Shown here: one piece after another, positions 1-64,000 of the stretch
How positions within the stretch are numbered: the first letter of the stretch is position 1
Layout: each line of letters opens with the position of its first letter
Origin: Hymenobacter setariae
GTDB taxonomy: Bacteria; Bacteroidota; Bacteroidia; Cytophagales; Hymenobacteraceae
DNA length: 64,000 nt
Direction: 5' to 3'
Assembly: GCF_007713685.1 (NCBI RefSeq)
Contig: NZ_VMRJ01000002.1
Coordinates: 372,001 to 436,000 of the forward strand
Made by a program: the position numbers and the translations under genes
Notes under the pieces: model-generated
Databases searched by the model: none
What the model was told of the DNA's origin: nothing
The model's input: the letters and a program-made list of their open reading frames with translations, nothing else

Positions 1-1012
1 CGGTAGCCAGCACGTCGGTAAGAATGGCTTTGGTAAGCGGCTCGTTGGTTTCGGGCAAGGCCTCAAACAAAGGCAGCTCCAGCACTTGCTCGGCCGAGCG
101 GTCCCAGAGGGCACACATGGCGGGGTTAACCAGCTCGATGAGATGCTCTGGCCCCCGCAGCACGGCCATTGCCACTGGGGCCTGCTCAAACAGGCGCTGC
201 CACTCGGCTCGCTGCTGCTCGCGCTGCTGGCGGGCCAGCACCTGCCGCGTCACATCGTGGGCCGAGATGGAGATGTAGCTTGGTTGCCCGCTGGCTTGGT
301 AGGCTTGGTATCGAAAGTTGAAATAGCCCCACTGGGTAGGCCGCCCATCTACGGGCGGCAGATTTAGGCGCACGTCAGGGCCGAAAAAAGAGCCTCCCGT
401 TTGCCCTAGGTGCCGAAGCAGTAGCTCTAAGTTGGGTTGCGGCACCTCGGGCAGTGCCTCGGCCACCGTGCTGCCAACGAGCTGGCGCCCCGGAAATAGC
501 TTTTCAAACGCCAGGTTCGCATAGCTGAGGCGGTATTCGGGGCTTTGCACTACGCACACAGCCGTCACGGTTTGCCCTAGTATCTGCTGGGCTAGGGTGG
601 GGGGCAGCACCAGCGCGGGGTCAGCAGCTGGCGCTGGCACTGCGGTGAGGCTAGCCACCAGCAGCTCGCCATCGCGCTGGGCGGCCACATACAGCCGCTC
701 GCCCAATGGCGTCGGCTGGTAGTCGTAGTACTCGGCCTGCTCAGAGGCGAAAGCCGCGCTGTAGAAGGCCACGAGCGCAGCGTCTTGCGGGGCTAGTGTC
801 AACAGCGTGCCCACCGGAAACTCGGGCAGCCCAAGCAGGCGCTGCGCGGCCGGATTGAGGCGCACGTAAGCCAAGTCGATTACCTCGGCCGGGCGCTCGG
901 CGGCGTATAGGGGCCGCAGGTGCACAATGCCAGTCTGCGAGGCATCCAATAGCGTTTGTAAGAGCGCATTGGGAACAAGTTGTTCGGTCAATGGCTGGGT
1001 GGGAGCACGCAT
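1..1012 (-). CDS. PAS-domain sensor protein, C-terminal part cut by window edge
   Basis: Reading leftward from the ATG at 1012 gives about 337 codons with no stop up to the window edge, so the 3' part is missing. The visible protein carries what look like three PAS-type sensory modules: residues ~15-120, ~140-255 (followed by a linker rich in Arg, Gln and Glu that ends the module), and ~270 onward, beginning WQRLFEQAPVAMAVL, a typical PAS start. No signal peptide or membrane segment is visible in this part. In Bacteroidota such multi-PAS proteins usually continue into a histidine kinase, but no kinase domain is visible here, so that is inference. It reads away from the neighbouring sugar locus and is separated from it by about 150 bases, so a link to it is unproven. 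Confidence 0.8.
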   Translation of the reverse strand, partial: MRAPTQPLTEQLVPNALLQTLLDASQTGIVHLRPLYAAERPAEVIDLAYVRLNPAAQRLLGLPEFPVGTLLTLAPQDAALVAFYSAAFASEQAEYYDYQPTPLGERLYVAAQRDGELLVASLTAVPAPAADPALVLPPTLAQQILGQTVTAVCVVQSPEYRLSYANLAFEKLFPGRQLVGSTVAEALPEVPQPNLELLLRHLGQTGGSFFGPDVRLNLPPVDGRPTQWGYFNFRYQAYQASGQPSYISISAHDVTRQVLARQQREQQRAEWQRLFEQAPVAMAVLRGPEHLIELVNPAMCALWDRSAEQVLELPLFEALPETNEPLTKAILTDVLAT

Positions 1013-1166
1013 AGTGAAGACGCGGATACTCATCCACATACGTAGAGAACGCGGGGGCAGATGGAGCTGTTCACTATAGCTTTACTAATAGCTCCCCCGC
1101 CACCGCAAGCAATGTAATGCTCAATACGTTACCGTTCCCCCACGCCTAGCAGCCGGGCACCTAAGG

Positions 1167-2366
1167 CTACTTCACCGTTACTTCGAGCGGCGAGGCCAGG
1201 CGCTGGGCAAAGGCGGCTAAGTAGGCGTCCCAGTCGGCGGCCGTGGCAAACTGCCCGCTTTTCTGCCACCCAAAGCCAGCATAAAACACGACAGTGCCCT
1301 GTGTGGGCTTCGTTACCATATACAGCTGGCTCTGGTCTTTCTCGGCGCTGCGGTGGTCTTGGTAGTCAAGCAGGTACCTAGGGGCCACCACTACACCAGT
1401 TCCTAAGCACGAGTCGTCGATTTTTTCCCAGTAGCGGCACCAGCCAGCTTGGCGGTCGGCCTTCACTTCGCCCTTGGCCTCGTGCAGCGTCAGGCCGATG
1501 GTGCAGTTCGGCAAGGGCTTGTCGGCAGTCAGCTTCTCCTCGTAGCGCGTCAGGTTCGAGCCTAGGTCGAGGCTGATAATTTTCTTCTCCGTCACCGACC
1601 GGCCGTTGGCATCCCAGGGCGCGTAGGTCAGCTCAAATACCGTGCGGATGGGCCCCGTAGCCAGCACCTTATACGAAGTAAAATTCTTGGAAATGTAGAG
1701 CTTGCCACCGTCGAGTACGCCGGTGCCGCCCACGCCGCGGCTAGTGCCCACGTGGTAGGGGTCGTAGCCCTCGCCGATGTCGGTGTGGTAGGCAAAGGGC
1801 TTTTCGTGCACGTGCCGCCCATACCATTTATCAATGATGGGGTAGGGCACTCGCTTCAGCCAGCAGTCCATACCGCTGCTGAGCGTGCCGTTGGGGTCTT
1901 TTTTGTCAAAAAGCTGCTCGGCATTAGGGCCGTAGGTGCGGAACGCCACCCGCTCATTTTCCCAAGCAAAGTCGTCGGTGCGCTCGGGCACGAAGCGCGC
2001 AAACGTAGTGGGCCCATCGGCCGGCACCGGCGCCGGCGCGCCAGCCGCCAGCACAAACTGCCGGGTGCCCTTAGCCGGCAGCGCCGCCTGAAATAGCAGC
2101 TCGTCGGGCTGCCCATCGGCGTTGCTGTCCAGCAATTGGCTCGTGAGCACGGCCTGGGTTTGGGCGTCCTCCACTACCACGCCGCGTAGGCTGGTGGCAG
2201 GCCCTAGGGCCTTCAACTGACTAAGCGGCAGGCTGATGGTTTCGGCGGGGCGGGCCACGCTCAGGCGGTTGCGCACCGTCACGAACAGAGCGGCAGGGGC
2301 GGGCTTGTGAGCAGCTAGCCCACCCGCCAGGGGGAGGGCCGCCGCAAGGAACAGCATTTTCTTCAT
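1167..2366 (-). CDS. DUF4861 family secreted protein
   Basis: A 399-residue protein starting at ATG 2366. The frame stays open a further 97 codons upstream, but that stretch only shadows the preceding gene, and the chosen start gives a clean signal peptide (MKKMLFLAAALPLAGGLAA). The sequence matches my recollection of the DUF4861 family, with features such as DCWLKRVPYPIIDKWYG and YDPYHVGTSRGVGG. Family members occur widely in Bacteroidota polysaccharide loci beside GH105 and GH43 enzymes; I know of no certain activity to assign. It is the last gene of a leftward four-gene unit (GH105, DUF2264, GH43-like, DUF4861), 25 bases after its neighbour. A periplasmic role in trimming uronate-containing oligosaccharides is inferred from context only. 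Confidence 0.8.
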   Translation of the reverse strand: MKKMLFLAAALPLAGGLAAHKPAPAALFVTVRNRLSVARPAETISLPLSQLKALGPATSLRGVVVEDAQTQAVLTSQLLDSNADGQPDELLFQAALPAKGTRQFVLAAGAPAPVPADGPTTFARFVPERTDDFAWENERVAFRTYGPNAEQLFDKKDPNGTLSSGMDCWLKRVPYPIIDKWYGRHVHEKPFAYHTDIGEGYDPYHVGTSRGVGGTGVLDGGKLYISKNFTSYKVLATGPIRTVFELTYAPWDANGRSVTEKKIISLDLGSNLTRYEEKLTADKPLPNCTIGLTLHEAKGEVKADRQAGWCRYWEKIDDSCLGTGVVVAPRYLLDYQDHRSAEKDQSQLYMVTKPTQGTVVFYAGFGWQKSGQFATAADWDAYLAAFAQRLASPLEVTVK

Positions 2367-2391
2367 AAGTGTAGAGAACCGAGGGCCGCCG

Positions 2392-3336
2392 CTACCTAGG
2401 TAGTTGGGCCAGCTCTTTTTTGGTGATGCGTAGCACGGTGCCGTGGCGCGTGCCAGCCGGAAATTGCACCCGGTCCGACTCATCGGTCCAGTGCGTAAGG
2501 TCGGTCGAGGAGACCATGCCGTACTTGTGCTCGGTGTATTTGTCGAAGTACACCAGCCACTTGTCGCCCAGCCGAATAGCCGTAGGTCCCTCGGCCCAGT
2601 ACTTGCCCGTGATGGGCGCCGAGGGCGGGCCGTAGGGCCCCGTTGCCTGGTCGGCAAAAGCGACGCGCAGGTTTTTCTGCACCGGCTCTTTGGTTTCGTC
2701 TTTCAAAAACATCACGAACCGCTTGCCGTCGGGCTGTATTGTGGCGTCGATGACATTGAAGCCCTGGTCGTAGAGCACCTTGGCGGGCGTGTAAGTCTTA
2801 AAGTCCTTGGTTGTGACGTAGTAAATACGGTGATTATTACCGCCTTCCAGGGTCGTTTCGCCCGCCGCAAAGCGGCCCGGAATCGTGGTGGCCCAGTAGA
2901 TGAGGTATTGGTCGTGGGGCGCGTCGTAGGTGATTTCGGGCGCCCAGCAGTTTTTGGCCGTCGGCTCGTGCGCCATCACGGGCACTTCCTGCTGCGGGCT
3001 CCAGTGCACAAGGTCTTTAGAAGAAGCGTAGCCAATGCTGCGGTCGTGCCAACTGGTGGTCCAGACCATATGAAACAGCCCATCCTTTCCGCGAATGATA
3101 CAGGGGTCGCGCATGAGCTTATCGGCGCTCACGGTAGGCGCCAGCAGCGACTTGCCTTGGTTGAGAGCCGTCCACTGCAAGCCATCGGGGCTGGTGGCCA
3201 GGTGCAGGCCATCCTCGCCATTGCCTTTGAAGTAGGCAAACAGCAGCACTTCGTCTTTTTTGAGCGGCTTCTGTGCGTAGCTAGCGAAGGCAGAGACAAC
3301 AAAGGCACTGGCGCAGAATAAGCGGAAGAAATTCAT
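2392..3336 (-). CDS. GH43-like five-bladed propeller glycosidase
   Basis: A 314-residue secreted protein with a signal peptide ending near residue 21 (SYAQ). Its repeated blades with aromatic and DG-rich turns fit a five-bladed beta-propeller of the GH43 type. Candidate catalytic acids follow the family pattern: Asp77 in MRDPCII, an Asp in NVIDATI, and a Glu in WAEGPTAI. GH43 enzymes are inverting arabinofuranosidases, xylosidases or galactanases; the subfamily cannot be fixed by eye. The opening LLFAYFKGNGEDGL resembles the N-terminal half of the GH43-GH105 fusion at 24865, so the two may share a linkage specificity. Third gene of the leftward unit, likely periplasmic. Confidence 0.82.
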   Translation of the reverse strand: MNFFRLFCASAFVVSAFASYAQKPLKKDEVLLFAYFKGNGEDGLHLATSPDGLQWTALNQGKSLLAPTVSADKLMRDPCIIRGKDGLFHMVWTTSWHDRSIGYASSKDLVHWSPQQEVPVMAHEPTAKNCWAPEITYDAPHDQYLIYWATTIPGRFAAGETTLEGGNNHRIYYVTTKDFKTYTPAKVLYDQGFNVIDATIQPDGKRFVMFLKDETKEPVQKNLRVAFADQATGPYGPPSAPITGKYWAEGPTAIRLGDKWLVYFDKYTEHKYGMVSSTDLTHWTDESDRVQFPAGTRHGTVLRITKKELAQLPR

Positions 3337-3400
3337 TACGAATAGATTAAGGTGCGTTTGTCAGCGCGAGGAGGCACGACGAAGCAATGACAGGTAGGGT

Positions 3401-4654
3401 TTACAGCGCATGGTCCAGCTTTACATCTTGGCCCGACCAGATGCGGCGAGCGGTCCAGTCTTGCGCTGGGCTGCTCCAAAAGGCATGGCTCGGGACCAGC
3501 CCTAGGGGCAAAAACGTCGTGGTGCAGAGGTACAGGCTACCCGTCGAGATGTACCCTTCGCCAATGCCCGGCTGGTGGCCGCACAGCCCAATCTGAAGCC
3601 AGCCCTGGGCATCGAAAGTGCCCTTGGGCTCCATGGTGCGCCGGATAACGGCCGTGAGGGCGCTGCGCACCTGGCCGGGACCTAGGCCCTCGGGCAGCAG
3701 CCCCTGCAAGCTGCACTGCGCCAAATGCTGAAAGGCCCCGCACCGGTACGCCAGTGAGCGCCCAAACGCTGCAAATGAGCCATCGGGCCCAATGAGGCGC
3801 TCTTGCACCGCGGCGTAGCGGCGGGCGCGGGTGCGCAGGGTTTCGAGCAGCTCGGGGCGCTCTTTGCCCGCAGCGACCAGCGTGCCCACCACATCGAGCA
3901 GCATGGGCTGAATGACGTAGCTGTTGTAGTAGTCCCAGTGGAAGTCAGGCCCGTCGCCGTAGGTGCCGTCGCCCTTGTACCAGGTTTGGTGCTCCTTGAT
4001 GGCGTAGTCCATCCGCATCAGGTCGCCGCTGCCCGTAAACTTGAGCAGCGCCGCCTCAATAATGCCACTGAACAGCAGCCAGTTGCTATACACCGGCTTG
4101 ATGATGCGGGTGCTTTGCAGCGCCTGCACTAGCTGCGCCTGGGTGGCGGCTGGCAGCTTGCCCCACAGCTGAGTCGGCGCTCGTAGCAGCGCATGGGCTA
4201 GAAATGCAGCATCTACTACTGGCTGCCCACCTTGGTTAAAGTTTAGAAAATCGGGCGATTGGGGATTTACACCGTGGGCGATGGCTTGGCGAGCCAACTC
4301 AGCGTAGCGCGTTTGCCGAGCTAGCTCGGCGGGAGGCGCATCGGGCAGCTCTAGCCACGGCGCCAGCCCAGCCAGGGTGCGGCCTAGGGCCTCTAGGTGC
4401 GTTACTTGGCGGCGGCCGTCTTGTTGGCCAGAGGCCGCTTCGACCGGCATAGTAGCTTTGAGTCTGCCCTGCGCCGCGGCGGCCAGCACTGGCTCCGCAA
4501 TGCGCACCAACGTGGCCAGCCAATAGTCGCGGTCAGTACCCCGTGGGGCAGCTGATGCGGTCCCTAGGTCGTACCCAGCCACAGGAAGAGCACCTAGGGC
4601 AGCCAAGCCCGACAAGCCAGTAGCCGCCTGGCTTACAAATGAACGCCGTTTCAT
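3401..4654 (-). CDS. DUF2264 family protein, short form, Tat-like signal
   Basis: A 417-residue protein that looks like the helical (alpha/alpha-barrel type) DUF2264 domain alone. Shared features with the 683-residue DUF2264 protein at 16804 include the WLLFSGIIEAALL region (matching RYFNIFILSFY), HWDYYNSYVIQPMLLDVV (matching SFDYYSMWAFQMYG) and GPDGSFAAFGRSLAYR (matching GRDGSMIMWGRSITYR). The N-terminus MKRRSFVSQAATG carries a twin arginine followed by a hydrophobic stretch, so Tat export is possible. To my recollection DUF2264 relatives include beta-glucuronidases of arabinogalactan breakdown (GH154); this is family knowledge, not seen directly. It starts six bases after the GH105 stop, consistent with one transcript. 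The C-terminal beta domain of the longer homologue is absent. Confidence 0.83.
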   Translation of the reverse strand: MKRRSFVSQAATGLSGLAALGALPVAGYDLGTASAAPRGTDRDYWLATLVRIAEPVLAAAAQGRLKATMPVEAASGQQDGRRQVTHLEALGRTLAGLAPWLELPDAPPAELARQTRYAELARQAIAHGVNPQSPDFLNFNQGGQPVVDAAFLAHALLRAPTQLWGKLPAATQAQLVQALQSTRIIKPVYSNWLLFSGIIEAALLKFTGSGDLMRMDYAIKEHQTWYKGDGTYGDGPDFHWDYYNSYVIQPMLLDVVGTLVAAGKERPELLETLRTRARRYAAVQERLIGPDGSFAAFGRSLAYRCGAFQHLAQCSLQGLLPEGLGPGQVRSALTAVIRRTMEPKGTFDAQGWLQIGLCGHQPGIGEGYISTGSLYLCTTTFLPLGLVPSHAFWSSPAQDWTARRIWSGQDVKLDHAL

Positions 4655-4660
4655 AAGCCC

Positions 4661-5782
4661 TTACTTGAGTTTCAGTACTTCGGAGCCGGCCAGCAAAAAG
4701 GCGCCGGTGCCGTACACCTCCCAGCTATCGGCCGAAAAATCGCGCCGAGGGTCGGCCCCGATGGGCTGCACCCAGCCCACGCGGCCCTCCGGCGACACCA
4801 CGGTGGTAAGAGCCGCCCAAGCCTTCTGCACAGGACCTAGGTAAGTGGCCCGGTCCAGAATGCCTTGGTTGATGCCCCAGGCCATGGCGTAGCAGTCGAA
4901 GCCCGAGCCCGACGTTTCGCCGCCGGGGTAGGCGGCCGGGTCGAGCAGGCTAGAGCGCCATAGCCCATCGGCCTGCTGCAATTGCACTAGCCGGGCGCTC
5001 ATTTCCTTAAATAAGTTGATGTAAAACGGCCGGCTGGGGTGGCCGGCGGGTAGCTCTTGCAGAAGCTGCACCAGGCCGCCCATCACCCAGCCATTGCCCC
5101 GGCTCCAAAAAATGCGCTGGCCATTGCTTTCCTTTTTACCCTGGCCGGTAGCATCGAGCAGGTACGAGGCATCGCGCGAAAAGAGATGCTCCTGGTGGTT
5201 AAAAAGCCGCTTATACGTTTGCTGATACAGCGTGTCGTTGAAGGCCAGGTACTGGGGCTTGTTGTCGATAACGGCCACCTTCGCCAGCACCGGCGGGCCC
5301 ATAAACAGCGCATCGCACCACCACCACGTAATACCGTGGCCTTGCACTTCGGGGCCCGGCGTGGTGCGCACTTTCTCCACCACAGCCAAGGTGGGCTCTA
5401 TCATGCGCCGGTCCTTTTTGAGTCGGTACAGGTTGAGGTAGGTTTGGCAAATGGCAATGTCGTCGGCGTGGTCGTAGCGCGGGCCGGGCTGCCAGTGTGT
5501 GCGCTCGCCAAGGGCCATAAGCGAGTCCAGAATCAGCTTCGACTTGGTGGCTTGGTAAGCAGCAAACACGCCCGAATAGAAAGCGCCGTTGGTCCAGTCA
5601 GTGGGCGCGTGCTTGGGGTGCGCGAGCTGCCATTTGGTGGCCTTCAGCAGTTGTTCCTTGATGTAGTTGGGCTTGAACAGCGCCGCATTGGGGGCGCTAG
5701 TTTGGGCGTGCGTAGGAAGCCCTAGGCCGGCCGCTAGCAGCAGGCCGCCGAGTAGCCAGGTGGTCCGAAGAGAACGGAGCAT
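4661..5782 (-). CDS. GH105 unsaturated rhamnogalacturonyl/glucuronyl hydrolase
   Basis: A 373-residue protein with a signal peptide (MLRSLRTTWLLGGLLLAAGLG, cleavage near THAQ). The start at 5782 is preferred over the longer in-frame option at 5854 because it begins right at the signal peptide. The alpha/alpha barrel signature of GH105 (YteR type) is clear: DHADDIAICQ with Asp108, WWWCDALFMGPP with Asp157, and FWSRGNGWVMGG. The two Asp residues correspond to the catalytic pair of the family, which hydrates the 4,5-unsaturated uronic acid left by polysaccharide lyases. First gene of the leftward unit. It lies just downstream in position of the hybrid regulator, which is transcribed in the same direction and ends at 6010. 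Confidence 0.93.
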   Translation of the reverse strand: MLRSLRTTWLLGGLLLAAGLGLPTHAQTSAPNAALFKPNYIKEQLLKATKWQLAHPKHAPTDWTNGAFYSGVFAAYQATKSKLILDSLMALGERTHWQPGPRYDHADDIAICQTYLNLYRLKKDRRMIEPTLAVVEKVRTTPGPEVQGHGITWWWCDALFMGPPVLAKVAVIDNKPQYLAFNDTLYQQTYKRLFNHQEHLFSRDASYLLDATGQGKKESNGQRIFWSRGNGWVMGGLVQLLQELPAGHPSRPFYINLFKEMSARLVQLQQADGLWRSSLLDPAAYPGGETSGSGFDCYAMAWGINQGILDRATYLGPVQKAWAALTTVVSPEGRVGWVQPIGADPRRDFSADSWEVYGTGAFLLAGSEVLKLK

Positions 5783-5856
5783 AGCAAAAGCTGGGTGGGA
5801 GAAAGCGAGTTTTGTGGCTAGCAGGCGAGGCCTGAAGTAGCTACAAAACCTCACTG

Positions 5857-5864
5857 CAATACTA
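5857..5864 (-). promoter_or_regulatory. Candidate -7 element for the GH105 unit
   Basis: On the minus strand this reads TAGTATTG, one base from the Bacteroidota -7 consensus TAnnTTTG. It lies about 75 bases before the GH105 start. No convincing -33 TTG is seen at the right distance, as expected if an activator is needed. Confidence 0.3.
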
Positions 5865-5889
5865 GCCCCCAGCGTGCGAGCCGGCCGGG

Positions 5890-5906
5890 CTATTCTCGGA
5901 GAATAG
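5890..5906. promoter_or_regulatory. Palindrome upstream of the GH105 unit, possible operator
   Basis: CTATTCTC and GAGAATAG form a perfect 8-base inverted repeat around one central base. It sits roughly 26-42 bases upstream of the candidate -7 element of the leftward unit, where an activator would bind. The regulator gene ends 100 bases away. It could instead be a weak hairpin at the end of the regulator transcript, although no T-run follows in that direction. Confidence 0.3.
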
Positions 5907-6009
5907 AGGGGCTGTTTTCGGTGAGTGCTACACCTAGGGTTTCAGGATTGCAGGTAAGATGCTGAAATTATGATAATTGCGCCTCGGTCTGCTTCCTAGG
6001 TAGTCATTG

Positions 6010-9000
6010 CTATTCCACATCAGCCGCCGCGGCTGCTCGGCCTATACGGTGCTGCTTGGCATATTCCGATGGGGTAAGACTATAGATTTTCTGGAAAGCC
6101 TTGCGGAAGTACTTGGCATCTTCGATACCTACTTCAAAGGCTATTTCCGACACGCGCATGGAGGTTTGGGCCAGTAGCTGGGCCGCGCGCTTGAGGCGCA
6201 CGTCGCGGATAAACTCCACCGCCGTTTGGCCCGTGATGCTCTTGATGCGACGGTAGAACACCGACTGGCTCATGGCCATGGCGCGGGCCAGCACCTGCAC
6301 ACTAAACTCGGCGTCGCCTAGGTGCTGCTCTACCGTATGCATGGCTTGCTCCAAGAACTCGCGGTCGGCGTCGGCTACCACTATCTCGGTGGGTTGCAGT
6401 AAGATATGGCGCTGATAGAATTCGTGCAGCTTGCGGCGGTTGCGCAGCAGCGCATCGGCCTTGGCGTGCAGTAGGGTGGGGTTGAAGGGCTTGCTTACGT
6501 AGTCGTCGGCGCCCATCCCTAGGCCCTCTAGCTCGTGGGTTTCGGCAGTGCGGGCCGTGAGCAGCAGCACCGGAATGTGGCTGGTTTTGGGGTGTTGCTT
6601 GAGGCGCTGACACAGCTCTAGGCCATCGGAGCGCGGCATCATCACATCCGAAATAATGAGGTCGGGTAGTTGGGCCAAGGCTTTTTCCCAGCCTACCAAG
6701 CCATCCTCAGCGGTTAGCACGGTGTAGTCGGCCTCAAAAAGCTGCGTGAGGTACTGGCGCACTTCGTCGTTGTCTTCTACCACTAGCAAGCGCGGCGGGC
6801 CAGTCGGTGCAGTCGTTAGGGGCAAGGCCGCAAACTCATCCTCAAGAGGTGGCTCGCTTTCGCTGGCACTCATGCCGGGGCTAGGTTCTTCTGCCTGAAT
6901 GTCTTCGGGCTGCAGGTGCTGCTGGCCAAAGGGCAGGCGCAGCTCGAAGGTGGTGCCGACGCCTTGCAGGCTGGCCACCGTGAGCTGCCCGCCGTGGCGC
7001 TGGGCAAACTGCCGGGCCAGCGACAGCCCGATGCCCGTGCCGCCCATGCGCAGCGTGTCGGTATGCGAAGCCTGATAGTAAGGGTCAAAAATGCGGTCTA
7101 GCTCGTGCGGGCTAATGCCTACGCCCGTATCCGAAACCGTGATTTTAAGGTAATTAGTAGTTAGCTGCTCGTTGGAGTATACTGCTGGGCTGCTGGCGCA
7201 GCCCACGGCCGTGGCCGTCAGCTCGACGCGGCCTCTGTCGCGGGTGTACTTAAAGGCGTTGGCGAGCAGGTTGGTCAGCACGATTTCCAGCTTGCCGCGG
7301 TCGAAGTACAGGCGCACTGGCTCGGCCGGCACGTCGAGCAGGTACGTGATGCCCCGCTCCTGAGCCTTGTGCTGAAAACTACCGTATTGCTCACCTAGGA
7401 AGCTGACGGCGTCGCCGTAGGTGGCACGCAGGGGCACGTTGCCAGTTTCGACCTTGCGGAAATCGAGCAGCTGGTTTACTAGCTCCAGCAGCTTGCGAGC
7501 CTGCCGGTGCATCAGCTCTACTTTGCTGGCTAGGTTGGCCACGGGGCCAGGGCTGCGCATTATTTCGTCCATCGGCCCCAGAATGAGGGTGAGTGGCGTG
7601 CGCAGCTCGTGGCTGATATTAGTGAAAAAGCCCAGCTTGAGATTCGTCAGCTCTTTCTCCTTCTCGGTCTGAAACTGCTCCAGAACAAGCTTGCTTTTCA
7701 GCTCTTGCTGCGACATTTCGAAGCGCCGATAGAGCATGATGCTGCCGCCTAGGGCCAGGGCGTAGAGGAGATAGGCCCAGCCTGTTTTGTACCACGGCGC
7801 CAGCACCTCAAACTGCATAGTAGCGGGCTGGGCGCTCCAGCCGCCTTCGCCGTTACTGGCTTTCACGCGCAGGGTGTAGTGGCCGGGCGGCAGGTTGGCA
7901 AAGCTGGCGGTGCGCTGGCCGGGCGCCGGGTGCACCCAGTTTTGATTGTAGCCGTCGAGCTGATACGCGTAGCGGTTTTTCTGCGGGTTGGCGTAGTTGA
8001 GGCCCACGAACTCTACCGAAAAGTCGTTTTCGCTAGGCTTTATCGTCACGGTTTGGGGCACCGATAGTGGCTGGGCCAGCAGCACGCGGCCGCCAAAGGG
8101 CTGCCCCACAGCCACCGGCTGGTTGGCAATGCGCAGGCCCGTGAGCTGCACCACCGGCGCGTAGGGGTTAGGCTGAATGGCCGACGGCTGGAAGTAGCTG
8201 ATACCATTGATGCCACCGAAGTACAGGGTGCCATCGGCACCGCGCGCAGCGGCCCCTATCTTAAAGGCATTGCTTTGCAGGCCATCGGCCACGTCGTAGC
8301 GCACGTACTGGCGGGTGCGCGGCGTGAAGCGATAGAGGCCCGTGCCGCCCACCCACAGGTTGCCCGCATCGTCGGTGAGCAGGCTCTCCACGTCGCTTTC
8401 GGGCAGCCAGCGCTGGTAGCTGCGTACCGTGTCGTGGCCTTGGGCATCGGTGGCCAGCTGGTGCAGCCCACCCCCGATGGTGCCTATCCAGAGCGTGCCC
8501 TGGCGGTCGAGCACCAGCGGCCACACGTAGTTGACGCGCAAGCCGCCCGCCGCGCCGGGCACGTAGCTGAATTGCCGGAGCAGGCGCACCGAGTCAGGCG
8601 TGACTTGCAGCTTAAGCAGGCCCGCATCGGTAGTGCTGGCCCAGAGCACGTTGCGGCGCGGGTCTAGCAGCAAGAAGGTGAAATTGCTGCTCGGCAGCCC
8701 TGCGCCGGCTTGGTAGCGGCGCAGCAACTGCCCGTCAGCACTGAAGCGCAGCAGGCCCTGGTTGAAGGTAGCCACCCACAGTGTGCCGTAGGCGTCCTCT
8801 ACAATGCGCTCGATGCTGGCATTGCGCAAGCGCTGCCCGCCCGGTAGCTCGTCGATGGTCGTAAGCTCCTCGCGACCCTGGTGGCGGGTGAGGCGCACCA
8901 GCCCGCGGCCCCGGGTGCCAAACCACAGCGTGCCAGTGCGCGCCTGGCAAATGGCCGATACATCGATGCCGCGCGTCACGCCGGCTTCGTTCTGGTTTAG

Positions 9001-10263
9001 GTAGTTGCGATAGGTTTGGCGAGCTAGGTCATAGGCGGCCACGCCATTGCGCGAGCCTAGCCAGAGCGTGTTGGCGGCTTCCTCCTTATAAACAGCGTTG
9101 ATGTAGTTGTTAGGCAGCGTGGCTTGGCCCATCAGCTGGCGCCGCAGCCGCCCAAAAGGCTTTTGGCGCAGGTCTACCCGATTGAGACCACCTGCCGAAG
9201 CGCACAGCCACATCACCTGGGTGCGGTCTTCAAAAAGCTGGTGCACCCGCTCCGAGTTGATGCTCTGCGACTCGCCATCGGTGGGTAGCAGCAAGGTAGG
9301 CGCCCCGGCGCGCAGGGGTGGCGCGGTGCCCGTGGCAGTGCCGGCCTCCCATACATAAAGCCCGTAGATGGTGCCCACCCACAGCCGGCCAAACGAGTCG
9401 AGCAGCAGCGACTGCAAGGTGGGGTAGCTGAGCGGCTGCGGGTGCGCCGTGAGTTGGCGCACAGCCCGGCGGTTAGCCGCGCTCACCCACAGCACCTGCT
9501 GGTCGAGGCCTATCCAGAGGTCGCCGCGGCGGTCGAGGTGCAGCGCCCGCACCAGCCCGGTCACGTCAGTGGGTTCGGCCACTAGGGTAGCGGCATCCGT
9601 CTGCACTAGGCACAGCCCCCGGTTGTAGGTGCCCATCCATAGGTTGCCTTCCGCATCAGCGGCTAGGCTACTCACCGAGTAAGGCGCGGTGGGCTGGCCG
9701 GCCGCGGGCTGCACCTGGCGCAAACTTGCCAGCTGGCCCTGGGTGGTGAATGTCAATTTTAACAAGCCATCGCGCAGGGTACCAATCCACAAATGGCCCT
9801 GCGGGTCAGACGCTAGCGCGGTAATGCTGCTAGTAGCCAACTGCTGTAAAAGGGGCTGGCCCGCCGGCGCAATGGCCAGGCTGGCCAGCGGCATAAGCTG
9901 GTCGGTGGCAGTGTCGTAGAAGTTGAGCCCAGCCCGCTCGGTACCCACCCACAGGCGGCCACCACTATCGGTATGAAGCACCGCGATGCGATTGCCCGCA
10001 ATGCCTTTGCGGGTGATGGGCAGGGTGTACTGCTTGAGAGTGTAGCCATCGTAGCGGTCGAGGCCACGATTAGTGCCCACCCAGATAAAGCCCGCTTTGT
10101 CTTGTGCCACGGCCATGGCATCGCTGTGCGACAGCCCCTGGTCAACGGTGAGGTGCTCGAAGCGAAACTCGCGCGGGGCCGTGTCCTGCGCCCAGGCAGG
10201 GCAGACCAGCAGCGCCAGCAGGGTTGCTAGGCAGCAAAGCAGCCGGGAAGGAATAACTAGCAT
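6010..10263 (-). CDS. Hybrid two-component system regulator (HTCS)
   Basis: A 1417-residue one-protein phosphorelay typical of Bacteroidota sugar loci. The start at 10263 is preferred over 10323 because it begins a good signal peptide (MLVIPSRLLCCLATLLALL, cleavage near WAQ). Order: periplasmic regulator-propeller repeats (~25-730, with many FIWVGTNRGLDRYD-like blades), a Y_Y_Y domain (~745-815), one membrane helix (WAYLLYALALGG), HisKA with His885 in NISHELRTPL, HATPase with NLLANAFKYT, DTGVGIS and GTGIGLSLA, a receiver domain with Asp1206 in IISDVMMP, and a C-terminal AraC-type helix-turn-helix pair. Such proteins bind an oligosaccharide in the periplasm and switch on the local locus. Its position between the leftward and rightward enzyme units suggests that it controls both. 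Confidence 0.96.
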   Translation of the reverse strand: MLVIPSRLLCCLATLLALLVCPAWAQDTAPREFRFEHLTVDQGLSHSDAMAVAQDKAGFIWVGTNRGLDRYDGYTLKQYTLPITRKGIAGNRIAVLHTDSGGRLWVGTERAGLNFYDTATDQLMPLASLAIAPAGQPLLQQLATSSITALASDPQGHLWIGTLRDGLLKLTFTTQGQLASLRQVQPAAGQPTAPYSVSSLAADAEGNLWMGTYNRGLCLVQTDAATLVAEPTDVTGLVRALHLDRRGDLWIGLDQQVLWVSAANRRAVRQLTAHPQPLSYPTLQSLLLDSFGRLWVGTIYGLYVWEAGTATGTAPPLRAGAPTLLLPTDGESQSINSERVHQLFEDRTQVMWLCASAGGLNRVDLRQKPFGRLRRQLMGQATLPNNYINAVYKEEAANTLWLGSRNGVAAYDLARQTYRNYLNQNEAGVTRGIDVSAICQARTGTLWFGTRGRGLVRLTRHQGREELTTIDELPGGQRLRNASIERIVEDAYGTLWVATFNQGLLRFSADGQLLRRYQAGAGLPSSNFTFLLLDPRRNVLWASTTDAGLLKLQVTPDSVRLLRQFSYVPGAAGGLRVNYVWPLVLDRQGTLWIGTIGGGLHQLATDAQGHDTVRSYQRWLPESDVESLLTDDAGNLWVGGTGLYRFTPRTRQYVRYDVADGLQSNAFKIGAAARGADGTLYFGGINGISYFQPSAIQPNPYAPVVQLTGLRIANQPVAVGQPFGGRVLLAQPLSVPQTVTIKPSENDFSVEFVGLNYANPQKNRYAYQLDGYNQNWVHPAPGQRTASFANLPPGHYTLRVKASNGEGGWSAQPATMQFEVLAPWYKTGWAYLLYALALGGSIMLYRRFEMSQQELKSKLVLEQFQTEKEKELTNLKLGFFTNISHELRTPLTLILGPMDEIMRSPGPVANLASKVELMHRQARKLLELVNQLLDFRKVETGNVPLRATYGDAVSFLGEQYGSFQHKAQERGITYLLDVPAEPVRLYFDRGKLEIVLTNLLANAFKYTRDRGRVELTATAVGCASSPAVYSNEQLTTNYLKITVSDTGVGISPHELDRIFDPYYQASHTDTLRMGGTGIGLSLARQFAQRHGGQLTVASLQGVGTTFELRLPFGQQHLQPEDIQAEEPSPGMSASESEPPLEDEFAALPLTTAPTGPPRLLVVEDNDEVRQYLTQLFEADYTVLTAEDGLVGWEKALAQLPDLIISDVMMPRSDGLELCQRLKQHPKTSHIPVLLLTARTAETHELEGLGMGADDYVSKPFNPTLLHAKADALLRNRRKLHEFYQRHILLQPTEIVVADADREFLEQAMHTVEQHLGDAEFSVQVLARAMAMSQSVFYRRIKSITGQTAVEFIRDVRLKRAAQLLAQTSMRVSEIAFEVGIEDAKYFRKAFQKIYSLTPSEYAKQHRIGRAAAAADVE

Positions 10264-10483
10264 CGGCAAGGGTGGGAGAAGAAGGACAGATAGCCGCGCC
10301 GCTACCCAGCTGAATAGGTGCACACTAGACTAATCTGGGGCGATGCGCCAACGGTGGCTCTGCAAGGTAGCAAGCCGGCTTGGGTTGGCGAAATGCGGCC
10401 CGCGCCCACCTAGGGCCGCTGGCCGGTCATTTTCCCCCAGCTGTTCGGCGAAAACCTCCCCCTAGGTGGGGTAGGGGCGCCGC

Positions 10484-10491
10484 TACTTTTG
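10484..10491 (+). promoter_or_regulatory. Candidate -7 element before GH43 (10549)
   Basis: TACTTTTG matches the Bacteroidota -7 consensus TAnnTTTG exactly, 57 bases before the GH43 start. No clear -33 TTG precedes it, which fits activator-dependent expression. The same octamer occurs before susC at 11853. Confidence 0.4.
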
Positions 10492-10548
10492 TTGCCCTAG
10501 GCTGTCCTCCACGCAGTCATCGCTTGTCGCTCGCTTTCCCACCCCATC

Positions 10549-11703
10549 ATGAAAAAGAATAGCTTGCTTGTTGTGCTGCTGGCGCTAGCCAGCACGGCCC
10601 AAGCCCAGCGCACGGCCTTTCTGCCCGGCCAGCCCTGGCCCGACAACAAAGGCACCCACCTCAACGCCCACGGTGCTGGTGCGCTCTATGACCAGGGCCG
10701 CTACTACCTGTTTGGCGAGCACAAAATAGCCGGCCCGAAGGGCAACAGTGCCCAAGTGGGCGTGCATTGCTACTCCTCCAAAGACCTGTACAACTGGCAG
10801 GATGAGGGTATTGCCTTCGCGGTGGCGCCCGAGGGCTCAGGCTCAGAAGTGGAGAAAGGCTGCGTGCTAGAGCGCCCCAAGGTGGTGTTCAATAAGAAGA
10901 CCCGGCAGTACGTAATGTGGTTTCACCTCGAGCTGAAGGGCCAAGGCTACGCCGCAGCCCGCACCGCCGTGGCCGTGAGCAACAAGCCCACCGGGCCCTA
11001 CAAGTATGTGCGCTCGTACCGGCCCGGCGCCGGCCAGTGGCCCCTAGGGTACAAGGAAGAGTGGAAGCAGCCCGCCCCCGGTGAGGCCAGCCTGAAATGG
11101 TGGACGCCCGAGTGGCGCACGGCCGTAACGCAAGGCTTGTTTGTGCGGCGTGACTTCACGCCCGGCCAAATGGCTCGCGACATGACCATTTTCGTCGACG
11201 ACGATGGCAAGGCCTATAATATTCACTCGTCGGAGGAAAACCTGACCTTGCACGTGGCCGAGCTCACCGACGACTATCAGGGCTTTACGGGCAAGTGGAA
11301 CACAATTGCGCCGGCTGGGCACAACGAGGCGCCCGCCATCTGCAAGCGCGGCGGCAAGTACTACCTCCTCACGTCGGGCTGCACAGGCTGGGCCCCCAAT
11401 GCGGCACGCTCGTTCGTGGCCTCGTCTATCTGGGGCCCGTGGCAGCAGCTCGATAACCCCGCCACCGGCCCCGACGCCGACTCGACCTACCACTCCCAGA
11501 GCACTTACCTGCTGCCGGTGGCAGGTAAGAAAGACGCCTTCATCTTTATGGCCGACCGCTGGACCCCCAAGAACCCCATCGACGGCGGCTACATCTGGCT
11601 GCCGCTCCGCTTCGAAGGCGACCAGCCCCGCCTGCGCTGGGCCGACCGCTGGGCTCTCAGCGCCTTTGACCAGCCCCAGCCCAAAGCTGTGGTTGCTCCC
11701 TAG
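10549..11703 (+). CDS. GH43 enzyme resembling subfamily 24 exo-beta-1,3-galactanases
   Basis: A 384-residue secreted protein (signal peptide ends near STAQAQ). The usual GH43 N-terminal catalytic Asp is replaced by an NAHGAGALYDQG segment, followed by YYLFGEHK, both reminiscent of GH43_24. Family knowledge says subfamily 24 uses two Glu and a Gln instead of the usual Asp base. Matching candidates are visible: Glu108 (VLERPKVVFN), Glu260 (HNEAPAICKR) and Gln317 (YHSQSTYLL). The expected role is release of galactose from the beta-1,3-galactan backbone of arabinogalactan, bypassing side chains. It reads rightward, divergent from the hybrid regulator, and stands alone before susC. Assignment to GH43 is firm; the subfamily and galactanase activity are inference. 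Confidence 0.85.
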   Translation: MKKNSLLVVLLALASTAQAQRTAFLPGQPWPDNKGTHLNAHGAGALYDQGRYYLFGEHKIAGPKGNSAQVGVHCYSSKDLYNWQDEGIAFAVAPEGSGSEVEKGCVLERPKVVFNKKTRQYVMWFHLELKGQGYAAARTAVAVSNKPTGPYKYVRSYRPGAGQWPLGYKEEWKQPAPGEASLKWWTPEWRTAVTQGLFVRRDFTPGQMARDMTIFVDDDGKAYNIHSSEENLTLHVAELTDDYQGFTGKWNTIAPAGHNEAPAICKRGGKYYLLTSGCTGWAPNAARSFVASSIWGPWQQLDNPATGPDADSTYHSQSTYLLPVAGKKDAFIFMADRWTPKNPIDGGYIWLPLRFEGDQPRLRWADRWALSAFDQPQPKAVVAP

Positions 11704-12015
11704 GGCAAGGCTACTCTATGAGCACATACTCCTCCGATTCAGAATAGTATTGCCATAAGTGGCGCTGGTAAGTGCGGCGCAGGAAAGCTCGTGCGTGAAT
11801 TAGTCCCGCTTCTTTACTGAAAATACCCCTCTTTCTGGCCGGCGATTACCAATACTTTTGGACAGTCGAACTACTGCTTAGGCTAGCCTTTTAGGCGCGC
11901 TAGGCATGTTGGCCCTTTGAGCGCGGCGGCTCCTACCTAGGCGAGCCGTTCGCACTGGTGCACTGCAATTTCTATCTCCCACCCTGGCCGCCTTCGCGAC
12001 CATTTATTTCACTCT
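11704..12015 (+). other. 312-base gap upstream of susC
   Basis: No coding region or RNA gene is seen here. The gap holds the candidate -7 element at 11853 and a TAGTATTG at 11745-11752 that matches the near-consensus octamer before the GH105 unit. No T-run terminator for the preceding GH43 gene is evident, so some read-through into susCD is possible. Confidence 0.5.
11853..11860 (+). promoter_or_regulatory. Candidate -7 element for the susCD unit
   Basis: TACTTTTG fits the Bacteroidota -7 consensus TAnnTTTG exactly and is identical to the octamer at 10484. It would give a leader of about 150 bases before the susC start at 12016. A TTTCTG about 15 bases upstream is only a poor -33 match. Confidence 0.4.
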
Positions 12016-15000
12016 ATGCAGGCAAAGTCTATTCTCCTGTGCGGAGCCTTGCTACCTCTGACGGTGGCTGCCGCTCCGCTTTCAAGGGCAGCCGGCTCCG
12101 ATTGGGGGCTGCGCTCCGCGACCCAGCCGCTGGCTGATATCACCATCACGGGCACGGTGCTCGACGAAAAAGGCGATGGTATGCCCGGGGCCACCGTGGT
12201 GCTAAAGGGCACCACCGTCGGGGCAAACACCGATGCCAATGGCAAGTTTTCGCTTCGCATTCCCGACGGCACGGTCTCGCCTACGCTCGTTATCTCGTCG
12301 GTGGGCTACGTCAAGCAAGAGCTGGCTGTGGGCGACCGCACCACGTTTTCCATCAAGCTGGCTCCCAATACTCAGGACCTTAATGAGGTGGTAGTGGTGG
12401 GCTACGGCGCGCAGAAGCGCTCCGACATCACGGGCTCGGTAGTGTCGGTGCCCCAGGACCGCTTAGAAAAAATTCCGGTGTCGAACGTGGCCCAGGCGCT
12501 GCAAGGCGCGGTAGCGGGCGTCAACATCACTAATACGTCAAGCGTGCCGGGCAGCCAGCCCAATATTCAAATCCGGGGCGTGCGCTCGATTACGGCCAGC
12601 ACCAACCCCTACCTGATTGTGGACGGGGTACCATTTCCGGGCAACCTCAACGACATCAATCCCAACGACATCGGCTCGATTGAGATTCTGAAGGATGCCA
12701 GCTCGACGGCCATCTATGGCACGCGCGGCTCCAACGGGGTAATCTTGGTGACGACCAAGCGCGGCAAAACCGGCAAGCCGCAGATTCGCTACAACGGCTA
12801 TGCCGGGCCCGAGTACATGGTGCAAAAGCTGCACCCGCTCGACGGGCCAGCGTTCTCGGCCAAATGGCAGGAGTTTACTCGGCAGCGCGGCATCAACCTC
12901 ACGCCCGTACCTAACACCGGCGAGCTGGACAACTACAACAACGGCCGCACGGTGGACTGGATGGACTTGATTAAGCAGCAAGGCTTTATTCAAGACCACA
13001 ACGCCTCTATTTCGGGTGGCACCGACAATGTGAAGTACTTTGTGTCGGGCGATTACTTCAAGCAAAAGGGCATTATCAAGGGCTACCAGTTTCAGCGCAT
13101 CAGCCTGCGTTCGAACATCGACGCGACCCTTACGCCCTGGCTGCGGGTGGGCACGTCGGCGTTCTATTCCACTTCCAACGACGACGGTGGGCGCGCCGAC
13201 CTTAGCCTAGCCCAGGTACTGAGCCCCTACGGCTCGGTGTACAACGCCGACGGCACCTACACCATTTACCCGCAGCCCCCCGAGCAGCTGGTGAAAAATG
13301 CCCTGTTGGGCCTGACCACCCAGCGCCTCGACCGCATCAACCAGCTCACTGGCACCGGCTACGCCGAGGTGGAGCCAACCTTCTTGAGCGGCCTCAAGTA
13401 CCGCCTGAACGCGACCTACTCGAACCGGCCCGGCCGGTACGCTAGCTACACTGGCCGCGCGTTTGGTGACTTGCGCGGCACGGCCCAGCTCATCAACGAT
13501 GAGCGCCAGAACTACACGATAGAAAACCTGCTGTTCTACAACAAGGATATCGACAAGCATCACTTCGATATCACGGCCCTGTACAGCGCTCAGCAAAACA
13601 GCTACTTCACGACCACGGAGAATGCGTTTGGGTTTATCAACGACCAGATTGCTTTTAATAGCCTAGGGGCGGGCAGCATCACGCCCACGCTCAGCTCGTA
13701 TAGCGAGCGCCGGGCGCTGGTGTCGCAAATGGCACGGGTCAACTACAACTACGATAGCCGCTACCTGTTCACGGCCACGGCCCGGCGCGACGGCTCGTCG
13801 GTGTTCGGCGTCAATGCCAGCAAGTACGCTACGTTCCCCTCCGTAGCCGTGGGCTGGAACGTCGGCAACGAGGCATTCTTGAAAAATAATGCAGCGGTGA
13901 GCGTGCTCAAGCTACGCTTTTCGTATGGCACCACCGGCAACGAGGGCATCAACCCCTACGGCACTATCACGGGCAGCGCCCTGCTGCAATATGCCTACGG
14001 CGGCGTGACGGCCGTGGGCCTGCGGGCCAACAATATCGGCAACAGCAACCTGAAGTGGGAGCAAACCACGAGCGCCAACTACGCCGTTGATTTTGGCTTC
14101 CTCAAAAACCGCATCACGGGTACGGTAGAGTACTACGATGCTAAAACCAGCGACTTGCTGCTGAATCGCCAGATTCCGATTGTGAGCGGCTACGGTACGA
14201 TTCTGGACAATATTGGCTCGGTGAGCAATAAGGGTCTCGAGGTAAGCCTGACCACCGCCAACGTGCAGCTGCCGAATTTCACTTGGGAGACTACCCTCAA
14301 CTTTTCGGGCAATCGCAACCGGCTGCTGGAGCTAGGCTACACCTCAACCGATGACATTGGCAACCGCCTCTTCTTGAACCGGCCGCTGGGCGCTGTATAC
14401 GACTACGTGAAAACCGGCGTGTGGCAGGTAGGCGAAGACGCCAGCAGCCTCGACCCCGGCGCCAAGCCCGGCGACCTGAAGTTTGCCGACCTCAACGGCG
14501 ACGGCAAAATCACGACCCTCGACCGCCAGTACCTAGGCTCGTCGCTGCCCAGTTGGCAGGGCGGCATCACCAACACCTTTACGTATAAGGGGTTGAGCTT
14601 GCGCGTGTTCATCCAAACGGCGCAGGGCGTGCTCAAGAGCAACAACAACCTGAATTTCGTGGACCTAGGTGGCCGCTTCAATACCCCGGAGGAAGTAGGC
14701 TACTGGACCGCCGCCAACCAAAGCCAGGACCGCCCTAGCCTGAGCTACATCAACCCGCGCGGCTACGGCTACCCCAGCAATGCCAGCTACACCCGCCTCA
14801 AGGACGTAACGCTCAACTACACCTTCCCGGCCGCCCTCCTCGACAGGCTCAAGCTCGGCACGCTGTCGGTGTACGTGAGTGCGCGTAACCTCTACACCTG
14901 GACCAAGTGGGTAGGCTGGGACCCCGAGCAGAACTATACTCTCGGCAACGGCTCGGGCAACATCGACAACCCGATTAGCCTGCTCAGCTCCTCCACAAGC

Positions 15001-15102
15001 TTCAGCCCGACTACTAGCGTCAACAGCTCGACGGCCGGCTCCAACCCCAACTTCCCGCAGGTGCGCACCTTCGTGTTTGGCCTCAACCTAGGCTTGCGCT
15101 AA
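12016..15102 (+). CDS. SusC/RagA-type TonB-linked outer membrane transporter
   Basis: A 1028-residue TonB-dependent transporter. After a signal sequence it has a carboxypeptidase-D-like domain (~40-115, ITGTVLDEKGDGMPGATVVLKGT and related), a TonB-box region (NEVVVVGYGAQKR, ~121-133), a plug domain (~135-240, with the SusC hallmarks YLIVDGVPF and IEILKDASSTAIYGTRGSNGVILVTTK), then a long beta barrel ending in the terminal strand FVFGLNLGLR. With the SusD partner directly downstream (32-base gap) it forms the glycan import complex of the locus, driven by TonB. Both are expected to be switched on by the hybrid regulator. The missing C-terminal sorting domain is normal for this family. Confidence 0.97.
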   Translation: MQAKSILLCGALLPLTVAAAPLSRAAGSDWGLRSATQPLADITITGTVLDEKGDGMPGATVVLKGTTVGANTDANGKFSLRIPDGTVSPTLVISSVGYVKQELAVGDRTTFSIKLAPNTQDLNEVVVVGYGAQKRSDITGSVVSVPQDRLEKIPVSNVAQALQGAVAGVNITNTSSVPGSQPNIQIRGVRSITASTNPYLIVDGVPFPGNLNDINPNDIGSIEILKDASSTAIYGTRGSNGVILVTTKRGKTGKPQIRYNGYAGPEYMVQKLHPLDGPAFSAKWQEFTRQRGINLTPVPNTGELDNYNNGRTVDWMDLIKQQGFIQDHNASISGGTDNVKYFVSGDYFKQKGIIKGYQFQRISLRSNIDATLTPWLRVGTSAFYSTSNDDGGRADLSLAQVLSPYGSVYNADGTYTIYPQPPEQLVKNALLGLTTQRLDRINQLTGTGYAEVEPTFLSGLKYRLNATYSNRPGRYASYTGRAFGDLRGTAQLINDERQNYTIENLLFYNKDIDKHHFDITALYSAQQNSYFTTTENAFGFINDQIAFNSLGAGSITPTLSSYSERRALVSQMARVNYNYDSRYLFTATARRDGSSVFGVNASKYATFPSVAVGWNVGNEAFLKNNAAVSVLKLRFSYGTTGNEGINPYGTITGSALLQYAYGGVTAVGLRANNIGNSNLKWEQTTSANYAVDFGFLKNRITGTVEYYDAKTSDLLLNRQIPIVSGYGTILDNIGSVSNKGLEVSLTTANVQLPNFTWETTLNFSGNRNRLLELGYTSTDDIGNRLFLNRPLGAVYDYVKTGVWQVGEDASSLDPGAKPGDLKFADLNGDGKITTLDRQYLGSSLPSWQGGITNTFTYKGLSLRVFIQTAQGVLKSNNNLNFVDLGGRFNTPEEVGYWTAANQSQDRPSLSYINPRGYGYPSNASYTRLKDVTLNYTFPAALLDRLKLGTLSVYVSARNLYTWTKWVGWDPEQNYTLGNGSGNIDNPISLLSSSTSFSPTTSVNSSTAGSNPNFPQVRTFVFGLNLGLR

Positions 15103-15134
15103 TCCTTCTCCCACCCGATTTATCTCTTTGCTAT

Positions 15135-16712
15135 ATGAAACGCTACGCGTTAGGATTGATAACGCTGCTGGGCACTGCCCAGCTCGTTAGCTCTTGCAAG
15201 AAAGATTACTTGGCCGAAACGCCCCCGTCGCTCTACACGCCCCAAACCGTGCTGGTAGACTCGCTGGGCTTTGAGGCCGCGATGGCTGGCTTGCAGAGTG
15301 TGGTGCGCGAGCAGTACACCCGCTCCGACGAGCAGGGCCTGCTCGGCATGATGCAGGAAGGCACCGATGTGGCCATTCCGGGCCAAGTGCAGGGCGCCGA
15401 AATACCTTATTACAACTATAGCCTGCTCAATGCGCAAGACCAGGCGGCTAGCGTGATGTGGAGCTGGGCCTACCGCACCATCAACAACTGCAACCAGATT
15501 ATTGCGGGGGCGGCGACGGCCCCGGCCACATTGCGGCAGGGCTACAAAAACCGCATTAGCGCCGAGGCTCGCTTCTACCGCGCCTACGCCTACGATTTTT
15601 TGGCTACGCTCTGGGGCGATGTGCCGCTGGTAGATTCCCCCGTAACTACGCCGCGCAACGACTTTACGCGGGCCCCAATAGCAACAGTCAACGATTTTAT
15701 CGTTAATGACTTGAATACGGCTATCCCAAGCTTATTCTTAGCCACTAAAGCCGCTTCTGGGCGCATTACGCAGGGCGCGGCTCAGCAATTGCTTGGGCAG
15801 GTGTACTTGCGCATGAACAAGCCTGACTTGGCCCAGGTGCCGCTGCAAGCCCTCATCAACAGTGGGCAATACAAGCTGATTTCGGCGCGCTACGGGGTGC
15901 GGTCGACCCAGCCGGGCGACTATTTCGCCGATATGTTTGTGGTCGGCAACCAGCGCCGCAACCAGGGCAACACCGAAGTTATTTGGGGGGTAGAGCAGCA
16001 ACTGCTCGTGCCCGGTGCTACTACCAGCGCCCAGCAGCGCCGCATGTGGGTACCAGCCTACTACAATATCAAAGGCATGACGCTAGCCGACTCGCTCGGG
16101 GGGCGGGGCCTAGGTCGCCTGCGCCTCAGCAACTGGGTAGACTACCGTCTTTATTCGGCGCAGGACATGCGCAACTCGAAATACAACCTCAAGCGTCGTT
16201 TTTATTACAACGATGCCTCCATGCCGGCCACGTTTGGCAAGCGCGTGACAGGCCTGGCTGGGTCAGATACCATCTATAATATCACGCCCTACACCACGAA
16301 GTGGAACCAGTTTGACCCCACTGATACCTTTGGCTTTGGCACCATCAAGGATATTACCATGATGCGCTTAGGCGAAACCTACCTGCTGCTGGCTGAGGCC
16401 CAAGTGCAGCAAGGCAACACAGCCGGGGCCGCCGCCAGCATCAACGTGCTGCGCACCCGGGCGCAGGCGCCGCAGGTAACGGCTGGTGAAATGACGCTCA
16501 ACTTCATCCTTGACGAGCGCGCTCGCGAGTTGATAGGTGAGGAGCAGCGTCGCATTACGCTGGTACGCACCGGCACGCTTCTAGAGCGCACCCTGCGCCT
16601 CAACGGCGCCTCGGTGACTGGCCTGACTAAGGAGAAAGCGCTGCTGCCCATTCCGCAATCAACAATTGACCTAAACGTAGGGGCTACCCTAACGCAAAAC
16701 CCCGGATACTAG
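15135..16712 (+). CDS. SusD/RagB-type glycan-binding lipoprotein
   Basis: A 525-residue surface lipoprotein. The signal ends in a lipobox (QLVSSC, Cys21) followed by KKDYLAETP, a typical SusD start. SusD hallmarks are present: repeated tetratricopeptide-like helices, AEARFYRAYAYDFLATLWGDVPL, DITMMRLGETYLLLAEAQ and FILDERARELIGEEQRR. It caps the SusC barrel, binds the oligosaccharide and opens for import. It directly follows susC. Its stop lies inside a hairpin at 16702-16731, which probably damps transcription into the downstream enzymes. Confidence 0.97.
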   Translation: MKRYALGLITLLGTAQLVSSCKKDYLAETPPSLYTPQTVLVDSLGFEAAMAGLQSVVREQYTRSDEQGLLGMMQEGTDVAIPGQVQGAEIPYYNYSLLNAQDQAASVMWSWAYRTINNCNQIIAGAATAPATLRQGYKNRISAEARFYRAYAYDFLATLWGDVPLVDSPVTTPRNDFTRAPIATVNDFIVNDLNTAIPSLFLATKAASGRITQGAAQQLLGQVYLRMNKPDLAQVPLQALINSGQYKLISARYGVRSTQPGDYFADMFVVGNQRRNQGNTEVIWGVEQQLLVPGATTSAQQRRMWVPAYYNIKGMTLADSLGGRGLGRLRLSNWVDYRLYSAQDMRNSKYNLKRRFYYNDASMPATFGKRVTGLAGSDTIYNITPYTTKWNQFDPTDTFGFGTIKDITMMRLGETYLLLAEAQVQQGNTAGAAASINVLRTRAQAPQVTAGEMTLNFILDERARELIGEEQRRITLVRTGTLLERTLRLNGASVTGLTKEKALLPIPQSTIDLNVGATLTQNPGY

Positions 16713-16731
16713 CTGGTGGGCTAGTATCCGG
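16702..16731 (+). terminator. Hairpin overlapping the susD stop codon
   Basis: Perfect 11-base arms (16702-16712 and 16721-16731) around an 8-base loop; the left arm contains the susD TAG stop. No T-run follows, so it may attenuate or stabilise the susCD message rather than end it. Confidence 0.45.
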
Positions 16732-16803
16732 TCGAGCCGGGGCTGCCTTGTGGAGAGGGCGGGCTCCGGCTCATTTTGTGTATGCCTTGTTACCGAACCG
16801 CTT

Positions 16804-18855
16804 ATGAAAGTATTGTTGCTAGGGAGTGCCCTAGCTGTTCTGCCCGCGAGCCTCGCCCTAGGGCAAGCCGCCCCGCCGCCCGCCTACTTCGACACGCACG
16901 TGTCGCCGCCCGCCACCAAGCTGCCGCCTTTCGAGGTCAAAAACCCCGATAAGCAACTGAGCCCCTACACCGGCCTCACGCGCCGGCACTGGCAAGATGC
17001 CGCCCGCTACCTGCTGAGCGGGGCCTTCAGCTACGTGCGGACCCTAGACGACCCCATGCAGTTTGTGAAGCAGCCGGGCAAGAGCTACCCGCGCTCGGCC
17101 AGCCAGGTACCCACCGAAAAGCTGGAAGGCCTGTGCCGCACGCTGTTTATGGCCGCGCCGCTGCTCAAAGAAGACCCCAGCCTGACGCTAAACGGCGTGA
17201 AGGTGGGCGACTACTACCGCCACCAGCTGGCGCTGCTCGTAGACCCGGCCAGCCCCAGCTACATCGCGCCACGCGCTAAGGATGGCGGCCCCAGCCAAAA
17301 CCTGGTCGAGTTTGGTGGGCTGAGCGTGGCCTTGTTTGCCGCCCCCGAAATCTTGTGGGACCCGCTTCCCGCGGCCACCAAAAAGGCCCTGGCCGCCACC
17401 ATGCTTAGCTATGGCGACGGGCCTACGGTGCCCCAAAACTGGCGCTACTTCAACATCTTCATCCTTAGCTTTTATAAGAGTCGGGGCTACCAGGTGAATG
17501 AGAGGCTGCTGGAAGAATACCTGCAAAAGCAGCTGACCCACTACAAAGGCGAGGGCTGGTACAACGACGACCCGAGCTTCGACTACTACAGCATGTGGGC
17601 CTTCCAGATGTATGGCCGGCTCTGGAGCGAGTACTACGGGCGCCAGCACTACCCGCAGGTGGCCGCGCAGCTCACCGAGAATTTTGCGCCGCTCAAGAAC
17701 ACCTACCCTTACCAATTTGGGCGCGATGGCTCGATGATAATGTGGGGCCGCAGCATCACGTACCGCTTTGCGGCAGTGGTGCCGTTTCCGCTCATGGGTT
17801 TGCAGCCCGAGGCGGGCACCAACTTCGGCTGGATGCGGCGCATTGCTTCGGGGGCCATGCTCCAGTTCTTGCAACACCCCGATTTCTTGCAGGATAATAT
17901 TCCGACCCTAGGGTACTATGGAGCCTTTGAGCCGGCCGTGCAGCCCTATAGCTGCCGGGGCAGCGTATTCTGGATGGCAAAGGCTTTTCTGGGGCTGCTG
18001 GTGCCGGCCGATAGTCCGTTCTGGACCGCTACCGAAAACGAAGGACCGTGGGCCAGCGAGTTCAAGCCCGGAACAGTAGTCAACAAATTTGAGGCGGGGC
18101 CTAATATCCTCGTGACCGACTACCCCGACCTAGGCGCGGCCGAAATTCGCACCGCCCCTCACCAGCCGGCCAGCGACCCCTACCGCGGCGACGAAAACTA
18201 CAACCGCCTGAGCTACAACAGCGCCTTTCCGTGGCAGGCCGACGGGTCCCGCGGCGAAGTAGCTATGAACTACGTCTTCAAAAACAAGCAAGACAAGTGG
18301 GAGTCGCTGCGCCTCTACACCTTCCGGCGGTACGCCGACGGCGTGTACTACCGCGACGCCGAGCTCGAAACCAACAAGAACATCAAGCTGCACCTAGCCG
18401 AAATGCCCCTGCCCAACGGCATCTTGCGGGTAGACCAAAACACTAGCACCGAGGCCACTGCCCTGCGCCTAGGTCACTACGCGCTGCCCAACCTCACAGG
18501 CACCATCCGGCGCACTACGCGCAAGGTAAAAGGCCATGAGGTACAGATTATTGACAATGGCACTTACCAGTTGGCCCTGGTGCCCCTAGGTGGCTGGGAC
18601 CATGTCGAAGCCGTGGAAGCCACTGGCCTGCACCCCACCGCCCCCACCAGCACCGTGCTTAATGCCTTAGGCAATACCGCGCCCGCCGCCCGACCTAAGC
18701 TCTACGCTACGCTGCTGCTCTGGAAAAAATCGGGCACTACCTTCGCCGATGCCGAGCTGCTGCCCGTGCGGCAGGTGCGGCCCGCCGCAAACGGCACTGG
18801 CGCGACCATAACGATGGCTGATGGCAGCCGCAAAGAATTGAAATACACTGAATAA
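16804..18855 (+). CDS. DUF2264 family protein, full length
   Basis: A 683-residue secreted protein. The ATG at 16804 begins a signal peptide (MKVLLLGSALAVLPASLALG); an in-frame GTG at 16750 would add 18 non-signal residues and is less likely. The N-terminal ~400 residues form the helical DUF2264 domain (HWQDAARYLLSGAFSYV, NWRYFNIFILSFYKSRGY, DPSFDYYSMWAFQMYGRLW, GRDGSMIMWGRSITYRFA). A C-terminal beta-rich domain (~420-680) follows. To my recollection the family contains exo-beta-glucuronidases (GH154) acting on arabinogalactan; the activity here is inference. It is 8 bases upstream of the next GH43 gene, so the two are likely co-translated. A shorter paralogue lacking the C-terminal domain lies at 3401. 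Confidence 0.87.
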   Translation: MKVLLLGSALAVLPASLALGQAAPPPAYFDTHVSPPATKLPPFEVKNPDKQLSPYTGLTRRHWQDAARYLLSGAFSYVRTLDDPMQFVKQPGKSYPRSASQVPTEKLEGLCRTLFMAAPLLKEDPSLTLNGVKVGDYYRHQLALLVDPASPSYIAPRAKDGGPSQNLVEFGGLSVALFAAPEILWDPLPAATKKALAATMLSYGDGPTVPQNWRYFNIFILSFYKSRGYQVNERLLEEYLQKQLTHYKGEGWYNDDPSFDYYSMWAFQMYGRLWSEYYGRQHYPQVAAQLTENFAPLKNTYPYQFGRDGSMIMWGRSITYRFAAVVPFPLMGLQPEAGTNFGWMRRIASGAMLQFLQHPDFLQDNIPTLGYYGAFEPAVQPYSCRGSVFWMAKAFLGLLVPADSPFWTATENEGPWASEFKPGTVVNKFEAGPNILVTDYPDLGAAEIRTAPHQPASDPYRGDENYNRLSYNSAFPWQADGSRGEVAMNYVFKNKQDKWESLRLYTFRRYADGVYYRDAELETNKNIKLHLAEMPLPNGILRVDQNTSTEATALRLGHYALPNLTGTIRRTTRKVKGHEVQIIDNGTYQLALVPLGGWDHVEAVEATGLHPTAPTSTVLNALGNTAPAARPKLYATLLLWKKSGTTFADAELLPVRQVRPAANGTGATITMADGSRKELKYTE

Positions 18856-18863
18856 CCAAGTAC

Positions 18864-19853
18864 ATGCGCGTAACCTCTGTTTTAATGACGGCCCTGCTGG
18901 TTGGCGGGGCAGCCCTCGCTAGCCAGGCCCAGACGACCCTAGGTGACGATACCCTGCACGCCCCGGCACCCGCCCTGCCTGGCCCCAATGCCGACCCGCA
19001 CATTGCAGCTTTTGGCGACACGTACTACCTGTATCCCACCACCGACGGCATCGAGGGCTGGGGCGCTAAGTCGTTCAGTGCCTGGTCATCGAAGGACCTG
19101 AAAACCTGGAAGAACGAGGGCGTCATTCTGGACTTGCCGCGCGACCTTACCTGGGCCAACCGCAATGCCTGGGCCCCGGCAATGGCTACCAAAAACGGCA
19201 AGTACTACTTCTACTACACGGCGGCCCAGTGTGTGGGCGTGGCCGTGGCCGATAGCCCCACTGGCCCCTTCAAAGACCCTATAGGCAAGCCGTTGGTGGC
19301 TAAGGATGTGTACCGCGGCCAGGCCATCGACCCCATGGTATTCGTCGATGACGATGGCAGCGCCTACCTCTACTGGGGCCAGGGCCAGTGCCACGTGGTG
19401 AAGCTGAACGCCGACATGACCAGCTACGACCCCGCCACGGTAGTCGAGTTTAAGCCCGAGGGCTACAATGAGGGTCCGTTTGTGCTCAAGCGCCAGGGCA
19501 AGTACTACCTCATGTGGAGCGAGTATGACACCCGCGACCCGCGCTACTCGGTGGCCTACGCCATCTCTAGCTCGCCAATGGGGCCTTGGGTGAAAGCCGG
19601 CGGCCCGCCCGTGCTGCACGGCCGCGGCCCGGTGAAGGGCGCCGGCCACCACTCGGTGGTGCAGGTGCCGGGCACCGACCAATGGTTTATTGCCTACCAC
19701 CGCTTTATTATTCCCGGCGGCGATGGCTTTAATCGCGAAACCTGCGTGTCGCCCATGCGCTTCGACGCGGCTGGCAACATCTTGCCGGTCAATGTATTTG
19801 AGAAGGTTAAGGCCACTAAGATTCGCAAGACGGCGGCCAAGCGGCGGTCCTAG
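18864..19853 (+). CDS. GH43 family glycosidase (arabinofuranosidase/xylosidase type)
   Basis: A 329-residue secreted enzyme with a signal peptide ending near SQAQ. It has the complete canonical GH43 triad by position: Asp44 (NADPHIAAFGDTYYLY, base), Asp156 (AIDPMVFVDDDG, pKa modulator) and Glu203 (YNEGPFVLKRQGKYYLMWS, acid), plus the late GAGHHSVV blade. Inverting removal of arabinofuranose, xylose or galactofuranose is the usual activity; substrate unknown. Eight bases after DUF2264 and followed by an inverted repeat. The tail is strongly basic (KVKATKIRKTAAKRRS), which is unusual for this family and may bind anionic glycan. Confidence 0.92.
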   Translation: MRVTSVLMTALLVGGAALASQAQTTLGDDTLHAPAPALPGPNADPHIAAFGDTYYLYPTTDGIEGWGAKSFSAWSSKDLKTWKNEGVILDLPRDLTWANRNAWAPAMATKNGKYYFYYTAAQCVGVAVADSPTGPFKDPIGKPLVAKDVYRGQAIDPMVFVDDDGSAYLYWGQGQCHVVKLNADMTSYDPATVVEFKPEGYNEGPFVLKRQGKYYLMWSEYDTRDPRYSVAYAISSSPMGPWVKAGGPPVLHGRGPVKGAGHHSVVQVPGTDQWFIAYHRFIIPGGDGFNRETCVSPMRFDAAGNILPVNVFEKVKATKIRKTAAKRRS

Positions 19854-19864
19854 GTGCTCTTAGC

Positions 19865-19917
19865 TAGACGTTGCAGTCCGTAAAGGCCGCGCATCCCAAC
19901 GCGAACTGCAACGTCTA
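19865..19917. repeat. Inverted repeat after GH43 gene
   Basis: Arms of 13 bases (19865-19877 and 19905-19917) pair perfectly around a 27-base spacer. It lies just after the GH43 stop. There is no T-run, so it may be a factor-dependent end or a small mobile palindrome. Confidence 0.45.
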
Positions 19918-20112
19918 TGCGCCACGCTACTGCCTATCAATACAGCCATCCCAATGAGTATTACCAACAAGCTGGCAAAAGAGGCTATAAAAAGAACAAT
20001 TATTTCTTTTTTACTCGCAATGCACAAACGATTGTGTAAATTGCTGCCCTTGTCGGGTTAGTAGCTTCCTCAACGGGGCCGCTCTTTCTTCTATATCCCA
20101 CCCACTTCTTCT

Positions 20113-22182
20113 ATGCATTACGCTTCTCTAAGTCAGCAGGTAAAGCATTTTCTCACTGCGTCTTGCCTCCTAGGTGCCGCGGGCGTGGCCCAAGCCCAGG
20201 CCGTGGCCGACTATCCTATCCGGCCGGTGTCGTTTACGCAAGTCAAGCTGACCGACAACTTCTGGTTGCCGCGCCTCAAGACCAATACCGACGTCACTAT
20301 TCCGGCGTCGTTTCAGCGCTGCGAGGCTACCAATAGGGTCAAGAACTTCGAGATGGCGGCGGCGAAGTCGGGCAAGTTTGCGACGACCTATCCCTTCGAC
20401 GACACCGATATTTATAAGACCATTGAGGGCGCGTCGTACTCGCTGAGCCTCTACCCCGACGAGCACCTGAAAGAGTACGTCGATGCGCTTATCAAGAAGG
20501 TGGCCGCGGCGCAGGAGCCTGATGGCTACCTCTACACGGCCCGCACCATCGACCCCGCCCACCCGCACAGCTGGGCTGGTAAGGAGCGTTGGGAAAAAGA
20601 GCGCGAGCTAAGCCACGAGCTCTACAACTCGGGCCACCTCTACGAGGCCGCTGTAGCACACTACCAAGCCACTGGCCAGAAAAACCTGCTCAACATCGCC
20701 CTCAAAAATGCCGACCTCGTGTGCTCGGTATTTGGCCCCGGCCGCCGCGCCGTAGCGCCTGGCCACGAAATTGTGGAGATGGGGCTAGTGAAGCTCTACC
20801 GCGTGACGGGCCAAGCTAAATACTTGAATACGGCCAAGTTCTTCCTCGACCAGCGTGGGCAGTACAAGGGCTATGACTTCAAGAGCACCGACGAGTGGAA
20901 GAACGGCCAGTACTGGCAAGATGACAAGCCCGTAGTGGCCCAGACCGAGGCCGAAGGCCACGCCGTCCGCGCCGAATACCTGTACTCGGCCATGGCCGAC
21001 GTAGCCGCCCTAACGGGCGACAAGCCACTGCTGGCGGCCGTGGATACCATCTGGAAGAACATGGTAACCAAAAAGATGTACGTGCAGGGCGGCACTGGCG
21101 CAGTGGGTGGCGGCGAGCGCTTCGGTGCCAACTACGAGCTGCCCAATGCCACGGCCTACAACGAAACCTGCGCCTCGGTAGCCGACGTGTACTGGCAGCA
21201 GCGCATGTTCCAGCTGCACGGCGACGCCAAGTACGCCGACATCATGGAGAAGGTGCTGTATAACGGCCTAATTTCGGGCGTTGGGCTCGATGGCAAGTCG
21301 TTCTTCTATACCAATGCGATGCAGATAAAGGGCGGCCTAGGCACGAAGGACACCGAGCCGGCGCGCTCGGGCTGGTTCGACTGCTCGTGCTGCCCCACCA
21401 ACCTGGCCCGGCTTTTCCCGAGCCTGCCCGGCTACGTGTACGGCCAGCACGACAAAGACTTGTACGTGAACCTCTTCGTGAGCAGTACCGCCAACCTCAC
21501 GGTGAACAAGAAGCCAGTGCAGCTGGTGCAGCAAAACAACTACCCCTGGGATGGCGGTCTCAAATTCGTAGTTAACCCGGCCGCCAGCACCGACTTCAAC
21601 CTGCTAGTGCGCGTGCCCGGCTGGGCACGGGGCGAGGCTATGCCTTCTGACCTCTACACCTTCGCCACGCCCACTAAGAGCGAGGTAGTTATCAAGGTAA
21701 ACGGTAAGCCCACCGCCTACACCTTGCGCAACGGCTATGCCGTGCTGCCGCGCAAGTGGCGCAAGGGCGACGTGGTCGAAATGACCCTGCCCATGGATGT
21801 GCGCCGCGTGGTGGCCAACCCCAACGTAAAGGACGACCTAGGGAAAGTGGCTTTGCAGCGCGGCCCGATTATGTATTGCGCCGAGTGGACCGATAACAAG
21901 GGCAAAGCCAGCAACCTAGTGGTGCCGCCCACGGCCACTTTCACCGCCGCCTACCGCCCCGAGCTGCTCAATGGCGTGACAACCCTTACGGCCACTGTGC
22001 CCGCCGTGCAAGTCGATGCCGCAGCCAGCACCATTCAAACTGTGCCGCAGACCCTCACGGCCATTCCGTACTACGCCTGGGCCAACCGCGGCAAGGGCGA
22101 AATGACGGTGTGGTTTCCAGCTCAGATAGTAGATGTGGACCTCGTGACGCGCCCCGCCGAGCTACCCGGCACCGGCAAATAA
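20113..22182 (+). CDS. GH127 beta-L-arabinofuranosidase
   Basis: A 689-residue protein with an N-terminal signal (cleavage near AQAQA). The GH127 (formerly DUF1680) hallmarks are plain: YLYTARTIDP, YNSGHLYEAAVAHY, YNETCASVADVYWQQRM and GWFDCSCCPTNLARLF. Zinc ligands known for the family fit Glu351, Cys353, Cys426 and Cys427. The first Cys of the CC pair corresponds to the unusual thiolate nucleophile of HypBA1. The enzyme releases beta-linked L-arabinofuranose, found on plant hydroxyproline-rich glycoproteins and rhamnogalacturonan-II or arabinogalactan side chains. It probably starts its own transcript, as 259 bases without a gene precede it, and it ends at a hairpin. Confidence 0.95.
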   Translation: MHYASLSQQVKHFLTASCLLGAAGVAQAQAVADYPIRPVSFTQVKLTDNFWLPRLKTNTDVTIPASFQRCEATNRVKNFEMAAAKSGKFATTYPFDDTDIYKTIEGASYSLSLYPDEHLKEYVDALIKKVAAAQEPDGYLYTARTIDPAHPHSWAGKERWEKERELSHELYNSGHLYEAAVAHYQATGQKNLLNIALKNADLVCSVFGPGRRAVAPGHEIVEMGLVKLYRVTGQAKYLNTAKFFLDQRGQYKGYDFKSTDEWKNGQYWQDDKPVVAQTEAEGHAVRAEYLYSAMADVAALTGDKPLLAAVDTIWKNMVTKKMYVQGGTGAVGGGERFGANYELPNATAYNETCASVADVYWQQRMFQLHGDAKYADIMEKVLYNGLISGVGLDGKSFFYTNAMQIKGGLGTKDTEPARSGWFDCSCCPTNLARLFPSLPGYVYGQHDKDLYVNLFVSSTANLTVNKKPVQLVQQNNYPWDGGLKFVVNPAASTDFNLLVRVPGWARGEAMPSDLYTFATPTKSEVVIKVNGKPTAYTLRNGYAVLPRKWRKGDVVEMTLPMDVRRVVANPNVKDDLGKVALQRGPIMYCAEWTDNKGKASNLVVPPTATFTAAYRPELLNGVTTLTATVPAVQVDAAASTIQTVPQTLTAIPYYAWANRGKGEMTVWFPAQIVDVDLVTRPAELPGTGK

Positions 22183-22187
22183 CAGCC

Positions 22188-22228
22188 ACTGCCCGCCGCA
22201 TTTGCCCAAGCCAAGTGCGGCGGGCAGT
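22188..22228 (+). terminator. Hairpin between GH127 and GH31
   Basis: Thirteen-base perfect arms (22188-22200 and 22216-22228) around 15 bases, right after the GH127 stop. No long T-run follows, so termination is likely partial. The next gene starts 32 bases later. Confidence 0.5.
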
Positions 22229-22259
22229 ATCATTCAGTATCACTCCATTCCCACCCGTT

Positions 22260-24659
22260 TTGACGTCTATCTTTCCTCGTTTCCTGCCCTTGGCCGCCCT
22301 AGGTCTGCTGCTCGCGCCCGCCGCCGCTCACGCCCAACAGTACCAGCCCACCGCTACCGGCCTGCGGGTCAGTACCGATTCGCTCATGGTGGAGGTGCAG
22401 TTCTACTCGCCCGAGATAGTGCGCGTGCTCAAGCAGCCCAAGAATGTGGAGGCAGCGAAAAAGAGCCTGGTAGTGACGCAAGCGCCCGCGCCGGGCAAGC
22501 TGAAGTACAGCCAGAAAAACGGCCAGGTGACCATCAGCAGCCCCACTACTCAGGTGGTGGTGAATGAGAAAACCGGGCAGGTGAGCTTTCGCACTGCGAA
22601 GGGCCAGCCGCTGCTAAGCGAGCAGACCCTAGGGTCGCGTTTTACGCCCAAGAAGGACCTAGGTGCTGCCACCTACCGCGTGCGGCAGGTGTTTCAACTG
22701 GCGCCGGGCGAGGCCGTGTACGGCCTGGGCCAGCACCAGGATGGCCACCTCAACTACCGGGGCCAAAAGGTGCTGATGAAGCAAAAGAGCCTCGACATTG
22801 CCTTGCCCGTGCTGCACTCGGGCAAGGGCTACGGCGTGCTCTGGGATAACTACTCCACCACTAATTTCAGCGACGCGGCCGCCGGCACGGTCTTCGATTC
22901 GGAGATTGGCGACTGTGTCGATTACTACCTGCTCAACGGCCAGGGCACTGCCGATGGCGTGGTGGCCCGCTACCGCCAGCTGACGGGGCAGGCGCCCATG
23001 TTTCCGCGCTGGACCCTAGGCTTTTGGCAAAGCAAGGAGCGCTACAAAAGCCAGGATGAAACCGTGGGCGTGGTCGAAAAATACCGCGCCCTGGGCGTGC
23101 CACTCGATGGCATTGTGCAGGACTGGCAGTACTGGGGCGAGGACAACGACCTCTGGAACGATATGGCCTTCAACAACCCCAAGTTCCCCAACCCGCAGGC
23201 CATGGTAGACCGCGTGCACGCCCTGCACGCCCACCAAATGATTTCCGTTTGGCCTTCGTTTGGCAAGAAAAGCAAGCCCTACCAGGAGCTGGCCAGCAAG
23301 GACATGCTCTTCGACTTTATCACGTGGCCGCGCACGCCGCACGTGAAGGTGTACGATGCCTTCGACCCCGCCGCCCGCGACATCTACTGGAAGTACCTGA
23401 ACCAGGGCATCTTCAAGTTCGGTATGGATGCCTGGTGGATGGACGCCACCGAGCCCGACCAGCTGCAGCCCTTCGACACCGACGACGACAACGAGACCGC
23501 CCTAGGTAGCTTCCGCCGCGTGCGCAACGCCTACCCGCTTGTGGCCACCAGCGGCGTGTACGAGCATCAGCGCCAGGCTACTGCCGATAAGCGCGTGTTC
23601 ATCCTCACGCGCTCGGCCTTTGCCGGGCAGCAGCGCTACGGCACCATGGTTTGGTCGAGCGACGTGGACTCGCGCTGGGACGTGCTGGCCAAGCAAATCC
23701 CGGCCGCCCTCAACCTTAGCCTGACTGGCTTTCCGTACTGGAACAGCGACATCGGCGGCTTCTTTCCCAGCGGGCAGTACCCCAAGGGCGTGAAAGACCC
23801 GGCCTTCCAGGAGTTGTACACGCGCTGGCAGCAGTTTGCGGCTCTCACGCCCATGATGCGCAGCCACGGCGAGTACACGCCCCGCGAAATCTACCAGTTT
23901 GGCGAGCGCGGCACCTGGGCCTTCGACTCGCAAGCCAAGTTTATCGACCTGCGCTACCGCCTCCAGCCCTACCTCTACTCGCTCATGTGGCAGGTGACTA
24001 GCCGCGCCGGTACGCCCATGCGCGCCCTGGCAATGGATTTTGCCAACGACCCGAAGGTGAGCGATATGGGCACCGAGTACATGTTCGGCCCGGCCTTTCT
24101 GGTGCGCCCCGTTACGGAAGCGCAGTACGTGAACCGGCCCGACAGAAACGTGCCCGTGCCGCCCGACTTCTCCAAAACGAAAGGCGTGGAGGTGTATCTG
24201 CCGGCCGGTGCCAGTTGGTTCGATTTCTGGACCGGCAAGCGCCAGCCAGGCGGCCAAACTGTGCAGCGCGAAACGCCCATCGACGTCATGCCGCTCTACG
24301 TGCGCGCCGGCTCGGTGCTGCCCCTAGGGCCGCACCAGCAATACACCGGCGAGAAGGCGGATGCCCCGCTCGAAATCCGCGTGTACCCCGGTGCCAACGG
24401 CGAGTTCACGCTCTACGAGGATGAAAACGACAACTATAACTACGAAAAAGGCGCCTTTGCCACGATAAAAATGCGCTGGGACGACAAGGCGCGGCAGCTC
24501 ACCTTCGACAACCGCACCGGCAACTTTCCGGGCATGCAGGCCGCGCGCACCTTCCGCGTGGTGCTGGCCGACGAGCAGCACGGCACCGGCATAGGCGCCG
24601 ATGATGCGCCCGCCAAAGAAGTAAAATACGCCGGCCAGAAAACGACGGTAAAGCTTTAA
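22260..24659 (+). CDS. GH31 alpha-glycosidase (alpha-xylosidase/glucosidase type)
   Basis: About 799 residues starting at a TTG at 22260. The frame is open back to a GTG at 22110, but that stretch overlaps GH127 and the hairpin. The TTG gives a clean signal peptide (LTSIFPRFLPLAALGLLLAP, cleavage near AHAQQ); no ATG lies in place. An N-terminal galactose-mutarotase-like domain precedes the GH31 barrel. The nucleophile is Asp395 in GMDAWWMDATEPD; the acid/base is Asp468 in WSSDVDSRW; PYWNSDIGGF follows. The C-terminal beta domains contain YEDENDNYNYEKG. Retaining alpha-glucosidase or alpha-xylosidase activity is the family norm; the exact sugar is unknown. Probable periplasmic enzyme of the locus. 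Confidence 0.92.
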   Translation: MTSIFPRFLPLAALGLLLAPAAAHAQQYQPTATGLRVSTDSLMVEVQFYSPEIVRVLKQPKNVEAAKKSLVVTQAPAPGKLKYSQKNGQVTISSPTTQVVVNEKTGQVSFRTAKGQPLLSEQTLGSRFTPKKDLGAATYRVRQVFQLAPGEAVYGLGQHQDGHLNYRGQKVLMKQKSLDIALPVLHSGKGYGVLWDNYSTTNFSDAAAGTVFDSEIGDCVDYYLLNGQGTADGVVARYRQLTGQAPMFPRWTLGFWQSKERYKSQDETVGVVEKYRALGVPLDGIVQDWQYWGEDNDLWNDMAFNNPKFPNPQAMVDRVHALHAHQMISVWPSFGKKSKPYQELASKDMLFDFITWPRTPHVKVYDAFDPAARDIYWKYLNQGIFKFGMDAWWMDATEPDQLQPFDTDDDNETALGSFRRVRNAYPLVATSGVYEHQRQATADKRVFILTRSAFAGQQRYGTMVWSSDVDSRWDVLAKQIPAALNLSLTGFPYWNSDIGGFFPSGQYPKGVKDPAFQELYTRWQQFAALTPMMRSHGEYTPREIYQFGERGTWAFDSQAKFIDLRYRLQPYLYSLMWQVTSRAGTPMRALAMDFANDPKVSDMGTEYMFGPAFLVRPVTEAQYVNRPDRNVPVPPDFSKTKGVEVYLPAGASWFDFWTGKRQPGGQTVQRETPIDVMPLYVRAGSVLPLGPHQQYTGEKADAPLEIRVYPGANGEFTLYEDENDNYNYEKGAFATIKMRWDDKARQLTFDNRTGNFPGMQAARTFRVVLADEQHGTGIGADDAPAKEVKYAGQKTTVKL

Positions 24660-24685
24660 GTAAAAGGTGTTACTGAAAGCTGTCT

Positions 24686-24781
24686 GTCATGCAGAGCGCA
24701 GCGAAGCATCTCGCATAGCGCAGTAATCAATAACGTTCGCAAACGTCAGCACGCGAGATGCTTCGCTGCGCTCTGCATGAC
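24686..24781. repeat. Long palindrome, TGTCATGC family, copy 1
   Basis: Perfect 29-base arms (24686-24714 and 24753-24781) around a 38-base spacer, between GH31 and the GH43-GH105 fusion. The arm core (GTCATGCAGAGC, then GAAGCATCTCGC) is shared with the copies at 28904 and 36513 and, more loosely, with those at 52972 and 55174. Confidence 0.85.
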
Positions 24782-24864
24782 GACTGTAAGGTGTTGCGCA
24801 CTTTTTCAATAAGCTTCTATATATCCGCACAAAAAAGTAGAGCTGTCCACTCCCTATCCACTTA

Positions 24865-26922
24865 ATGAAACGTCCCCTTCGCCTACTATTCCTGCTCCTT
24901 AGCGCCCTAGGTGCCGTGGCCGCGCCGGCGGTCGCCAAACCCCTAAAAGCCGAGCCGTACAGCGCCTACCTCTTTGCCTACTTCACCGGCAACGACATCA
25001 AGGAAGAGGCTATCCGCTTTGCGCTCAGCACCGATGGCTACCACTACCGTGCTCTAAATGGCAACCAGCCGGTCGTTAGCTCGGCCACCATCAGCGAGAC
25101 GGGCGGCGTGCGCGACCCGCACATCGTGCGCGGGGCCGATGGCAAAACCTTCTACATGGTGGCCACCGACATGGTATCAGCCAAGGGCTGGAGTTCGAAC
25201 CGCGGCATGGTGCTGCTCAAGTCGAAGGACCTAGTAAACTGGACGCACAGCGCCATCAATTTTCAGAAGCGCTACGCTGGCCAGGAAAACCTCAAGCGCG
25301 TGTGGGCGCCGCAAACCATCTACGACCCCCAAGCCAAGAAGTACCTGGTGTACTTCTCGTTGCAACACGGCTCAGAGCCTGATAAAATCTACTACGCCTA
25401 CGCCAACAAGGACTTTACCGACCTAGAGGGCGAGCCCAAGCAGCTGTTTTTCTCGCCCACCAACGGCTCGTGCATCGACGGCGACATCGTGGCCAAAGAC
25501 GGCATGTACTACCTGTTTTTCAAGACGGAAGGTAACGGCAACGGCATCAAAATCGCCGTGTCGGATAAGCTGACCAGTGGCTACGTGCTGCGCGACCCCT
25601 ACGTGCAGCAAACCAAAGACCCCGTGGAGGGCGCCGGCACTTTCAAGCTCAATAACTCGAACGACTACATCCTGATGTACGACCTCTACACCAAGGGCAA
25701 GTACCAGTTTACCCGCACCAGCGACCTACAGCATTTCGCGGTAGTAGACAAGGATATCAGCATGGACTTTCACCCGCGGCACGGCACCGTAATGCCGATC
25801 ACAGCTGCTGAGGCGGCGCGCCTCACCAAGCGCTGGGGCAGTGGCGGCAACCTCGGGCTTGCTCCAACTAAGAAGGCTGATGTGCTGGCGCTCCTCACCA
25901 AAGTAAACGACCACTGGCAGGCCACGCACACGCCCCAGGTGCGCTCGTTTTGGGATGAGGCCGCCTACCAGACTGGCAACATGGCGGCCTTTGCCGTGAC
26001 CAAAAACAAGAAGTACCGCCATTATGCCGAGGACTGGGCCGTGCACAACAAGTGGCAGGGCGCCACCTCGACCGATCGCGACGATTGGAAATACAATTAC
26101 GGCGAAACGCCTGACCACGTGTTGTTTGGCGACTGGCAGATTTGCTTCCAGACGTACGCCGACCTCTACAAGCTCAAGCGCGAGCCCATCCGCATCGCCC
26201 GGGCCCGCGAGGTGATGGAATATGAAATGAGCACTCAGCGCAACGACTACTGGTGGTGGGCCGACGGCCTCTACATGGTGATGCCTGTGATGACCAAGCT
26301 CTACAACATCACCAAAAACCCGCAGTACCTCGACAAGCTGCACCAATATTTCGGCTACGCCAACAGCATCATGTACGACGCCGAAACCGGCCTCTACTAC
26401 CGCGACGCCAAGTACGTGTACCCGCAGCACAAGTCGGCCAACGGCCAGAAGGACTTTTGGGCGCGCGGCGACGGCTGGGTATTCGCTGGCCTGGCCAAAG
26501 TGCTGGCCGACCTGCCCGCCACCGACCCGCACCGCGCCGAGTACCTCACCAAATACCTAGGGCTGGCCACCGCCCTTAAAAAGGCCCAGCAGCCCGAGGG
26601 CTACTGGACGCGCAGCTTGCTCGACCCCGCCCACGCTCCCGGCCCCGAAACCAGCGGCACCGCTTTTAACACCTACGCCTACTTGTGGGGCATCAACAAC
26701 GGCGTGCTCGACCGCAACGAGTACCTGCCCACTGCCCAGCGCGGCTGGCAGTACCTCACGGCTACCGCCGTGCAGCCCGATGGCACCGTGGGCTACGTGC
26801 AGCCCATTGGCGAGAAGGCCATTCCGGGCCAGGTAGTTGACAAGAACTCGACCTCCAACTTCGGGGTCGGGGCGTTCCTGCTGGCTGCCAGTGAAATGTA
26901 TCACTTCACCGCTAAAAAATAA
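24865..26922 (+). CDS. Fusion of GH43-like propeller and GH105 hydrolase
   Basis: A 685-residue secreted protein (signal peptide to about residue 24, AVAKP) with two enzyme domains in one open frame. Residues ~30-335 form a GH43-like propeller with Asp84 (GGVRDPHIVRG), Asp205 (SCIDGDIV) and Glu255 (PVEGAGTFKL). Residues ~345-685 form a GH105 barrel with the pair in LFGDWQICFQTYADLY and WWWADGLYMVMP, then FWARGDGWVFAGL and the family C-terminus GVGAFLLAASEMY. The first removes a neutral side sugar, the second the unsaturated uronic acid left by a lyase (family knowledge). A TTG-started GH51 follows after only four bases, so the two are tightly coupled. Confidence 0.92.
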   Translation: MKRPLRLLFLLLSALGAVAAPAVAKPLKAEPYSAYLFAYFTGNDIKEEAIRFALSTDGYHYRALNGNQPVVSSATISETGGVRDPHIVRGADGKTFYMVATDMVSAKGWSSNRGMVLLKSKDLVNWTHSAINFQKRYAGQENLKRVWAPQTIYDPQAKKYLVYFSLQHGSEPDKIYYAYANKDFTDLEGEPKQLFFSPTNGSCIDGDIVAKDGMYYLFFKTEGNGNGIKIAVSDKLTSGYVLRDPYVQQTKDPVEGAGTFKLNNSNDYILMYDLYTKGKYQFTRTSDLQHFAVVDKDISMDFHPRHGTVMPITAAEAARLTKRWGSGGNLGLAPTKKADVLALLTKVNDHWQATHTPQVRSFWDEAAYQTGNMAAFAVTKNKKYRHYAEDWAVHNKWQGATSTDRDDWKYNYGETPDHVLFGDWQICFQTYADLYKLKREPIRIARAREVMEYEMSTQRNDYWWWADGLYMVMPVMTKLYNITKNPQYLDKLHQYFGYANSIMYDAETGLYYRDAKYVYPQHKSANGQKDFWARGDGWVFAGLAKVLADLPATDPHRAEYLTKYLGLATALKKAQQPEGYWTRSLLDPAHAPGPETSGTAFNTYAYLWGINNGVLDRNEYLPTAQRGWQYLTATAVQPDGTVGYVQPIGEKAIPGQVVDKNSTSNFGVGAFLLAASEMYHFTAKK

Positions 26923-26926
26923 CGCG

Positions 26927-28888
26927 TTGACCTCTCTTCTTCCCTCCCTGCGGTCGCTGCTGTGCGCGGCCGTACTGGCTGCGCCGCTGCTGGCGGCAGG
27001 CCAGGCCAAACCCACCGCCAAGGCCATCAGCCCCGATTTGTTCGGCATTTTTTTCGAAGATATCAACTACGCCGCTGATGGGGGGCTGTATGGCGAGCTG
27101 GTGCAAAACCGCTCCTTCGAGTACTCGCCCAGCGACCACGGCGGCTGGCACCCGCTCACCAGCTGGGACTACCTGCACGATGGCTACGCCATGGGCAGCG
27201 TATCGGTAGAAAGCGCCGCCCCGCTGCACGCCAACAACCCGCACTACGTGCAGCTGCGCGTCGAAAATCCCTTCCAGAAGGGCCTAGGGCTGAAAAACAA
27301 CGGCTTCGATGGCATGGCGCTGAAAGCCGGCGAGAAGTACGATTTTTCGCTGTGGGCGCGGGTGAAGTCGGGCGCGGCCGTGCCGCTGCTGGTGCAGCTG
27401 CGCGATAAGAAAGATAAAGTGCTGGCCGAAATCACGCTGTCGGCCCAGGCTGCTGGCTGGCAGCAGTACCGCGCCACCTTCACAGCCCCGGCCGCCGAGC
27501 CCGAGGCCAGCCTGGTAGTGCTAGCGACCGGCAAGGGCGTGGTAGACCTCGACATGGTGTCGCTGTTCCCGCAAAAGACTTTTCACAACCGCCCCAATGG
27601 TCTGCGCCCGGATTTGGCCCAGGTTATTGCCGACCTCAAGCCCAAGTTCGTGCGCTTTCCGGGGGGCTGCCTGGCCCATGGCGACGGGCTGGATAACATG
27701 TACGACTGGAAAAAAACCGTAGGGCCGGTGGAGCAGCGCGTGGCCCAGCGCAACATCTGGAACTACCACCAAACGGCCGGCCTAGGGTACTTCGAGTACT
27801 TCCAGTTTTGCGAGGACATCGGGGCTAAGGCCCTGCCCGTGGTGCCGGCCGGCGTGAGCTGCCAGAACTCGGGCGGCTCGTGGCGCATCGGTGGGGTGGG
27901 GCAGCAGTGCATTCCGCTAGCAGATATGGCCGCCTACACCCAAGACGTGCTCGACCTGATAGAGTACGCCAACGGCCCGGCTACCTCGACCTGGGGCGCC
28001 AAGCGGGCCGCGGCCGGCCACCCCGCGCCCTTCAACCTGGAGTATGTGGGCATCGGCAACGAGGACAAAATCACGGAGGGTTTTGAGGAGCGGTTCAAGA
28101 TGATTTATGCCGCCGTGCACGCCAAATACCCCAAGATGCAGGTAATTGGCACCGTGGGCCCCTCGCCCAAGGGCGAAGACTATGACAAGGGCTGGACACT
28201 GGCTGGCCAGCTCAACGTGCCGCTCGTGGACGAGCACTACTACGAAAAGCCCAAGTGGTTTTTGACCAACAACCGCCGCTACGACACCTACGACCGCAAA
28301 AAGCCTAAAGTGTACCTAGGCGAGTACGCTTCGTGGGGCAACACCCTATTTAACGCTGTAGCCGAAGCCGCCTACATGACCTCTTTGGAGCGCAATGGCG
28401 ATGTGGTGCGCCTGGCCAGCTACGCACCGCTGCTGGCCAAGGAAGGCCACACGCAGTGGAATCCCGACCTCATTTACTTCAATAACAGCACGGTAGTGCC
28501 CACCGTGAATTACTACGTGCAGCAGCTCTTCGGCCAAAACCAGGGCACCGACTATGTGGCTGGCGTAGTTGCGCCGCCCGCCGGCGCCGTGGCCGATACC
28601 ACCGTGGCCGCCTCCTGTGTGCGCGACGCCAAAACCGGCGACGTTATCCTGAAGCTGGTAAACGCGAGCGCCACCGCCCAGCCATTTCAGGTCGATTTAT
28701 CGGGCCTCAAGGGCCTAAATATGGCGGCCACGCGCACCGTGTTTACTGGCGATAAGGATGCCAAAAACACGTTCGCCAGCCCTAACACAGTAATGCCAAA
28801 AACTGCCGCCTACAAAGCAAAGTCGCGCTTCTCCTACGAGGCACAACCCTACTCGCTGACGGTAATCAGGCTGCGCGGCAAGCGCTAA
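26927..28888 (+). CDS. GH51 alpha-L-arabinofuranosidase with N-terminal CBM-like domain
   Basis: About 653 residues from a TTG start at 26927, four bases after the previous stop. The longer frame upstream lies wholly inside the fusion gene. The TTG begins a signal peptide (LTSLLPSLRSLLCAAVLAAP). The domain order is a catalytic-barrel start (ISPDLFGIFFEDINYAADGG), an inserted carbohydrate-binding beta domain (~75-205), the remaining barrel with acid/base Glu379 (VGIGNEDKI) and nucleophile Glu466 (YLGEYASWG), and a C-terminal beta sandwich. This layout is common for Bacteroidota GH51 enzymes that remove alpha-L-arabinofuranose from arabinan or arabinogalactan. Confidence 0.92.
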   Translation: MTSLLPSLRSLLCAAVLAAPLLAAGQAKPTAKAISPDLFGIFFEDINYAADGGLYGELVQNRSFEYSPSDHGGWHPLTSWDYLHDGYAMGSVSVESAAPLHANNPHYVQLRVENPFQKGLGLKNNGFDGMALKAGEKYDFSLWARVKSGAAVPLLVQLRDKKDKVLAEITLSAQAAGWQQYRATFTAPAAEPEASLVVLATGKGVVDLDMVSLFPQKTFHNRPNGLRPDLAQVIADLKPKFVRFPGGCLAHGDGLDNMYDWKKTVGPVEQRVAQRNIWNYHQTAGLGYFEYFQFCEDIGAKALPVVPAGVSCQNSGGSWRIGGVGQQCIPLADMAAYTQDVLDLIEYANGPATSTWGAKRAAAGHPAPFNLEYVGIGNEDKITEGFEERFKMIYAAVHAKYPKMQVIGTVGPSPKGEDYDKGWTLAGQLNVPLVDEHYYEKPKWFLTNNRRYDTYDRKKPKVYLGEYASWGNTLFNAVAEAAYMTSLERNGDVVRLASYAPLLAKEGHTQWNPDLIYFNNSTVVPTVNYYVQQLFGQNQGTDYVAGVVAPPAGAVADTTVAASCVRDAKTGDVILKLVNASATAQPFQVDLSGLKGLNMAATRTVFTGDKDAKNTFASPNTVMPKTAAYKAKSRFSYEAQPYSLTVIRLRGKR

Positions 28889-28903
28889 TTAAAAATTCTA
28901 TCT

Positions 28904-28996
28904 GTCATGCAGGGCGCAGCGAAGCATCTCGCGTGGCGCACTAACCTAGGCGCTAACAACGAAGCGAGCGAGATGCTTCGCTGCGCTCTGCATGAC
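28904..28996. repeat. Long palindrome, TGTCATGC family, copy 2
   Basis: Arms of 29 bases (28904-28932 and 28968-28996) pair with one G-T mismatch around a 35-base spacer, between the two GH51 genes. The right arm is identical to that of the copy at 24686. Confidence 0.85.
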
Positions 28997-29036
28997 CCTT
29001 CTTTTGGCTTTTTAATCTCCACAATCACCCCCACCT

Positions 29037-30599
29037 ATGCCCACTTCTTCTTTTCGTCGCCTCACTCTCGCTGCGCTTGGGCTGGCCGCGCCCTTGGCCG
29101 CTGTCCAGGCCCAAACCGTGCAAATGACCGTGCAGCCCGGCGACCCCAAGCTCATTGTGAGCAAGCACATTCAAGGACAGTTTGCCGAGCACCTAGGGCG
29201 CTGTATTTACGACGGCTTCTGGGTTGAGCCCGGCATGAACGTGCCCAAGCAGGGCCGCATCCGCATGGATATTGTAGACGCGCTCAAGAAAATCCACGTG
29301 CCCAACCTGCGCTGGCCCGGCGGCTGCTTTGCCGATACTTACCACTGGCACGATGGGGTAGGGCCTACCGCCCAGCGCCCCAAGATGCTGAACTTGTGGT
29401 GGGGCAATACCCTAGAAGACAATAGCTTCGGCACGCACGAATTTTTGGAGCTGTGCGGCCTGCTCGGCACCGAGCCCTACCTGGCGGCCAACGTGGGCAG
29501 CGGCACGGTGCAGGAAATGAGCAACTGGATGGAGTACCTCAACTCGAACGAGGACACCCCCATGGTGCAGGAACGCAAGAAAAACGGCCACGCCGAGCCT
29601 TACCAGGTATCGTGGTGGGGCATTGGCAACGAGAGCTGGGGCTGCGGCGGCAACATGACGGCCCAGTACTACACCGACGTGTACAAGCGCTACGCCACCT
29701 TCGCCCACGACTACCCCGGCACTCGCCTCAAGAAAATCGTGAGCGGCGCCAACGGCGACGACGCCAACTGGACCGAGACCTGCATGAAAAACATCCCGCT
29801 CAACCAGATGTGGGGCCTCACCTTGCACCAGTACACGCTGCCCACCGGCAGCTGGACCGGCAGCAAGGGTAAGGCTACCGGCTTTGGTGAGCAGGAGTAT
29901 TTCAACACCATGCGCAACGGCCTGCGCATGGACGCCATCGTGGCCAAGCACGCCGCCATCATGGATAAGTACGACAAGAACAAGCGCGTAGCACTGCTCG
30001 TGGATGAGTGGGGCATCTGGACCGACGTGGAGCCCGGCACCAACCCCGGCCACCTCTACCAGCAAAACACGCTGCGCGACGCCCTGCTGGCCGGCACCAC
30101 CCTCAATATCTTCAACAACCACTGTGACCGCGTGAAGGGCGCTAACCTGGCCCAGGCTGTGAACGTGCTGCAAGCCCTGGTGCTGACCGATAAGGAGAAG
30201 ATGCTGCTCACGCCCACCTACCACGTGTTCGACCTTTACCAGGTGCACCAGGATGCGCAGTACCTGCCTCTGCAATTCACGAGCCCCGACTACACCCTAG
30301 GTGGCGAGAAAATCCCGGCCCTGAACGCCTCGGCTTCGAAAGACAAAAACGGCGCGGTGCACATTTCGCTGGTCAACCTCGACCCCAAAAACGCGCTGAC
30401 TCTCGAAACCGCTCTGCCCGGCGTGAGCTTCAAAACCGTGACCGGCCGCATGCTGACCTCGGCCAGCGTGAGCGACTACAACACCTTCGACAAGCCCAAC
30501 AACATCAAGCTGGCCGACTTTAAAGGCGCCAAGAAGAAAGGCGACAAGCTGGCCGTGACCCTGCCGCCCAAGTCGGTAGTGGTGGTAGAGTTGAAGTAA
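29037..30599 (+). CDS. GH51 alpha-L-arabinofuranosidase, short form
   Basis: A 520-residue secreted enzyme (signal peptide to about residue 25, VQAQ) without the binding insert of its neighbour. GH51 features: IQGQFAEHLGRCIYDGFWVE, LRWPGGCFADTYHW, acid/base Glu199 in WWGIGNESWGCGG and nucleophile Glu324 in LLVDEWGIW, then a C-terminal beta domain ending SVVVVELK. The two adjacent GH51 enzymes differ in length and substrate loops, which suggests distinct arabinose linkages or chain lengths rather than simple duplication. It ends at a strong hairpin. Confidence 0.95.
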   Translation: MPTSSFRRLTLAALGLAAPLAAVQAQTVQMTVQPGDPKLIVSKHIQGQFAEHLGRCIYDGFWVEPGMNVPKQGRIRMDIVDALKKIHVPNLRWPGGCFADTYHWHDGVGPTAQRPKMLNLWWGNTLEDNSFGTHEFLELCGLLGTEPYLAANVGSGTVQEMSNWMEYLNSNEDTPMVQERKKNGHAEPYQVSWWGIGNESWGCGGNMTAQYYTDVYKRYATFAHDYPGTRLKKIVSGANGDDANWTETCMKNIPLNQMWGLTLHQYTLPTGSWTGSKGKATGFGEQEYFNTMRNGLRMDAIVAKHAAIMDKYDKNKRVALLVDEWGIWTDVEPGTNPGHLYQQNTLRDALLAGTTLNIFNNHCDRVKGANLAQAVNVLQALVLTDKEKMLLTPTYHVFDLYQVHQDAQYLPLQFTSPDYTLGGEKIPALNASASKDKNGAVHISLVNLDPKNALTLETALPGVSFKTVTGRMLTSASVSDYNTFDKPNNIKLADFKGAKKKGDKLAVTLPPKSVVVVELK

Positions 30600-30646
30600 G
30601 CAATGGCTGGTCTGCTCGCCCTAGGGTGAGCAGACCAGCCATTGCT
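30599..30646 (+). terminator. Hairpin after GH51
   Basis: Perfect 19-base arms (30599-30617 and 30628-30646) with a 10-base loop holding CCTAGG; the left arm begins in the stop codon region. No T-run follows, but the stem is strong and probably ends or protects the arabinofuranosidase message. Confidence 0.6.
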
Positions 30647-30784
30647 ACGTTAAGCGGGCGCATGGTAGTAGCAGCGCCGCTGCAACGCTAGGCAGTGGAA
30701 GTGGCTCAGTAGATGGCAATGGTGGTCGGTGTTGCGCCGCAGAGCGTGCACGGCCAAGTATGAACCAGTAAAAAGCAATCGCTT

Positions 30785-33070
30785 ATGCCGAGTCCTAGGA
30801 AGTTATTTTGGGTTATGTGGCTGGTGCTCGTGGTGGGCCAAGCCAGCTCGCTGGCTGCGCAAGGCCTCGACAAAGCTGTGCTGCTGCAAGGCGTGGGCAA
30901 GGTACCGCTACCAGCTGTGCTCGGTACCACCATTACCATTAATGAGCAGCCCGAGATTATTCTGACGGCCGGAGCCGCTCCGGACGACCCAGACCAGTCG
31001 TTTCAACTCATTGCGTTGGCTAGTAGCCGCCTAGGTAAGGGAAAAATACTGGCGTTCAGTACAAACGAGTATTTTCGCAAGCCACTGGTGCAGCAGGCCG
31101 AAGTGCAGAAGCTGCTGCTGAACTGCCTTGGCTGGGGCAGCAGCGCCCGCCGCAAGCGCGTGCAGGTGTGGGGCGGCGACGATGCCCTGTCCGCCTTTCT
31201 CACGCAGCAGGCGCGGGCCAAGCTGGTTGGTACAGCCACTGCTCTTGACCCCTCGGCCGAAATTTTACTGCTAAGCCAAGAGGTGGCCGACACGGCGCAG
31301 GTAAGCCGCATCGAAAGGTTTGTACGCCAAGGCGGCACGCTGCTCTATGGCTACCCGCTGCCTAGTACGCCACCGACGCCGGCCCAAAAGCTGTCCAAAA
31401 CGCGATGGAACAAGCTGCTAACCCAAGCAGGCCTGCTTCAAAGCACTTACCTCACTTTAAAATACCCAAAGCCAGCTTTTCTGAGCGCGGAGCCTGCGCC
31501 TAGGTACCTAGGTATCCGCAATATGCTCGAAAGCGTAAGCGCCCAGATTTATCAAATGCCGCCGGCGCCTATGCAGGGCGGCTACATTTTTAACTACACC
31601 CTGGAGCAGGCTCTAGGGCTAAATCCGGCTGACGCGCCCATCCAGAAGCAGATACGGGAGGCCGCGCATTATTGGCCCGATTCGGTCATTATTCCGACGC
31701 CCGAAAAACCGGTGAAGCTGGGCCGCAACTACTCGGCCTACTTCATGCAGCATCTCTTGCAGGAAAACCAACTGCGCGAGCACCCTAACCCGGCCTACGT
31801 GGCGCCCGCCGCGGCCACGTTTCCGGGCGCGGTGCCGGCCGCAGCACCTCGCCTTACTACTGAGTTAGTGCTGCCTGTGCGCGTGGGCACCAATGGGGTA
31901 GTGGAGCCGAGGCCAGGCTACCGCTTGGCGCATGGCACGGGCCTGTACGTGGCACCCGGCGAAAAGGTAGTCATTTACTTGGCCGCCAAGGACTCGATGC
32001 ACCGGCTGGCGGCTCAGATTGGTGTGCATAGCGTCGATTTAACAAACAACCAACGCTTTACCCGCGAACCCTTTGACCTGACGCGCCGCTTCGAGCTGAA
32101 ACCGGGACGCACCGAAATCTACTCGCCTTACGGCGGCGCGCTGCTAGTAAATATCCCCGATACGACTTCGCTGAAGGAATTGCGCATTAGGGTGGAAGGG
32201 GCCGTGCGGGCCCCACGCTTCGAGCTTGGTAAAACCAGCCTTGCTGAGTGGCAAAAGACCATCCGGCAGTACCCCGCGCCTTGGGCCGAGTTGGTGAGCA
32301 ACAACATCAGCCTGACGGTGCCCTCGGCGCGCATCCGTGCCCTCGACGACCCGGCCAAGGTATTAATGTTCTGGGATGCTGTGCTGGCTACTGATGCCAA
32401 GTTGGCCGCCCTCCCCGCGCCCCGCGGCCATCCCGAGCGCGTTGTTGTAGACCAGCAGTTGCCGGACGGAGCCTATATGGTTACAGGTCTTGACCGCACT
32501 ATTGTGCCCGACGACGAGAGCTGTGCGCACATGCTGGACGCGGATTTTATGTGGAAAACCGGCTCCTGGGGCCACTTCCACGAGCTAGGGCACCGGCATC
32601 AGTTTCGGGGTATCGACTTTGACGGGCTAAGCGAGGTCAGCGTTAACCTGTACACGATGTATGTGTTTGACAAGCTGCTGCACAGGGGTTTGTATGCGAA
32701 CAACCACGAGCGGCTACGAAGCAAACAGCAAGTGACGGAGGAAGTAAAGAGATACCTAGCCAACTCGCCTTCCTTCGAGAAGTGGAAGGCGGACCCCTTC
32801 CTAGCCTTAGTCATGTACGTGCAGCTCATCGACGCCTTTGGCTGGGAGCCCATCGAGCAGGTGTACCGACAATACCGGCAGCTACCGCGCAGCCAGTACC
32901 CGGCCACCGAGGCTGCCAAGCGCGACTATTGGTTTTCGGCCATCAGCACGGCCACGCGGCGCAACCTAGGTCCCTTCTTTGCCCAGTGGCGGGTGCTGGT
33001 GGGGGAGGAGGCCGCCCAACGGGTAGCCAACTATCCCACCTGGCTGCCTGCCGAGATGCAGAAAAAATAG
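30785..33070 (+). CDS. M60-like zinc metallopeptidase
   Basis: A 761-residue secreted protein with an N-terminal hydrophobic segment (LFWVMWLVLVVGQASSLAAQ). The C-terminal part carries the gluzincin motif: His599-Glu600-x-x-His603 in FHELGHRHQF with a third ligand Glu617 in GLSEVSVNLY, matching the peptidase M60 pattern HExxH followed by a Glu. Before it lies a beta-rich region of the M60 N-terminal type (PGEKVVIYLAAKD, AGTGLYVAPG-like). The first ~300 residues resemble a glutamine-amidotransferase-like sensor fold (LIALASSRLGKGKILAFS) as found in other M60 proteins. Family members cut heavily glycosylated proteins such as mucins. In this locus the likely target is the protein core of a plant glycoprotein; this is inference. 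It has its own start after a terminator. Confidence 0.88.
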   Translation: MPSPRKLFWVMWLVLVVGQASSLAAQGLDKAVLLQGVGKVPLPAVLGTTITINEQPEIILTAGAAPDDPDQSFQLIALASSRLGKGKILAFSTNEYFRKPLVQQAEVQKLLLNCLGWGSSARRKRVQVWGGDDALSAFLTQQARAKLVGTATALDPSAEILLLSQEVADTAQVSRIERFVRQGGTLLYGYPLPSTPPTPAQKLSKTRWNKLLTQAGLLQSTYLTLKYPKPAFLSAEPAPRYLGIRNMLESVSAQIYQMPPAPMQGGYIFNYTLEQALGLNPADAPIQKQIREAAHYWPDSVIIPTPEKPVKLGRNYSAYFMQHLLQENQLREHPNPAYVAPAAATFPGAVPAAAPRLTTELVLPVRVGTNGVVEPRPGYRLAHGTGLYVAPGEKVVIYLAAKDSMHRLAAQIGVHSVDLTNNQRFTREPFDLTRRFELKPGRTEIYSPYGGALLVNIPDTTSLKELRIRVEGAVRAPRFELGKTSLAEWQKTIRQYPAPWAELVSNNISLTVPSARIRALDDPAKVLMFWDAVLATDAKLAALPAPRGHPERVVVDQQLPDGAYMVTGLDRTIVPDDESCAHMLDADFMWKTGSWGHFHELGHRHQFRGIDFDGLSEVSVNLYTMYVFDKLLHRGLYANNHERLRSKQQVTEEVKRYLANSPSFEKWKADPFLALVMYVQLIDAFGWEPIEQVYRQYRQLPRSQYPATEAAKRDYWFSAISTATRRNLGPFFAQWRVLVGEEAAQRVANYPTWLPAEMQKK

Positions 33071-33269
33071 GAAATGGCGGCCCTAGGTGGGGTTAGTGGA
33101 TGAATAGTTTGCCAAGCGCCTAGCACAACAGGCCGCGACGCAAGCCGCGAAACAGTAGCTGGTTGCGGGCCGGTATGCCCAAAGTTGGTATGGTGGCTTG
33201 TCAAATATGGCCCCCTCATTCAGCGAAAACCGACCCGCCCGCCCCCGCGAATGGGCGGTAGTATTGTAG

Positions 33270-36494
<3,225 letters not shown>

Positions 36495-36512
36495 GTAGCG
36501 TTTAAAAAGGCC

Positions 36513-36604
36513 TGTCATGCTGAGCGCAGCCGAAGCATCTCTATCGTACCGTTGAACGGATTGGATGAAGCGATAGAGATGCTTCGGCTGCGCTCAGCAT
36601 GACA
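36513..36604. repeat. Long palindrome, TGTCATGC family, copy 3
   Basis: Perfect 34-base arms (36513-36546 and 36571-36604) around a 24-base spacer, after GH2. The outer part TGTCATGCTGAGC and inner GAAGCATCTC are shared with copies 1-2 and with those in the phenylacetate operon. Confidence 0.85.
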
Positions 36605-36651
36605 AGCGACTTTTGCGTAAGTCTTAGATACCAAACTAGCGCCTGCTTATC

Positions 36652-37323
36652 ATGAGGACTTCTCTTATTGCCAGCATATTACTTGCTGCTGGCTGCTTGG
36701 CTGGGCACCCTAGCCAGGCGCAGCAAGCGCCCATTGCGCCCCTGGCGCCGGCAACTCCAGTAGTAGCCCCACCTAGGTCAGGCTTAGAAGTTGGGTCTCA
36801 AGCGAAGCAGCCGGCTACTTCGGCGCCCATGGCCACCACGCCGCCCATGGCCACCACGCCGCCCCAGCGCCGGCCCACTACTTCAGAGCCAGTAATCATT
36901 CTGAACGGACGCTACCTCATGGGAATGAATGCCCTAGGTGCTATAAATCCGCAGCAAATAGATAGAATCGAAATTTATAGGCTAGACAGTGGCCCCATGC
37001 AATGGCGCACTTTAGCTGAGCCCGGTATTATGAGCATAACGATGAAAGCCAAGCCCAGGCTTAAGTTGAAAGCGAGGTCGCTGACGGCCATCAAGCGCGC
37101 GCTAGGATTGCGTGGCCCAGTCAGGTTTGATTTTAATGGTGCTCCTATTCAAGATGAGTCGCTGCAGATAGCTACTAGTGAAATCGCGGGCCTTGATGTA
37201 ACTCAGGCTACCCCAGGTACCGCCGATAAGGCCGTCGTTAATATCCGCTCGGTGCCCTACAAGCCGGCGCCGAATCACTACCCGCCCGGCACCATCATGA
37301 TTCGCGGCCTAGCGCAACAGTAA
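36652..37323 (+). CDS. Small secreted protein with TonB-plug-like segment
   Basis: A 223-residue protein I cannot assign to a named family. It has a signal peptide (to about residue 23, SQAQQ), a Pro/Ala/Thr-rich linker (24-80) and a folded C-terminal part. The stretch PVIILNGRYLMGMNALGAINPQQIDRIEIYR, read in pieces, resembles the plug-domain strand of SusC-type receptors (a naming strand ending in DG or NG, then DIxxIEIxK). A second similar unit may begin at VRFDFNGAPIQDESL and lead to IAGLDV. The linker includes MATTPP twice, encoded by a perfect 18-base tandem duplication at 36826-36861. It lies 15 bases upstream of the propeller-GH16 gene, so the two are probably co-transcribed. A role in partner contact at the outer membrane is only a guess. 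Confidence 0.75.
   Translation: MRTSLIASILLAAGCLAGHPSQAQQAPIAPLAPATPVVAPPRSGLEVGSQAKQPATSAPMATTPPMATTPPQRRPTTSEPVIILNGRYLMGMNALGAINPQQIDRIEIYRLDSGPMQWRTLAEPGIMSITMKAKPRLKLKARSLTAIKRALGLRGPVRFDFNGAPIQDESLQIATSEIAGLDVTQATPGTADKAVVNIRSVPYKPAPNHYPPGTIMIRGLAQQ
36826..36861 (+). repeat. Perfect 18-base tandem duplication
   Basis: Two identical 18-base units (36826-36843 and 36844-36861) inside the linker of the small plug-like protein; each encodes six residues. A slippage-prone site that could vary linker length between strains. Confidence 0.9.
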
Positions 37324-37338
37324 TTCTTAGCCTTAATA

Positions 37339-39474
37339 ATGTCTATAAAGCTCCTTTCACAGTTTTTGCTGCTCACGCTGCTCATTACCACCATAGGCGC
37401 CTACGCCCAAACGCCTGTGGGCCTAGGTTGGGCCAAAAACAACGTGAATGGCGCAATTTTTCGCAAGAACTCGGTGGTGAGCCAGGGCCAAAATCAGTAT
37501 GTGGCCTACTACGACTCGGCAGGCTACGTGACCCTAGGTAAGCGCCGCCTTCCCAATGGCCCGTGGCAGGTGCAGCGTACGCCCTACCAGGGCAATGTGA
37601 AGGACGCGCACAACGTCATCAGCCTCATGGCCGATGGCGCGGGCTACCTGCACCTGAGCTTTGACCACCACAACAATCCGCTGCACTACTGCCGCAGCAT
37701 CGCGCCCGGCGTGCTCACGATGGGCGCGCTGGAGCCCATGACCGGCCAGCAAGAGCAGAAAGTGAGCTACCCCGAGTTTCACCGCTATCCCAATGGCGAC
37801 TTGCTCTTTATGTACCGCGACGGCGGCTCGGGCAACGGCAACCTCGTGCTGAATCGCTACGACCAAAAAACTCGAAGATGGACGCGCCTGCACGACGTGC
37901 TCATCGACGGCGAGGGCCAGCGCAATGCCTACTGGCAGGCCTGCATCGACCCTAGGGGCACCATCCACGTATCGTGGGTGTGGCGCGAAAGCCCCAACGT
38001 GGCCTCCAACCACGACATGGCCTACGCCCGCTCCGTGGATGGCGGCCGCACCTGGCAGAAGAGTACCGGCGAAGCCTACGCGCTACCCATCACGGCGGGC
38101 TCGGCCGAGTACGCCGCCCGCATCCCGCAAAACTCAGAGCTCATCAACCAAACCACTATTACGACCGATGCGGCGGGCGCGCCCTACATCGCCAGCTACT
38201 GGCGGCCCCAGGGCACACAGGTGCCGCAGTATCAGCTTATCTATCTCAAAGACAAGCAGTGGCGGACTGCTCAAATTAGCCAGCGCACCACGCCCTTTAG
38301 CCTGAGCGGGGTGGGCACGAAGAAAATCCCGATTTCGCGCCCGCAACTGCTGGTAGCTACCCAAAAGGGTCGCACGGCCGCCTACTTACTCTTCCGTGAC
38401 GCCGAGCGCCAAGACCGGGCCTCGGTGTTGCACTGCGCCGACCTAGGCAAAGGCGCTTGGGCTGCCGCCGACCTCACTGCCACCACCGTCGGCAACTGGG
38501 AGCCCAGCTATGACACCGAGCGCTGGAAAAAGGAGCAGGTACTGAGCCTCTTCGTGCAGCGCACCGGCCAGGGCGATGGCGAAACCCTCGAAAACCTGCC
38601 CGCCCAGCCCGTGTATGTGTTGGAATGGCAGCCCGGCCAACCCGCACGGCCGGCCACCCTAGGTGCCCTTACAGTGCCAGCAGGTACGCAAGGTCAGTCA
38701 GTGCCAGCTTCTTACCAGGGCTGGAAATTGGTATGGGCCGACGAGTTCAACCAAAAAGGCCGGCCCGACCCAGCGAATTGGCAGTTTGAAACCGGCTTTG
38801 TGCGCAACCACGAGCTGCAGTGGTACCAGCCCGAAAACGCCCGCTGCGAAAAGGGCCTGCTCGTTATCGAAGCCAAAAAAGATAGTCGCCCTAATCCCAC
38901 TTACCAGCCCGGCAGCACCGATTGGAAAGATAGTCGCCCATCTATCGGCTATACCTCGGCTAGCCTCCATACTAGCGGCCGGCACCAGTGGCAATACGGC
39001 CGCTTCGAGATGCGCGGCCGCATCGATGCGCGCGCTGGTCTGTGGCCCGCTTTCTGGACCCTAGGCGTGGCCAAGCCCTGGCCCAGCAATGGCGAAATCG
39101 ACATCATGGAGTACTACCAAGGCAAGATATTAGCCAACGTGGCCAGCGGCACCGATAAGCCCTACACCGCCAAGTGGCACTCCGAAACTAAGCCCGTGGC
39201 CAGTTTCGCCGACCCCGATTGGGCCAAGAAGTTTCATGTGTGGCGCATGGACTGGGATGCCACGGCCATCCGCCTCTATGTCGATGACCTGCTGCTAAAC
39301 GAGACGCTCCTCACCCAAACCGTGAACCAAGACGGTACCAGCTTTAACCCCATGATGCAGCCGCACTACCTACTGCTCAACCTGGCCCTAGGGGGCGATA
39401 ATGGCGGCGAACTTGCTGATGCTACCCTGCCCAGCCGCTACGAAATCGACTACGTGCGCGTGTACCAGCAGTAG
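37339..39474 (+). CDS. BNR_4 seven-bladed propeller fused to GH16
   Basis: A 711-residue secreted protein (signal to about residue 23, GAYAQ). Residues ~25-440 form a BNR_4-type propeller with the conserved segments DAHNVISLMADGAGYLHLSFD, HHNNPLHYCRS and YPEFHRYPNGDLLFMYRDG. In this superfamily are rhamnose-glucuronate lyases or alpha-rhamnosidases acting on arabinogalactan (PL42/GH145) and ulvan lyases (PL24/25), per family knowledge. Residues ~455-711 are a GH16 jelly roll (WKLVWADEFN, NHELQWYQPENA) with the catalytic triple Glu586, Asp588 and Glu591 in GEIDIMEYY. GH16 of this motif class cuts beta-1,3-glucan or beta-1,3-galactan internally. A single protein that both removes acidic caps and cuts a backbone is unusual. 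Which propeller activity applies is not decided by sequence. Confidence 0.87.
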   Translation: MSIKLLSQFLLLTLLITTIGAYAQTPVGLGWAKNNVNGAIFRKNSVVSQGQNQYVAYYDSAGYVTLGKRRLPNGPWQVQRTPYQGNVKDAHNVISLMADGAGYLHLSFDHHNNPLHYCRSIAPGVLTMGALEPMTGQQEQKVSYPEFHRYPNGDLLFMYRDGGSGNGNLVLNRYDQKTRRWTRLHDVLIDGEGQRNAYWQACIDPRGTIHVSWVWRESPNVASNHDMAYARSVDGGRTWQKSTGEAYALPITAGSAEYAARIPQNSELINQTTITTDAAGAPYIASYWRPQGTQVPQYQLIYLKDKQWRTAQISQRTTPFSLSGVGTKKIPISRPQLLVATQKGRTAAYLLFRDAERQDRASVLHCADLGKGAWAAADLTATTVGNWEPSYDTERWKKEQVLSLFVQRTGQGDGETLENLPAQPVYVLEWQPGQPARPATLGALTVPAGTQGQSVPASYQGWKLVWADEFNQKGRPDPANWQFETGFVRNHELQWYQPENARCEKGLLVIEAKKDSRPNPTYQPGSTDWKDSRPSIGYTSASLHTSGRHQWQYGRFEMRGRIDARAGLWPAFWTLGVAKPWPSNGEIDIMEYYQGKILANVASGTDKPYTAKWHSETKPVASFADPDWAKKFHVWRMDWDATAIRLYVDDLLLNETLLTQTVNQDGTSFNPMMQPHYLLLNLALGGDNGGELADATLPSRYEIDYVRVYQQ

Positions 39475-39478
39475 CATG

Positions 39479-39550
39479 GCGCGAGCTCTCAGTCTGCAAG
39501 TTTAGGCAAGCAGCATCGCAGTGGGGTACTCGCAGACTGAAAGCTCGCGC
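39479..39550. repeat. Inverted repeat between GH16 fusion and GH43
   Basis: Nineteen-base arms (39479-39497 and 39532-39550) with one mismatch around 34 bases, starting 5 bases after the fusion stop. No T-run. It belongs to a different sequence family from the TGTCATGC palindromes. Confidence 0.7.
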
Positions 39551-39627
39551 TACCCCGTCTGCCGGGCCGGCGTAACTTGGCTCCCCGCCGCCGTGCAGCC
39601 ATAAGGTCGGCGTTGCGTCTTCTTCTC

Positions 39628-40698
39628 ATGCCCACCCGTCGTCATTTTCTTACTGGTTCGCTCACCGGCTTAGCCTTGCTTGCTATGCGTCAGCCACTTG
39701 CCGCGGCTGCGGCCCGCACCTATACTAACCCTGTGCTGGCCGGCAATTTTCCGGACCCCTTCGTGTTGAAGCACGGCAAGCGCTACTACGCCTTCGGTAC
39801 CACTGGGCGTGGGCGCACCGCCGATGGACGCATTTTCACGCTCTTGCAGTCGGAAAATCTAGTAGATTGGCGGCCCCTAGGTGGGGCGCTTACGCCCCCG
39901 GCTGGTAGCGAGGAATTTGATTTTTGGGCGCCTGAGGTGGTCGAGCACGAGGGCACTTTCTACATGTATTACTCGCGGGGCGGCGGTGCCATTGGGGCTA
40001 CCGTAGGCCACCAGCTGCACGTGGCTACCAGCTCTAAGCCCGAAGGCCCCTACACCGAGATAGCCGCGCTGCCGGTGCCCGACAGCCAGTTTACCATCGA
40101 CGCCCACGCCTTTAAGGACACCGACGGGCAGTGGTATCTGTTCTACGCCCGCGATTTTACGGATACGAACGACGGCTATTACCCCGGCACCGGCCTAGTG
40201 GTAGACCGCCTCACCAGCATGACCCAGCTCGCCAACGCGCCCCGCACCGTGCTGCGCGCCCGCCACAGCTGGACCATCTTTGAGGCCAACCGCCTAATGC
40301 CGCTCTACGACAACCGCACCTTTGCACAGTGGCACACGATGGAAGGCCCCTTCGTGCGCCGCCACGATGGCAAGTACTACTGCTTTTTCAGCGGCGCCAA
40401 TTTCCTTACCGACCGCTACGGGGTCGATTACTGCGTGGCCGAGCACATCATGGGCCCCTACGTCGACTCGGGCTCCGATGCCGGGGCGCGGGTGCTGCAC
40501 TCGGTGCCCGGCCACGTGCGCGGCCCCGGCCACCACAGCCATACTATGAGCCCCGACGGCCGCACCGAGTACCTCGTGTACCACGCTTGGAACGCCGCCA
40601 TGACCGCCCGCGAGCTCTGCATCGACCCACTGGCCTGGACTGCTGATGGCCCTAGGTGCCTTGGGCCTACCTACACCCCGCAGCCCCGGCCACGGTAG
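39628..40698 (+). CDS. GH43 family glycosidase with twin-arginine-like signal
   Basis: A 356-residue enzyme. The ATG at 39628 begins PTRRHFLTGSLTGLALLA, a good twin-arginine motif; the in-frame option at 39577 adds Arg-rich residues in front and is less likely. Canonical GH43 residues: Asp43 (NFPDPFVLKHGKRYYAFG), Asp158 (FTIDAHAFKDTDG) and Glu239 (TMEGPFVRRHDGKYYCFFS), with GPGHHSHT as a late blade. Likely an exo-acting arabinofuranosidase or related enzyme; the substrate is unknown. The last rightward gene of the sugar locus. Its 3' end forms the left arm of a strong terminator shared with the convergent beta-helix gene. Confidence 0.9.
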   Translation: MPTRRHFLTGSLTGLALLAMRQPLAAAAARTYTNPVLAGNFPDPFVLKHGKRYYAFGTTGRGRTADGRIFTLLQSENLVDWRPLGGALTPPAGSEEFDFWAPEVVEHEGTFYMYYSRGGGAIGATVGHQLHVATSSKPEGPYTEIAALPVPDSQFTIDAHAFKDTDGQWYLFYARDFTDTNDGYYPGTGLVVDRLTSMTQLANAPRTVLRARHSWTIFEANRLMPLYDNRTFAQWHTMEGPFVRRHDGKYYCFFSGANFLTDRYGVDYCVAEHIMGPYVDSGSDAGARVLHSVPGHVRGPGHHSHTMSPDGRTEYLVYHAWNAAMTARELCIDPLAWTADGPRCLGPTYTPQPRPR

Positions 40699-40735
40699 GG
40701 TAGGGGCTGTGGGGTGTAGGTAGGCCCTGTTTTTT
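40663..40735 (+). terminator. Strong terminator after GH43, shared with convergent gene
   Basis: Perfect 25-base arms (40663-40687 inside the GH43 coding end, and 40703-40727) around a 15-base loop, followed by TTTTTT at 40730-40735. The convergent beta-helix gene ends at 40734, so the hairpin probably serves both directions. Confidence 0.8.
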
Positions 40736-42863
40736 AGTTTATGGTCAGCTTGGCGCGCTGCTGGCCGCACTGCACTATGTATAGGCCGGGTGCTAAGCCT
40801 GCCACTGGTAAAGTAGCGTGGCCACTGGCAGCTACTACGGTGCTGGTTACCAATTGTCCGCGCACATTGAGCACGCGTACGGAGGTGCCAGCTGCCCCTT
40901 CTACCATCACTAGCTCTTGGGGCTGGGCCGGGTTGGGGTACAGCTGCAAGGTGGGCAAAGCTACCCCGCCCCTAGTGGCAAGAGCGGTAGCAGTGTTGAG
41001 GACGCGTAAAGGCGAGTAGGTCACCTTGTTATTAGTATCTACTTGCTGCAAACGATAGTACACTGTGCCACTGGCTGTGGCAACTAAAGTAGTGTCGCTG
41101 TATTGGTAAGTATGCGCCAGGATAGTAGTGCCGTGGCCCACCAGGAGACCTAGGCGCTTGAACGTTACACCGTCAGTACTGCCTTCGATAATAAAGTGAG
41201 CGTTATTTTGCTCTGAAGCGGTGCGCCAGCTTAGTAGGGCAGCGCGGCCCGCACGCACAGCCGTAAACTCGGTAAGTACAACGGGCAAAGGGGCGGTTTT
41301 CGATTCAATTGCGCCGATGTTGCTGGGGTCGGTCATATCCGGCGTGGGGTTGCCTACAAAATCACGCGGGCCGGGGCTGATGTTAAATACCGCCTTCAAA
41401 TTGAGACCTGCTCCCTGCACAGGTGAGTCGGGTAGGGGGGCCAGTGTGGGGTCGGCTCGGGGTAGCTGCGGGTCGGCGCTTACGCCGGTGGCGCGGCCAT
41501 CGGCTAGCTGTTCCTGGCCCGTGGCGGCGCGCCAGCTACCTAGGTCAGTGTAGGTGGTGCCTGCCCAGTCAAGGCGTAGCTGGCGGGCATTCCAGTAGCA
41601 GTTGCCCTCAAGGCGCAGGCTAGTGGGGCAGACGGCACCGACGACTTGCAGCGAACCAGTCGTAACCAAGACGTTATTGCGAATCAACAAGTCGCTGAAG
41701 CCGTAGCTCATAATATGCAGCGCCTTAGGCTGTGAGCCATCGGCTGGCGGCGTCATCATAACAGTGTTATTGTGGATGAGGGCGCGCTCAATACCACCGC
41801 TTGCTCCCGACGACCACACAGTAATGGCGCCTTGGTTGTACTGGCGGGCATCGTTCTCGCTCACGTTGTAGCGTACTGTCAGGTCGTGCATGGGCGGGGC
41901 GTTGTAGTACTGCGCCAGCAAGTAGCCGGGCCCCCCGTTGTCGTGCGAGTAGTTGTACTGGAGTATCGAATTGGTGCAGCCGCCGTCGAGGTCAAAGCCA
42001 CCGCCATCGTGGGCAGTGCCCGAGCTATTGTGGTGCGACTCGCAGTGCTGAATTACTAGATTGTTGCAGCAATAGCCCCAGATACCTACCGGGCCGCCCC
42101 CTGGGTTGGCATTGAGCCAGCCATTGTGGTAGGCCTCGCAGTTCTCGACCAGTGCGCCATCGATACCTGCCAGCACAATGCCATTACCCGTGTTTGTGTA
42201 CGTTACTTCGGGCACACCAGCGTTGTCATATACCTGGCAGTTACCCACGTACCAATTGTGGTGAGCCGCCAGGTCTTCCGAGAAAGACGATATACCAGAT
42301 TCACCGTTTGCGTGTGCTTGGCAGTTTGTGATGCGCACATCGGAGTAGCCGCTGGTACCATTCCAGCTAGCTACGAGAATCCCGCCGTGCAGGTAGCCGC
42401 TTACATCTAAGCTATCTAAGCGCAGGTAGTTAAGGTTGGTGGCTGGGCTGTCTACATAAAAGCTCACTCCTTGTTCGGTATTCGTGCGGGCGCCACTGCC
42501 CTTAAAAGTCAAGCGGCGTACCTCGATGCCGGCTACGTTGTAGCCATACAAACCAGAAGAGGAGCCACTAGCGATGATAGCCGGTTGGCTGCCGTAGGAG
42601 CTAATTACTAAAGGCTTAGCGGGGGTGCCCGCGTTGCTGCCTAGGTTGATGCTGCCTACAAAGGTTTGGCCGCCTTCAAATAGTACCCGGTCGCCGGGTA
42701 GGAAGGTAGCGGCATTTACCCGGTCGATAGTACGCCAAGCGGTGCCTGCTGTGGTGCCCGCCTGTGCATCGTCGCCCAGAGGGCTGACAAAGTAGGTGGC
42801 AGCCATTGTGGGAACACTATAACAAAAAAATATAAATTGGAAAAGTATAATTATATTGCGCAT
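40734..42863 (-). CDS. Right-handed beta-helix protein with T9SS sorting domain
   Basis: A 709-residue exported protein. After a signal peptide (IIILFQFIFFCYSVPTMA) it opens with TYFVSPLGDDAQAGTTAGTAWRTID, typical of DUF1565/parallel beta-helix proteins, followed by repeated helix rungs rich in Asn, Gly and His (for example NCEAYHNG and QHCESHHNSS) to about residue 500. A short beta domain (~530-620) follows. The C-terminal ~80 residues (LYPNPAQPQELV to GLYIVQCGQQRAKLTIN) form a type IX secretion sorting domain, so it should be surface-bound or released. Such folds include pectate lyases, epimerases and glycan-binding proteins; no catalytic set can be named by eye. It is convergent to the sugar locus and may act on the same cell-wall material. 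Confidence 0.87.
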   Translation of the reverse strand: MRNIIILFQFIFFCYSVPTMAATYFVSPLGDDAQAGTTAGTAWRTIDRVNAATFLPGDRVLFEGGQTFVGSINLGSNAGTPAKPLVISSYGSQPAIIASGSSSGLYGYNVAGIEVRRLTFKGSGARTNTEQGVSFYVDSPATNLNYLRLDSLDVSGYLHGGILVASWNGTSGYSDVRITNCQAHANGESGISSFSEDLAAHHNWYVGNCQVYDNAGVPEVTYTNTGNGIVLAGIDGALVENCEAYHNGWLNANPGGGPVGIWGYCCNNLVIQHCESHHNSSGTAHDGGGFDLDGGCTNSILQYNYSHDNGGPGYLLAQYYNAPPMHDLTVRYNVSENDARQYNQGAITVWSSGASGGIERALIHNNTVMMTPPADGSQPKALHIMSYGFSDLLIRNNVLVTTGSLQVVGAVCPTSLRLEGNCYWNARQLRLDWAGTTYTDLGSWRAATGQEQLADGRATGVSADPQLPRADPTLAPLPDSPVQGAGLNLKAVFNISPGPRDFVGNPTPDMTDPSNIGAIESKTAPLPVVLTEFTAVRAGRAALLSWRTASEQNNAHFIIEGSTDGVTFKRLGLLVGHGTTILAHTYQYSDTTLVATASGTVYYRLQQVDTNNKVTYSPLRVLNTATALATRGGVALPTLQLYPNPAQPQELVMVEGAAGTSVRVLNVRGQLVTSTVVAASGHATLPVAGLAPGLYIVQCGQQRAKLTIN

Positions 42864-42890
42864 AGCTCTCTGTTAATGTAGCGGTGGCTA

Positions 42891-42898
42891 CAAAGTTA
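42891..42898 (-). promoter_or_regulatory. Candidate -7 element for the beta-helix gene
   Basis: The minus strand reads TAACTTTG, an exact TAnnTTTG match, 28 bases before the start codon and at the edge of a strikingly AT-rich 250-base stretch (42864-43111). No clear -33 TTG is seen. Confidence 0.5.
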
Positions 42899-43153
42899 TA
42901 TAGAGGCTATATAATAAAAATAGTACTAAAAATTCGAATAATTTATAATTATTTTAGAAAATAAAGGCTGTGAATAGCAGTTTTGAGTGATTGCCGCAAA
43001 TTATATAATTATTCCAGTTGTCCTGATAAATGCAATTTTGTGTTCTTTCTGAGTTTGTGGTTATAATTCGCCTTACAATTATGCATAGAGGCGTCGCCAG
43101 CCAGCGTAGTTTTGAAAGCCGGTTTATGCTCTATATCTGGCGTCTTAGCTGTT

Positions 43154-43753
43154 GTGCATTTGAACGTAAATTGGAAAGACCCTCGCTACCTGGCAACGGG
43201 AACCTGCCGCCAGCGGCGCACCTACGCGCTGCTGCAAGAGCTAGGTATTCTAACAACCCTAGGTGTCTTCGACCCAGTAATAGCGGGTACTATTCCACTA
43301 GGTATTGACTTGCCCACCAGTGATATAGATATTATCTGTGAATTGTCACCGGCGACTGGCCCAGCCTTTGAGCACTTGCTATGCTCGCACTACGGGCACT
43401 TGCCAGCCTTTCGGATAGGTACTTCAAGCAGCAGTAAGATTCCGGCGATGATAAGCAGCTTTCGCTACTTAGAAACCGAAATTGAAGTGTTTGGCCAAGC
43501 ATTGCCCACAGGGCAGCAATACGCGTTTCGGCACTTAGTAGTAGAGCACGCGGTGCTGCATGCCGGCGGCCCAGCCTGGCACACAGCTGTGCGCCGCCTC
43601 AAAGCACAGGGCCTGAAAACGGAGCCGGCCTTTGCCGGGCTGCTACAACTGCCGGGCGACCCTTATGAAGCGCTGCTGACGTTGGAAAACCTATCGGCAA
43701 CTGAGCTAGCCGCTCGGCTGGCCCAGATTACGCTGCCTAGCAGCCAGCACTAA
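43154..43753 (+). CDS. DUF4269 family nucleotidyltransferase-like protein
   Basis: About 199 residues. The segment AGTIPLGIDLPTSDIDIICE has the G-[S/T] and DxD arrangement of the nucleotidyltransferase fold, and the whole sequence (NWKDPRYLATGTCRQRRTYALL, YLETEIEVFGQALPTGQQYAFRHL, HAVLHAGGPAWHTAVRRLKAQGLKTEPAFA) matches the DUF4269 family as I know it. No ATG fits the family N-terminus. The frame is open from a TTG at 43112; the GTG at 43154 places the start just before NWKDPRY and is preferred, with TTG 43160 as another option. No signal peptide, so cytoplasmic. The precise substrate is unknown. It stands alone, with an AT-rich leader upstream and no operon partner. The 269 bases that follow hold nothing recognisable. 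Confidence 0.8.
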   Translation: MHLNVNWKDPRYLATGTCRQRRTYALLQELGILTTLGVFDPVIAGTIPLGIDLPTSDIDIICELSPATGPAFEHLLCSHYGHLPAFRIGTSSSSKIPAMISSFRYLETEIEVFGQALPTGQQYAFRHLVVEHAVLHAGGPAWHTAVRRLKAQGLKTEPAFAGLLQLPGDPYEALLTLENLSATELAARLAQITLPSSQH

Positions 43754-44022
43754 CATCGGGACCTAGAAAGCCGTCGAAAATACTAGATAACCCGCAGTAG
43801 CCGCTAGTAGCTAGGCTTGGTACACAAGTGCAGTGGTGGACAAAAGCTTAACATAGCAGCGTAACATTTGGACAAGAATAAGCCGTACTATTGTGTTTCC
43901 AATGCGCTACACTAAGTAGTGCCTGGTAAATTATTTGTAAAGAGAGGGTTAACCGGTGATTAACGACGGGCTTACCCTATTTAGTAGCTCCGCCAACCAC
44001 CCCAAAACTCTCACCCACGATT

Positions 44023-44571
44023 ATGAGCAAAGCTAAAAAAGCCCTAACCGACCACCTGGCCGCCGCCGTGGTTCCCCACCTAGGGACGGAAGCCAGCACC
44101 AATGAGCCTCCCAAGGCCGTCAGTAAAACCCTACGTAAGCTTGCTAAGCAACTGCTAAAGCAGCAGACTAAGACCGAAAAAACGCCCCCGGCCCCCGTGG
44201 CACCCAAAGCCAAGCGTGTGCGCCAAGCCCTAACTAGTGAGCTAACCGGCGCCCTGCAACCCTACTTGAGCCCCGAAGGCGAAGAAGCCGCACCGCCATC
44301 CAAAGCGGTCACCAAGCTCATTCAGCGCCTATCGAAGAAGCTGGTGAAGCAGCGCCACAAGCAAGCCAAGCAGTCGGCCAAAGCAGCCAAGAGTAAAGAC
44401 GCACCCACAGCGGCTAGCGAGGGCAGCGCCGCCTCGGCCCCGCGCCCCGGCCGGCCGCAGCCCCCACGCCCGGCATCGGTAGCGTCGGCGCCCCGCCCGG
44501 TAGCCCCCAAGCGGCGCCCCGCCCCAGCCAAGCCCGCCCCAGCGCCTGCCACCCCGGCCCCGCAGGAGTAG
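44023..44571 (+). CDS. Basic Lys/Ala/Pro-rich protein with an internal duplication
   Basis: A 182-residue protein not assigned to any named family. Residues 6-50 and 68-113 are two copies of one unit: both have xALTxxLxxA, a Pro-x-Leu turn, an acidic linker, PxKAV then a basic helix LxKxLxKQxxK. The tail (~117-182) is a low-complexity Ala/Pro/Lys/Arg stretch (PRPGRPQPP, PKRRPAPAKPAPAPATPAP). No signal peptide or membrane segment is seen, so it is probably cytoplasmic. The combination of amphipathic basic helices and a histone-H1-like tail suggests nucleic-acid or nucleoid binding, but this is inference only. It is a single-gene unit followed by a strong terminator. Confidence 0.82.
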   Translation: MSKAKKALTDHLAAAVVPHLGTEASTNEPPKAVSKTLRKLAKQLLKQQTKTEKTPPAPVAPKAKRVRQALTSELTGALQPYLSPEGEEAAPPSKAVTKLIQRLSKKLVKQRHKQAKQSAKAAKSKDAPTAASEGSAASAPRPGRPQPPRPASVASAPRPVAPKRRPAPAKPAPAPATPAPQE

Positions 44572-44633
44572 GCGCTCGGCCTTAGGCTGAAGCTAAGCGG
44601 GGCCAACCGCTGGCTAGCGCCTAGTATGATGCA

Positions 44634-44682
44634 AGCTGCCCGCACCTTAGCCTACCTAGGCTGAGTGCGGGCAGCTTTTTTT
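44634..44682 (+). terminator. Rho-independent terminator after the basic protein
   Basis: Twelve-base perfect arms (44634-44645 and 44665-44676) followed by a T-run to 44682, about 60 bases after the stop. Confidence 0.85.
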
Positions 44683-44791
44683 AGTTTGGGAAATAAGGCA
44701 AGGGATAGCACCCTAGCAGTAATTTATTTCATAATATCGCCATCATACTGCCGCAACAGGCTGTCGATAGCTTTGACGCTTCAACCTCATT

Positions 44792-47008
44792 GTGGCGTCT
44801 ATGCACCTAAACTTTTCCCCACTCCTTTCGGCTACTTTGTTGCTGGGCCTAGCGGCCGGGGCGGCCCGCGCCCAAACCACACCCACCATTGCCCGGCCTA
44901 GTGCTACACTCACCGTAGCTGAGGACGCGGGTTCAGTCAGTATTCCGCTCAGTATCACCAACCCGGGCACGGTGGCTAGCACGGTGCAGGTGGCGGTGCA
45001 GGCCCTAGGTACGGCCACGGCGGGGCAAGACTACACCTACGCCATTACCCAAACCGTGACGTTTCCGGCTGGGGCAACGGGCACCCAGACGCTCACCATT
45101 CCTATCCTCGATGATGCGCTGGCCGAGGAAACCGAGTACTTCGTAGTGCGCCTGCTCAACCCGACCAATGCCACCGTATCGGCCACGGCCAACGACATTC
45201 TGGTTTATATAAAAGACAACGACACGCCCGCCCCGGCGCGAGCCAATAATTTGACCCTAGGGCTGGTGCAGAGCTACCAAACGGCCACGCCCTTCAGCGG
45301 CAACACGCAGATTAATTCGGCCGAAATAGCGGCCTTCGACCCTACCACCAAGCGCCTGTATGTGGCCAACTCTATTGGCGGCAAGCTAGAGATTTTGAAC
45401 CTAGCCAACCCGGCGGCCATTGCGGCCGTGGCTTCTATTGACATCAAAAGCTACGGCGGCCTCAACTCGGTGGCCGTGCGCAACGGGCTGGTAGCCTGCG
45501 CCATCGAGAATAGCAACCCGCAGCAAAATGGCAGTGTGGTGTTCTTCGACCAGAACGGCGCGTTTCAGAAGCAGGTGACCGTGGGCGCCATGCCCGACAT
45601 GATAACCTTCTCGCCCGATGGTCGCTACGTGCTCACGGCCAACGAAGGCGAGCCCAATGCCGCCTACACCACCGACCCCGAAGGCAGCGTGTCGGTTATC
45701 GACATTTCGGGCGGCATCGCAGGTCTTGCGCAGGCCAATGTGAGCACGGCCACCTTTACGGCCTTCAACAGCCAGGCCGCCGCGCTGCGGGCACAGGGCA
45801 TTCGCATCTACGGTGGTCTGGCGGCCTCGCCCAGCACCGTGGCCCAAGACCTAGAGCCCGAATACATTGCGGTGAGCGCCAACTCGCAAACGGCCTACAT
45901 CACGTTGCAGGAAAACAACGCCATCGCGGTGCTCGACCTGGCCACCAAGCAGATAACGGCCCTCCGCCCAGTGGGCTACACCGACCACACGCAGCCCGGC
46001 CGCAGCCTCGACGCCTCCGACCGGACCACCGAAGTGCTGATGGCCAACTGGCCCATCAAGGGCATGCGCCAGCCCGATGCCATCAACTTGGTTGAGGTCA
46101 ATGGCACTAGCTACCTACTCACAGCCAACGAGGGCGACTCGCGCGACTACTCCGGCTTTAGCGAGGTGGTGCGCCTAGGTGCCAATGGCTACGCGCTCGA
46201 CGCCACGGCCTTCCCCAATGCCAGCCTGCTCAAGCAAGAAACCGTGCTGGGTCGCCTCAACGTGACCAACAAGCTAGGTGACACCGACGGTGACGGCGAC
46301 TTCGACGAAATCTATGCCTACGGCGGACGCTCGTTCAGCATCTACAACGCCGCCACCGGCGCCGAGGTGTACGACAGTGGCAACCTGCTGGAACGCGTAA
46401 CCGCCGCCGATGCCACCTACGGCGCCATCTTCAATGCCAGCAACGGCTTTGAGGCGCCCGTGCGCAAAAATCGCTCGGACGACAAAGGCCCTGAGCCTGA
46501 GGGCGTGACTACCGGCCGCATCGGCAACAACCTCTACGCCTTCGTGTCGATGGAGCGCGTGGGTGGCGTCATGGTGTTCAATATCAACAACCCCGCCGCC
46601 CCGGTACTCGAAACCTACGCCAACAACCGTAGCCTCACCACTACTACCGGCGACCTAGGGCCCGAAGGCATCGTGTTTATCAGCGCCGCCGACAGCCCTA
46701 CCGGGCAACCTTTGCTACTGCTCGCCAACGAGGTCAGCAGCACCATCGCCGTGTATAGCCTCCAGGCCAACACGCCCACAGCCGCCCGGCCAGGGCAAGG
46801 TGCCGAGCCACTGGCCGCTTACCCTAACCCCAGCCAGGGTGCGCCCGTGCGCCTGAGCCGGGCCGTGTCGGGTACCTTGCACGACCTGGCTGGCCGCCCC
46901 GTGCGCCACCTGCGCGCCACCGACCGCCTCGATACCAGTGGCCTCGCCGCCGGGGTGTACTTGCTGCGCGCCGACGATGGTGCTGCTACCAAGCTGATAG
47001 TAAACTAG
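44792..47008 (+). CDS. Calx-beta / choice-of-anchor I protein with T9SS domain
   Basis: A 738-residue exported protein. The signal peptide (LLSATLLLGLAAGAARAQ) is followed by a Calx-beta domain (~33-148, ATLTVAEDAGSVSIPLSITNPG to VYIKDNDTP). A choice-of-anchor I-type propeller region (~155-650) carries YTTDPEGSVSVIDISGG, LEPEYIAVSANSQTAYITLQENNAIAVLDL, GMRQPDAINL, LTANEGDSRDY, YGGRSFSIYNA and DKGPEPEGV. The final ~75 residues (AAYPNPSQGAPVRL to AGVYLLRADDGAATKLIVN) are a type IX sorting domain. The middle region is often found in surface proteins next to phosphatases, and here a phosphatase gene follows directly, which is suggestive. Activity unknown. Confidence 0.9.
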   Translation: MASMHLNFSPLLSATLLLGLAAGAARAQTTPTIARPSATLTVAEDAGSVSIPLSITNPGTVASTVQVAVQALGTATAGQDYTYAITQTVTFPAGATGTQTLTIPILDDALAEETEYFVVRLLNPTNATVSATANDILVYIKDNDTPAPARANNLTLGLVQSYQTATPFSGNTQINSAEIAAFDPTTKRLYVANSIGGKLEILNLANPAAIAAVASIDIKSYGGLNSVAVRNGLVACAIENSNPQQNGSVVFFDQNGAFQKQVTVGAMPDMITFSPDGRYVLTANEGEPNAAYTTDPEGSVSVIDISGGIAGLAQANVSTATFTAFNSQAAALRAQGIRIYGGLAASPSTVAQDLEPEYIAVSANSQTAYITLQENNAIAVLDLATKQITALRPVGYTDHTQPGRSLDASDRTTEVLMANWPIKGMRQPDAINLVEVNGTSYLLTANEGDSRDYSGFSEVVRLGANGYALDATAFPNASLLKQETVLGRLNVTNKLGDTDGDGDFDEIYAYGGRSFSIYNAATGAEVYDSGNLLERVTAADATYGAIFNASNGFEAPVRKNRSDDKGPEPEGVTTGRIGNNLYAFVSMERVGGVMVFNINNPAAPVLETYANNRSLTTTTGDLGPEGIVFISAADSPTGQPLLLLANEVSSTIAVYSLQANTPTAARPGQGAEPLAAYPNPSQGAPVRLSRAVSGTLHDLAGRPVRHLRATDRLDTSGLAAGVYLLRADDGAATKLIVN

Positions 47009-47012
47009 GTGC

Positions 47013-47050
47013 CGGGGCGCAGGCACTGGATGCGTGCGCCCCGATTTTTT
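47013..47050 (+). terminator. Rho-independent terminator before the phosphatase gene
   Basis: Nine-base perfect arms (47013-47021 and 47035-47043) followed by six T to 47050. It sits between the preceding stop (47008) and the ATG at 47057, and so supports that ATG over the longer in-frame start at 47009, which lies in front of the hairpin. Confidence 0.75.
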
Positions 47051-47056
47051 CTGCGA

Positions 47057-48724
47057 ATGTTCTCTCCCTACCTCCTTGCCACCAGCCTGCTCCTAAGTAG
47101 CTCCGCGCTGCTGGCCCAAACCCGCCCCACGCCCAAGCTGCTGGTGGGCATCATGGTCGACCAGATGCGGCCCGACTACCTCACCCGCTTCAGCCCCGAG
47201 TTTGGGCCCGATGGCTTCAAACGGCTGCTGCGTGAGGGCTTTCAGTGCCGCAACACGCACTACAACTATATTCCCACCGTGACGGGGCCCGGCCACTCTA
47301 GCGTGTACACCGGCACCACGCCGCGCTACCACGGCATAGTGGGCAACTCGTGGTACGACCGCCGCCTGCGCCACGACGTGTATTGCACCGACGACACCAC
47401 CGTTCAGCTCGTGGGCACCACTACCAAGGGCACAGGCGTATCGGCCCGCAACCAGCTCAGCACCACCCTAGGCGACGAGCTCAAGATGACCTACGGCGGC
47501 CGCAGCAAGGTGCTGGCCTTGTCGCTCAAAGACCGGGCTTCGGCTCTGCCCGCCGGCCATATGGCCGACGGTGCCTTCTGGCTCGATGTGAACACCGGCG
47601 ACTTCATTTCGAGCACCTTCTACATGACGAAGCTGCCGGCCTGGGTCACCGAGTTTAATGCCCAGAAAAAGGCCGATGCCTACCGCCAGCAAACCTGGTC
47701 GCCGCTGAAGCCCGCCTCAGCCTACCTCAATAGCCTGCCCGACTCGAACCGCTACGAGCGCATTTTTAAGGGTAAAACGGCCGCCACCTTCCCCTACGAC
47801 CTCTCGAAGCTGGCCCCGCAAAACCCACCCGCCTACGAGAGCATGTACACTTCGCCCTTCGGCGATAACCTGCTGACCGACCTCGCCCTTGCTGCTCTCA
47901 AAAACACCGACCTAGGGCGCGACGACGTGCCCGATTTGCTGGCCATTAGCTACTCGAGCCCTGACGCGGTAGGCCACACCTTCGGGCCACTTTCGAAGGA
48001 AGAAAACGACCTCTACCTGCGCCTCGACCTCGAGCTAGCGCGCCTGCTGAAAACCCTCGACCAAACCGTCGGTAAGGGCAACTACACCGTCTTCCTAACT
48101 GCCGACCACGGCGCTAGCGAGGTGACGCGCTATCTCGCCGACCATCAACTGCCCGTCGGCACCTTCGACCGCCGAGGGGCCTACCAGGCGGCCAATGCCT
48201 ACCTAGTAAGCCAGTTTGGCCCTGGCCAGTGGCTCGAAAAAGAAATCAATAACACGTACTTTTTCAATCGCTCGCTGCTGGCCCAGCGTAAAATAGAGCT
48301 ACCCCACGCCCAGCAGGTGTTGGCTGAGTTTATGCGCGAGCAGCCCGGTATTGCGCAAGTCAATACGACCACGCAACTGCTCAATGGTGGATACACTACC
48401 GGCCTCGAAGCCAAGCTAGTAGCCAGCCTCTACTACCCGCGCTATGGCGATGTGCACTATGAGCTGCTGCCCGGCTGGACCGGTGATATTGGTGTGGGTG
48501 CCAGCCACGGCACCGGCTATGCTTACGATAGCCACGTGCCGCTGCTGTGGTGGGGCATGGGCATCCCGGCAGGCGTCAGCTACGCGCCCCACACCATCAC
48601 CGACATCGCACCCACGGCGGCCATGATTCTCAATAGCAAGCTGCCCAGCGCCTGCACGGGCCAGCCCATTGTGGAAGTGCTAGGTGCTAGCCCCAAGCCC
48701 AGCGGCCCGGCCCGCCGCAAATAG
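47057..48724 (+). CDS. PafA-type secreted alkaline phosphatase
   Basis: A 555-residue protein of the alkaline phosphatase superfamily with a signal peptide (YLLATSLLLSSSALLAQ). The start at 47057 is chosen over 47009 because a terminator lies between them. Metal and catalytic features fit PafA phosphomonoesterases: VDQMRPDYL with Asp35, nucleophile Thr76 in TVTGPGHSSVY, Asn97 in GIVGNSWYD, and Lys158 and Arg160 in LSLKDRASALPAGH, the K-x-R pair that marks PafA. Late metal ligands are in TADHGASEV and YDSHVPLLWWG. Spacing between these residues matches PafA closely. Role: release of inorganic phosphate from organic phosphate in the periplasm. The product is probably calcium-independent and phosphate-insensitive as in other PafA (family knowledge). 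Confidence 0.9.
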   Translation: MFSPYLLATSLLLSSSALLAQTRPTPKLLVGIMVDQMRPDYLTRFSPEFGPDGFKRLLREGFQCRNTHYNYIPTVTGPGHSSVYTGTTPRYHGIVGNSWYDRRLRHDVYCTDDTTVQLVGTTTKGTGVSARNQLSTTLGDELKMTYGGRSKVLALSLKDRASALPAGHMADGAFWLDVNTGDFISSTFYMTKLPAWVTEFNAQKKADAYRQQTWSPLKPASAYLNSLPDSNRYERIFKGKTAATFPYDLSKLAPQNPPAYESMYTSPFGDNLLTDLALAALKNTDLGRDDVPDLLAISYSSPDAVGHTFGPLSKEENDLYLRLDLELARLLKTLDQTVGKGNYTVFLTADHGASEVTRYLADHQLPVGTFDRRGAYQAANAYLVSQFGPGQWLEKEINNTYFFNRSLLAQRKIELPHAQQVLAEFMREQPGIAQVNTTTQLLNGGYTTGLEAKLVASLYYPRYGDVHYELLPGWTGDIGVGASHGTGYAYDSHVPLLWWGMGIPAGVSYAPHTITDIAPTAAMILNSKLPSACTGQPIVEVLGASPKPSGPARRK

Positions 48725-48746
48725 GCCCCCTGGGCCGGACTAAAAC

Positions 48747-48810
48747 GGCCTCTGTATTGAAACAGCCCCAGCCTTCACCCGAAGTCTGGGGCTGTTTCAA
48801 TACAGAGGCC
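48747..48810 (+). terminator. Long hairpin after pafA-type gene
   Basis: Perfect 25-base arms (48747-48771 and 48786-48810) around a 14-base loop. A short TTGAGGCTTT rather than a T-run follows, so it may be a factor-assisted terminator or a stability element. Confidence 0.6.
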
Positions 48811-48887
48811 TTGAGGCTTTAAGTATAATATGTATTTAAATTAAACTCATTGTCTAACAGGTAATTGAATCAATAATATTAAAATAT

Positions 48888-48899
48888 ATTGTGCACAAT
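48888..48899. promoter_or_regulatory. Perfect 12-base palindrome, possible operator
   Basis: ATTGTGCACAAT reads the same on both strands. It lies 25 bases before the candidate -7 element of ohr, where an activator or repressor could bind. Peroxide-sensing MarR-family regulators (OhrR) use AT-rich palindromes, but no such regulator gene is in the window. Confidence 0.35.
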
Positions 48900-48900
48900 T

Positions 48901-48916
48901 TAAAATTGTAAAATTG
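48901..48916 (+). repeat. Tandem octamer TAAAATTG x2
   Basis: TAAAATTG occurs twice head to tail (48901-48908, 48909-48916) right before the candidate -7 element of ohr. It may be a direct-repeat protein site; the first copy also offers a TTG for a -33 element at 15-base spacing. Confidence 0.4.
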
Positions 48917-48923
48917 ATTGTGC

Positions 48924-48931
48924 TAATTTTG
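48924..48931 (+). promoter_or_regulatory. Candidate -7 element for ohr
   Basis: TAATTTTG is an exact match to TAnnTTTG, in the AT-rich stretch 134 bases before the ohr start. Confidence 0.5.
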
Positions 48932-49064
48932 CAGCACGCTAGAAGAAATTTCTGCTTCTCACGCATCGCTTGCGATGGTAGATGGGCTCAACATCTTCTG
49001 ATGGTTGCTTTCCCTAGCAGCCTTTGCCAAGCTTGTTTCTAATTCACTTTCATAAATAACTACC

Positions 49065-49502
49065 ATGAAAATCAACAAAGTATTTACCGCGCAGGCTAAG
49101 GCCATCGGCGGCCGCGACGGTCACGTTACGTCCGACAACCAAGTGCTCGACCTCAACCTGAGCACGCCTAAGGAGATGGGTGGCCCCGGCAAAGCTGGCG
49201 CTACGAACCCCGAGCAGCTTTTCGCCGCTGGCTACGCCGCTTGCTTTGAGGGTGCCCTAGGTGTGGCTGCTCGCCAGGCTAAAGTGAAGCTCGAAAACGT
49301 ATCGGTAGAGGCCTTCATTGGCTTCGGCCAGGCTGAAGATGGTGGCTACGGCATCTCGGCTGACTTGCACGTGAACCTACCCGGCTTCGAGCAGGCTCAA
49401 GCAGAGTCGCTGGTAGAAGCTGCCCACGGCATCTGCCCCTACTCGCGCGCTACCAAAGGCAATATCGAGGTGAGCCTCACCACGACTACCAACGCTGCCT
49501 AG
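49065..49502 (+). CDS. ohr: Ohr-type organic hydroperoxide reductase (OsmC family)
   Basis: A 145-residue cytoplasmic protein of full family length. The thiol peroxidase residues are in place: Arg17 (GGRDGH), Glu50 (NPEQLF), peroxidatic Cys60 (YAACFEGAL) and resolving Cys124 (HGICPYSRAT). The spacing and the GGPGKAGATNPEQLFAAGY segment mark the Ohr rather than the OsmC branch. It reduces fatty and other organic hydroperoxides with lipoylated proteins as electron donors (family knowledge). The gene is alone between an AT-rich control region and a bidirectional terminator; expression is likely peroxide-induced, although no OhrR gene is nearby. Confidence 0.95.
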   Translation: MKINKVFTAQAKAIGGRDGHVTSDNQVLDLNLSTPKEMGGPGKAGATNPEQLFAAGYAACFEGALGVAARQAKVKLENVSVEAFIGFGQAEDGGYGISADLHVNLPGFEQAQAESLVEAAHGICPYSRATKGNIEVSLTTTTNAA

Positions 49503-49518
49503 GTCTTAGTAAAAGTTG

Positions 49519-49562
49519 AAAAAAGGAAGGGTCAGGCCGTGCGGCCTGACCCTTCCTTTTTT
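49519..49562. terminator. Bidirectional terminator between ohr and the phosphoesterase fusion
   Basis: Perfect 20-base arms (49519-49538 and 49543-49562) with a 4-base loop; the stem has an A-run on one side and a T-run on the other, so it can end both convergent transcripts. Confidence 0.95.
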
Positions 49563-49577
49563 ATTGGTAATTGCTGC

Positions 49578-52025
49578 TCAATCGTCGTCATCGTCGTGCT
49601 TGGGGGCAGCGCGCAGGAAGGCTCCGCGCCTAGGGGCGGGCACCACGGCATCTTCGCCCCTGATGGCTTTCCAAACCACCTCCGTGAGGTCAAGGTCAGG
49701 AGTAGCGTCTTCTTTGGCGAGGTTGAAGTGCGACGAGCGCTCAGCGCTACGGTTCCAAGCCGTGTTGCGGGTGTCGAGGCCCACTTGGGCGGCCTTGGCC
49801 TGGTAGGGCGTGAGGGTAGGTGTGGCCTGGAAGCAGCCGAAGAGCGGCTTGGCCGCCGCGTCGTACTGGCTCATGGGCGGTAGGCCCAGCACTAGCTCGA
49901 GGGTGCGCAACACGCCAGCCGTGGTGTACAGCGTGTGGTTGACGGACCCACGCCGAGTGTAGGGGCTAATGACGAAGGCCGGCGAGCGGTGGGCATCCAC
50001 GTGGTCGGGGCCGTTTTGGGCGTCGTCTTCTACCACGAAAATCACTGATTCCTTCCAGATGGCGCTGTGCGAAATATGCTCTACCAGCTGACCTAGGGCC
50101 AGGTCGTTGTCGGCCACCGCAGCCGTGGGCGAGATTTTACCCAGTTTCTGGCCGCTGGTGTGGTCGTTGCTGATGCGGATGGTGCTGAGCTGCGGCACCG
50201 CCCCGCGGGTCAGCAGCGAGTCGAAGTCCTGCGCCCAAATACGGATGCGGTCCACGTCTTTCACGTCCATATCGAAGCCCGGCGACTTGGGGCACACGTG
50301 CCCACGCAAGGACTTAAGGTCGGTTTTGCCGTCGGCCGCAAACTCGCCGTAGGTGCGGTAGCGCAGGCCGGCGCGCTGGCAGTAGTCCCACAAAAAGCCA
50401 TCGCGTGGGTAAGCCACCAGGCGGCTGCCCTCGTAGTCGTAGGTACCGCCGCGCCCGCCGTAGCTGATGGGCCAGGTTTTCTCGACGTAGTCGGTGGCGT
50501 AGGCGGCGGTGCTCCAGTTGTGGCCGTCGGCGCTCACCTCGGCATTCACATAAAAGTTGTCGAGCAGCACAAACTCACTGGCCAGCGCATGGTGATTGGG
50601 CGTCACCTTGCGCGGAAAAATACAGAGCACCGAGTCGCCGTTGCCCTGGGGCATGTCGCCGAGGACTTGGTCGTAGGTGCGGTTTTCCTTGATGACGTAG
50701 AAGACGTACTTGATGGGCGAAACCTCACCCTTGCGGCGCGGAATGGGGTTGCCGGCTTCGCCTAGGGCTTCTTTCTCCGAGGTTTTGGTGAAAGGCGTGT
50801 TGGCGTACACCTGCCGCGAGTAGGCGGCTAGCTGGGCCACACTGGGCGTGGTGATAAACGAGAGCGTGCCCTTAAATAGCCCGCCGATGTACTCTACCGG
50901 CCCATCGGCCAGCGTGTTGCCGGTGTGGTGGCCGCTGTGGTCGTTTTTGGCCAGCGGCTGCGGCCCGCGCGGGTTGGGCAAGGAGGAGAAGCCCTTGCCG
51001 TTGGCCACCAGTATTTTCTTACCTAGGGTGCGCACGCAGGTCGGGTACCAGCCCGTCGGGATGAAGCCCTTGGCGGCGCTCTTGCCCGGCGTGGCCACGT
51101 CGAACACGGCCAAGCAGTTGTTGTCGGCGTTGGCGATGTAGAGCGTTTTTTCGTCGGCGCTCAGGGCCAAGCCGTTGGTGGTCGAGCCGGTGAGCTTGGT
51201 AGGGTAGAGGGCAGTCGAGATGGTTTCGAGCACCCGCCAGCTCTTCGTATCCACCAACGATACTGAGTTGTCGTTGGCATTAGCCACGAATACGTAACGC
51301 CCGTTTTTGCTTTGAATCAGCTCGTTGGGATGGCTCTCAGTAGGTAGGCGCTTGGCGATGCGGCCCGTGGCGATGTCATACGCCAGCAGCTCTTGCCCGC
51401 CCCACAACGTGATGTAGAGCGTGCGGCCATCGGCTGCGAGCAGGCAGCCGTAGGCCTCGTGCCCAAGGTCGAGCCGGCTCAGCGTGCGCTTGGTTTTGAG
51501 GTCGAGCACGTACAGTGCGTTGTCCTCCTTGGTCACGGTGTAGAGGCGCTGCCGGGCCGCATCTACGGCAATGCCCACTGGGCTGATTTTGGTGGGCCAG
51601 CGCTTACCTAGGCGTAACGTGTCGGGCTGGCCGAACTTCTGCTTTGCCACCGGGTAACCCAGGATGATGTTGTCATTGCCGCCCGACACATAGAGGCGGT
51701 CGGCCGCCGGGCTCCAGGCCAGCCCGTACCACGACTTGGCAATGGGTTTCTCATCGAGCAGCTTTTCGGTAGCGGGGTCGATGAGCTGTACCTTCTGGGT
51801 GCTTTGGCCATTGTTGGTGACGGCCAGTAGCCGGCCGCCGGGGGCGAGCTGCATGTTCAGCGGCAAGTCGCCTAAGGGCAGCGAGGTGCCGGCCGGTGTC
51901 AGGCTCCAGCCGTTGGGCAGTAGGATGGAGGAGGCTTTGGGGTCGTTGGTCGGCACCTGGGCGGCGGCCGACCCAATGGTCAGCATTCCTAGGGCAACTG
52001 CCACGCGGGCAACTAGATACTTCAT
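49578..52025 (-). CDS. YncE-type propeller fused to alkaline-phosphatase-like phosphoesterase
   Basis: An 815-residue secreted protein; the start at 52025 (MKYLVARVAVALGMLTIGSAAAQ) is preferred over 52082, which lies before the signal peptide. Residues ~40-370 form a YVTN/YncE seven-bladed propeller (for example AVTNNGQST, LYVSGGNDN, TLYIANADNNCLAVFDV). Residues ~430-810 form a phosphoesterase domain (YVFYVIKENRTYDQVLGDMPQGNG, NHHALASEFVLLDNFYVNAEVSADGHNW, VFVVEDDAQNGPDHVDAHRSPAFVISPYTRRG), as in AcpA/phospholipase-C-type enzymes. The last residues are a run of Asp. This bifunctional layout is common in Bacteroidota, but its substrate is not known to me. It is convergent to ohr and transcribed alone. 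Confidence 0.9.
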   Translation of the reverse strand: MKYLVARVAVALGMLTIGSAAAQVPTNDPKASSILLPNGWSLTPAGTSLPLGDLPLNMQLAPGGRLLAVTNNGQSTQKVQLIDPATEKLLDEKPIAKSWYGLAWSPAADRLYVSGGNDNIILGYPVAKQKFGQPDTLRLGKRWPTKISPVGIAVDAARQRLYTVTKEDNALYVLDLKTKRTLSRLDLGHEAYGCLLAADGRTLYITLWGGQELLAYDIATGRIAKRLPTESHPNELIQSKNGRYVFVANANDNSVSLVDTKSWRVLETISTALYPTKLTGSTTNGLALSADEKTLYIANADNNCLAVFDVATPGKSAAKGFIPTGWYPTCVRTLGKKILVANGKGFSSLPNPRGPQPLAKNDHSGHHTGNTLADGPVEYIGGLFKGTLSFITTPSVAQLAAYSRQVYANTPFTKTSEKEALGEAGNPIPRRKGEVSPIKYVFYVIKENRTYDQVLGDMPQGNGDSVLCIFPRKVTPNHHALASEFVLLDNFYVNAEVSADGHNWSTAAYATDYVEKTWPISYGGRGGTYDYEGSRLVAYPRDGFLWDYCQRAGLRYRTYGEFAADGKTDLKSLRGHVCPKSPGFDMDVKDVDRIRIWAQDFDSLLTRGAVPQLSTIRISNDHTSGQKLGKISPTAAVADNDLALGQLVEHISHSAIWKESVIFVVEDDAQNGPDHVDAHRSPAFVISPYTRRGSVNHTLYTTAGVLRTLELVLGLPPMSQYDAAAKPLFGCFQATPTLTPYQAKAAQVGLDTRNTAWNRSAERSSHFNLAKEDATPDLDLTEVVWKAIRGEDAVVPAPRRGAFLRAAPKHDDDDD

Positions 52026-52147
52026 AAAGAGGGCGTGCCGCAACTCTCTGCCCGTACCGCATGCACAGGCAAAGAGTTGCACTTACCCACAAATATCTGG
52101 TACTCCTGGCAGCTCCCTAGGTTAAGGTTTTGCTACCAACGTTCTCG

Positions 52148-52933
52148 CTACGCCTTCGCGCCCGCCGCTGCCTTAAACTTAGCAATGGCCTGCCGAGTAA
52201 AATCGGACAGCACCAGCCGCCCGCTGATAGCTGCGCGCTCGCGCAATAGGCTGTCCCAGTGCTCAGTGCCTTCCCAAATTACTTGCTTCATAGCACCTAG
52301 GGCTTCTGGGTTGTAGCTAGCCAGCTTCTCGGCAAACGCCTGCACAGCCGCGTCTAGGTTCGCCGTAGTCTCCACTACTTCGGCATATAGCCCACGCGCT
52401 TGCGCCCAAGCCGCCGAGCGAAACTCACCCGCGTCCAGCGCCAATTGTGCATAGGCAGCCCGGCCGATTTTCAGTTCTACCACCGGCCCCACTACGAAGG
52501 GGCCAATGCCCACCACCAACTCGCTGAGTTTCACGGACGCCTGCGCCGTGGCAAAGCAATAATCGGTAGCCGCCGCCACGCCCGCGCCGCCGCCGATGGC
52601 CTTGCCCTGCACTCGGCCGATAATGACCTTGGGGCAGGTGCGGCAGGCGTTTATCACCTGCGCAAAGCCCGAGAAAAACGCTTGACCCTGTGCCTCATCT
52701 TCGATGGCTACCAGCTCATCAAAGCTCGCGCCGGCGCAAAACGTGCGCTCGCCCTCGCTCTTGAGGATGATGACTTTAGTCGTATTGGCCTGGCCGATAG
52801 CTGTAATGGTGGCCGCTAGCTCACGCAGTAGCTGGCCGGGCAGCGAGTTATGCGCTGGGTGATAGAACGAGATGGTAGCAATGCCCAGGGCATCGGTAGT
52901 GGCCGAGACATGGCCGGCGGTGAGGGTGCTCAT
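52148..52933 (-). CDS. Enoyl-CoA hydratase/isomerase family protein, paaF-like
   Basis: A 261-residue crotonase-fold protein and the last gene of the phenylacetate operon. The oxyanion-hole segments FCAGASFDEL and QGKAIGGGAGVA are present. Of the two catalytic Glu of typical hydratases, the one in the GGGCE position is replaced (GGGAG), while one at residue 138 (KLSELVVGIGP) remains, so classic hydratase chemistry is not assured. By position it would hydrate 2,3-dehydroadipyl-CoA (PaaF role) in the final beta-oxidation, but an isomerase role is also possible. It follows paaZ after a long palindrome at 52972-53058, which may lower its expression relative to upstream genes. Confidence 0.85.
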   Translation of the reverse strand: MSTLTAGHVSATTDALGIATISFYHPAHNSLPGQLLRELAATITAIGQANTTKVIILKSEGERTFCAGASFDELVAIEDEAQGQAFFSGFAQVINACRTCPKVIIGRVQGKAIGGGAGVAAATDYCFATAQASVKLSELVVGIGPFVVGPVVELKIGRAAYAQLALDAGEFRSAAWAQARGLYAEVVETTANLDAAVQAFAEKLASYNPEALGAMKQVIWEGTEHWDSLLRERAAISGRLVLSDFTRQAIAKFKAAAGAKA

Positions 52934-52971
52934 GTAATAAAGTGCGCAGTAAAATGCTTATTCAAAACCAT

Positions 52972-53058
52972 CTGTCATGCTGAGCTTGCGAAGCATCTTT
53001 TCACGGTTGATTTATTAACCCTGACGTGAAAAGATGCTTCGCAAGCTCAGCATGACAG
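52972..53058. repeat. Long palindrome between paaZ and paaF-like gene
   Basis: Perfect 34-base arms (52972-53005 and 53025-53058) around a 19-base spacer. The outer arm CTGTCATGCTGAGC and inner GAAGCATCTT are shared with the copy at 55174 and the sugar-locus copies. No T-run, so it need not end transcription. Confidence 0.85.
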
Positions 53059-53072
53059 CTATAGAGGAAGTA

Positions 53073-55136
53073 TTACGCCTGATTTTTCTTCTTCACCATC
53101 GTCAGAATCGTAGCTACGGCCACCGTGTCGCTGGTTTGGTCGGTTACTTCTACCAGCCAGCGCACGATGCCTTTAGCTACGTCTTCCGAGTCGCGCTTTT
53201 CCTGACCGATTTTCTCTTTCACCGTCAGCGTCACGCCGATGGTAGTTCCGGGGTACACGGGCTTGGTGAAGCGGCACTCATCGAGGCCATAGTTGAGCAG
53301 CACTGGGCCTTTGCGCGGGTCTACGAACATGCCAGCCGCCTTGCTTAGGATATAGTAGCCGTGGGCTACGCGGCCCGTGAAGAGCGTGCCTTCCAGCGAG
53401 GTAGCATCGACGTGGGCATAGAAATTATCGCCCGACACCTGCGCAAAATTTGTGATGTCGGCCTCCGTCACAGTGTGCTTGTGCGTGATGTATGTCTGCC
53501 CGATTTCCAGCTCCTCGAAGTAGTGCTGAAAGGGATGCTTATCCTTTTCAATCTGCTTGGCCTTAGGCTGATATACCTCCGTAATGGCCGTAATCATGCT
53601 CGGCGAGCCTTGCAACGCCACGCGCTGCATAAAATGCTCAACGCCTCGGATGCCGCCCATTTCCTGCCCGCCGCCGGCACGACCTGGTCCGCCGTGCACT
53701 AGCTGCGGCATCGGCGAGCCGTGGCCGGTGCTTTCCTTAGCCATGTCATTATTGATGACCAGGATGCGGCCGTGGTGGGTAGCCGCGCCCAACACAAAAT
53801 CCTGCGCCGTACGCGGGTCGTTGGTAGCCAGCGAGCACACCAGCGAGCCCTTACCAAGGTTGGCCAGTTGCACGGCCTCGGCCACGTCGTGGTAGGGCAT
53901 CAGCGTCACCACCGGGCCGAAGGCTTCCAGTTCGTGCGAATCGAGGTGTTTGAACGGGTGGTCGTTGCGCAGCACAATGGGCGAAATAAATGCGCCTTTA
54001 GCTGCATCGGCACCGCGCTCCTTACCTAGAATTTCTACGTTCTCCAGGTCGCCGTACACGATGGGTGTGGTTTTGGCGAGCTGTCGCACTTGCTCACGCA
54101 AGCGCTCGGCCTGCTGGCGGCCGGCCAGCGCGCCCATGCGCACGCCCTCGGCCTGCGGGTGGCCGATGGTAGTTTGGGCCAGGGCCTTACCGAGTGCGAT
54201 TTGGACATCTTCGAGCAGATTATCGGGCACGATGGCGCGGCGAATAGCCGTGCATTTTTGCCCGCACTTGGCCGTCATTTCCTTACGCACTTCCTTGATA
54301 AACAAGTCAAACTCGGTCGTGCCAGGCACAGCATCGGGCCCCAGCACGGCAGCATTAAGCGAGTCGGCTTCGAGTGTAAACGGCACCGCCTCGCTGATAA
54401 TGCGCGGGTGCGCGCGCAGCTTCGCGCCAGTTGCGGCCGAGCCGGTGAAAGTCACCACATCCTGATACGTCACGTGGTCCAGAATGCCCTGGCCCGAGCC
54501 TACTACCAGTTGCAAGGCGCCTTCTGGCAAGATGCCAGAGGCAATAATCTCGCGTACCACCGCCTCGGTGAGGTAGGCGCTGGGCACCGCGGGCTTCACC
54601 ACGGCGGGCATGCCGGCCAGCAGATTTACCGCAATTTTCTCGAGCATGCCCCAGATGGGGAAGTTGTAGGCATTGATGTGCACGGCCACGCCTTCCCTAG
54701 GTACCAGCAGGTGCTGCGCCACAAAGGTGCCGCCCTTCGACAAGCCCACCGGCTCGCCCTCCACGTAAAACGGCTTGTCGGGAAATTTGCGCCGCAGCGA
54801 GGCATTGGCAAACAGATTGCCAATACCGCCCTCAATATCAATCCACGAGTCGGCCCGCGTGGCGCCCGAGCGGTAACTCAATTCGTAGAAAATTTCCTTC
54901 TTTTCCTGCAAGTGGAAGGCCAGCGCCTTGAGCATCCGCCCGCGCTCATGGAAGGTCATACGGCGCAAGGCGGGGTTGCCCACGCGGCGGCCATAAGCTA
55001 GGATTTCGGCAAAGTCGAAGCCTTCGGTATTGGCCAGCGCGATGACCTCGCCAGTGCTGGCGTCTAGCAGCTCGTGTGGGTCGGCAGCGCCGGCTGCCCA
55101 GCGACCTAGGGTGTAATTTTCGAGGGTGGGAGTCAT
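53073..55136 (-). CDS. paaZ: PaaZ: oxepin-CoA hydrolase / semialdehyde dehydrogenase
   Basis: A 687-residue bifunctional enzyme matching E. coli PaaZ in layout and length. The N-terminal ~520 residues are an aldehyde dehydrogenase with Glu256 (FTLEADSLN) and Cys295 (CGQKCTAIRR), the same numbers as in E. coli, and TGSAATG for cofactor binding. The C-terminal ~150 residues are a MaoC-type hydratase (THKHTVTEADITNFAQVSGDNFYAHVD) that opens the oxepin ring. The product aldehyde is channelled to the dehydrogenase. Cytoplasmic. It is flanked by palindromes on both sides within the operon. Confidence 0.97.
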   Translation of the reverse strand: MTPTLENYTLGRWAAGAADPHELLDASTGEVIALANTEGFDFAEILAYGRRVGNPALRRMTFHERGRMLKALAFHLQEKKEIFYELSYRSGATRADSWIDIEGGIGNLFANASLRRKFPDKPFYVEGEPVGLSKGGTFVAQHLLVPREGVAVHINAYNFPIWGMLEKIAVNLLAGMPAVVKPAVPSAYLTEAVVREIIASGILPEGALQLVVGSGQGILDHVTYQDVVTFTGSAATGAKLRAHPRIISEAVPFTLEADSLNAAVLGPDAVPGTTEFDLFIKEVRKEMTAKCGQKCTAIRRAIVPDNLLEDVQIALGKALAQTTIGHPQAEGVRMGALAGRQQAERLREQVRQLAKTTPIVYGDLENVEILGKERGADAAKGAFISPIVLRNDHPFKHLDSHELEAFGPVVTLMPYHDVAEAVQLANLGKGSLVCSLATNDPRTAQDFVLGAATHHGRILVINNDMAKESTGHGSPMPQLVHGGPGRAGGGQEMGGIRGVEHFMQRVALQGSPSMITAITEVYQPKAKQIEKDKHPFQHYFEELEIGQTYITHKHTVTEADITNFAQVSGDNFYAHVDATSLEGTLFTGRVAHGYYILSKAAGMFVDPRKGPVLLNYGLDECRFTKPVYPGTTIGVTLTVKEKIGQEKRDSEDVAKGIVRWLVEVTDQTSDTVAVATILTMVKKKNQA

Positions 55137-55173
55137 AGGGATAGGTTTACTAGAAAAGCAGCAGAAAATACAC

Positions 55174-55256
55174 CTGTCATGCTGAGCTTGCGAAGCATCT
55201 TCTTACGGCTGGAGTAACCTAGTGTGAGCAGATGCTTCGCAAGCTCAGCATGACAG
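55174..55256. repeat. Long palindrome between paaI and paaZ
   Basis: Perfect 27-base arms (55174-55200 and 55230-55256) around 29 bases; arms are nearly the same as those at 52972, so the two copies are recent relatives. Confidence 0.85.
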
Positions 55257-55272
55257 AATAGGAGGTTTTGCT

Positions 55273-55707
55273 TTATAATATCTCGTTACTCGTGCGGTAA
55301 GCCGTGCCTTTGAACAAGGCCAGCACTACCCCGTTCTGGTTGACGACCCGCACCTGGTACACGCCGACTTTGTGCTTAAGGCTCTCTTCGCGGGCTTCCA
55401 CCGTGATGATGTCGCCGAGCTTGCCCGCTTCTAGGTAATCGACGGTCACGGTGAGGCCCACGCTCTGGCGGCCGTGGCTGTTGCAGGCGAAAGCAAAGGC
55501 CGTATCGGCCGCTGAAAAAGTGGCGCCGCCGTGCAGGGAGCCGAAGCCATTGAGCATATCGGGCCGCACCACGAAGTGCAGGCGACAGTAGCCAGGACCA
55601 ACTTCCTCGACCTCCAACCCTAGCAATTGGCTAAAGGTGTCTTGCCGCAGCATCAACTTTTTCACGGCTTCGGCCAGATGATTATTGGCGGACGGCAGCG
55701 GATTCAT
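55273..55707 (-). CDS. paaI: PaaI-type hydroxyphenylacetyl-CoA thioesterase
   Basis: A 144-residue hotdog-fold thioesterase. The ATG at 55707 is chosen (the frame runs on to 55797); it overlaps the end of paaH by 26 bases. PaaI hallmarks are NGFGSLHGGATFSAADTAFAFACNSHG, with the catalytic Asp in AADTAFA, and SVGLTVTVDYLEAGKLGD. The enzyme hydrolyses dead-end aryl-CoA thioesters and so frees CoA when the ring-cutting step stalls (family knowledge). Overlap with paaH indicates translational coupling. Confidence 0.93.
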   Translation of the reverse strand: MNPLPSANNHLAEAVKKLMLRQDTFSQLLGLEVEEVGPGYCRLHFVVRPDMLNGFGSLHGGATFSAADTAFAFACNSHGRQSVGLTVTVDYLEAGKLGDIITVEAREESLKHKVGVYQVRVVNQNGVVLALFKGTAYRTSNEIL

Positions 55708-56872
55708 TTGACAAGAAGAATTGGTGGTTGCGGGCCAATCGGCGGAGCAGCGGGCTAGCGCGGTAACGGTCGTCGCGGTACTCGGCGTAAAGCTCATCGA
55801 GCGTCGCCAGCACTTGCAACGGTCCTAGCTCGTCGGCCCAGGCCAGCAGGCCTTTGGGATAGTTGACGCCGGTAGTCATGGCTAGCTCTAGGTCTTCGGC
55901 TGAAGCCACGCGCAGGTACAGTGAGTCGGCGGCCTCGTTGATGAGCATGGCCAGCACCCGATGCAATATGGTGTAACCCAAGCGCTCGTCTTTGGTGGGG
56001 GTAGGCGGCACGGCGCCCGGCGCGTAGTTGTAAAAGCCGCGCCCCGTTTTGCGCCCTAGGTAGCCAGCTTCAAAAAGCCGCTTTTGGGTGAACGAAGGCC
56101 GGTAGCGCGGGTCGTAGAAGAAGGCTGTGAACACCGATTCGGTGACGCGGTAATTCACGTCGTGGCCGATAAAATCCATTAGTGCAAACGGCCCCATACG
56201 GAAGCCGCCTAGGTCGGTCAGGGCCCAGTCGATGGTAGCGATGTCGGCGATGCCTTCTTCCAAAATGCGGATGGCCTCGCCGTAGAACGGCCGTGCCACG
56301 CGGTTCACGATAAAGCCGGGCGTATCCTGGGCCAGCACCGGGCGCTTGCCCCAGCTGGCTACCAGCGCCTTGACCTCCTCGGCCAGCCCGGCGCGGGTTT
56401 GCACCGCTGGAACAACTTCGACCAGCTGCATCAGCGGGGCCGGGTTGAAGAAGTGGATGCCCACAAACCGCTCGGGCCGCTGGCAGGCCGCCGCGATAGC
56501 CGTAATCGAGAGTGAGGACGTATTGCTCGCCAGCCAGCATTCGGCCGATACGATGGCCTCTACTCCCCTAAAAACTTGCTGCTTCACCCCTAGGTCCTCT
56601 ACTATGGCCTCGATAACCAAGCCACAATCGGCGAAGTCGGCCATCGTCTCGGTGGGATGCAGGCGGGCTACGGCTGCTTCGGCTGCCTCAGGGGTCAGTT
56701 TGCCTTTCTCGGCTAACCGGCGCAAGCTGGTGGCAATGCTAGAAGTAGCTTTTTCGAGAGCGGCCGCGTTTTGGTCGAGCAGGCGCACGGGGTGGCCGGC
56801 GGTGGCTACCACTTGCGCAATGCCTGCGCCCATTGCGCCACTGCCGATGATGCCGATGGTTATCTGTTGCAT
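55682..56872 (-). CDS. paaH: PaaH-type 3-hydroxyacyl-CoA dehydrogenase
   Basis: A 396-residue NAD-dependent dehydrogenase. The ATG at 56872 lies just before the Rossmann motif GIIGSGAMGAGIAQ, while the longer frame to 56929 has no such start. The catalytic His and substrate-binding segments appear in ERFVGIHFFNPAPLMQLVEVV and in DTPGFIVNRVARPFYGEA. The C-terminal half contains a second dehydrogenase-like dimerisation repeat (TGVNYPKGLLAWADELG). Oxidises 3-hydroxyadipyl-CoA late in phenylacetate breakdown. Downstream paaI overlaps it; a palindrome of another family separates it from paaG. Confidence 0.93.
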   Translation of the reverse strand: MQQITIGIIGSGAMGAGIAQVVATAGHPVRLLDQNAAALEKATSSIATSLRRLAEKGKLTPEAAEAAVARLHPTETMADFADCGLVIEAIVEDLGVKQQVFRGVEAIVSAECWLASNTSSLSITAIAAACQRPERFVGIHFFNPAPLMQLVEVVPAVQTRAGLAEEVKALVASWGKRPVLAQDTPGFIVNRVARPFYGEAIRILEEGIADIATIDWALTDLGGFRMGPFALMDFIGHDVNYRVTESVFTAFFYDPRYRPSFTQKRLFEAGYLGRKTGRGFYNYAPGAVPPTPTKDERLGYTILHRVLAMLINEAADSLYLRVASAEDLELAMTTGVNYPKGLLAWADELGPLQVLATLDELYAEYRDDRYRASPLLRRLARNHQFFLSNESAAVRQ

Positions 56873-56883
56873 AGTTGAAGAGT

Positions 56884-57006
56884 GTAGCTTGGACCTTGTA
56901 GTCCGAGCGCGAGCGTAGCTCGCATCCACATTAGGCCGAATTATCCTGACGTTCTCAAGCGCAGATGCGAGCTACGCTCGCGTTCGGACTACAAAGTCCA
57001 AGCTAC
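56884..57006. repeat. Long inverted repeat between paaG and paaH
   Basis: Forty-three-base arms (56884-56926 and 56964-57006) pair at 41 positions, the two others being G-T pairs, around 37 bases. It belongs to a different family from the TGTCATGC palindromes. Confidence 0.85.
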
Positions 57007-57014
57007 TTGCTGTT

Positions 57015-57800
57015 TTACTGGCCGGTGAAGGTAGGTTGGCGTTTTTCCATGAAGGCGGCTACACCCTCGCGGTAGTCAGCAGTATTACCGGCGCGCAACT
57101 GGTAGTCACCTTCGGCGCTTAGCTGCTGGGCCACATCGTTGCCGAAGGTGCTATTAAGCAGGTGCTTGGTGTAGGCCAAGCCTTTGGTGGGCATGGCGGC
57201 CAGCTTGCGGGCCAGTGCGGCTACTTCTTGGTCGAAGGCTTCGTCGGTAAAGCTCTTGTAAATCATGCCCATTTGCACAGCGTCAGCGGCACTCACTTTG
57301 TCGCCGAGCATCATAAGGGCGCTGGCGCGCTGCATGCCCACGAGGCGGGGTAGGAAGTACGTGCCGCCGCTATCGGGCACCAAGCCTATCTTACTGAATG
57401 CCTGAATAAACGACGCTGATTCCTTCGCCACCACAATGTCGCAGGCCAGGGCTAGGTTGGCCCCTGCGCCGGCAGCTACACCATTCACGGCGGCTATCAC
57501 AGGCTTGTCGAGCTCGCGGATGAGCAGCACGATGGGGTTGTAGAGCTTCTCCACGATTTCGGCCACGTCGGGGGCGTTGGGGCCGGTTATTTCGGCTAGG
57601 TCTTGTCCGGCGCAAAAGGCTTTGCCCGTGCCCGTTAGCACCACGGCCCGCACGCTGGCATCGGCCTGGCACTCGCGCAAGTGCTGCTGGAGGCCTAGGG
57701 CCACTTCGCGGTTGACGCTATTGAAAACGGCGGGCCGGTTGAAGGTCAGCGTAGCGACGCCGTCGGCGAGGGAGAAAAGCAGAGACTGGGAATCGGACAT
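57015..57800 (-). CDS. paaG: PaaG: 1,2-epoxyphenylacetyl-CoA isomerase
   Basis: A 261-residue crotonase-fold protein close to E. coli PaaG. The oxyanion segments FCAGQDLAE and NGVAAGAGANLALACDIV are followed by FIQAFSKIGLVPDSGGT, in which Asp143 corresponds to the catalytic Asp of PaaG, replacing the hydratase Glu pair. It converts the epoxide made by PaaABC to oxepin-CoA. It sits 27 bases after paaD (start 57800, paaD stop 57828) in the same transcript. Confidence 0.95.
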   Translation of the reverse strand: MSDSQSLLFSLADGVATLTFNRPAVFNSVNREVALGLQQHLRECQADASVRAVVLTGTGKAFCAGQDLAEITGPNAPDVAEIVEKLYNPIVLLIRELDKPVIAAVNGVAAGAGANLALACDIVVAKESASFIQAFSKIGLVPDSGGTYFLPRLVGMQRASALMMLGDKVSAADAVQMGMIYKSFTDEAFDQEVAALARKLAAMPTKGLAYTKHLLNSTFGNDVAQQLSAEGDYQLRAGNTADYREGVAAFMEKRQPTFTGQ

Positions 57801-57827
57801 GGAGAAGAATAGTGGGGAGCTACTGGG

Positions 57828-58331
57828 CTAGTGGCACTTGAAGTAATCGAAGGGCTCGTGGCAGTCGTTGCACTGGTAAGACGCCTTGCAGGCCGTAGAA
57901 CCGAACTGACTGACCAAGCGCGTGTTATCGGACTTGCAATTGGGGCAGCGCACGGCCGTGTCCTGCCCAAAAAGATTGAGCATATGGCCCGTGGCCGTGC
58001 CATCCACGGGCGGCGCGATGCCGTAGGCTTCTAGCTTTTCGCGGCCGGCAGGGGTCATCCAGTCGGTGGTCCAGGCCGGGCTGAGCTGGTTGTGAATCGT
58101 GACTTGCGTAATGCCTTCGGCCAGCAGCCGCAGACGGATGTCGGTGGCGATGGTGTTCATGGCCGGGCAGCCCGAGTAGGTGGGCGTGATGTGCACCGTC
58201 ACCAGCTCGCCGGCTACTTGCACGCCGCGCACGATGCCCAGGTCCAGAATGCTGAGCACCGGCACCTCGGGGTCGAGCACCTCGTCGAGCAGCTCCCAGA
58301 TGCGGGCTTCGGTGAGGGCGGTGGCTACCAT
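57828..58331 (-). CDS. paaD: PaaD: epoxidase maturation protein
   Basis: A 167-residue protein starting at 58331, inside the end of paaC (7-base overlap). The N-terminal DUF59/MIP18 domain (EVLDPEVPVLSILDLGIVRG, HITPTYSGCPAMNTIATDI) is followed by a C-terminal cysteine-rich segment with CPNCKSDNT, an internal Cys, and CNDCHEPFDYFKC, a likely zinc or iron site. PaaD is needed for a working PaaABC epoxidase, probably in iron-centre assembly (family knowledge). The longer frame upstream is out of register with paaC and is not real. Confidence 0.95.
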   Translation of the reverse strand: MVATALTEARIWELLDEVLDPEVPVLSILDLGIVRGVQVAGELVTVHITPTYSGCPAMNTIATDIRLRLLAEGITQVTIHNQLSPAWTTDWMTPAGREKLEAYGIAPPVDGTATGHMLNLFGQDTAVRCPNCKSDNTRLVSQFGSTACKASYQCNDCHEPFDYFKCH

Positions 58332-59143
58332 GTGAGGCCGGGGTAGGCGCGCTGCACGTATTGCAGCTCGGTGAGAATGTACCCGAGGTGCTCGCTGTGC
58401 CGCCCTTCCTTGCCGCCCGCCAGCCCAAAGCTGCTCGCCGGGGGGGTAGGCAGGGTGGCTTCTTCCAGCACGCGCGCCACGTGGGCCGCCATGGTGGGTT
58501 GCAACGCGGCGTAATCGGGGATGATGCCGGCTTCTTGCAACGCCTTTTCGGTGGCGGTGGGCGTGGTCAGTTCGGCGGCATAGCGCCAGAGGCTGGCAAT
58601 GGCTTTTTCGACGCGCTGCCGGCTTTCGGGCGTGCCGTCGCCGAGGCGAATTATCCACTCCGAGCTCCACTTGAGGTGGTAGGCGGCTTCCTTCACGGCT
58701 TTTTCGGCAATGCCGGCTAGGCGCTCGTCGGGGCTGCTTTTGAGCTGTTTCAGGAAGGGATAGTGGAAGTTGTCAAACAAAAACTGCCGCACGATGGTGT
58801 GCGCAAAGTCGCCGTTGGGCTGTTCAACTAGCAGCGGGTTACGGTACTCCACGGCCGAGCGTAGGTAGGCCAGGTCGTCTTCGGTGCGGCCTTTTCCTTC
58901 GAGCTCGGTGGCGTATTGGTAGAGGCTGCGGGTTTCGCCCAGCAGGTCGAGGGCGATGTTGGCCATCGCGAGGTCCTGTTCCAGGATGGGACCGTGGCCG
59001 CACCACTCGCTCAGGCGGTGGCCTAGGATGAGGCTGGTGTCAGCCAGTTGCAACACGTATTGAAACAGCAGCTGCCGCACCTCCGCGGAGTAGGTAGCCA
59101 GGGCAGCAGATTCGGAAGGGGCAGCTTGCATAGTGAGCAGCAT
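58325..59143 (-). CDS. paaC: PaaC: epoxidase structural subunit
   Basis: A 272-residue ferritin-like helical protein. Family features: QYVLQLADTSLILGHRLSEWCGHGPILEQDLAMANIALDLLG, DLAYLRSAVEYRN, and KEAAYHLKWSSEWIIRLGDGTPES. PaaC lacks the full diiron set and forms the stable core with PaaA. The ATG at 59143 overlaps the paaB stop by one base (TAATG), good evidence for coupling; a second ATG at 59131 is possible. Its 3' end overlaps paaD. Confidence 0.96.
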   Translation of the reverse strand: MLLTMQAAPSESAALATYSAEVRQLLFQYVLQLADTSLILGHRLSEWCGHGPILEQDLAMANIALDLLGETRSLYQYATELEGKGRTEDDLAYLRSAVEYRNPLLVEQPNGDFAHTIVRQFLFDNFHYPFLKQLKSSPDERLAGIAEKAVKEAAYHLKWSSEWIIRLGDGTPESRQRVEKAIASLWRYAAELTTPTATEKALQEAGIIPDYAALQPTMAAHVARVLEEATLPTPPASSFGLAGGKEGRHSEHLGYILTELQYVQRAYPGLTW

Positions 59144-59430
59144 TACATGTGTTTAATGGAATCCGGCACATCGTAGAATGTGGGGTGCCGGTACACTTTA
59201 TCGGCCGCCGGGTCGAAGAAAGCTTCGGCATCGTCGGGGTTGGAGGCGTGGATGTGCGTCGACTCGACCACCCAAATGCTCACGCCTTCAAGGCGGCGCG
59301 TGTACACGTCACGCGCATTTTGGATGGCCATCGTAGCATCGGCGGCGTGCAGGCTACCCACGTGCTTGTGGTCGAGGCCCTGCTTGCTGCGGATAAAGAC
59401 CTCCCAAAGAGGCCATTCGGACTGGTTCAT
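59143..59430 (-). CDS. paaB: PaaB: epoxidase small subunit
   Basis: A 95-residue protein of normal length with the PaaB motif WEVFIRSKQGLDHKHVGSLHAADA and the end EAFFDPAADKVYRHPTFYDVPD. PaaB bridges the PaaAC dimers of the ring 1,2-epoxidase. It directly precedes paaC with TAATG overlap, while a 154-base gap holding an inverted repeat separates it from paaA. Confidence 0.97.
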   Translation of the reverse strand: MNQSEWPLWEVFIRSKQGLDHKHVGSLHAADATMAIQNARDVYTRRLEGVSIWVVESTHIHASNPDDAEAFFDPAADKVYRHPTFYDVPDSIKHM

Positions 59431-59470
59431 ATAGGTAGTTTGTATAACTTTTTTGCCTTAACAACCATGA

Positions 59471-59580
59471 GGCCCTACCCCCGACCCCTCCCCTCCGGGA
59501 GAGGGGAGCCTGGCGACTGAATGACGTTAGCTTACGGTTGGCTCCCCTCTCCCGGAGGGGAGGGTCCGGGGGTGGGGTTA
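59471..59580. repeat. GC-rich inverted repeat between paaA and paaB
   Basis: Perfect 23-base core arms (59488-59510 and 59540-59562), extended imperfectly outward by C-rich and G-rich flanks, around a 29-base spacer. A third repeat family, rich in CCCTCCC and GGGAGGG runs. It sits between two subunits of the same enzyme complex. Confidence 0.8.
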
Positions 59581-59584
59581 GACG

Positions 59585-60544
59585 TTAAGCCCCTACCCCC
59601 TCCCGCGCCTTGCGCTTCGCGGCGTGCGCGTTGGCCGCCTCGCGTACCCAGGCGCCCTCTTCGTGCGCTTGCACGCGGGCTTGCAGGCGGTCGGCATTGC
59701 AGAGACCGTTACCTTTTACCACTTGCCAAAACTCTTCCCAGTTCACCTCGCCGAAGTCGTATGCTTTGCGCTCCTCGTTCCACTTGAGGGCTGGGTCGGG
59801 CACGGTGAGACCTAGGAACTCGGCCTGAGGCACCATCATGTCCACGAATTTCTGGCGCAACTCATCGTTGGTGAAGCGCTTGATGCGCCACTTCATCGAC
59901 TGCTCGGTGTTGGGCGATTCCGAGTCTTTAGGGCCAAACATCATTAGGGTAGGCCACCACCAGCGGTTGAGGGCTTCCTGGGCCATCTCCTTCTGGGCGG
60001 GCGCACCTTCGCAGAGCGTCTGCATTACCTCGAAGCCCTGGCGCTGGTGGAAGCTTTCTTCCTTGCACACCCGCACCATAGCTCGCGCATACGGCCCGTA
60101 GCTAGTGCGGCACAGCGGCACCTGGTTGAGGATGGCGGCGCCATCGACCAGCCAACCCACGCAGCCCATATCGGCCCAGCTCAGGGTGGGGTAGTTGAAG
60201 ATGCTGCTGTACTTGGCTTTGCCCGAGTGCAGGTCGGCCAGCATTTGGTCGCGACTGGCACCTAGGGTTTCGGCGGCGCTGTAGAGGTAGAGGCCGTGGC
60301 CGGCTTCATCCTGCACCTTCGAAAGCAGAATGGACTTGCGCTTGAGCGAGGGGGCGCGGGTTATCCAGTTGCCTTCGGGCAGCATCCCCACCAGCTCGGA
60401 GTGCGCGTGCTGCGAAATCTGCCGAATCAGCGTTTTGCGATAGGCGTCGGGCATCCAGTCCTTGGGCTCGATGCGCACGTCGGCGTCGATGCGGGCCTGG
60501 AACTGTTCTTCCTGCGTGAGGGCGGGCTTCTCTAGCGTTTCCAT
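59585..60544 (-). CDS. paaA: PaaA: catalytic diiron epoxidase subunit
   Basis: A 319-residue ferritin-like protein. Diiron ligands are expected in the conserved segments [29 protein letters not shown] and [16 protein letters not shown], all present. [13 protein letters not shown] and [20 protein letters not shown] are further PaaA signatures. It forms the phenylacetyl-CoA 1,2-epoxidase with PaaB and PaaC, fed with electrons by PaaE. First gene of the second half of the operon, 57 bases after the transporter stop. Confidence 0.97.
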
Positions 60545-60601
60545 ACAGCTGATAATTAAAAGGTAACGATTTTATTTAAAGCAAAAAACAAAGCGCCTAG
60601 G

Positions 60602-61672
60602 TTATACTTTTACCTCCTCGTCACCCAGGGCATCCTGCACATACAACATCTTAACTAGCACCACAATAATGGCGATGATGGGCGTGGCCAGCGTGAGGCC
60701 CAGCAGCCCCGTAAACGAGCCGATAATCAACTGCCCGGCGAGAATGAGCGCCGGTGGCATCGAGATGAGCCGCTGCTGCACCACCGGCGACACGGCCGAA
60801 CTTTCCAAGGTTTGCACCGCTAAGTACAGCCCCACCACGTAGAGCGCCTCCTGCGGCCCACCGTGCACGAAGGCTAGCAGCACGGCCGGTACCATCGACA
60901 CGATGGGGCCGATATTGGGAATGAATGTTACCAGCCCAGCAAACAGCCCTAGCACCGCGCCCATGGGCATACCCATTAGCGTGAGGCCCAGCCACGTGAG
61001 CACACCCACAAACAGCATCGACACCAGCCGGCCCAACACCCAATTTACCAGCGTGCTGCTAATGCAGTCGAGCACCTCATTAGCACGGGCGCGGCCAGCT
61101 TTGGGCACCAGCATCACCAGCCCGGCGCGGTATACCTTGGGCTGCAAGGCCAAGAACAGCGCCAGAAAAATAATGACGTAGCCATCGGCCACTACACTGA
61201 GTGTAGTTGAAAAAATACCCGTGGCTCGGCCCAGCCACTCCGACGTGCCACCGACTACCTTGGTGTAGTCGACGTTTTCGCGGGCCAGCCACTGCCCCCA
61301 TTCGGTACCCTGTACGCGCTGCTGCACATCGGCCACGGCCTGGGGTAGTTGCTGCTGGAGCCCTCGAACCTGGTCGCCGATGCGGGCCGAAAACAGCCAC
61401 CCCATGCCGCCCAGCACCGCTACCACCAGCAACGTGGTTAGCAGTAGCCCTAGGCCAGCCGGCATGCCAGTACGGCGGTGTAGCCAGTCGCCCCCCGCGC
61501 GCAACGGCAGCGCAATGAGCAGCGCCGCCAGTAGCCGCAGCCACACGCTGAATGCCAGGCCCAACAAGCCCGTCAGCATAAGAACTAGTAAGGTGATGCC
61601 CACCGTAGTGAGTACCCGGTACACGTACGCAGTCTGGGACGAGCTACCGCTGGAGGTAGATTGTAAGTTCAT
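60602..61672 (-). CDS. AI-2E family (PerM-like) membrane transporter
   Basis: About 356 residues with eight or so membrane helices of the AI-2E transporter family: paired helices at the N-terminus (VLTTVGITLLVLMLTGLLGL), a soluble middle (~90-160), then GYVIIFLALFLALQPKVYR, GAVLGLFAGLVTFIPNIGPIVSMVPAVLL with the family FIPNIGPI motif, SPVVQQRLISMPPALIL and GLLGLTLATPIIAI. The start at 61672 gives a normal N-terminus and codon use. An alternative ATG at 61765 would overlap the paaE stop as ATGA. Family members move small metabolites or ions; none is known to me for phenylacetate. Its place inside the operon suggests handling of a pathway compound. Confidence 0.88.
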   Translation of the reverse strand: MNLQSTSSGSSSQTAYVYRVLTTVGITLLVLMLTGLLGLAFSVWLRLLAALLIALPLRAGGDWLHRRTGMPAGLGLLLTTLLVVAVLGGMGWLFSARIGDQVRGLQQQLPQAVADVQQRVQGTEWGQWLARENVDYTKVVGGTSEWLGRATGIFSTTLSVVADGYVIIFLALFLALQPKVYRAGLVMLVPKAGRARANEVLDCISSTLVNWVLGRLVSMLFVGVLTWLGLTLMGMPMGAVLGLFAGLVTFIPNIGPIVSMVPAVLLAFVHGGPQEALYVVGLYLAVQTLESSAVSPVVQQRLISMPPALILAGQLIIGSFTGLLGLTLATPIIAIIVVLVKMLYVQDALGDEEVKV

Positions 61673-61761
61673 AGGCCAAAGAGGCCGGGGTAATGCGGCC
61701 CGGCTGCCAGCCCATACGGGCAAATGGCCGAACTCGGCGGCCTGCATTACCGCGAAAGTGC

Positions 61762-62841
61762 TCATTGGTCAAAGTCTACAGTTACTTGCTCCGTCACGGG
61801 CCGTGCCTGGCAGGTGAGCACGTAGCCCTTGGCCACTTCTGCTTCGGAAAGCGAGTAGTTTACATCCATTTCTACGCGGCCTTCCGTGACGCGGGCTAGA
61901 CAGGTGCTGCACATGCCGTTTTTGCAGGAATAGGGAGCGTCAATGCCGCTTTCTAGCGCCGCGTCGAGGATGGTATTGCCGTAGTACGACATTTCTAGCA
62001 GGCGCGCACCTCCATCCAGCTTCAGCGTTACTAGGCTCTTTTTATCGTCCTCGCCCACGGGCGGCAACTTGGCTTTGGCCGCGCCGGCTTTGCCCGCATT
62101 AGCCGAGCCAAACAGCTCGAAGTGAATTTTCTCGGGCGCTACGCCGGCGCTGGTAAGGGCCGTGCGCACGCCGTTTACCATGTCCTCAGGGCCGCACAGG
62201 AAGCACTCGTCAATCTGGCTGGCAGGCACCACCTTTTCGAGAAACTGCTTAGCCTTCTGCTCATTAATGCGGCCGAATAGCAAATCGGCGTCGCCCTGCT
62301 CGCGGCTTAGGATGTGGTACACGCTTAGGCGGTGCAAAAACTTGTTTTTGAGCGCTTCCAGGGCTTCTTTGAAGATGATAGAATTGCGGCCCCGGTTGCC
62401 GTACACCAGCGTGACGCGGCTGTTTGGCTCCGTCAGCAGCACCGTTTTCACGATGCTGAAAATGGGCGTGATGCCGCTACCCGCCGCAAACGCCACGTAG
62501 TGCTTGGCCTGCGTGGGGTGCAGCGCGGTGTGGAAGTGCCCGGCCGGCGGCATCACCTCCAACTCTTCGCCGGCGCGCAGGCCATCTACGGCCAGTGACG
62601 AAAAGCGGCCTTCCGGCACTTTCTTGATGGCTACCTGCCACTCATTATCAAGCGGGCTGCTGCAAATGGAGTACGAGCGGCGCAGTTCCTCGCCATTATG
62701 GATGCGCCGAAACGTGAGGTACTGGCCCTGTGTGAAGCGGAACGCCTCGCGCAGGTCGGCGGGCACGTCGAGCGTCACGCGCACGCAGTCGGGCGTTTCG
62801 CGGGCAATGTGCTTGATTTTGAGTTTGTGAAAGCGGCTCAT
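61762..62841 (-). CDS. paaE: PaaE: epoxidase reductase subunit
   Basis: A 359-residue flavin and iron-sulfur reductase. The FAD-binding domain carries RRSYSICSSP. The NAD(P)-binding domain has AFAAGSGITPIFSIVKTVL and CFLCGPEDMV. The C-terminal 2Fe-2S ferredoxin domain has Cys residues in YSCKNGMCSTCLA and a later LTCQARPV. It passes electrons from NADPH to the PaaABC epoxidase. The start ATG at 62841 overlaps the tetR stop as ATGA, indicating coupling. Confidence 0.97.
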   Translation of the reverse strand: MSRFHKLKIKHIARETPDCVRVTLDVPADLREAFRFTQGQYLTFRRIHNGEELRRSYSICSSPLDNEWQVAIKKVPEGRFSSLAVDGLRAGEELEVMPPAGHFHTALHPTQAKHYVAFAAGSGITPIFSIVKTVLLTEPNSRVTLVYGNRGRNSIIFKEALEALKNKFLHRLSVYHILSREQGDADLLFGRINEQKAKQFLEKVVPASQIDECFLCGPEDMVNGVRTALTSAGVAPEKIHFELFGSANAGKAGAAKAKLPPVGEDDKKSLVTLKLDGGARLLEMSYYGNTILDAALESGIDAPYSCKNGMCSTCLARVTEGRVEMDVNYSLSEAEVAKGYVLTCQARPVTEQVTVDFDQ

Positions 62842-63494
62842 GCGGTAGGTTTTTTCAGCCCGTCGAGGAGCATCGTAAGGAGGTCGTTTTCCAGCTCAGC
62901 GGCCGACAAGTTGCGCCCCGGCCGATACCACAGCTCGACCCAGCGCACCGCCGAGAGCAGCGTAAACAAGGCCACTGATACATTCACGGCCTGCAACTCG
63001 CCTGCCGCAATGCCTTGCTCAATAAGCGCCGCAAAGCCTTTCTCATAACGCTTGCGGGCCTGTTTAAATTCGGTCAGGCGTGGCTCGGTTAGGGCCTTCC
63101 ATTCGTTGTTGGCCACCGATACGGCAGCGCCGTCCTTGGTCATCAGGCGCACGTGGCGGCGCAGCAGCTCGGTTATCTTTTCGAGGTAATTCGCCTCCAT
63201 CTGCTCCACCTCAGTCAGTTGCGCGATGTAGGTATCCGACACCTGGAAGCAAATGATTTCTAAAATCTCGTCTTTCGACTTGATGTGGTTGTACATGCTG
63301 GCCGCGTCGAGTCCCACCCGCGCCCCTAGGTCGCGCATCGACGAGCTGCCGAAGCCGCGCTCCTTGAACAGGTGCGCCGCCTCGTCCAGAATAAGCTGCC
63401 GTTGTTCGGGGCGGCGCTTTTTTACCACCCGCGCTGCGCCCGTGGCGGGCGGCGTGGCCGTCGGGGCGGGGTTAGGAGCGGTTTTGGGAGGCAT
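62838..63494 (-). CDS. TetR family regulator, probable paa repressor
   Basis: A 218-residue regulator. The N-terminal ~30 residues are Pro/Ala-rich and disordered, then a TetR DNA-binding domain (QLILDEAAHLFKERGFGSSSMRDLGARVGLDAASMYNHIKSKDEIL). The C-terminal ligand domain is longer and helical. It lies between paaK and paaE and overlaps paaE by four bases, so it should sense a pathway CoA ester and repress the operon, as PaaR-type TetR proteins do in other bacteria (inference). It is produced with the enzymes, allowing autoregulation. Confidence 0.92.
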   Translation of the reverse strand: MPPKTAPNPAPTATPPATGAARVVKKRRPEQRQLILDEAAHLFKERGFGSSSMRDLGARVGLDAASMYNHIKSKDEILEIICFQVSDTYIAQLTEVEQMEANYLEKITELLRRHVRLMTKDGAAVSVANNEWKALTEPRLTEFKQARKRYEKGFAALIEQGIAAGELQAVNVSVALFTLLSAVRWVELWYRPGRNLSAAELENDLLTMLLDGLKKPTA

Positions 63495-63539
63495 ATGCTT
63501 CTGTTTCTAATTTCAGTGTTATCCGTTAGGTAAGGCCCC

Positions 63540-64000
63540 TTATGCTAGCGACCGCAAGTCGCGCACGCGGTTGAGCTTGCCGCCCTCGCTGCGCGGCAGC
63601 GTGCCGAAACCGAGCAGCGTCACCTTCATGCTCAGCCCGATGTTGTCCTTGATTTTTTTGGCAAACGAGCCTTGCAGCGCCTGCAAGCAGTCGTGCTGCT
63701 GCACGGTATCGGCGGTCACCGTTTCCAGGCCTAGGTCGCGCATCAGTTCTTCAGCGATTTCTACGCTTACTTCTACCTCATCCATGCTGCCACGGCGCGA
63801 GGCCACCACTTGGTAGTAAGGGCTCACCTGGGGTAGGCTGCTGAGAATATCCTCCACCTGGGTGTGAAAGAAATTGACTCCGCGAATGATGAGCATGTCG
63901 TCGGCTCGGCCGCGGATAGGTCCCATCTTCACGTGCGTACGGCTTTCGGAGTAGTCGTAGGTAAGATTGGTGATGTCATTGGTCCAGTACCGCAAAATAG
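63540..64000 (-). CDS. paaK: PaaK: phenylacetate-CoA ligase, C-terminal part only
   Basis: The frame runs off the window at its 5' side; about 153 codons remain, encoding the C-terminal domain. The visible signature LRYWTNDITNLTYDYSESRTHVKM, read in pieces, and GPIRGRADDMLIIRGVNFFHTQVEDIL match the PaaK hinge and C-terminal domain of adenylate-forming ligases; KKIKDNIGLSMKV and RSEGGKLNRVRDLR carry the late Lys that helps adenylation. It activates phenylacetate to phenylacetyl-CoA, the first step of the pathway. It lies just upstream of the tetR gene (46-base gap) in the same direction. Confidence 0.95.
   Translation of the reverse strand, partial: ILRYWTNDITNLTYDYSESRTHVKMGPIRGRADDMLIIRGVNFFHTQVEDILSSLPQVSPYYQVVASRRGSMDEVEVSVEIAEELMRDLGLETVTADTVQQHDCLQALQGSFAKKIKDNIGLSMKVTLLGFGTLPRSEGGKLNRVRDLRSLA

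Follow-up and report, generated by a model that had tools for sequence, protein, structure and literature searches.

A Hymenobacter gene joins a predicted PL42 lyase propeller to a GH16 domain in a putative arabinogalactan locus

Within a 64,000-nucleotide stretch of Hymenobacter setariae DNA (the window; contig NZ_VMRJ01000002.1), one gene raises the question of what a single polypeptide would do with both a seven-bladed propeller and a GH16 domain, and on which polymer the two would act. The open reading frame begins with ATG, encodes 711 residues and contains no internal stops. Along it Pfam places BNR_4 at residues 52-315 (E 5.6e-97, 324.8 bits against a cut-off of 27.3) and Glyco_hydro_16 at residues 514-706 (E 7.2e-14, 52.1 bits against a cut-off of 22), and a third family, SKN1_KRE6_Sbg1, exceeds its own cut-off at residues 459-576 (36.4 bits against 30), covering the start of the GH16 domain. 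An earlier note, made from the letters of the sequence, had described one polypeptide with both modules and a complete GH16 domain carrying Glu586, Asp588 and Glu591; the single frame bears this out, and the three residues stand at exactly those positions. The modules themselves (PL42 and GH16) are known and it is their combination that is new, as no report of a PL42-GH16 protein was found in the titles and abstracts of the open-licence literature searched. The gene is organized as follows:

37339..39474, + strand: fused gene for a PL42 (formerly GH145) propeller, a linker and a GH16 domain, 711 aa (Pfam, phmmer, AlphaFold2 model, VIA-align)
37339..37407, + strand: signal peptide of ordinary type, residues 1-23 (ending ...TIGAYA, followed by Q), read by eye
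37411..38634, + strand: seven-bladed propeller, about residues 25-432 (Pfam, phmmer, VIA Z 60.0)
38635..38715, + strand: Pro/Ala/Thr/Gly-rich linker, about residues 433-459 (model and alignment)
38716..39471, + strand: GH16 catalytic domain, about residues 460-711 (Pfam, VIA-align, alignment)
39094..39111, + strand: GH16 catalytic motif E586-I-D588-I-M-E591, its triad present in 82/82 relatives of at least 50% identity

Across 23 fused sequences the linker measures 24-52 aa and is rich in Pro, Ala, Gly, Thr, Ser and Gln. The AlphaFold2 model of the fused protein (mean pLDDT 90.7) is weakest near the N-terminus and within the linker (residues 442-451 under 50 pLDDT), and its pTM of 0.65 leaves the placement of the propeller relative to the GH16 domain loose.

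We consider it fairly probable, judging from the sequence, that the product is an exported and probably periplasmic two-enzyme protein, in which a PL42 lyase and a GH16 endo-beta-1,3-galactanase would serve the breakdown of plant type II arabinogalactan; we infer both activities, the galactan as GH16 substrate and the periplasmic location. Its neighbours in the window include:

24865..26922, + strand: GH43-like domain (N-terminal) with a GH88/105 unsaturated glucuronyl hydrolase (C-terminal; 5noa, E 3.3e-164 over residues 336-681)
4661..5854, - strand: second GH88/105 protein (Pfam, Glyco_hydro_88)
10549..11703, + strand: GH43_24-type exo-beta-1,3-galactanase (6eug, E 5.1e-130; also 3vsf, 7bys and 5flw)
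39577..40698, + strand: GH43 protein, 102 nt downstream of the fused gene (Pfam)
12016..16712, + strand: SusC/SusD pair (Pfam)
6010..10323, - strand: hybrid two-component sensor-regulator (Pfam)
36652..37323, + strand: small secreted protein whose gene stops 15 nt short of the fused one; homologues adjoin the gene in Hymenobacter

The locus further holds several GH43 genes, GH127, GH31, two GH51-type genes, GH2, two DUF2264 and DUF4861. The protein at 24865-26922 is itself a further fusion, the halves of which are separate genes in L089. An M60 peptidase at 30785-33070 (+), which might act on a glycosylated protein core, is shared with L056 only, among the relative loci listed.

Membership of GH16 follows from the Pfam score, the ExDxxE motif and a jelly-roll fold: in VIA-align, residues 454-711 of the model superimpose on GH16 structures with Z 25.6-29.9 among the matches listed (rmsd 1.9-2.7, top match 6t2n). 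The domain is of the subfamily-3 type, as assigned by the three-Trp motif W569/W573/W581 rather than by a subfamily model. In a set of 82 relatives, from which those below 50% identity had been removed, W569 was kept in 82/82 and W573 and W581 each in 81/82; three tryptophans in finger 3 mark GH16 subfamily 3 (PMC7419316, section 13, where the motif is described with no spacing). With the laminarinases and O-glycanases of that subfamily (6t2n, 2vy0, 6jh5, 4crq) the domain shares the jelly-roll, the ExDxxE and the three tryptophans (PMC7419316), and it differs from them in its predicted action on galactan and its fusion to a presumptive lyase. Because the nearest solved folds, the mucin O-glycanase 6t2n and several laminarinases or beta-1,3(4)-glucanases, are tied within Z 1, structure leaves the choice between Glc and Gal undecided, and the fold match was discarded as a judge of the GH16 substrate.

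The best, albeit indirect, support for a beta-1,3-galactan substrate comes from fusions in which GH16 relatives are joined to GH43_24-type exo-beta-1,3-galactanase domains, found in five Bacteroidota loci (GH16 first in L085, L088, L096 and L135, GH43 first in L087; L085 and L088 being two strains of a single species and the Pfam scan of the fusions made without L085). The GH43 domains of these fusions are similar to the window protein at 10549-11703, GH43_24 having been assigned by sequence matches and not by a subfamily model. The fusions thus point to a putative endo-beta-1,3-galactanase, resembling FvEn3GAL, a fungal GH16 endo-beta-1,3-galactanase, in predicted activity, by description and not by sequence (PMC4052742). 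They also provide a handle on the specificity of this GH16 clade, in which no characterised member was found.

The neighbourhoods of related genes were compared over flanks of up to 10 kb (shorter at contig ends), with L085, a near copy of L088, left out of the counts. Outside Hymenobacter, this GH16 lies near the propeller (within about 10 kb) in 16 of 28 loci and in 2 of the 13 of the class sample, and GH105 in 15 of 28 and, in the class sample alone, in 5 of 13, against 2 of 32 GH16 loci that have no propeller, a difference in favour of the lyase-galactanase reading; the 28 include loci found by the full fused query, which favours GH16 presence, and the 13 were found by the propeller family alone. 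A beta-1,3-glucanase (laminarinase), in a locus handling more than one polymer, would agree with the solved neighbours, most of which are laminarinases or beta-1,3(4)-glucanases, and with the lack of galactan context around most GH16 relatives that occur without a propeller. Galactan is further opposed by the match to SKN1_KRE6_Sbg1, which takes its name from beta-glucan synthesis, by the low share of class-sample propeller loci with this GH16 nearby (the 2 of 13 above), and by the content of the 32 GH16 loci without propeller, where GH43_24 was present in 3 and GH105 in 2. Propeller-less relatives at 64-72% identity mostly had no arabinogalactan neighbours, and no neighbour theme was shared among the 25 of 127 Pfam families listed for nine of these loci (the scan covered 68 of 80 proteins, omitting 8 of the 9 GH16 proteins and 4 other neighbours). 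We nevertheless hold a laminarinase to be unlikely, for the same GH16 clade is joined to GH43_24-type domains in the five loci above, 12 of the 28 non-Hymenobacter loci have GH43_24 close to the propeller (though just 2 of the 13 from the class sample do), and GH3, GH5, GH17, GH30, GH55, GH64 and GH81 had no match among the 28 window proteins scanned.

If the GH16 domain is taken as the putative galactanase, the role of the propeller remains to be placed beside it. The rhamnose-glucuronate type proposed in the earlier note is upheld by the 56% identity with BT3686 (226 residues out of 400 aligned) and by the model, in which residues 19-434 match GH145/PL42 structures with Z 55.8-60.0 (375-395 residues, rmsd 1.2-1.6; top match 5mum, Z 60.0, residues 22-430) and FoRham1 (7esk) with Z 42.6; in this fold comparison, of the kind the note had suggested, the PL24 and PL25 ulvan lyases reached Z of about 27-33. 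Two active sites are possible in BT3686-type propellers: a hydrolase site on the posterior side, with His48, and a lyase site on the anterior side, built from a His/Tyr/Arg set (PMC8406133). The corresponding positions in the window protein are:

37483..37485, + strand: Gln49, replacing the posterior rhamnosidase histidine, His48 of BT3686; the site is lost (alignments)
37609..37611, + strand: His91, equivalent to FoRham1 His85 and BT3686 His90, lyase base-acid (71/71 aligned propellers)
37669..37671, + strand: His111, equivalent to FoRham1 His105 (71/71 aligned propellers)
37768..37770, + strand: Tyr144, equivalent to FoRham1 Tyr150 and BT3686 Tyr143 (70/71 aligned propellers)
37816..37818, + strand: Arg160, equivalent to FoRham1 Arg166, carboxylate neutraliser (71/71 aligned propellers)
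38338..38340, + strand: Arg334, equivalent to BT3686 Arg333 (68/71 aligned propellers; 2 gaps, 1 Ala)

The His/Arg/Tyr set, whose absence from the pocket would have told against the proposed lyase, is therefore present. Among the 13 mapped anterior residues of FoRham1, 11 are identical (His85, His105, Tyr150 and Arg166 included); the two exceptions, which count against the assignment, are Tyr26, replaced by Phe41, and Arg331, which aligns to Gln336, with Arg334, matching BT3686 Arg333, standing two residues away.

The closest solved relatives, BT3686, BACCELL_00856 and BACINT_00347, have the same fold (the Z 55.8-60.0 given above) at 54-55% identity in structural alignments. The lyase residues of BT3686 also occur in the window propeller, and Gln at the posterior position is shared with BACINT_00347 and BACCELL_00856; the solved PL42/GH145 chains (414-432 aa) carry no second enzyme domain, whereas the window propeller is joined to GH16. 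A further PL42/former GH145 relative, BACPLE_00338, is known from the literature. FoRham1, the founding PL42 enzyme (from Fusarium), after which GH145 was renamed PL42 (PMC8377490), shares the fold and the anterior residues but is a fungal, single-domain protein at 24-27% identity. The PL24 and PL25 ulvan lyases share the propeller fold and the His/Tyr/Arg chemistry (PMC8406133) but act endo on ulvan (PMC8377490), are 13-18% identical in structural alignments and give just short phmmer matches.

Seven anterior residues (His91, His111, Arg160, Ser164, Tyr198, Arg216 and Asn270) are invariant in 71/71 distinct propellers, whereas residue 49 takes eleven identities among the same 71 (H 11, Q 9, L 2 and R 1 in the 23 fused sequences) and changes between His and not-His at least ten times on the tree, gaps being scored as not-His. 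Conservation thus falls on the lyase site, the rhamnosidase site being labile, which fits the published view of the lyase as the older, conserved activity of the fold (PMC8406133). On these residues the propeller is predicted to be an L-Rha-alpha-1,4-GlcA lyase and not a rhamnosidase.

Endo-enzyme fusion is typical of binding modules, and the same general fold includes lectins (PLL lectins, Z about 26), which would speak for a non-catalytic propeller tethering GH16 to uronate-capped arabinogalactan; yet His91, His111, Tyr144, Arg160 and Arg334 are kept in 23/23 fused proteins, and the propeller, unlike a helper module, survives alone where GH16 seems lost, so that we regard such a tether as very unlikely. 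A GH145-type alpha-L-rhamnosidase (hydrolase), for which the identity to BT3686, the 648 bits scored with the rhamnosidase model NF052497 (NCBIfam, BT3686 equivalog; below its 700-bit cut-off) and the posterior His kept in 11/23 fused relatives might be cited, was rejected as scarcely credible on account of Gln49 in place of the catalytic His48, and His-less relatives were inactive as rhamnosidases on gum arabic AGP (PMC8406133; PMC8377490).

In the preferred reading of a lyase joined to a galactanase, the anterior pocket would act by beta-elimination on the terminal L-Rha-alpha-1,4-GlcA bond, with His91 as base-acid, His111 and Tyr144 assisting and Arg160 neutralising the uronate carboxylate, and the posterior rhamnosidase site would be inactive through the exchange of His for Gln. 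This step would free rhamnose and leave a 4,5-unsaturated glucuronate, to be taken off by the GH88/105 enzymes of the locus (the GH88/105 half of 24865-26922 likely acts on the lyase product), while the GH16 domain would serve as backbone cutter of arabinogalactan. The two GH105 domains that the earlier note had linked to the propeller are indeed encoded, one at 4661-5854 (-) and the other as the C-terminal part of 24865-26922 (+); its idea that the propeller removes the acidic cap does not stand, as the lyase would take the rhamnose and GH105 the acidic sugar.

Published relatives bear on this scheme in both directions. BACCELL_00856 and BACPLE_00338, which have no posterior His, did not act as rhamnosidases on gum arabic AGP but freed rhamnose from wine AGP, the product of BACPLE_00338 on the latter being unsaturated and GH105-sensitive (PMC8406133). 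According to the same source, the lyase site of the posterior-His-less enzymes leaves the simple Rha-GlcA cap found in gum arabic AGP uncleaved, which we count against the explanation by a lyase acting on arabinogalactan; FoRham1 is active on gum arabic (PMC8377490).

The propeller was found (E <= 1e-40) in 40 of 120 Hymenobacter genomes, 22 of which carry the intact fusion, 2 (G495 and G481) a fusion broken in the linker/GH16 region and 16 an unfused propeller; the 21 intact fusions besides that of the window are 72-96% identical to it over the propeller. As the uninterrupted architecture recurs in 22/40 propeller-bearing genomes of the genus, it is no accident of assembly. Beyond the genus, propellers occurred in 13/395 genomes of the class sample, 21/390 of the order sample (two candidates scored per genome) and 21/395 of the phylum sample, which partly overlaps the others. 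The search for the same architecture elsewhere, another suggestion of the earlier note, yielded no PL42-GH16 fusion outside Hymenobacter in the sampled match tables, which held neither such a match nor a frame of two-domain length save in G380 (open frame 1060, a GH2-PL42 fusion of 1055 aa). The fusion is hence conserved but narrow. In the loci and genomes sampled beyond Hymenobacter, GH16 and propeller occupy separate genes, often adjoining ones, in agreement with the expectation that two proteins normally do both jobs. The GH2-PL42 fusion (L138:7638-10805, 1055 aa), from another family of the class, represents a second kind of enzyme joined to the propeller. In Hymenobacter qilianensis JCM 19763 the PL42-GH16 fusion (L063) resides on a 182-kb plasmid (NZ_CP060785.1), with GH105, GH2 and SusC/SusD matches around it.

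On a tree of 67 of the 71 propellers (L080, cut by a contig end, and L145, L146 and L148, below 40% identity, were dropped), at least eight changes between fused and unfused states were required, and again eight with the broken ones scored as fused. A single clade of the 23 fused and 2 broken propellers was rejected (p-AU 2.8e-5), which places unfused Hymenobacter genes among fused ones. Those nested among fused sequences include some with linker-like tails (L151, L153 and L155); L158 and L160-L163, on several earlier branches, end directly after the propeller, and L164 has another tail. This pattern suggests that fusion took place once or a few times and that GH16 was then lost repeatedly; the fusion would be inessential, since GH16 was seemingly lost in several lineages. 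The fused L165 groups with the unfused L149, L160 and L161, and there may have been more than one independent fusion event. In G370 (L149) the stop codon of the propeller gene is followed, after 12 further codons in frame, by a separate GH16 gene with a signal of its own, which ends in a lipobox-like site (ASGC); fused proteins have no second signal and the linker in its place. In two other Hymenobacter genomes (L156 and L158) the GH16 precedes the propeller.

The fused protein carries a single signal peptide of ordinary type and lacks a sorting tail, and is thus probably exported to the periplasm. By eye, no lipobox followed the N-terminal hydrophobic stretch in any of 23 distinct fused sequences, and Pfam gave no sorting domain in the window protein, which ends with its GH16 domain; Por_Secre_tail was matched by two other window proteins (one below cut-off), so the sorting route is probably present in the genome. 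A periplasmic endo-enzyme would receive its material after import, in contrast to B. cellulosilyticus, for which a surface endo-galactanase is reported (PMC8406133). Lipobox-like sites were read by eye in about 5 of 54 separate GH16 sequences (L149, L086, L105, L109 and perhaps L137), the remainder having ordinary signals or unclear starts. The single tandem relative L149 hints that the fusion might have moved a surface lipoprotein inward. More speculatively, and with considerable doubt on our part, Hymenobacter may have welded a lyase and an endo-hydrolase for one proteoglycan in the periplasm, the GH16 losing its own signal (of lipoprotein type in L149) and a potentially surface, shared backbone-cutter becoming private; the fused relatives with a posterior His (11/23) would then carry three sites (rhamnosidase, lyase and galactanase).

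DUF2264 occurs near PL42 in 18/28 non-Hymenobacter loci and in 0/32 GH16 loci without propeller, and in L136 (10077-12395) it is fused to GH88/105 in a protein of 772 aa adjoining the PL42 gene; its link to PL42 loci and this fusion suggest a role in uronate removal.

Between 36400 and 41000, scans for promoters and terminators returned counts about equal to those of shuffled sequence. The small protein upstream of the fused gene (36652-37323) has no Pfam match and is one of 20 distinct homologues in the Hymenobacter loci (e.g., L056:7272-7922, L072:7301-7954). Its model gave matches of Z <=4.0, 10 of the 17 listed being TonB-dependent transporters, matched partially, a faint hint of resemblance to their plug; a plug-like protein standing on its own next to a glycan locus would be unusual. 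Its reading frame contains an exact tandem repeat at 36824-36864 (18-bp unit, 2.3 copies).
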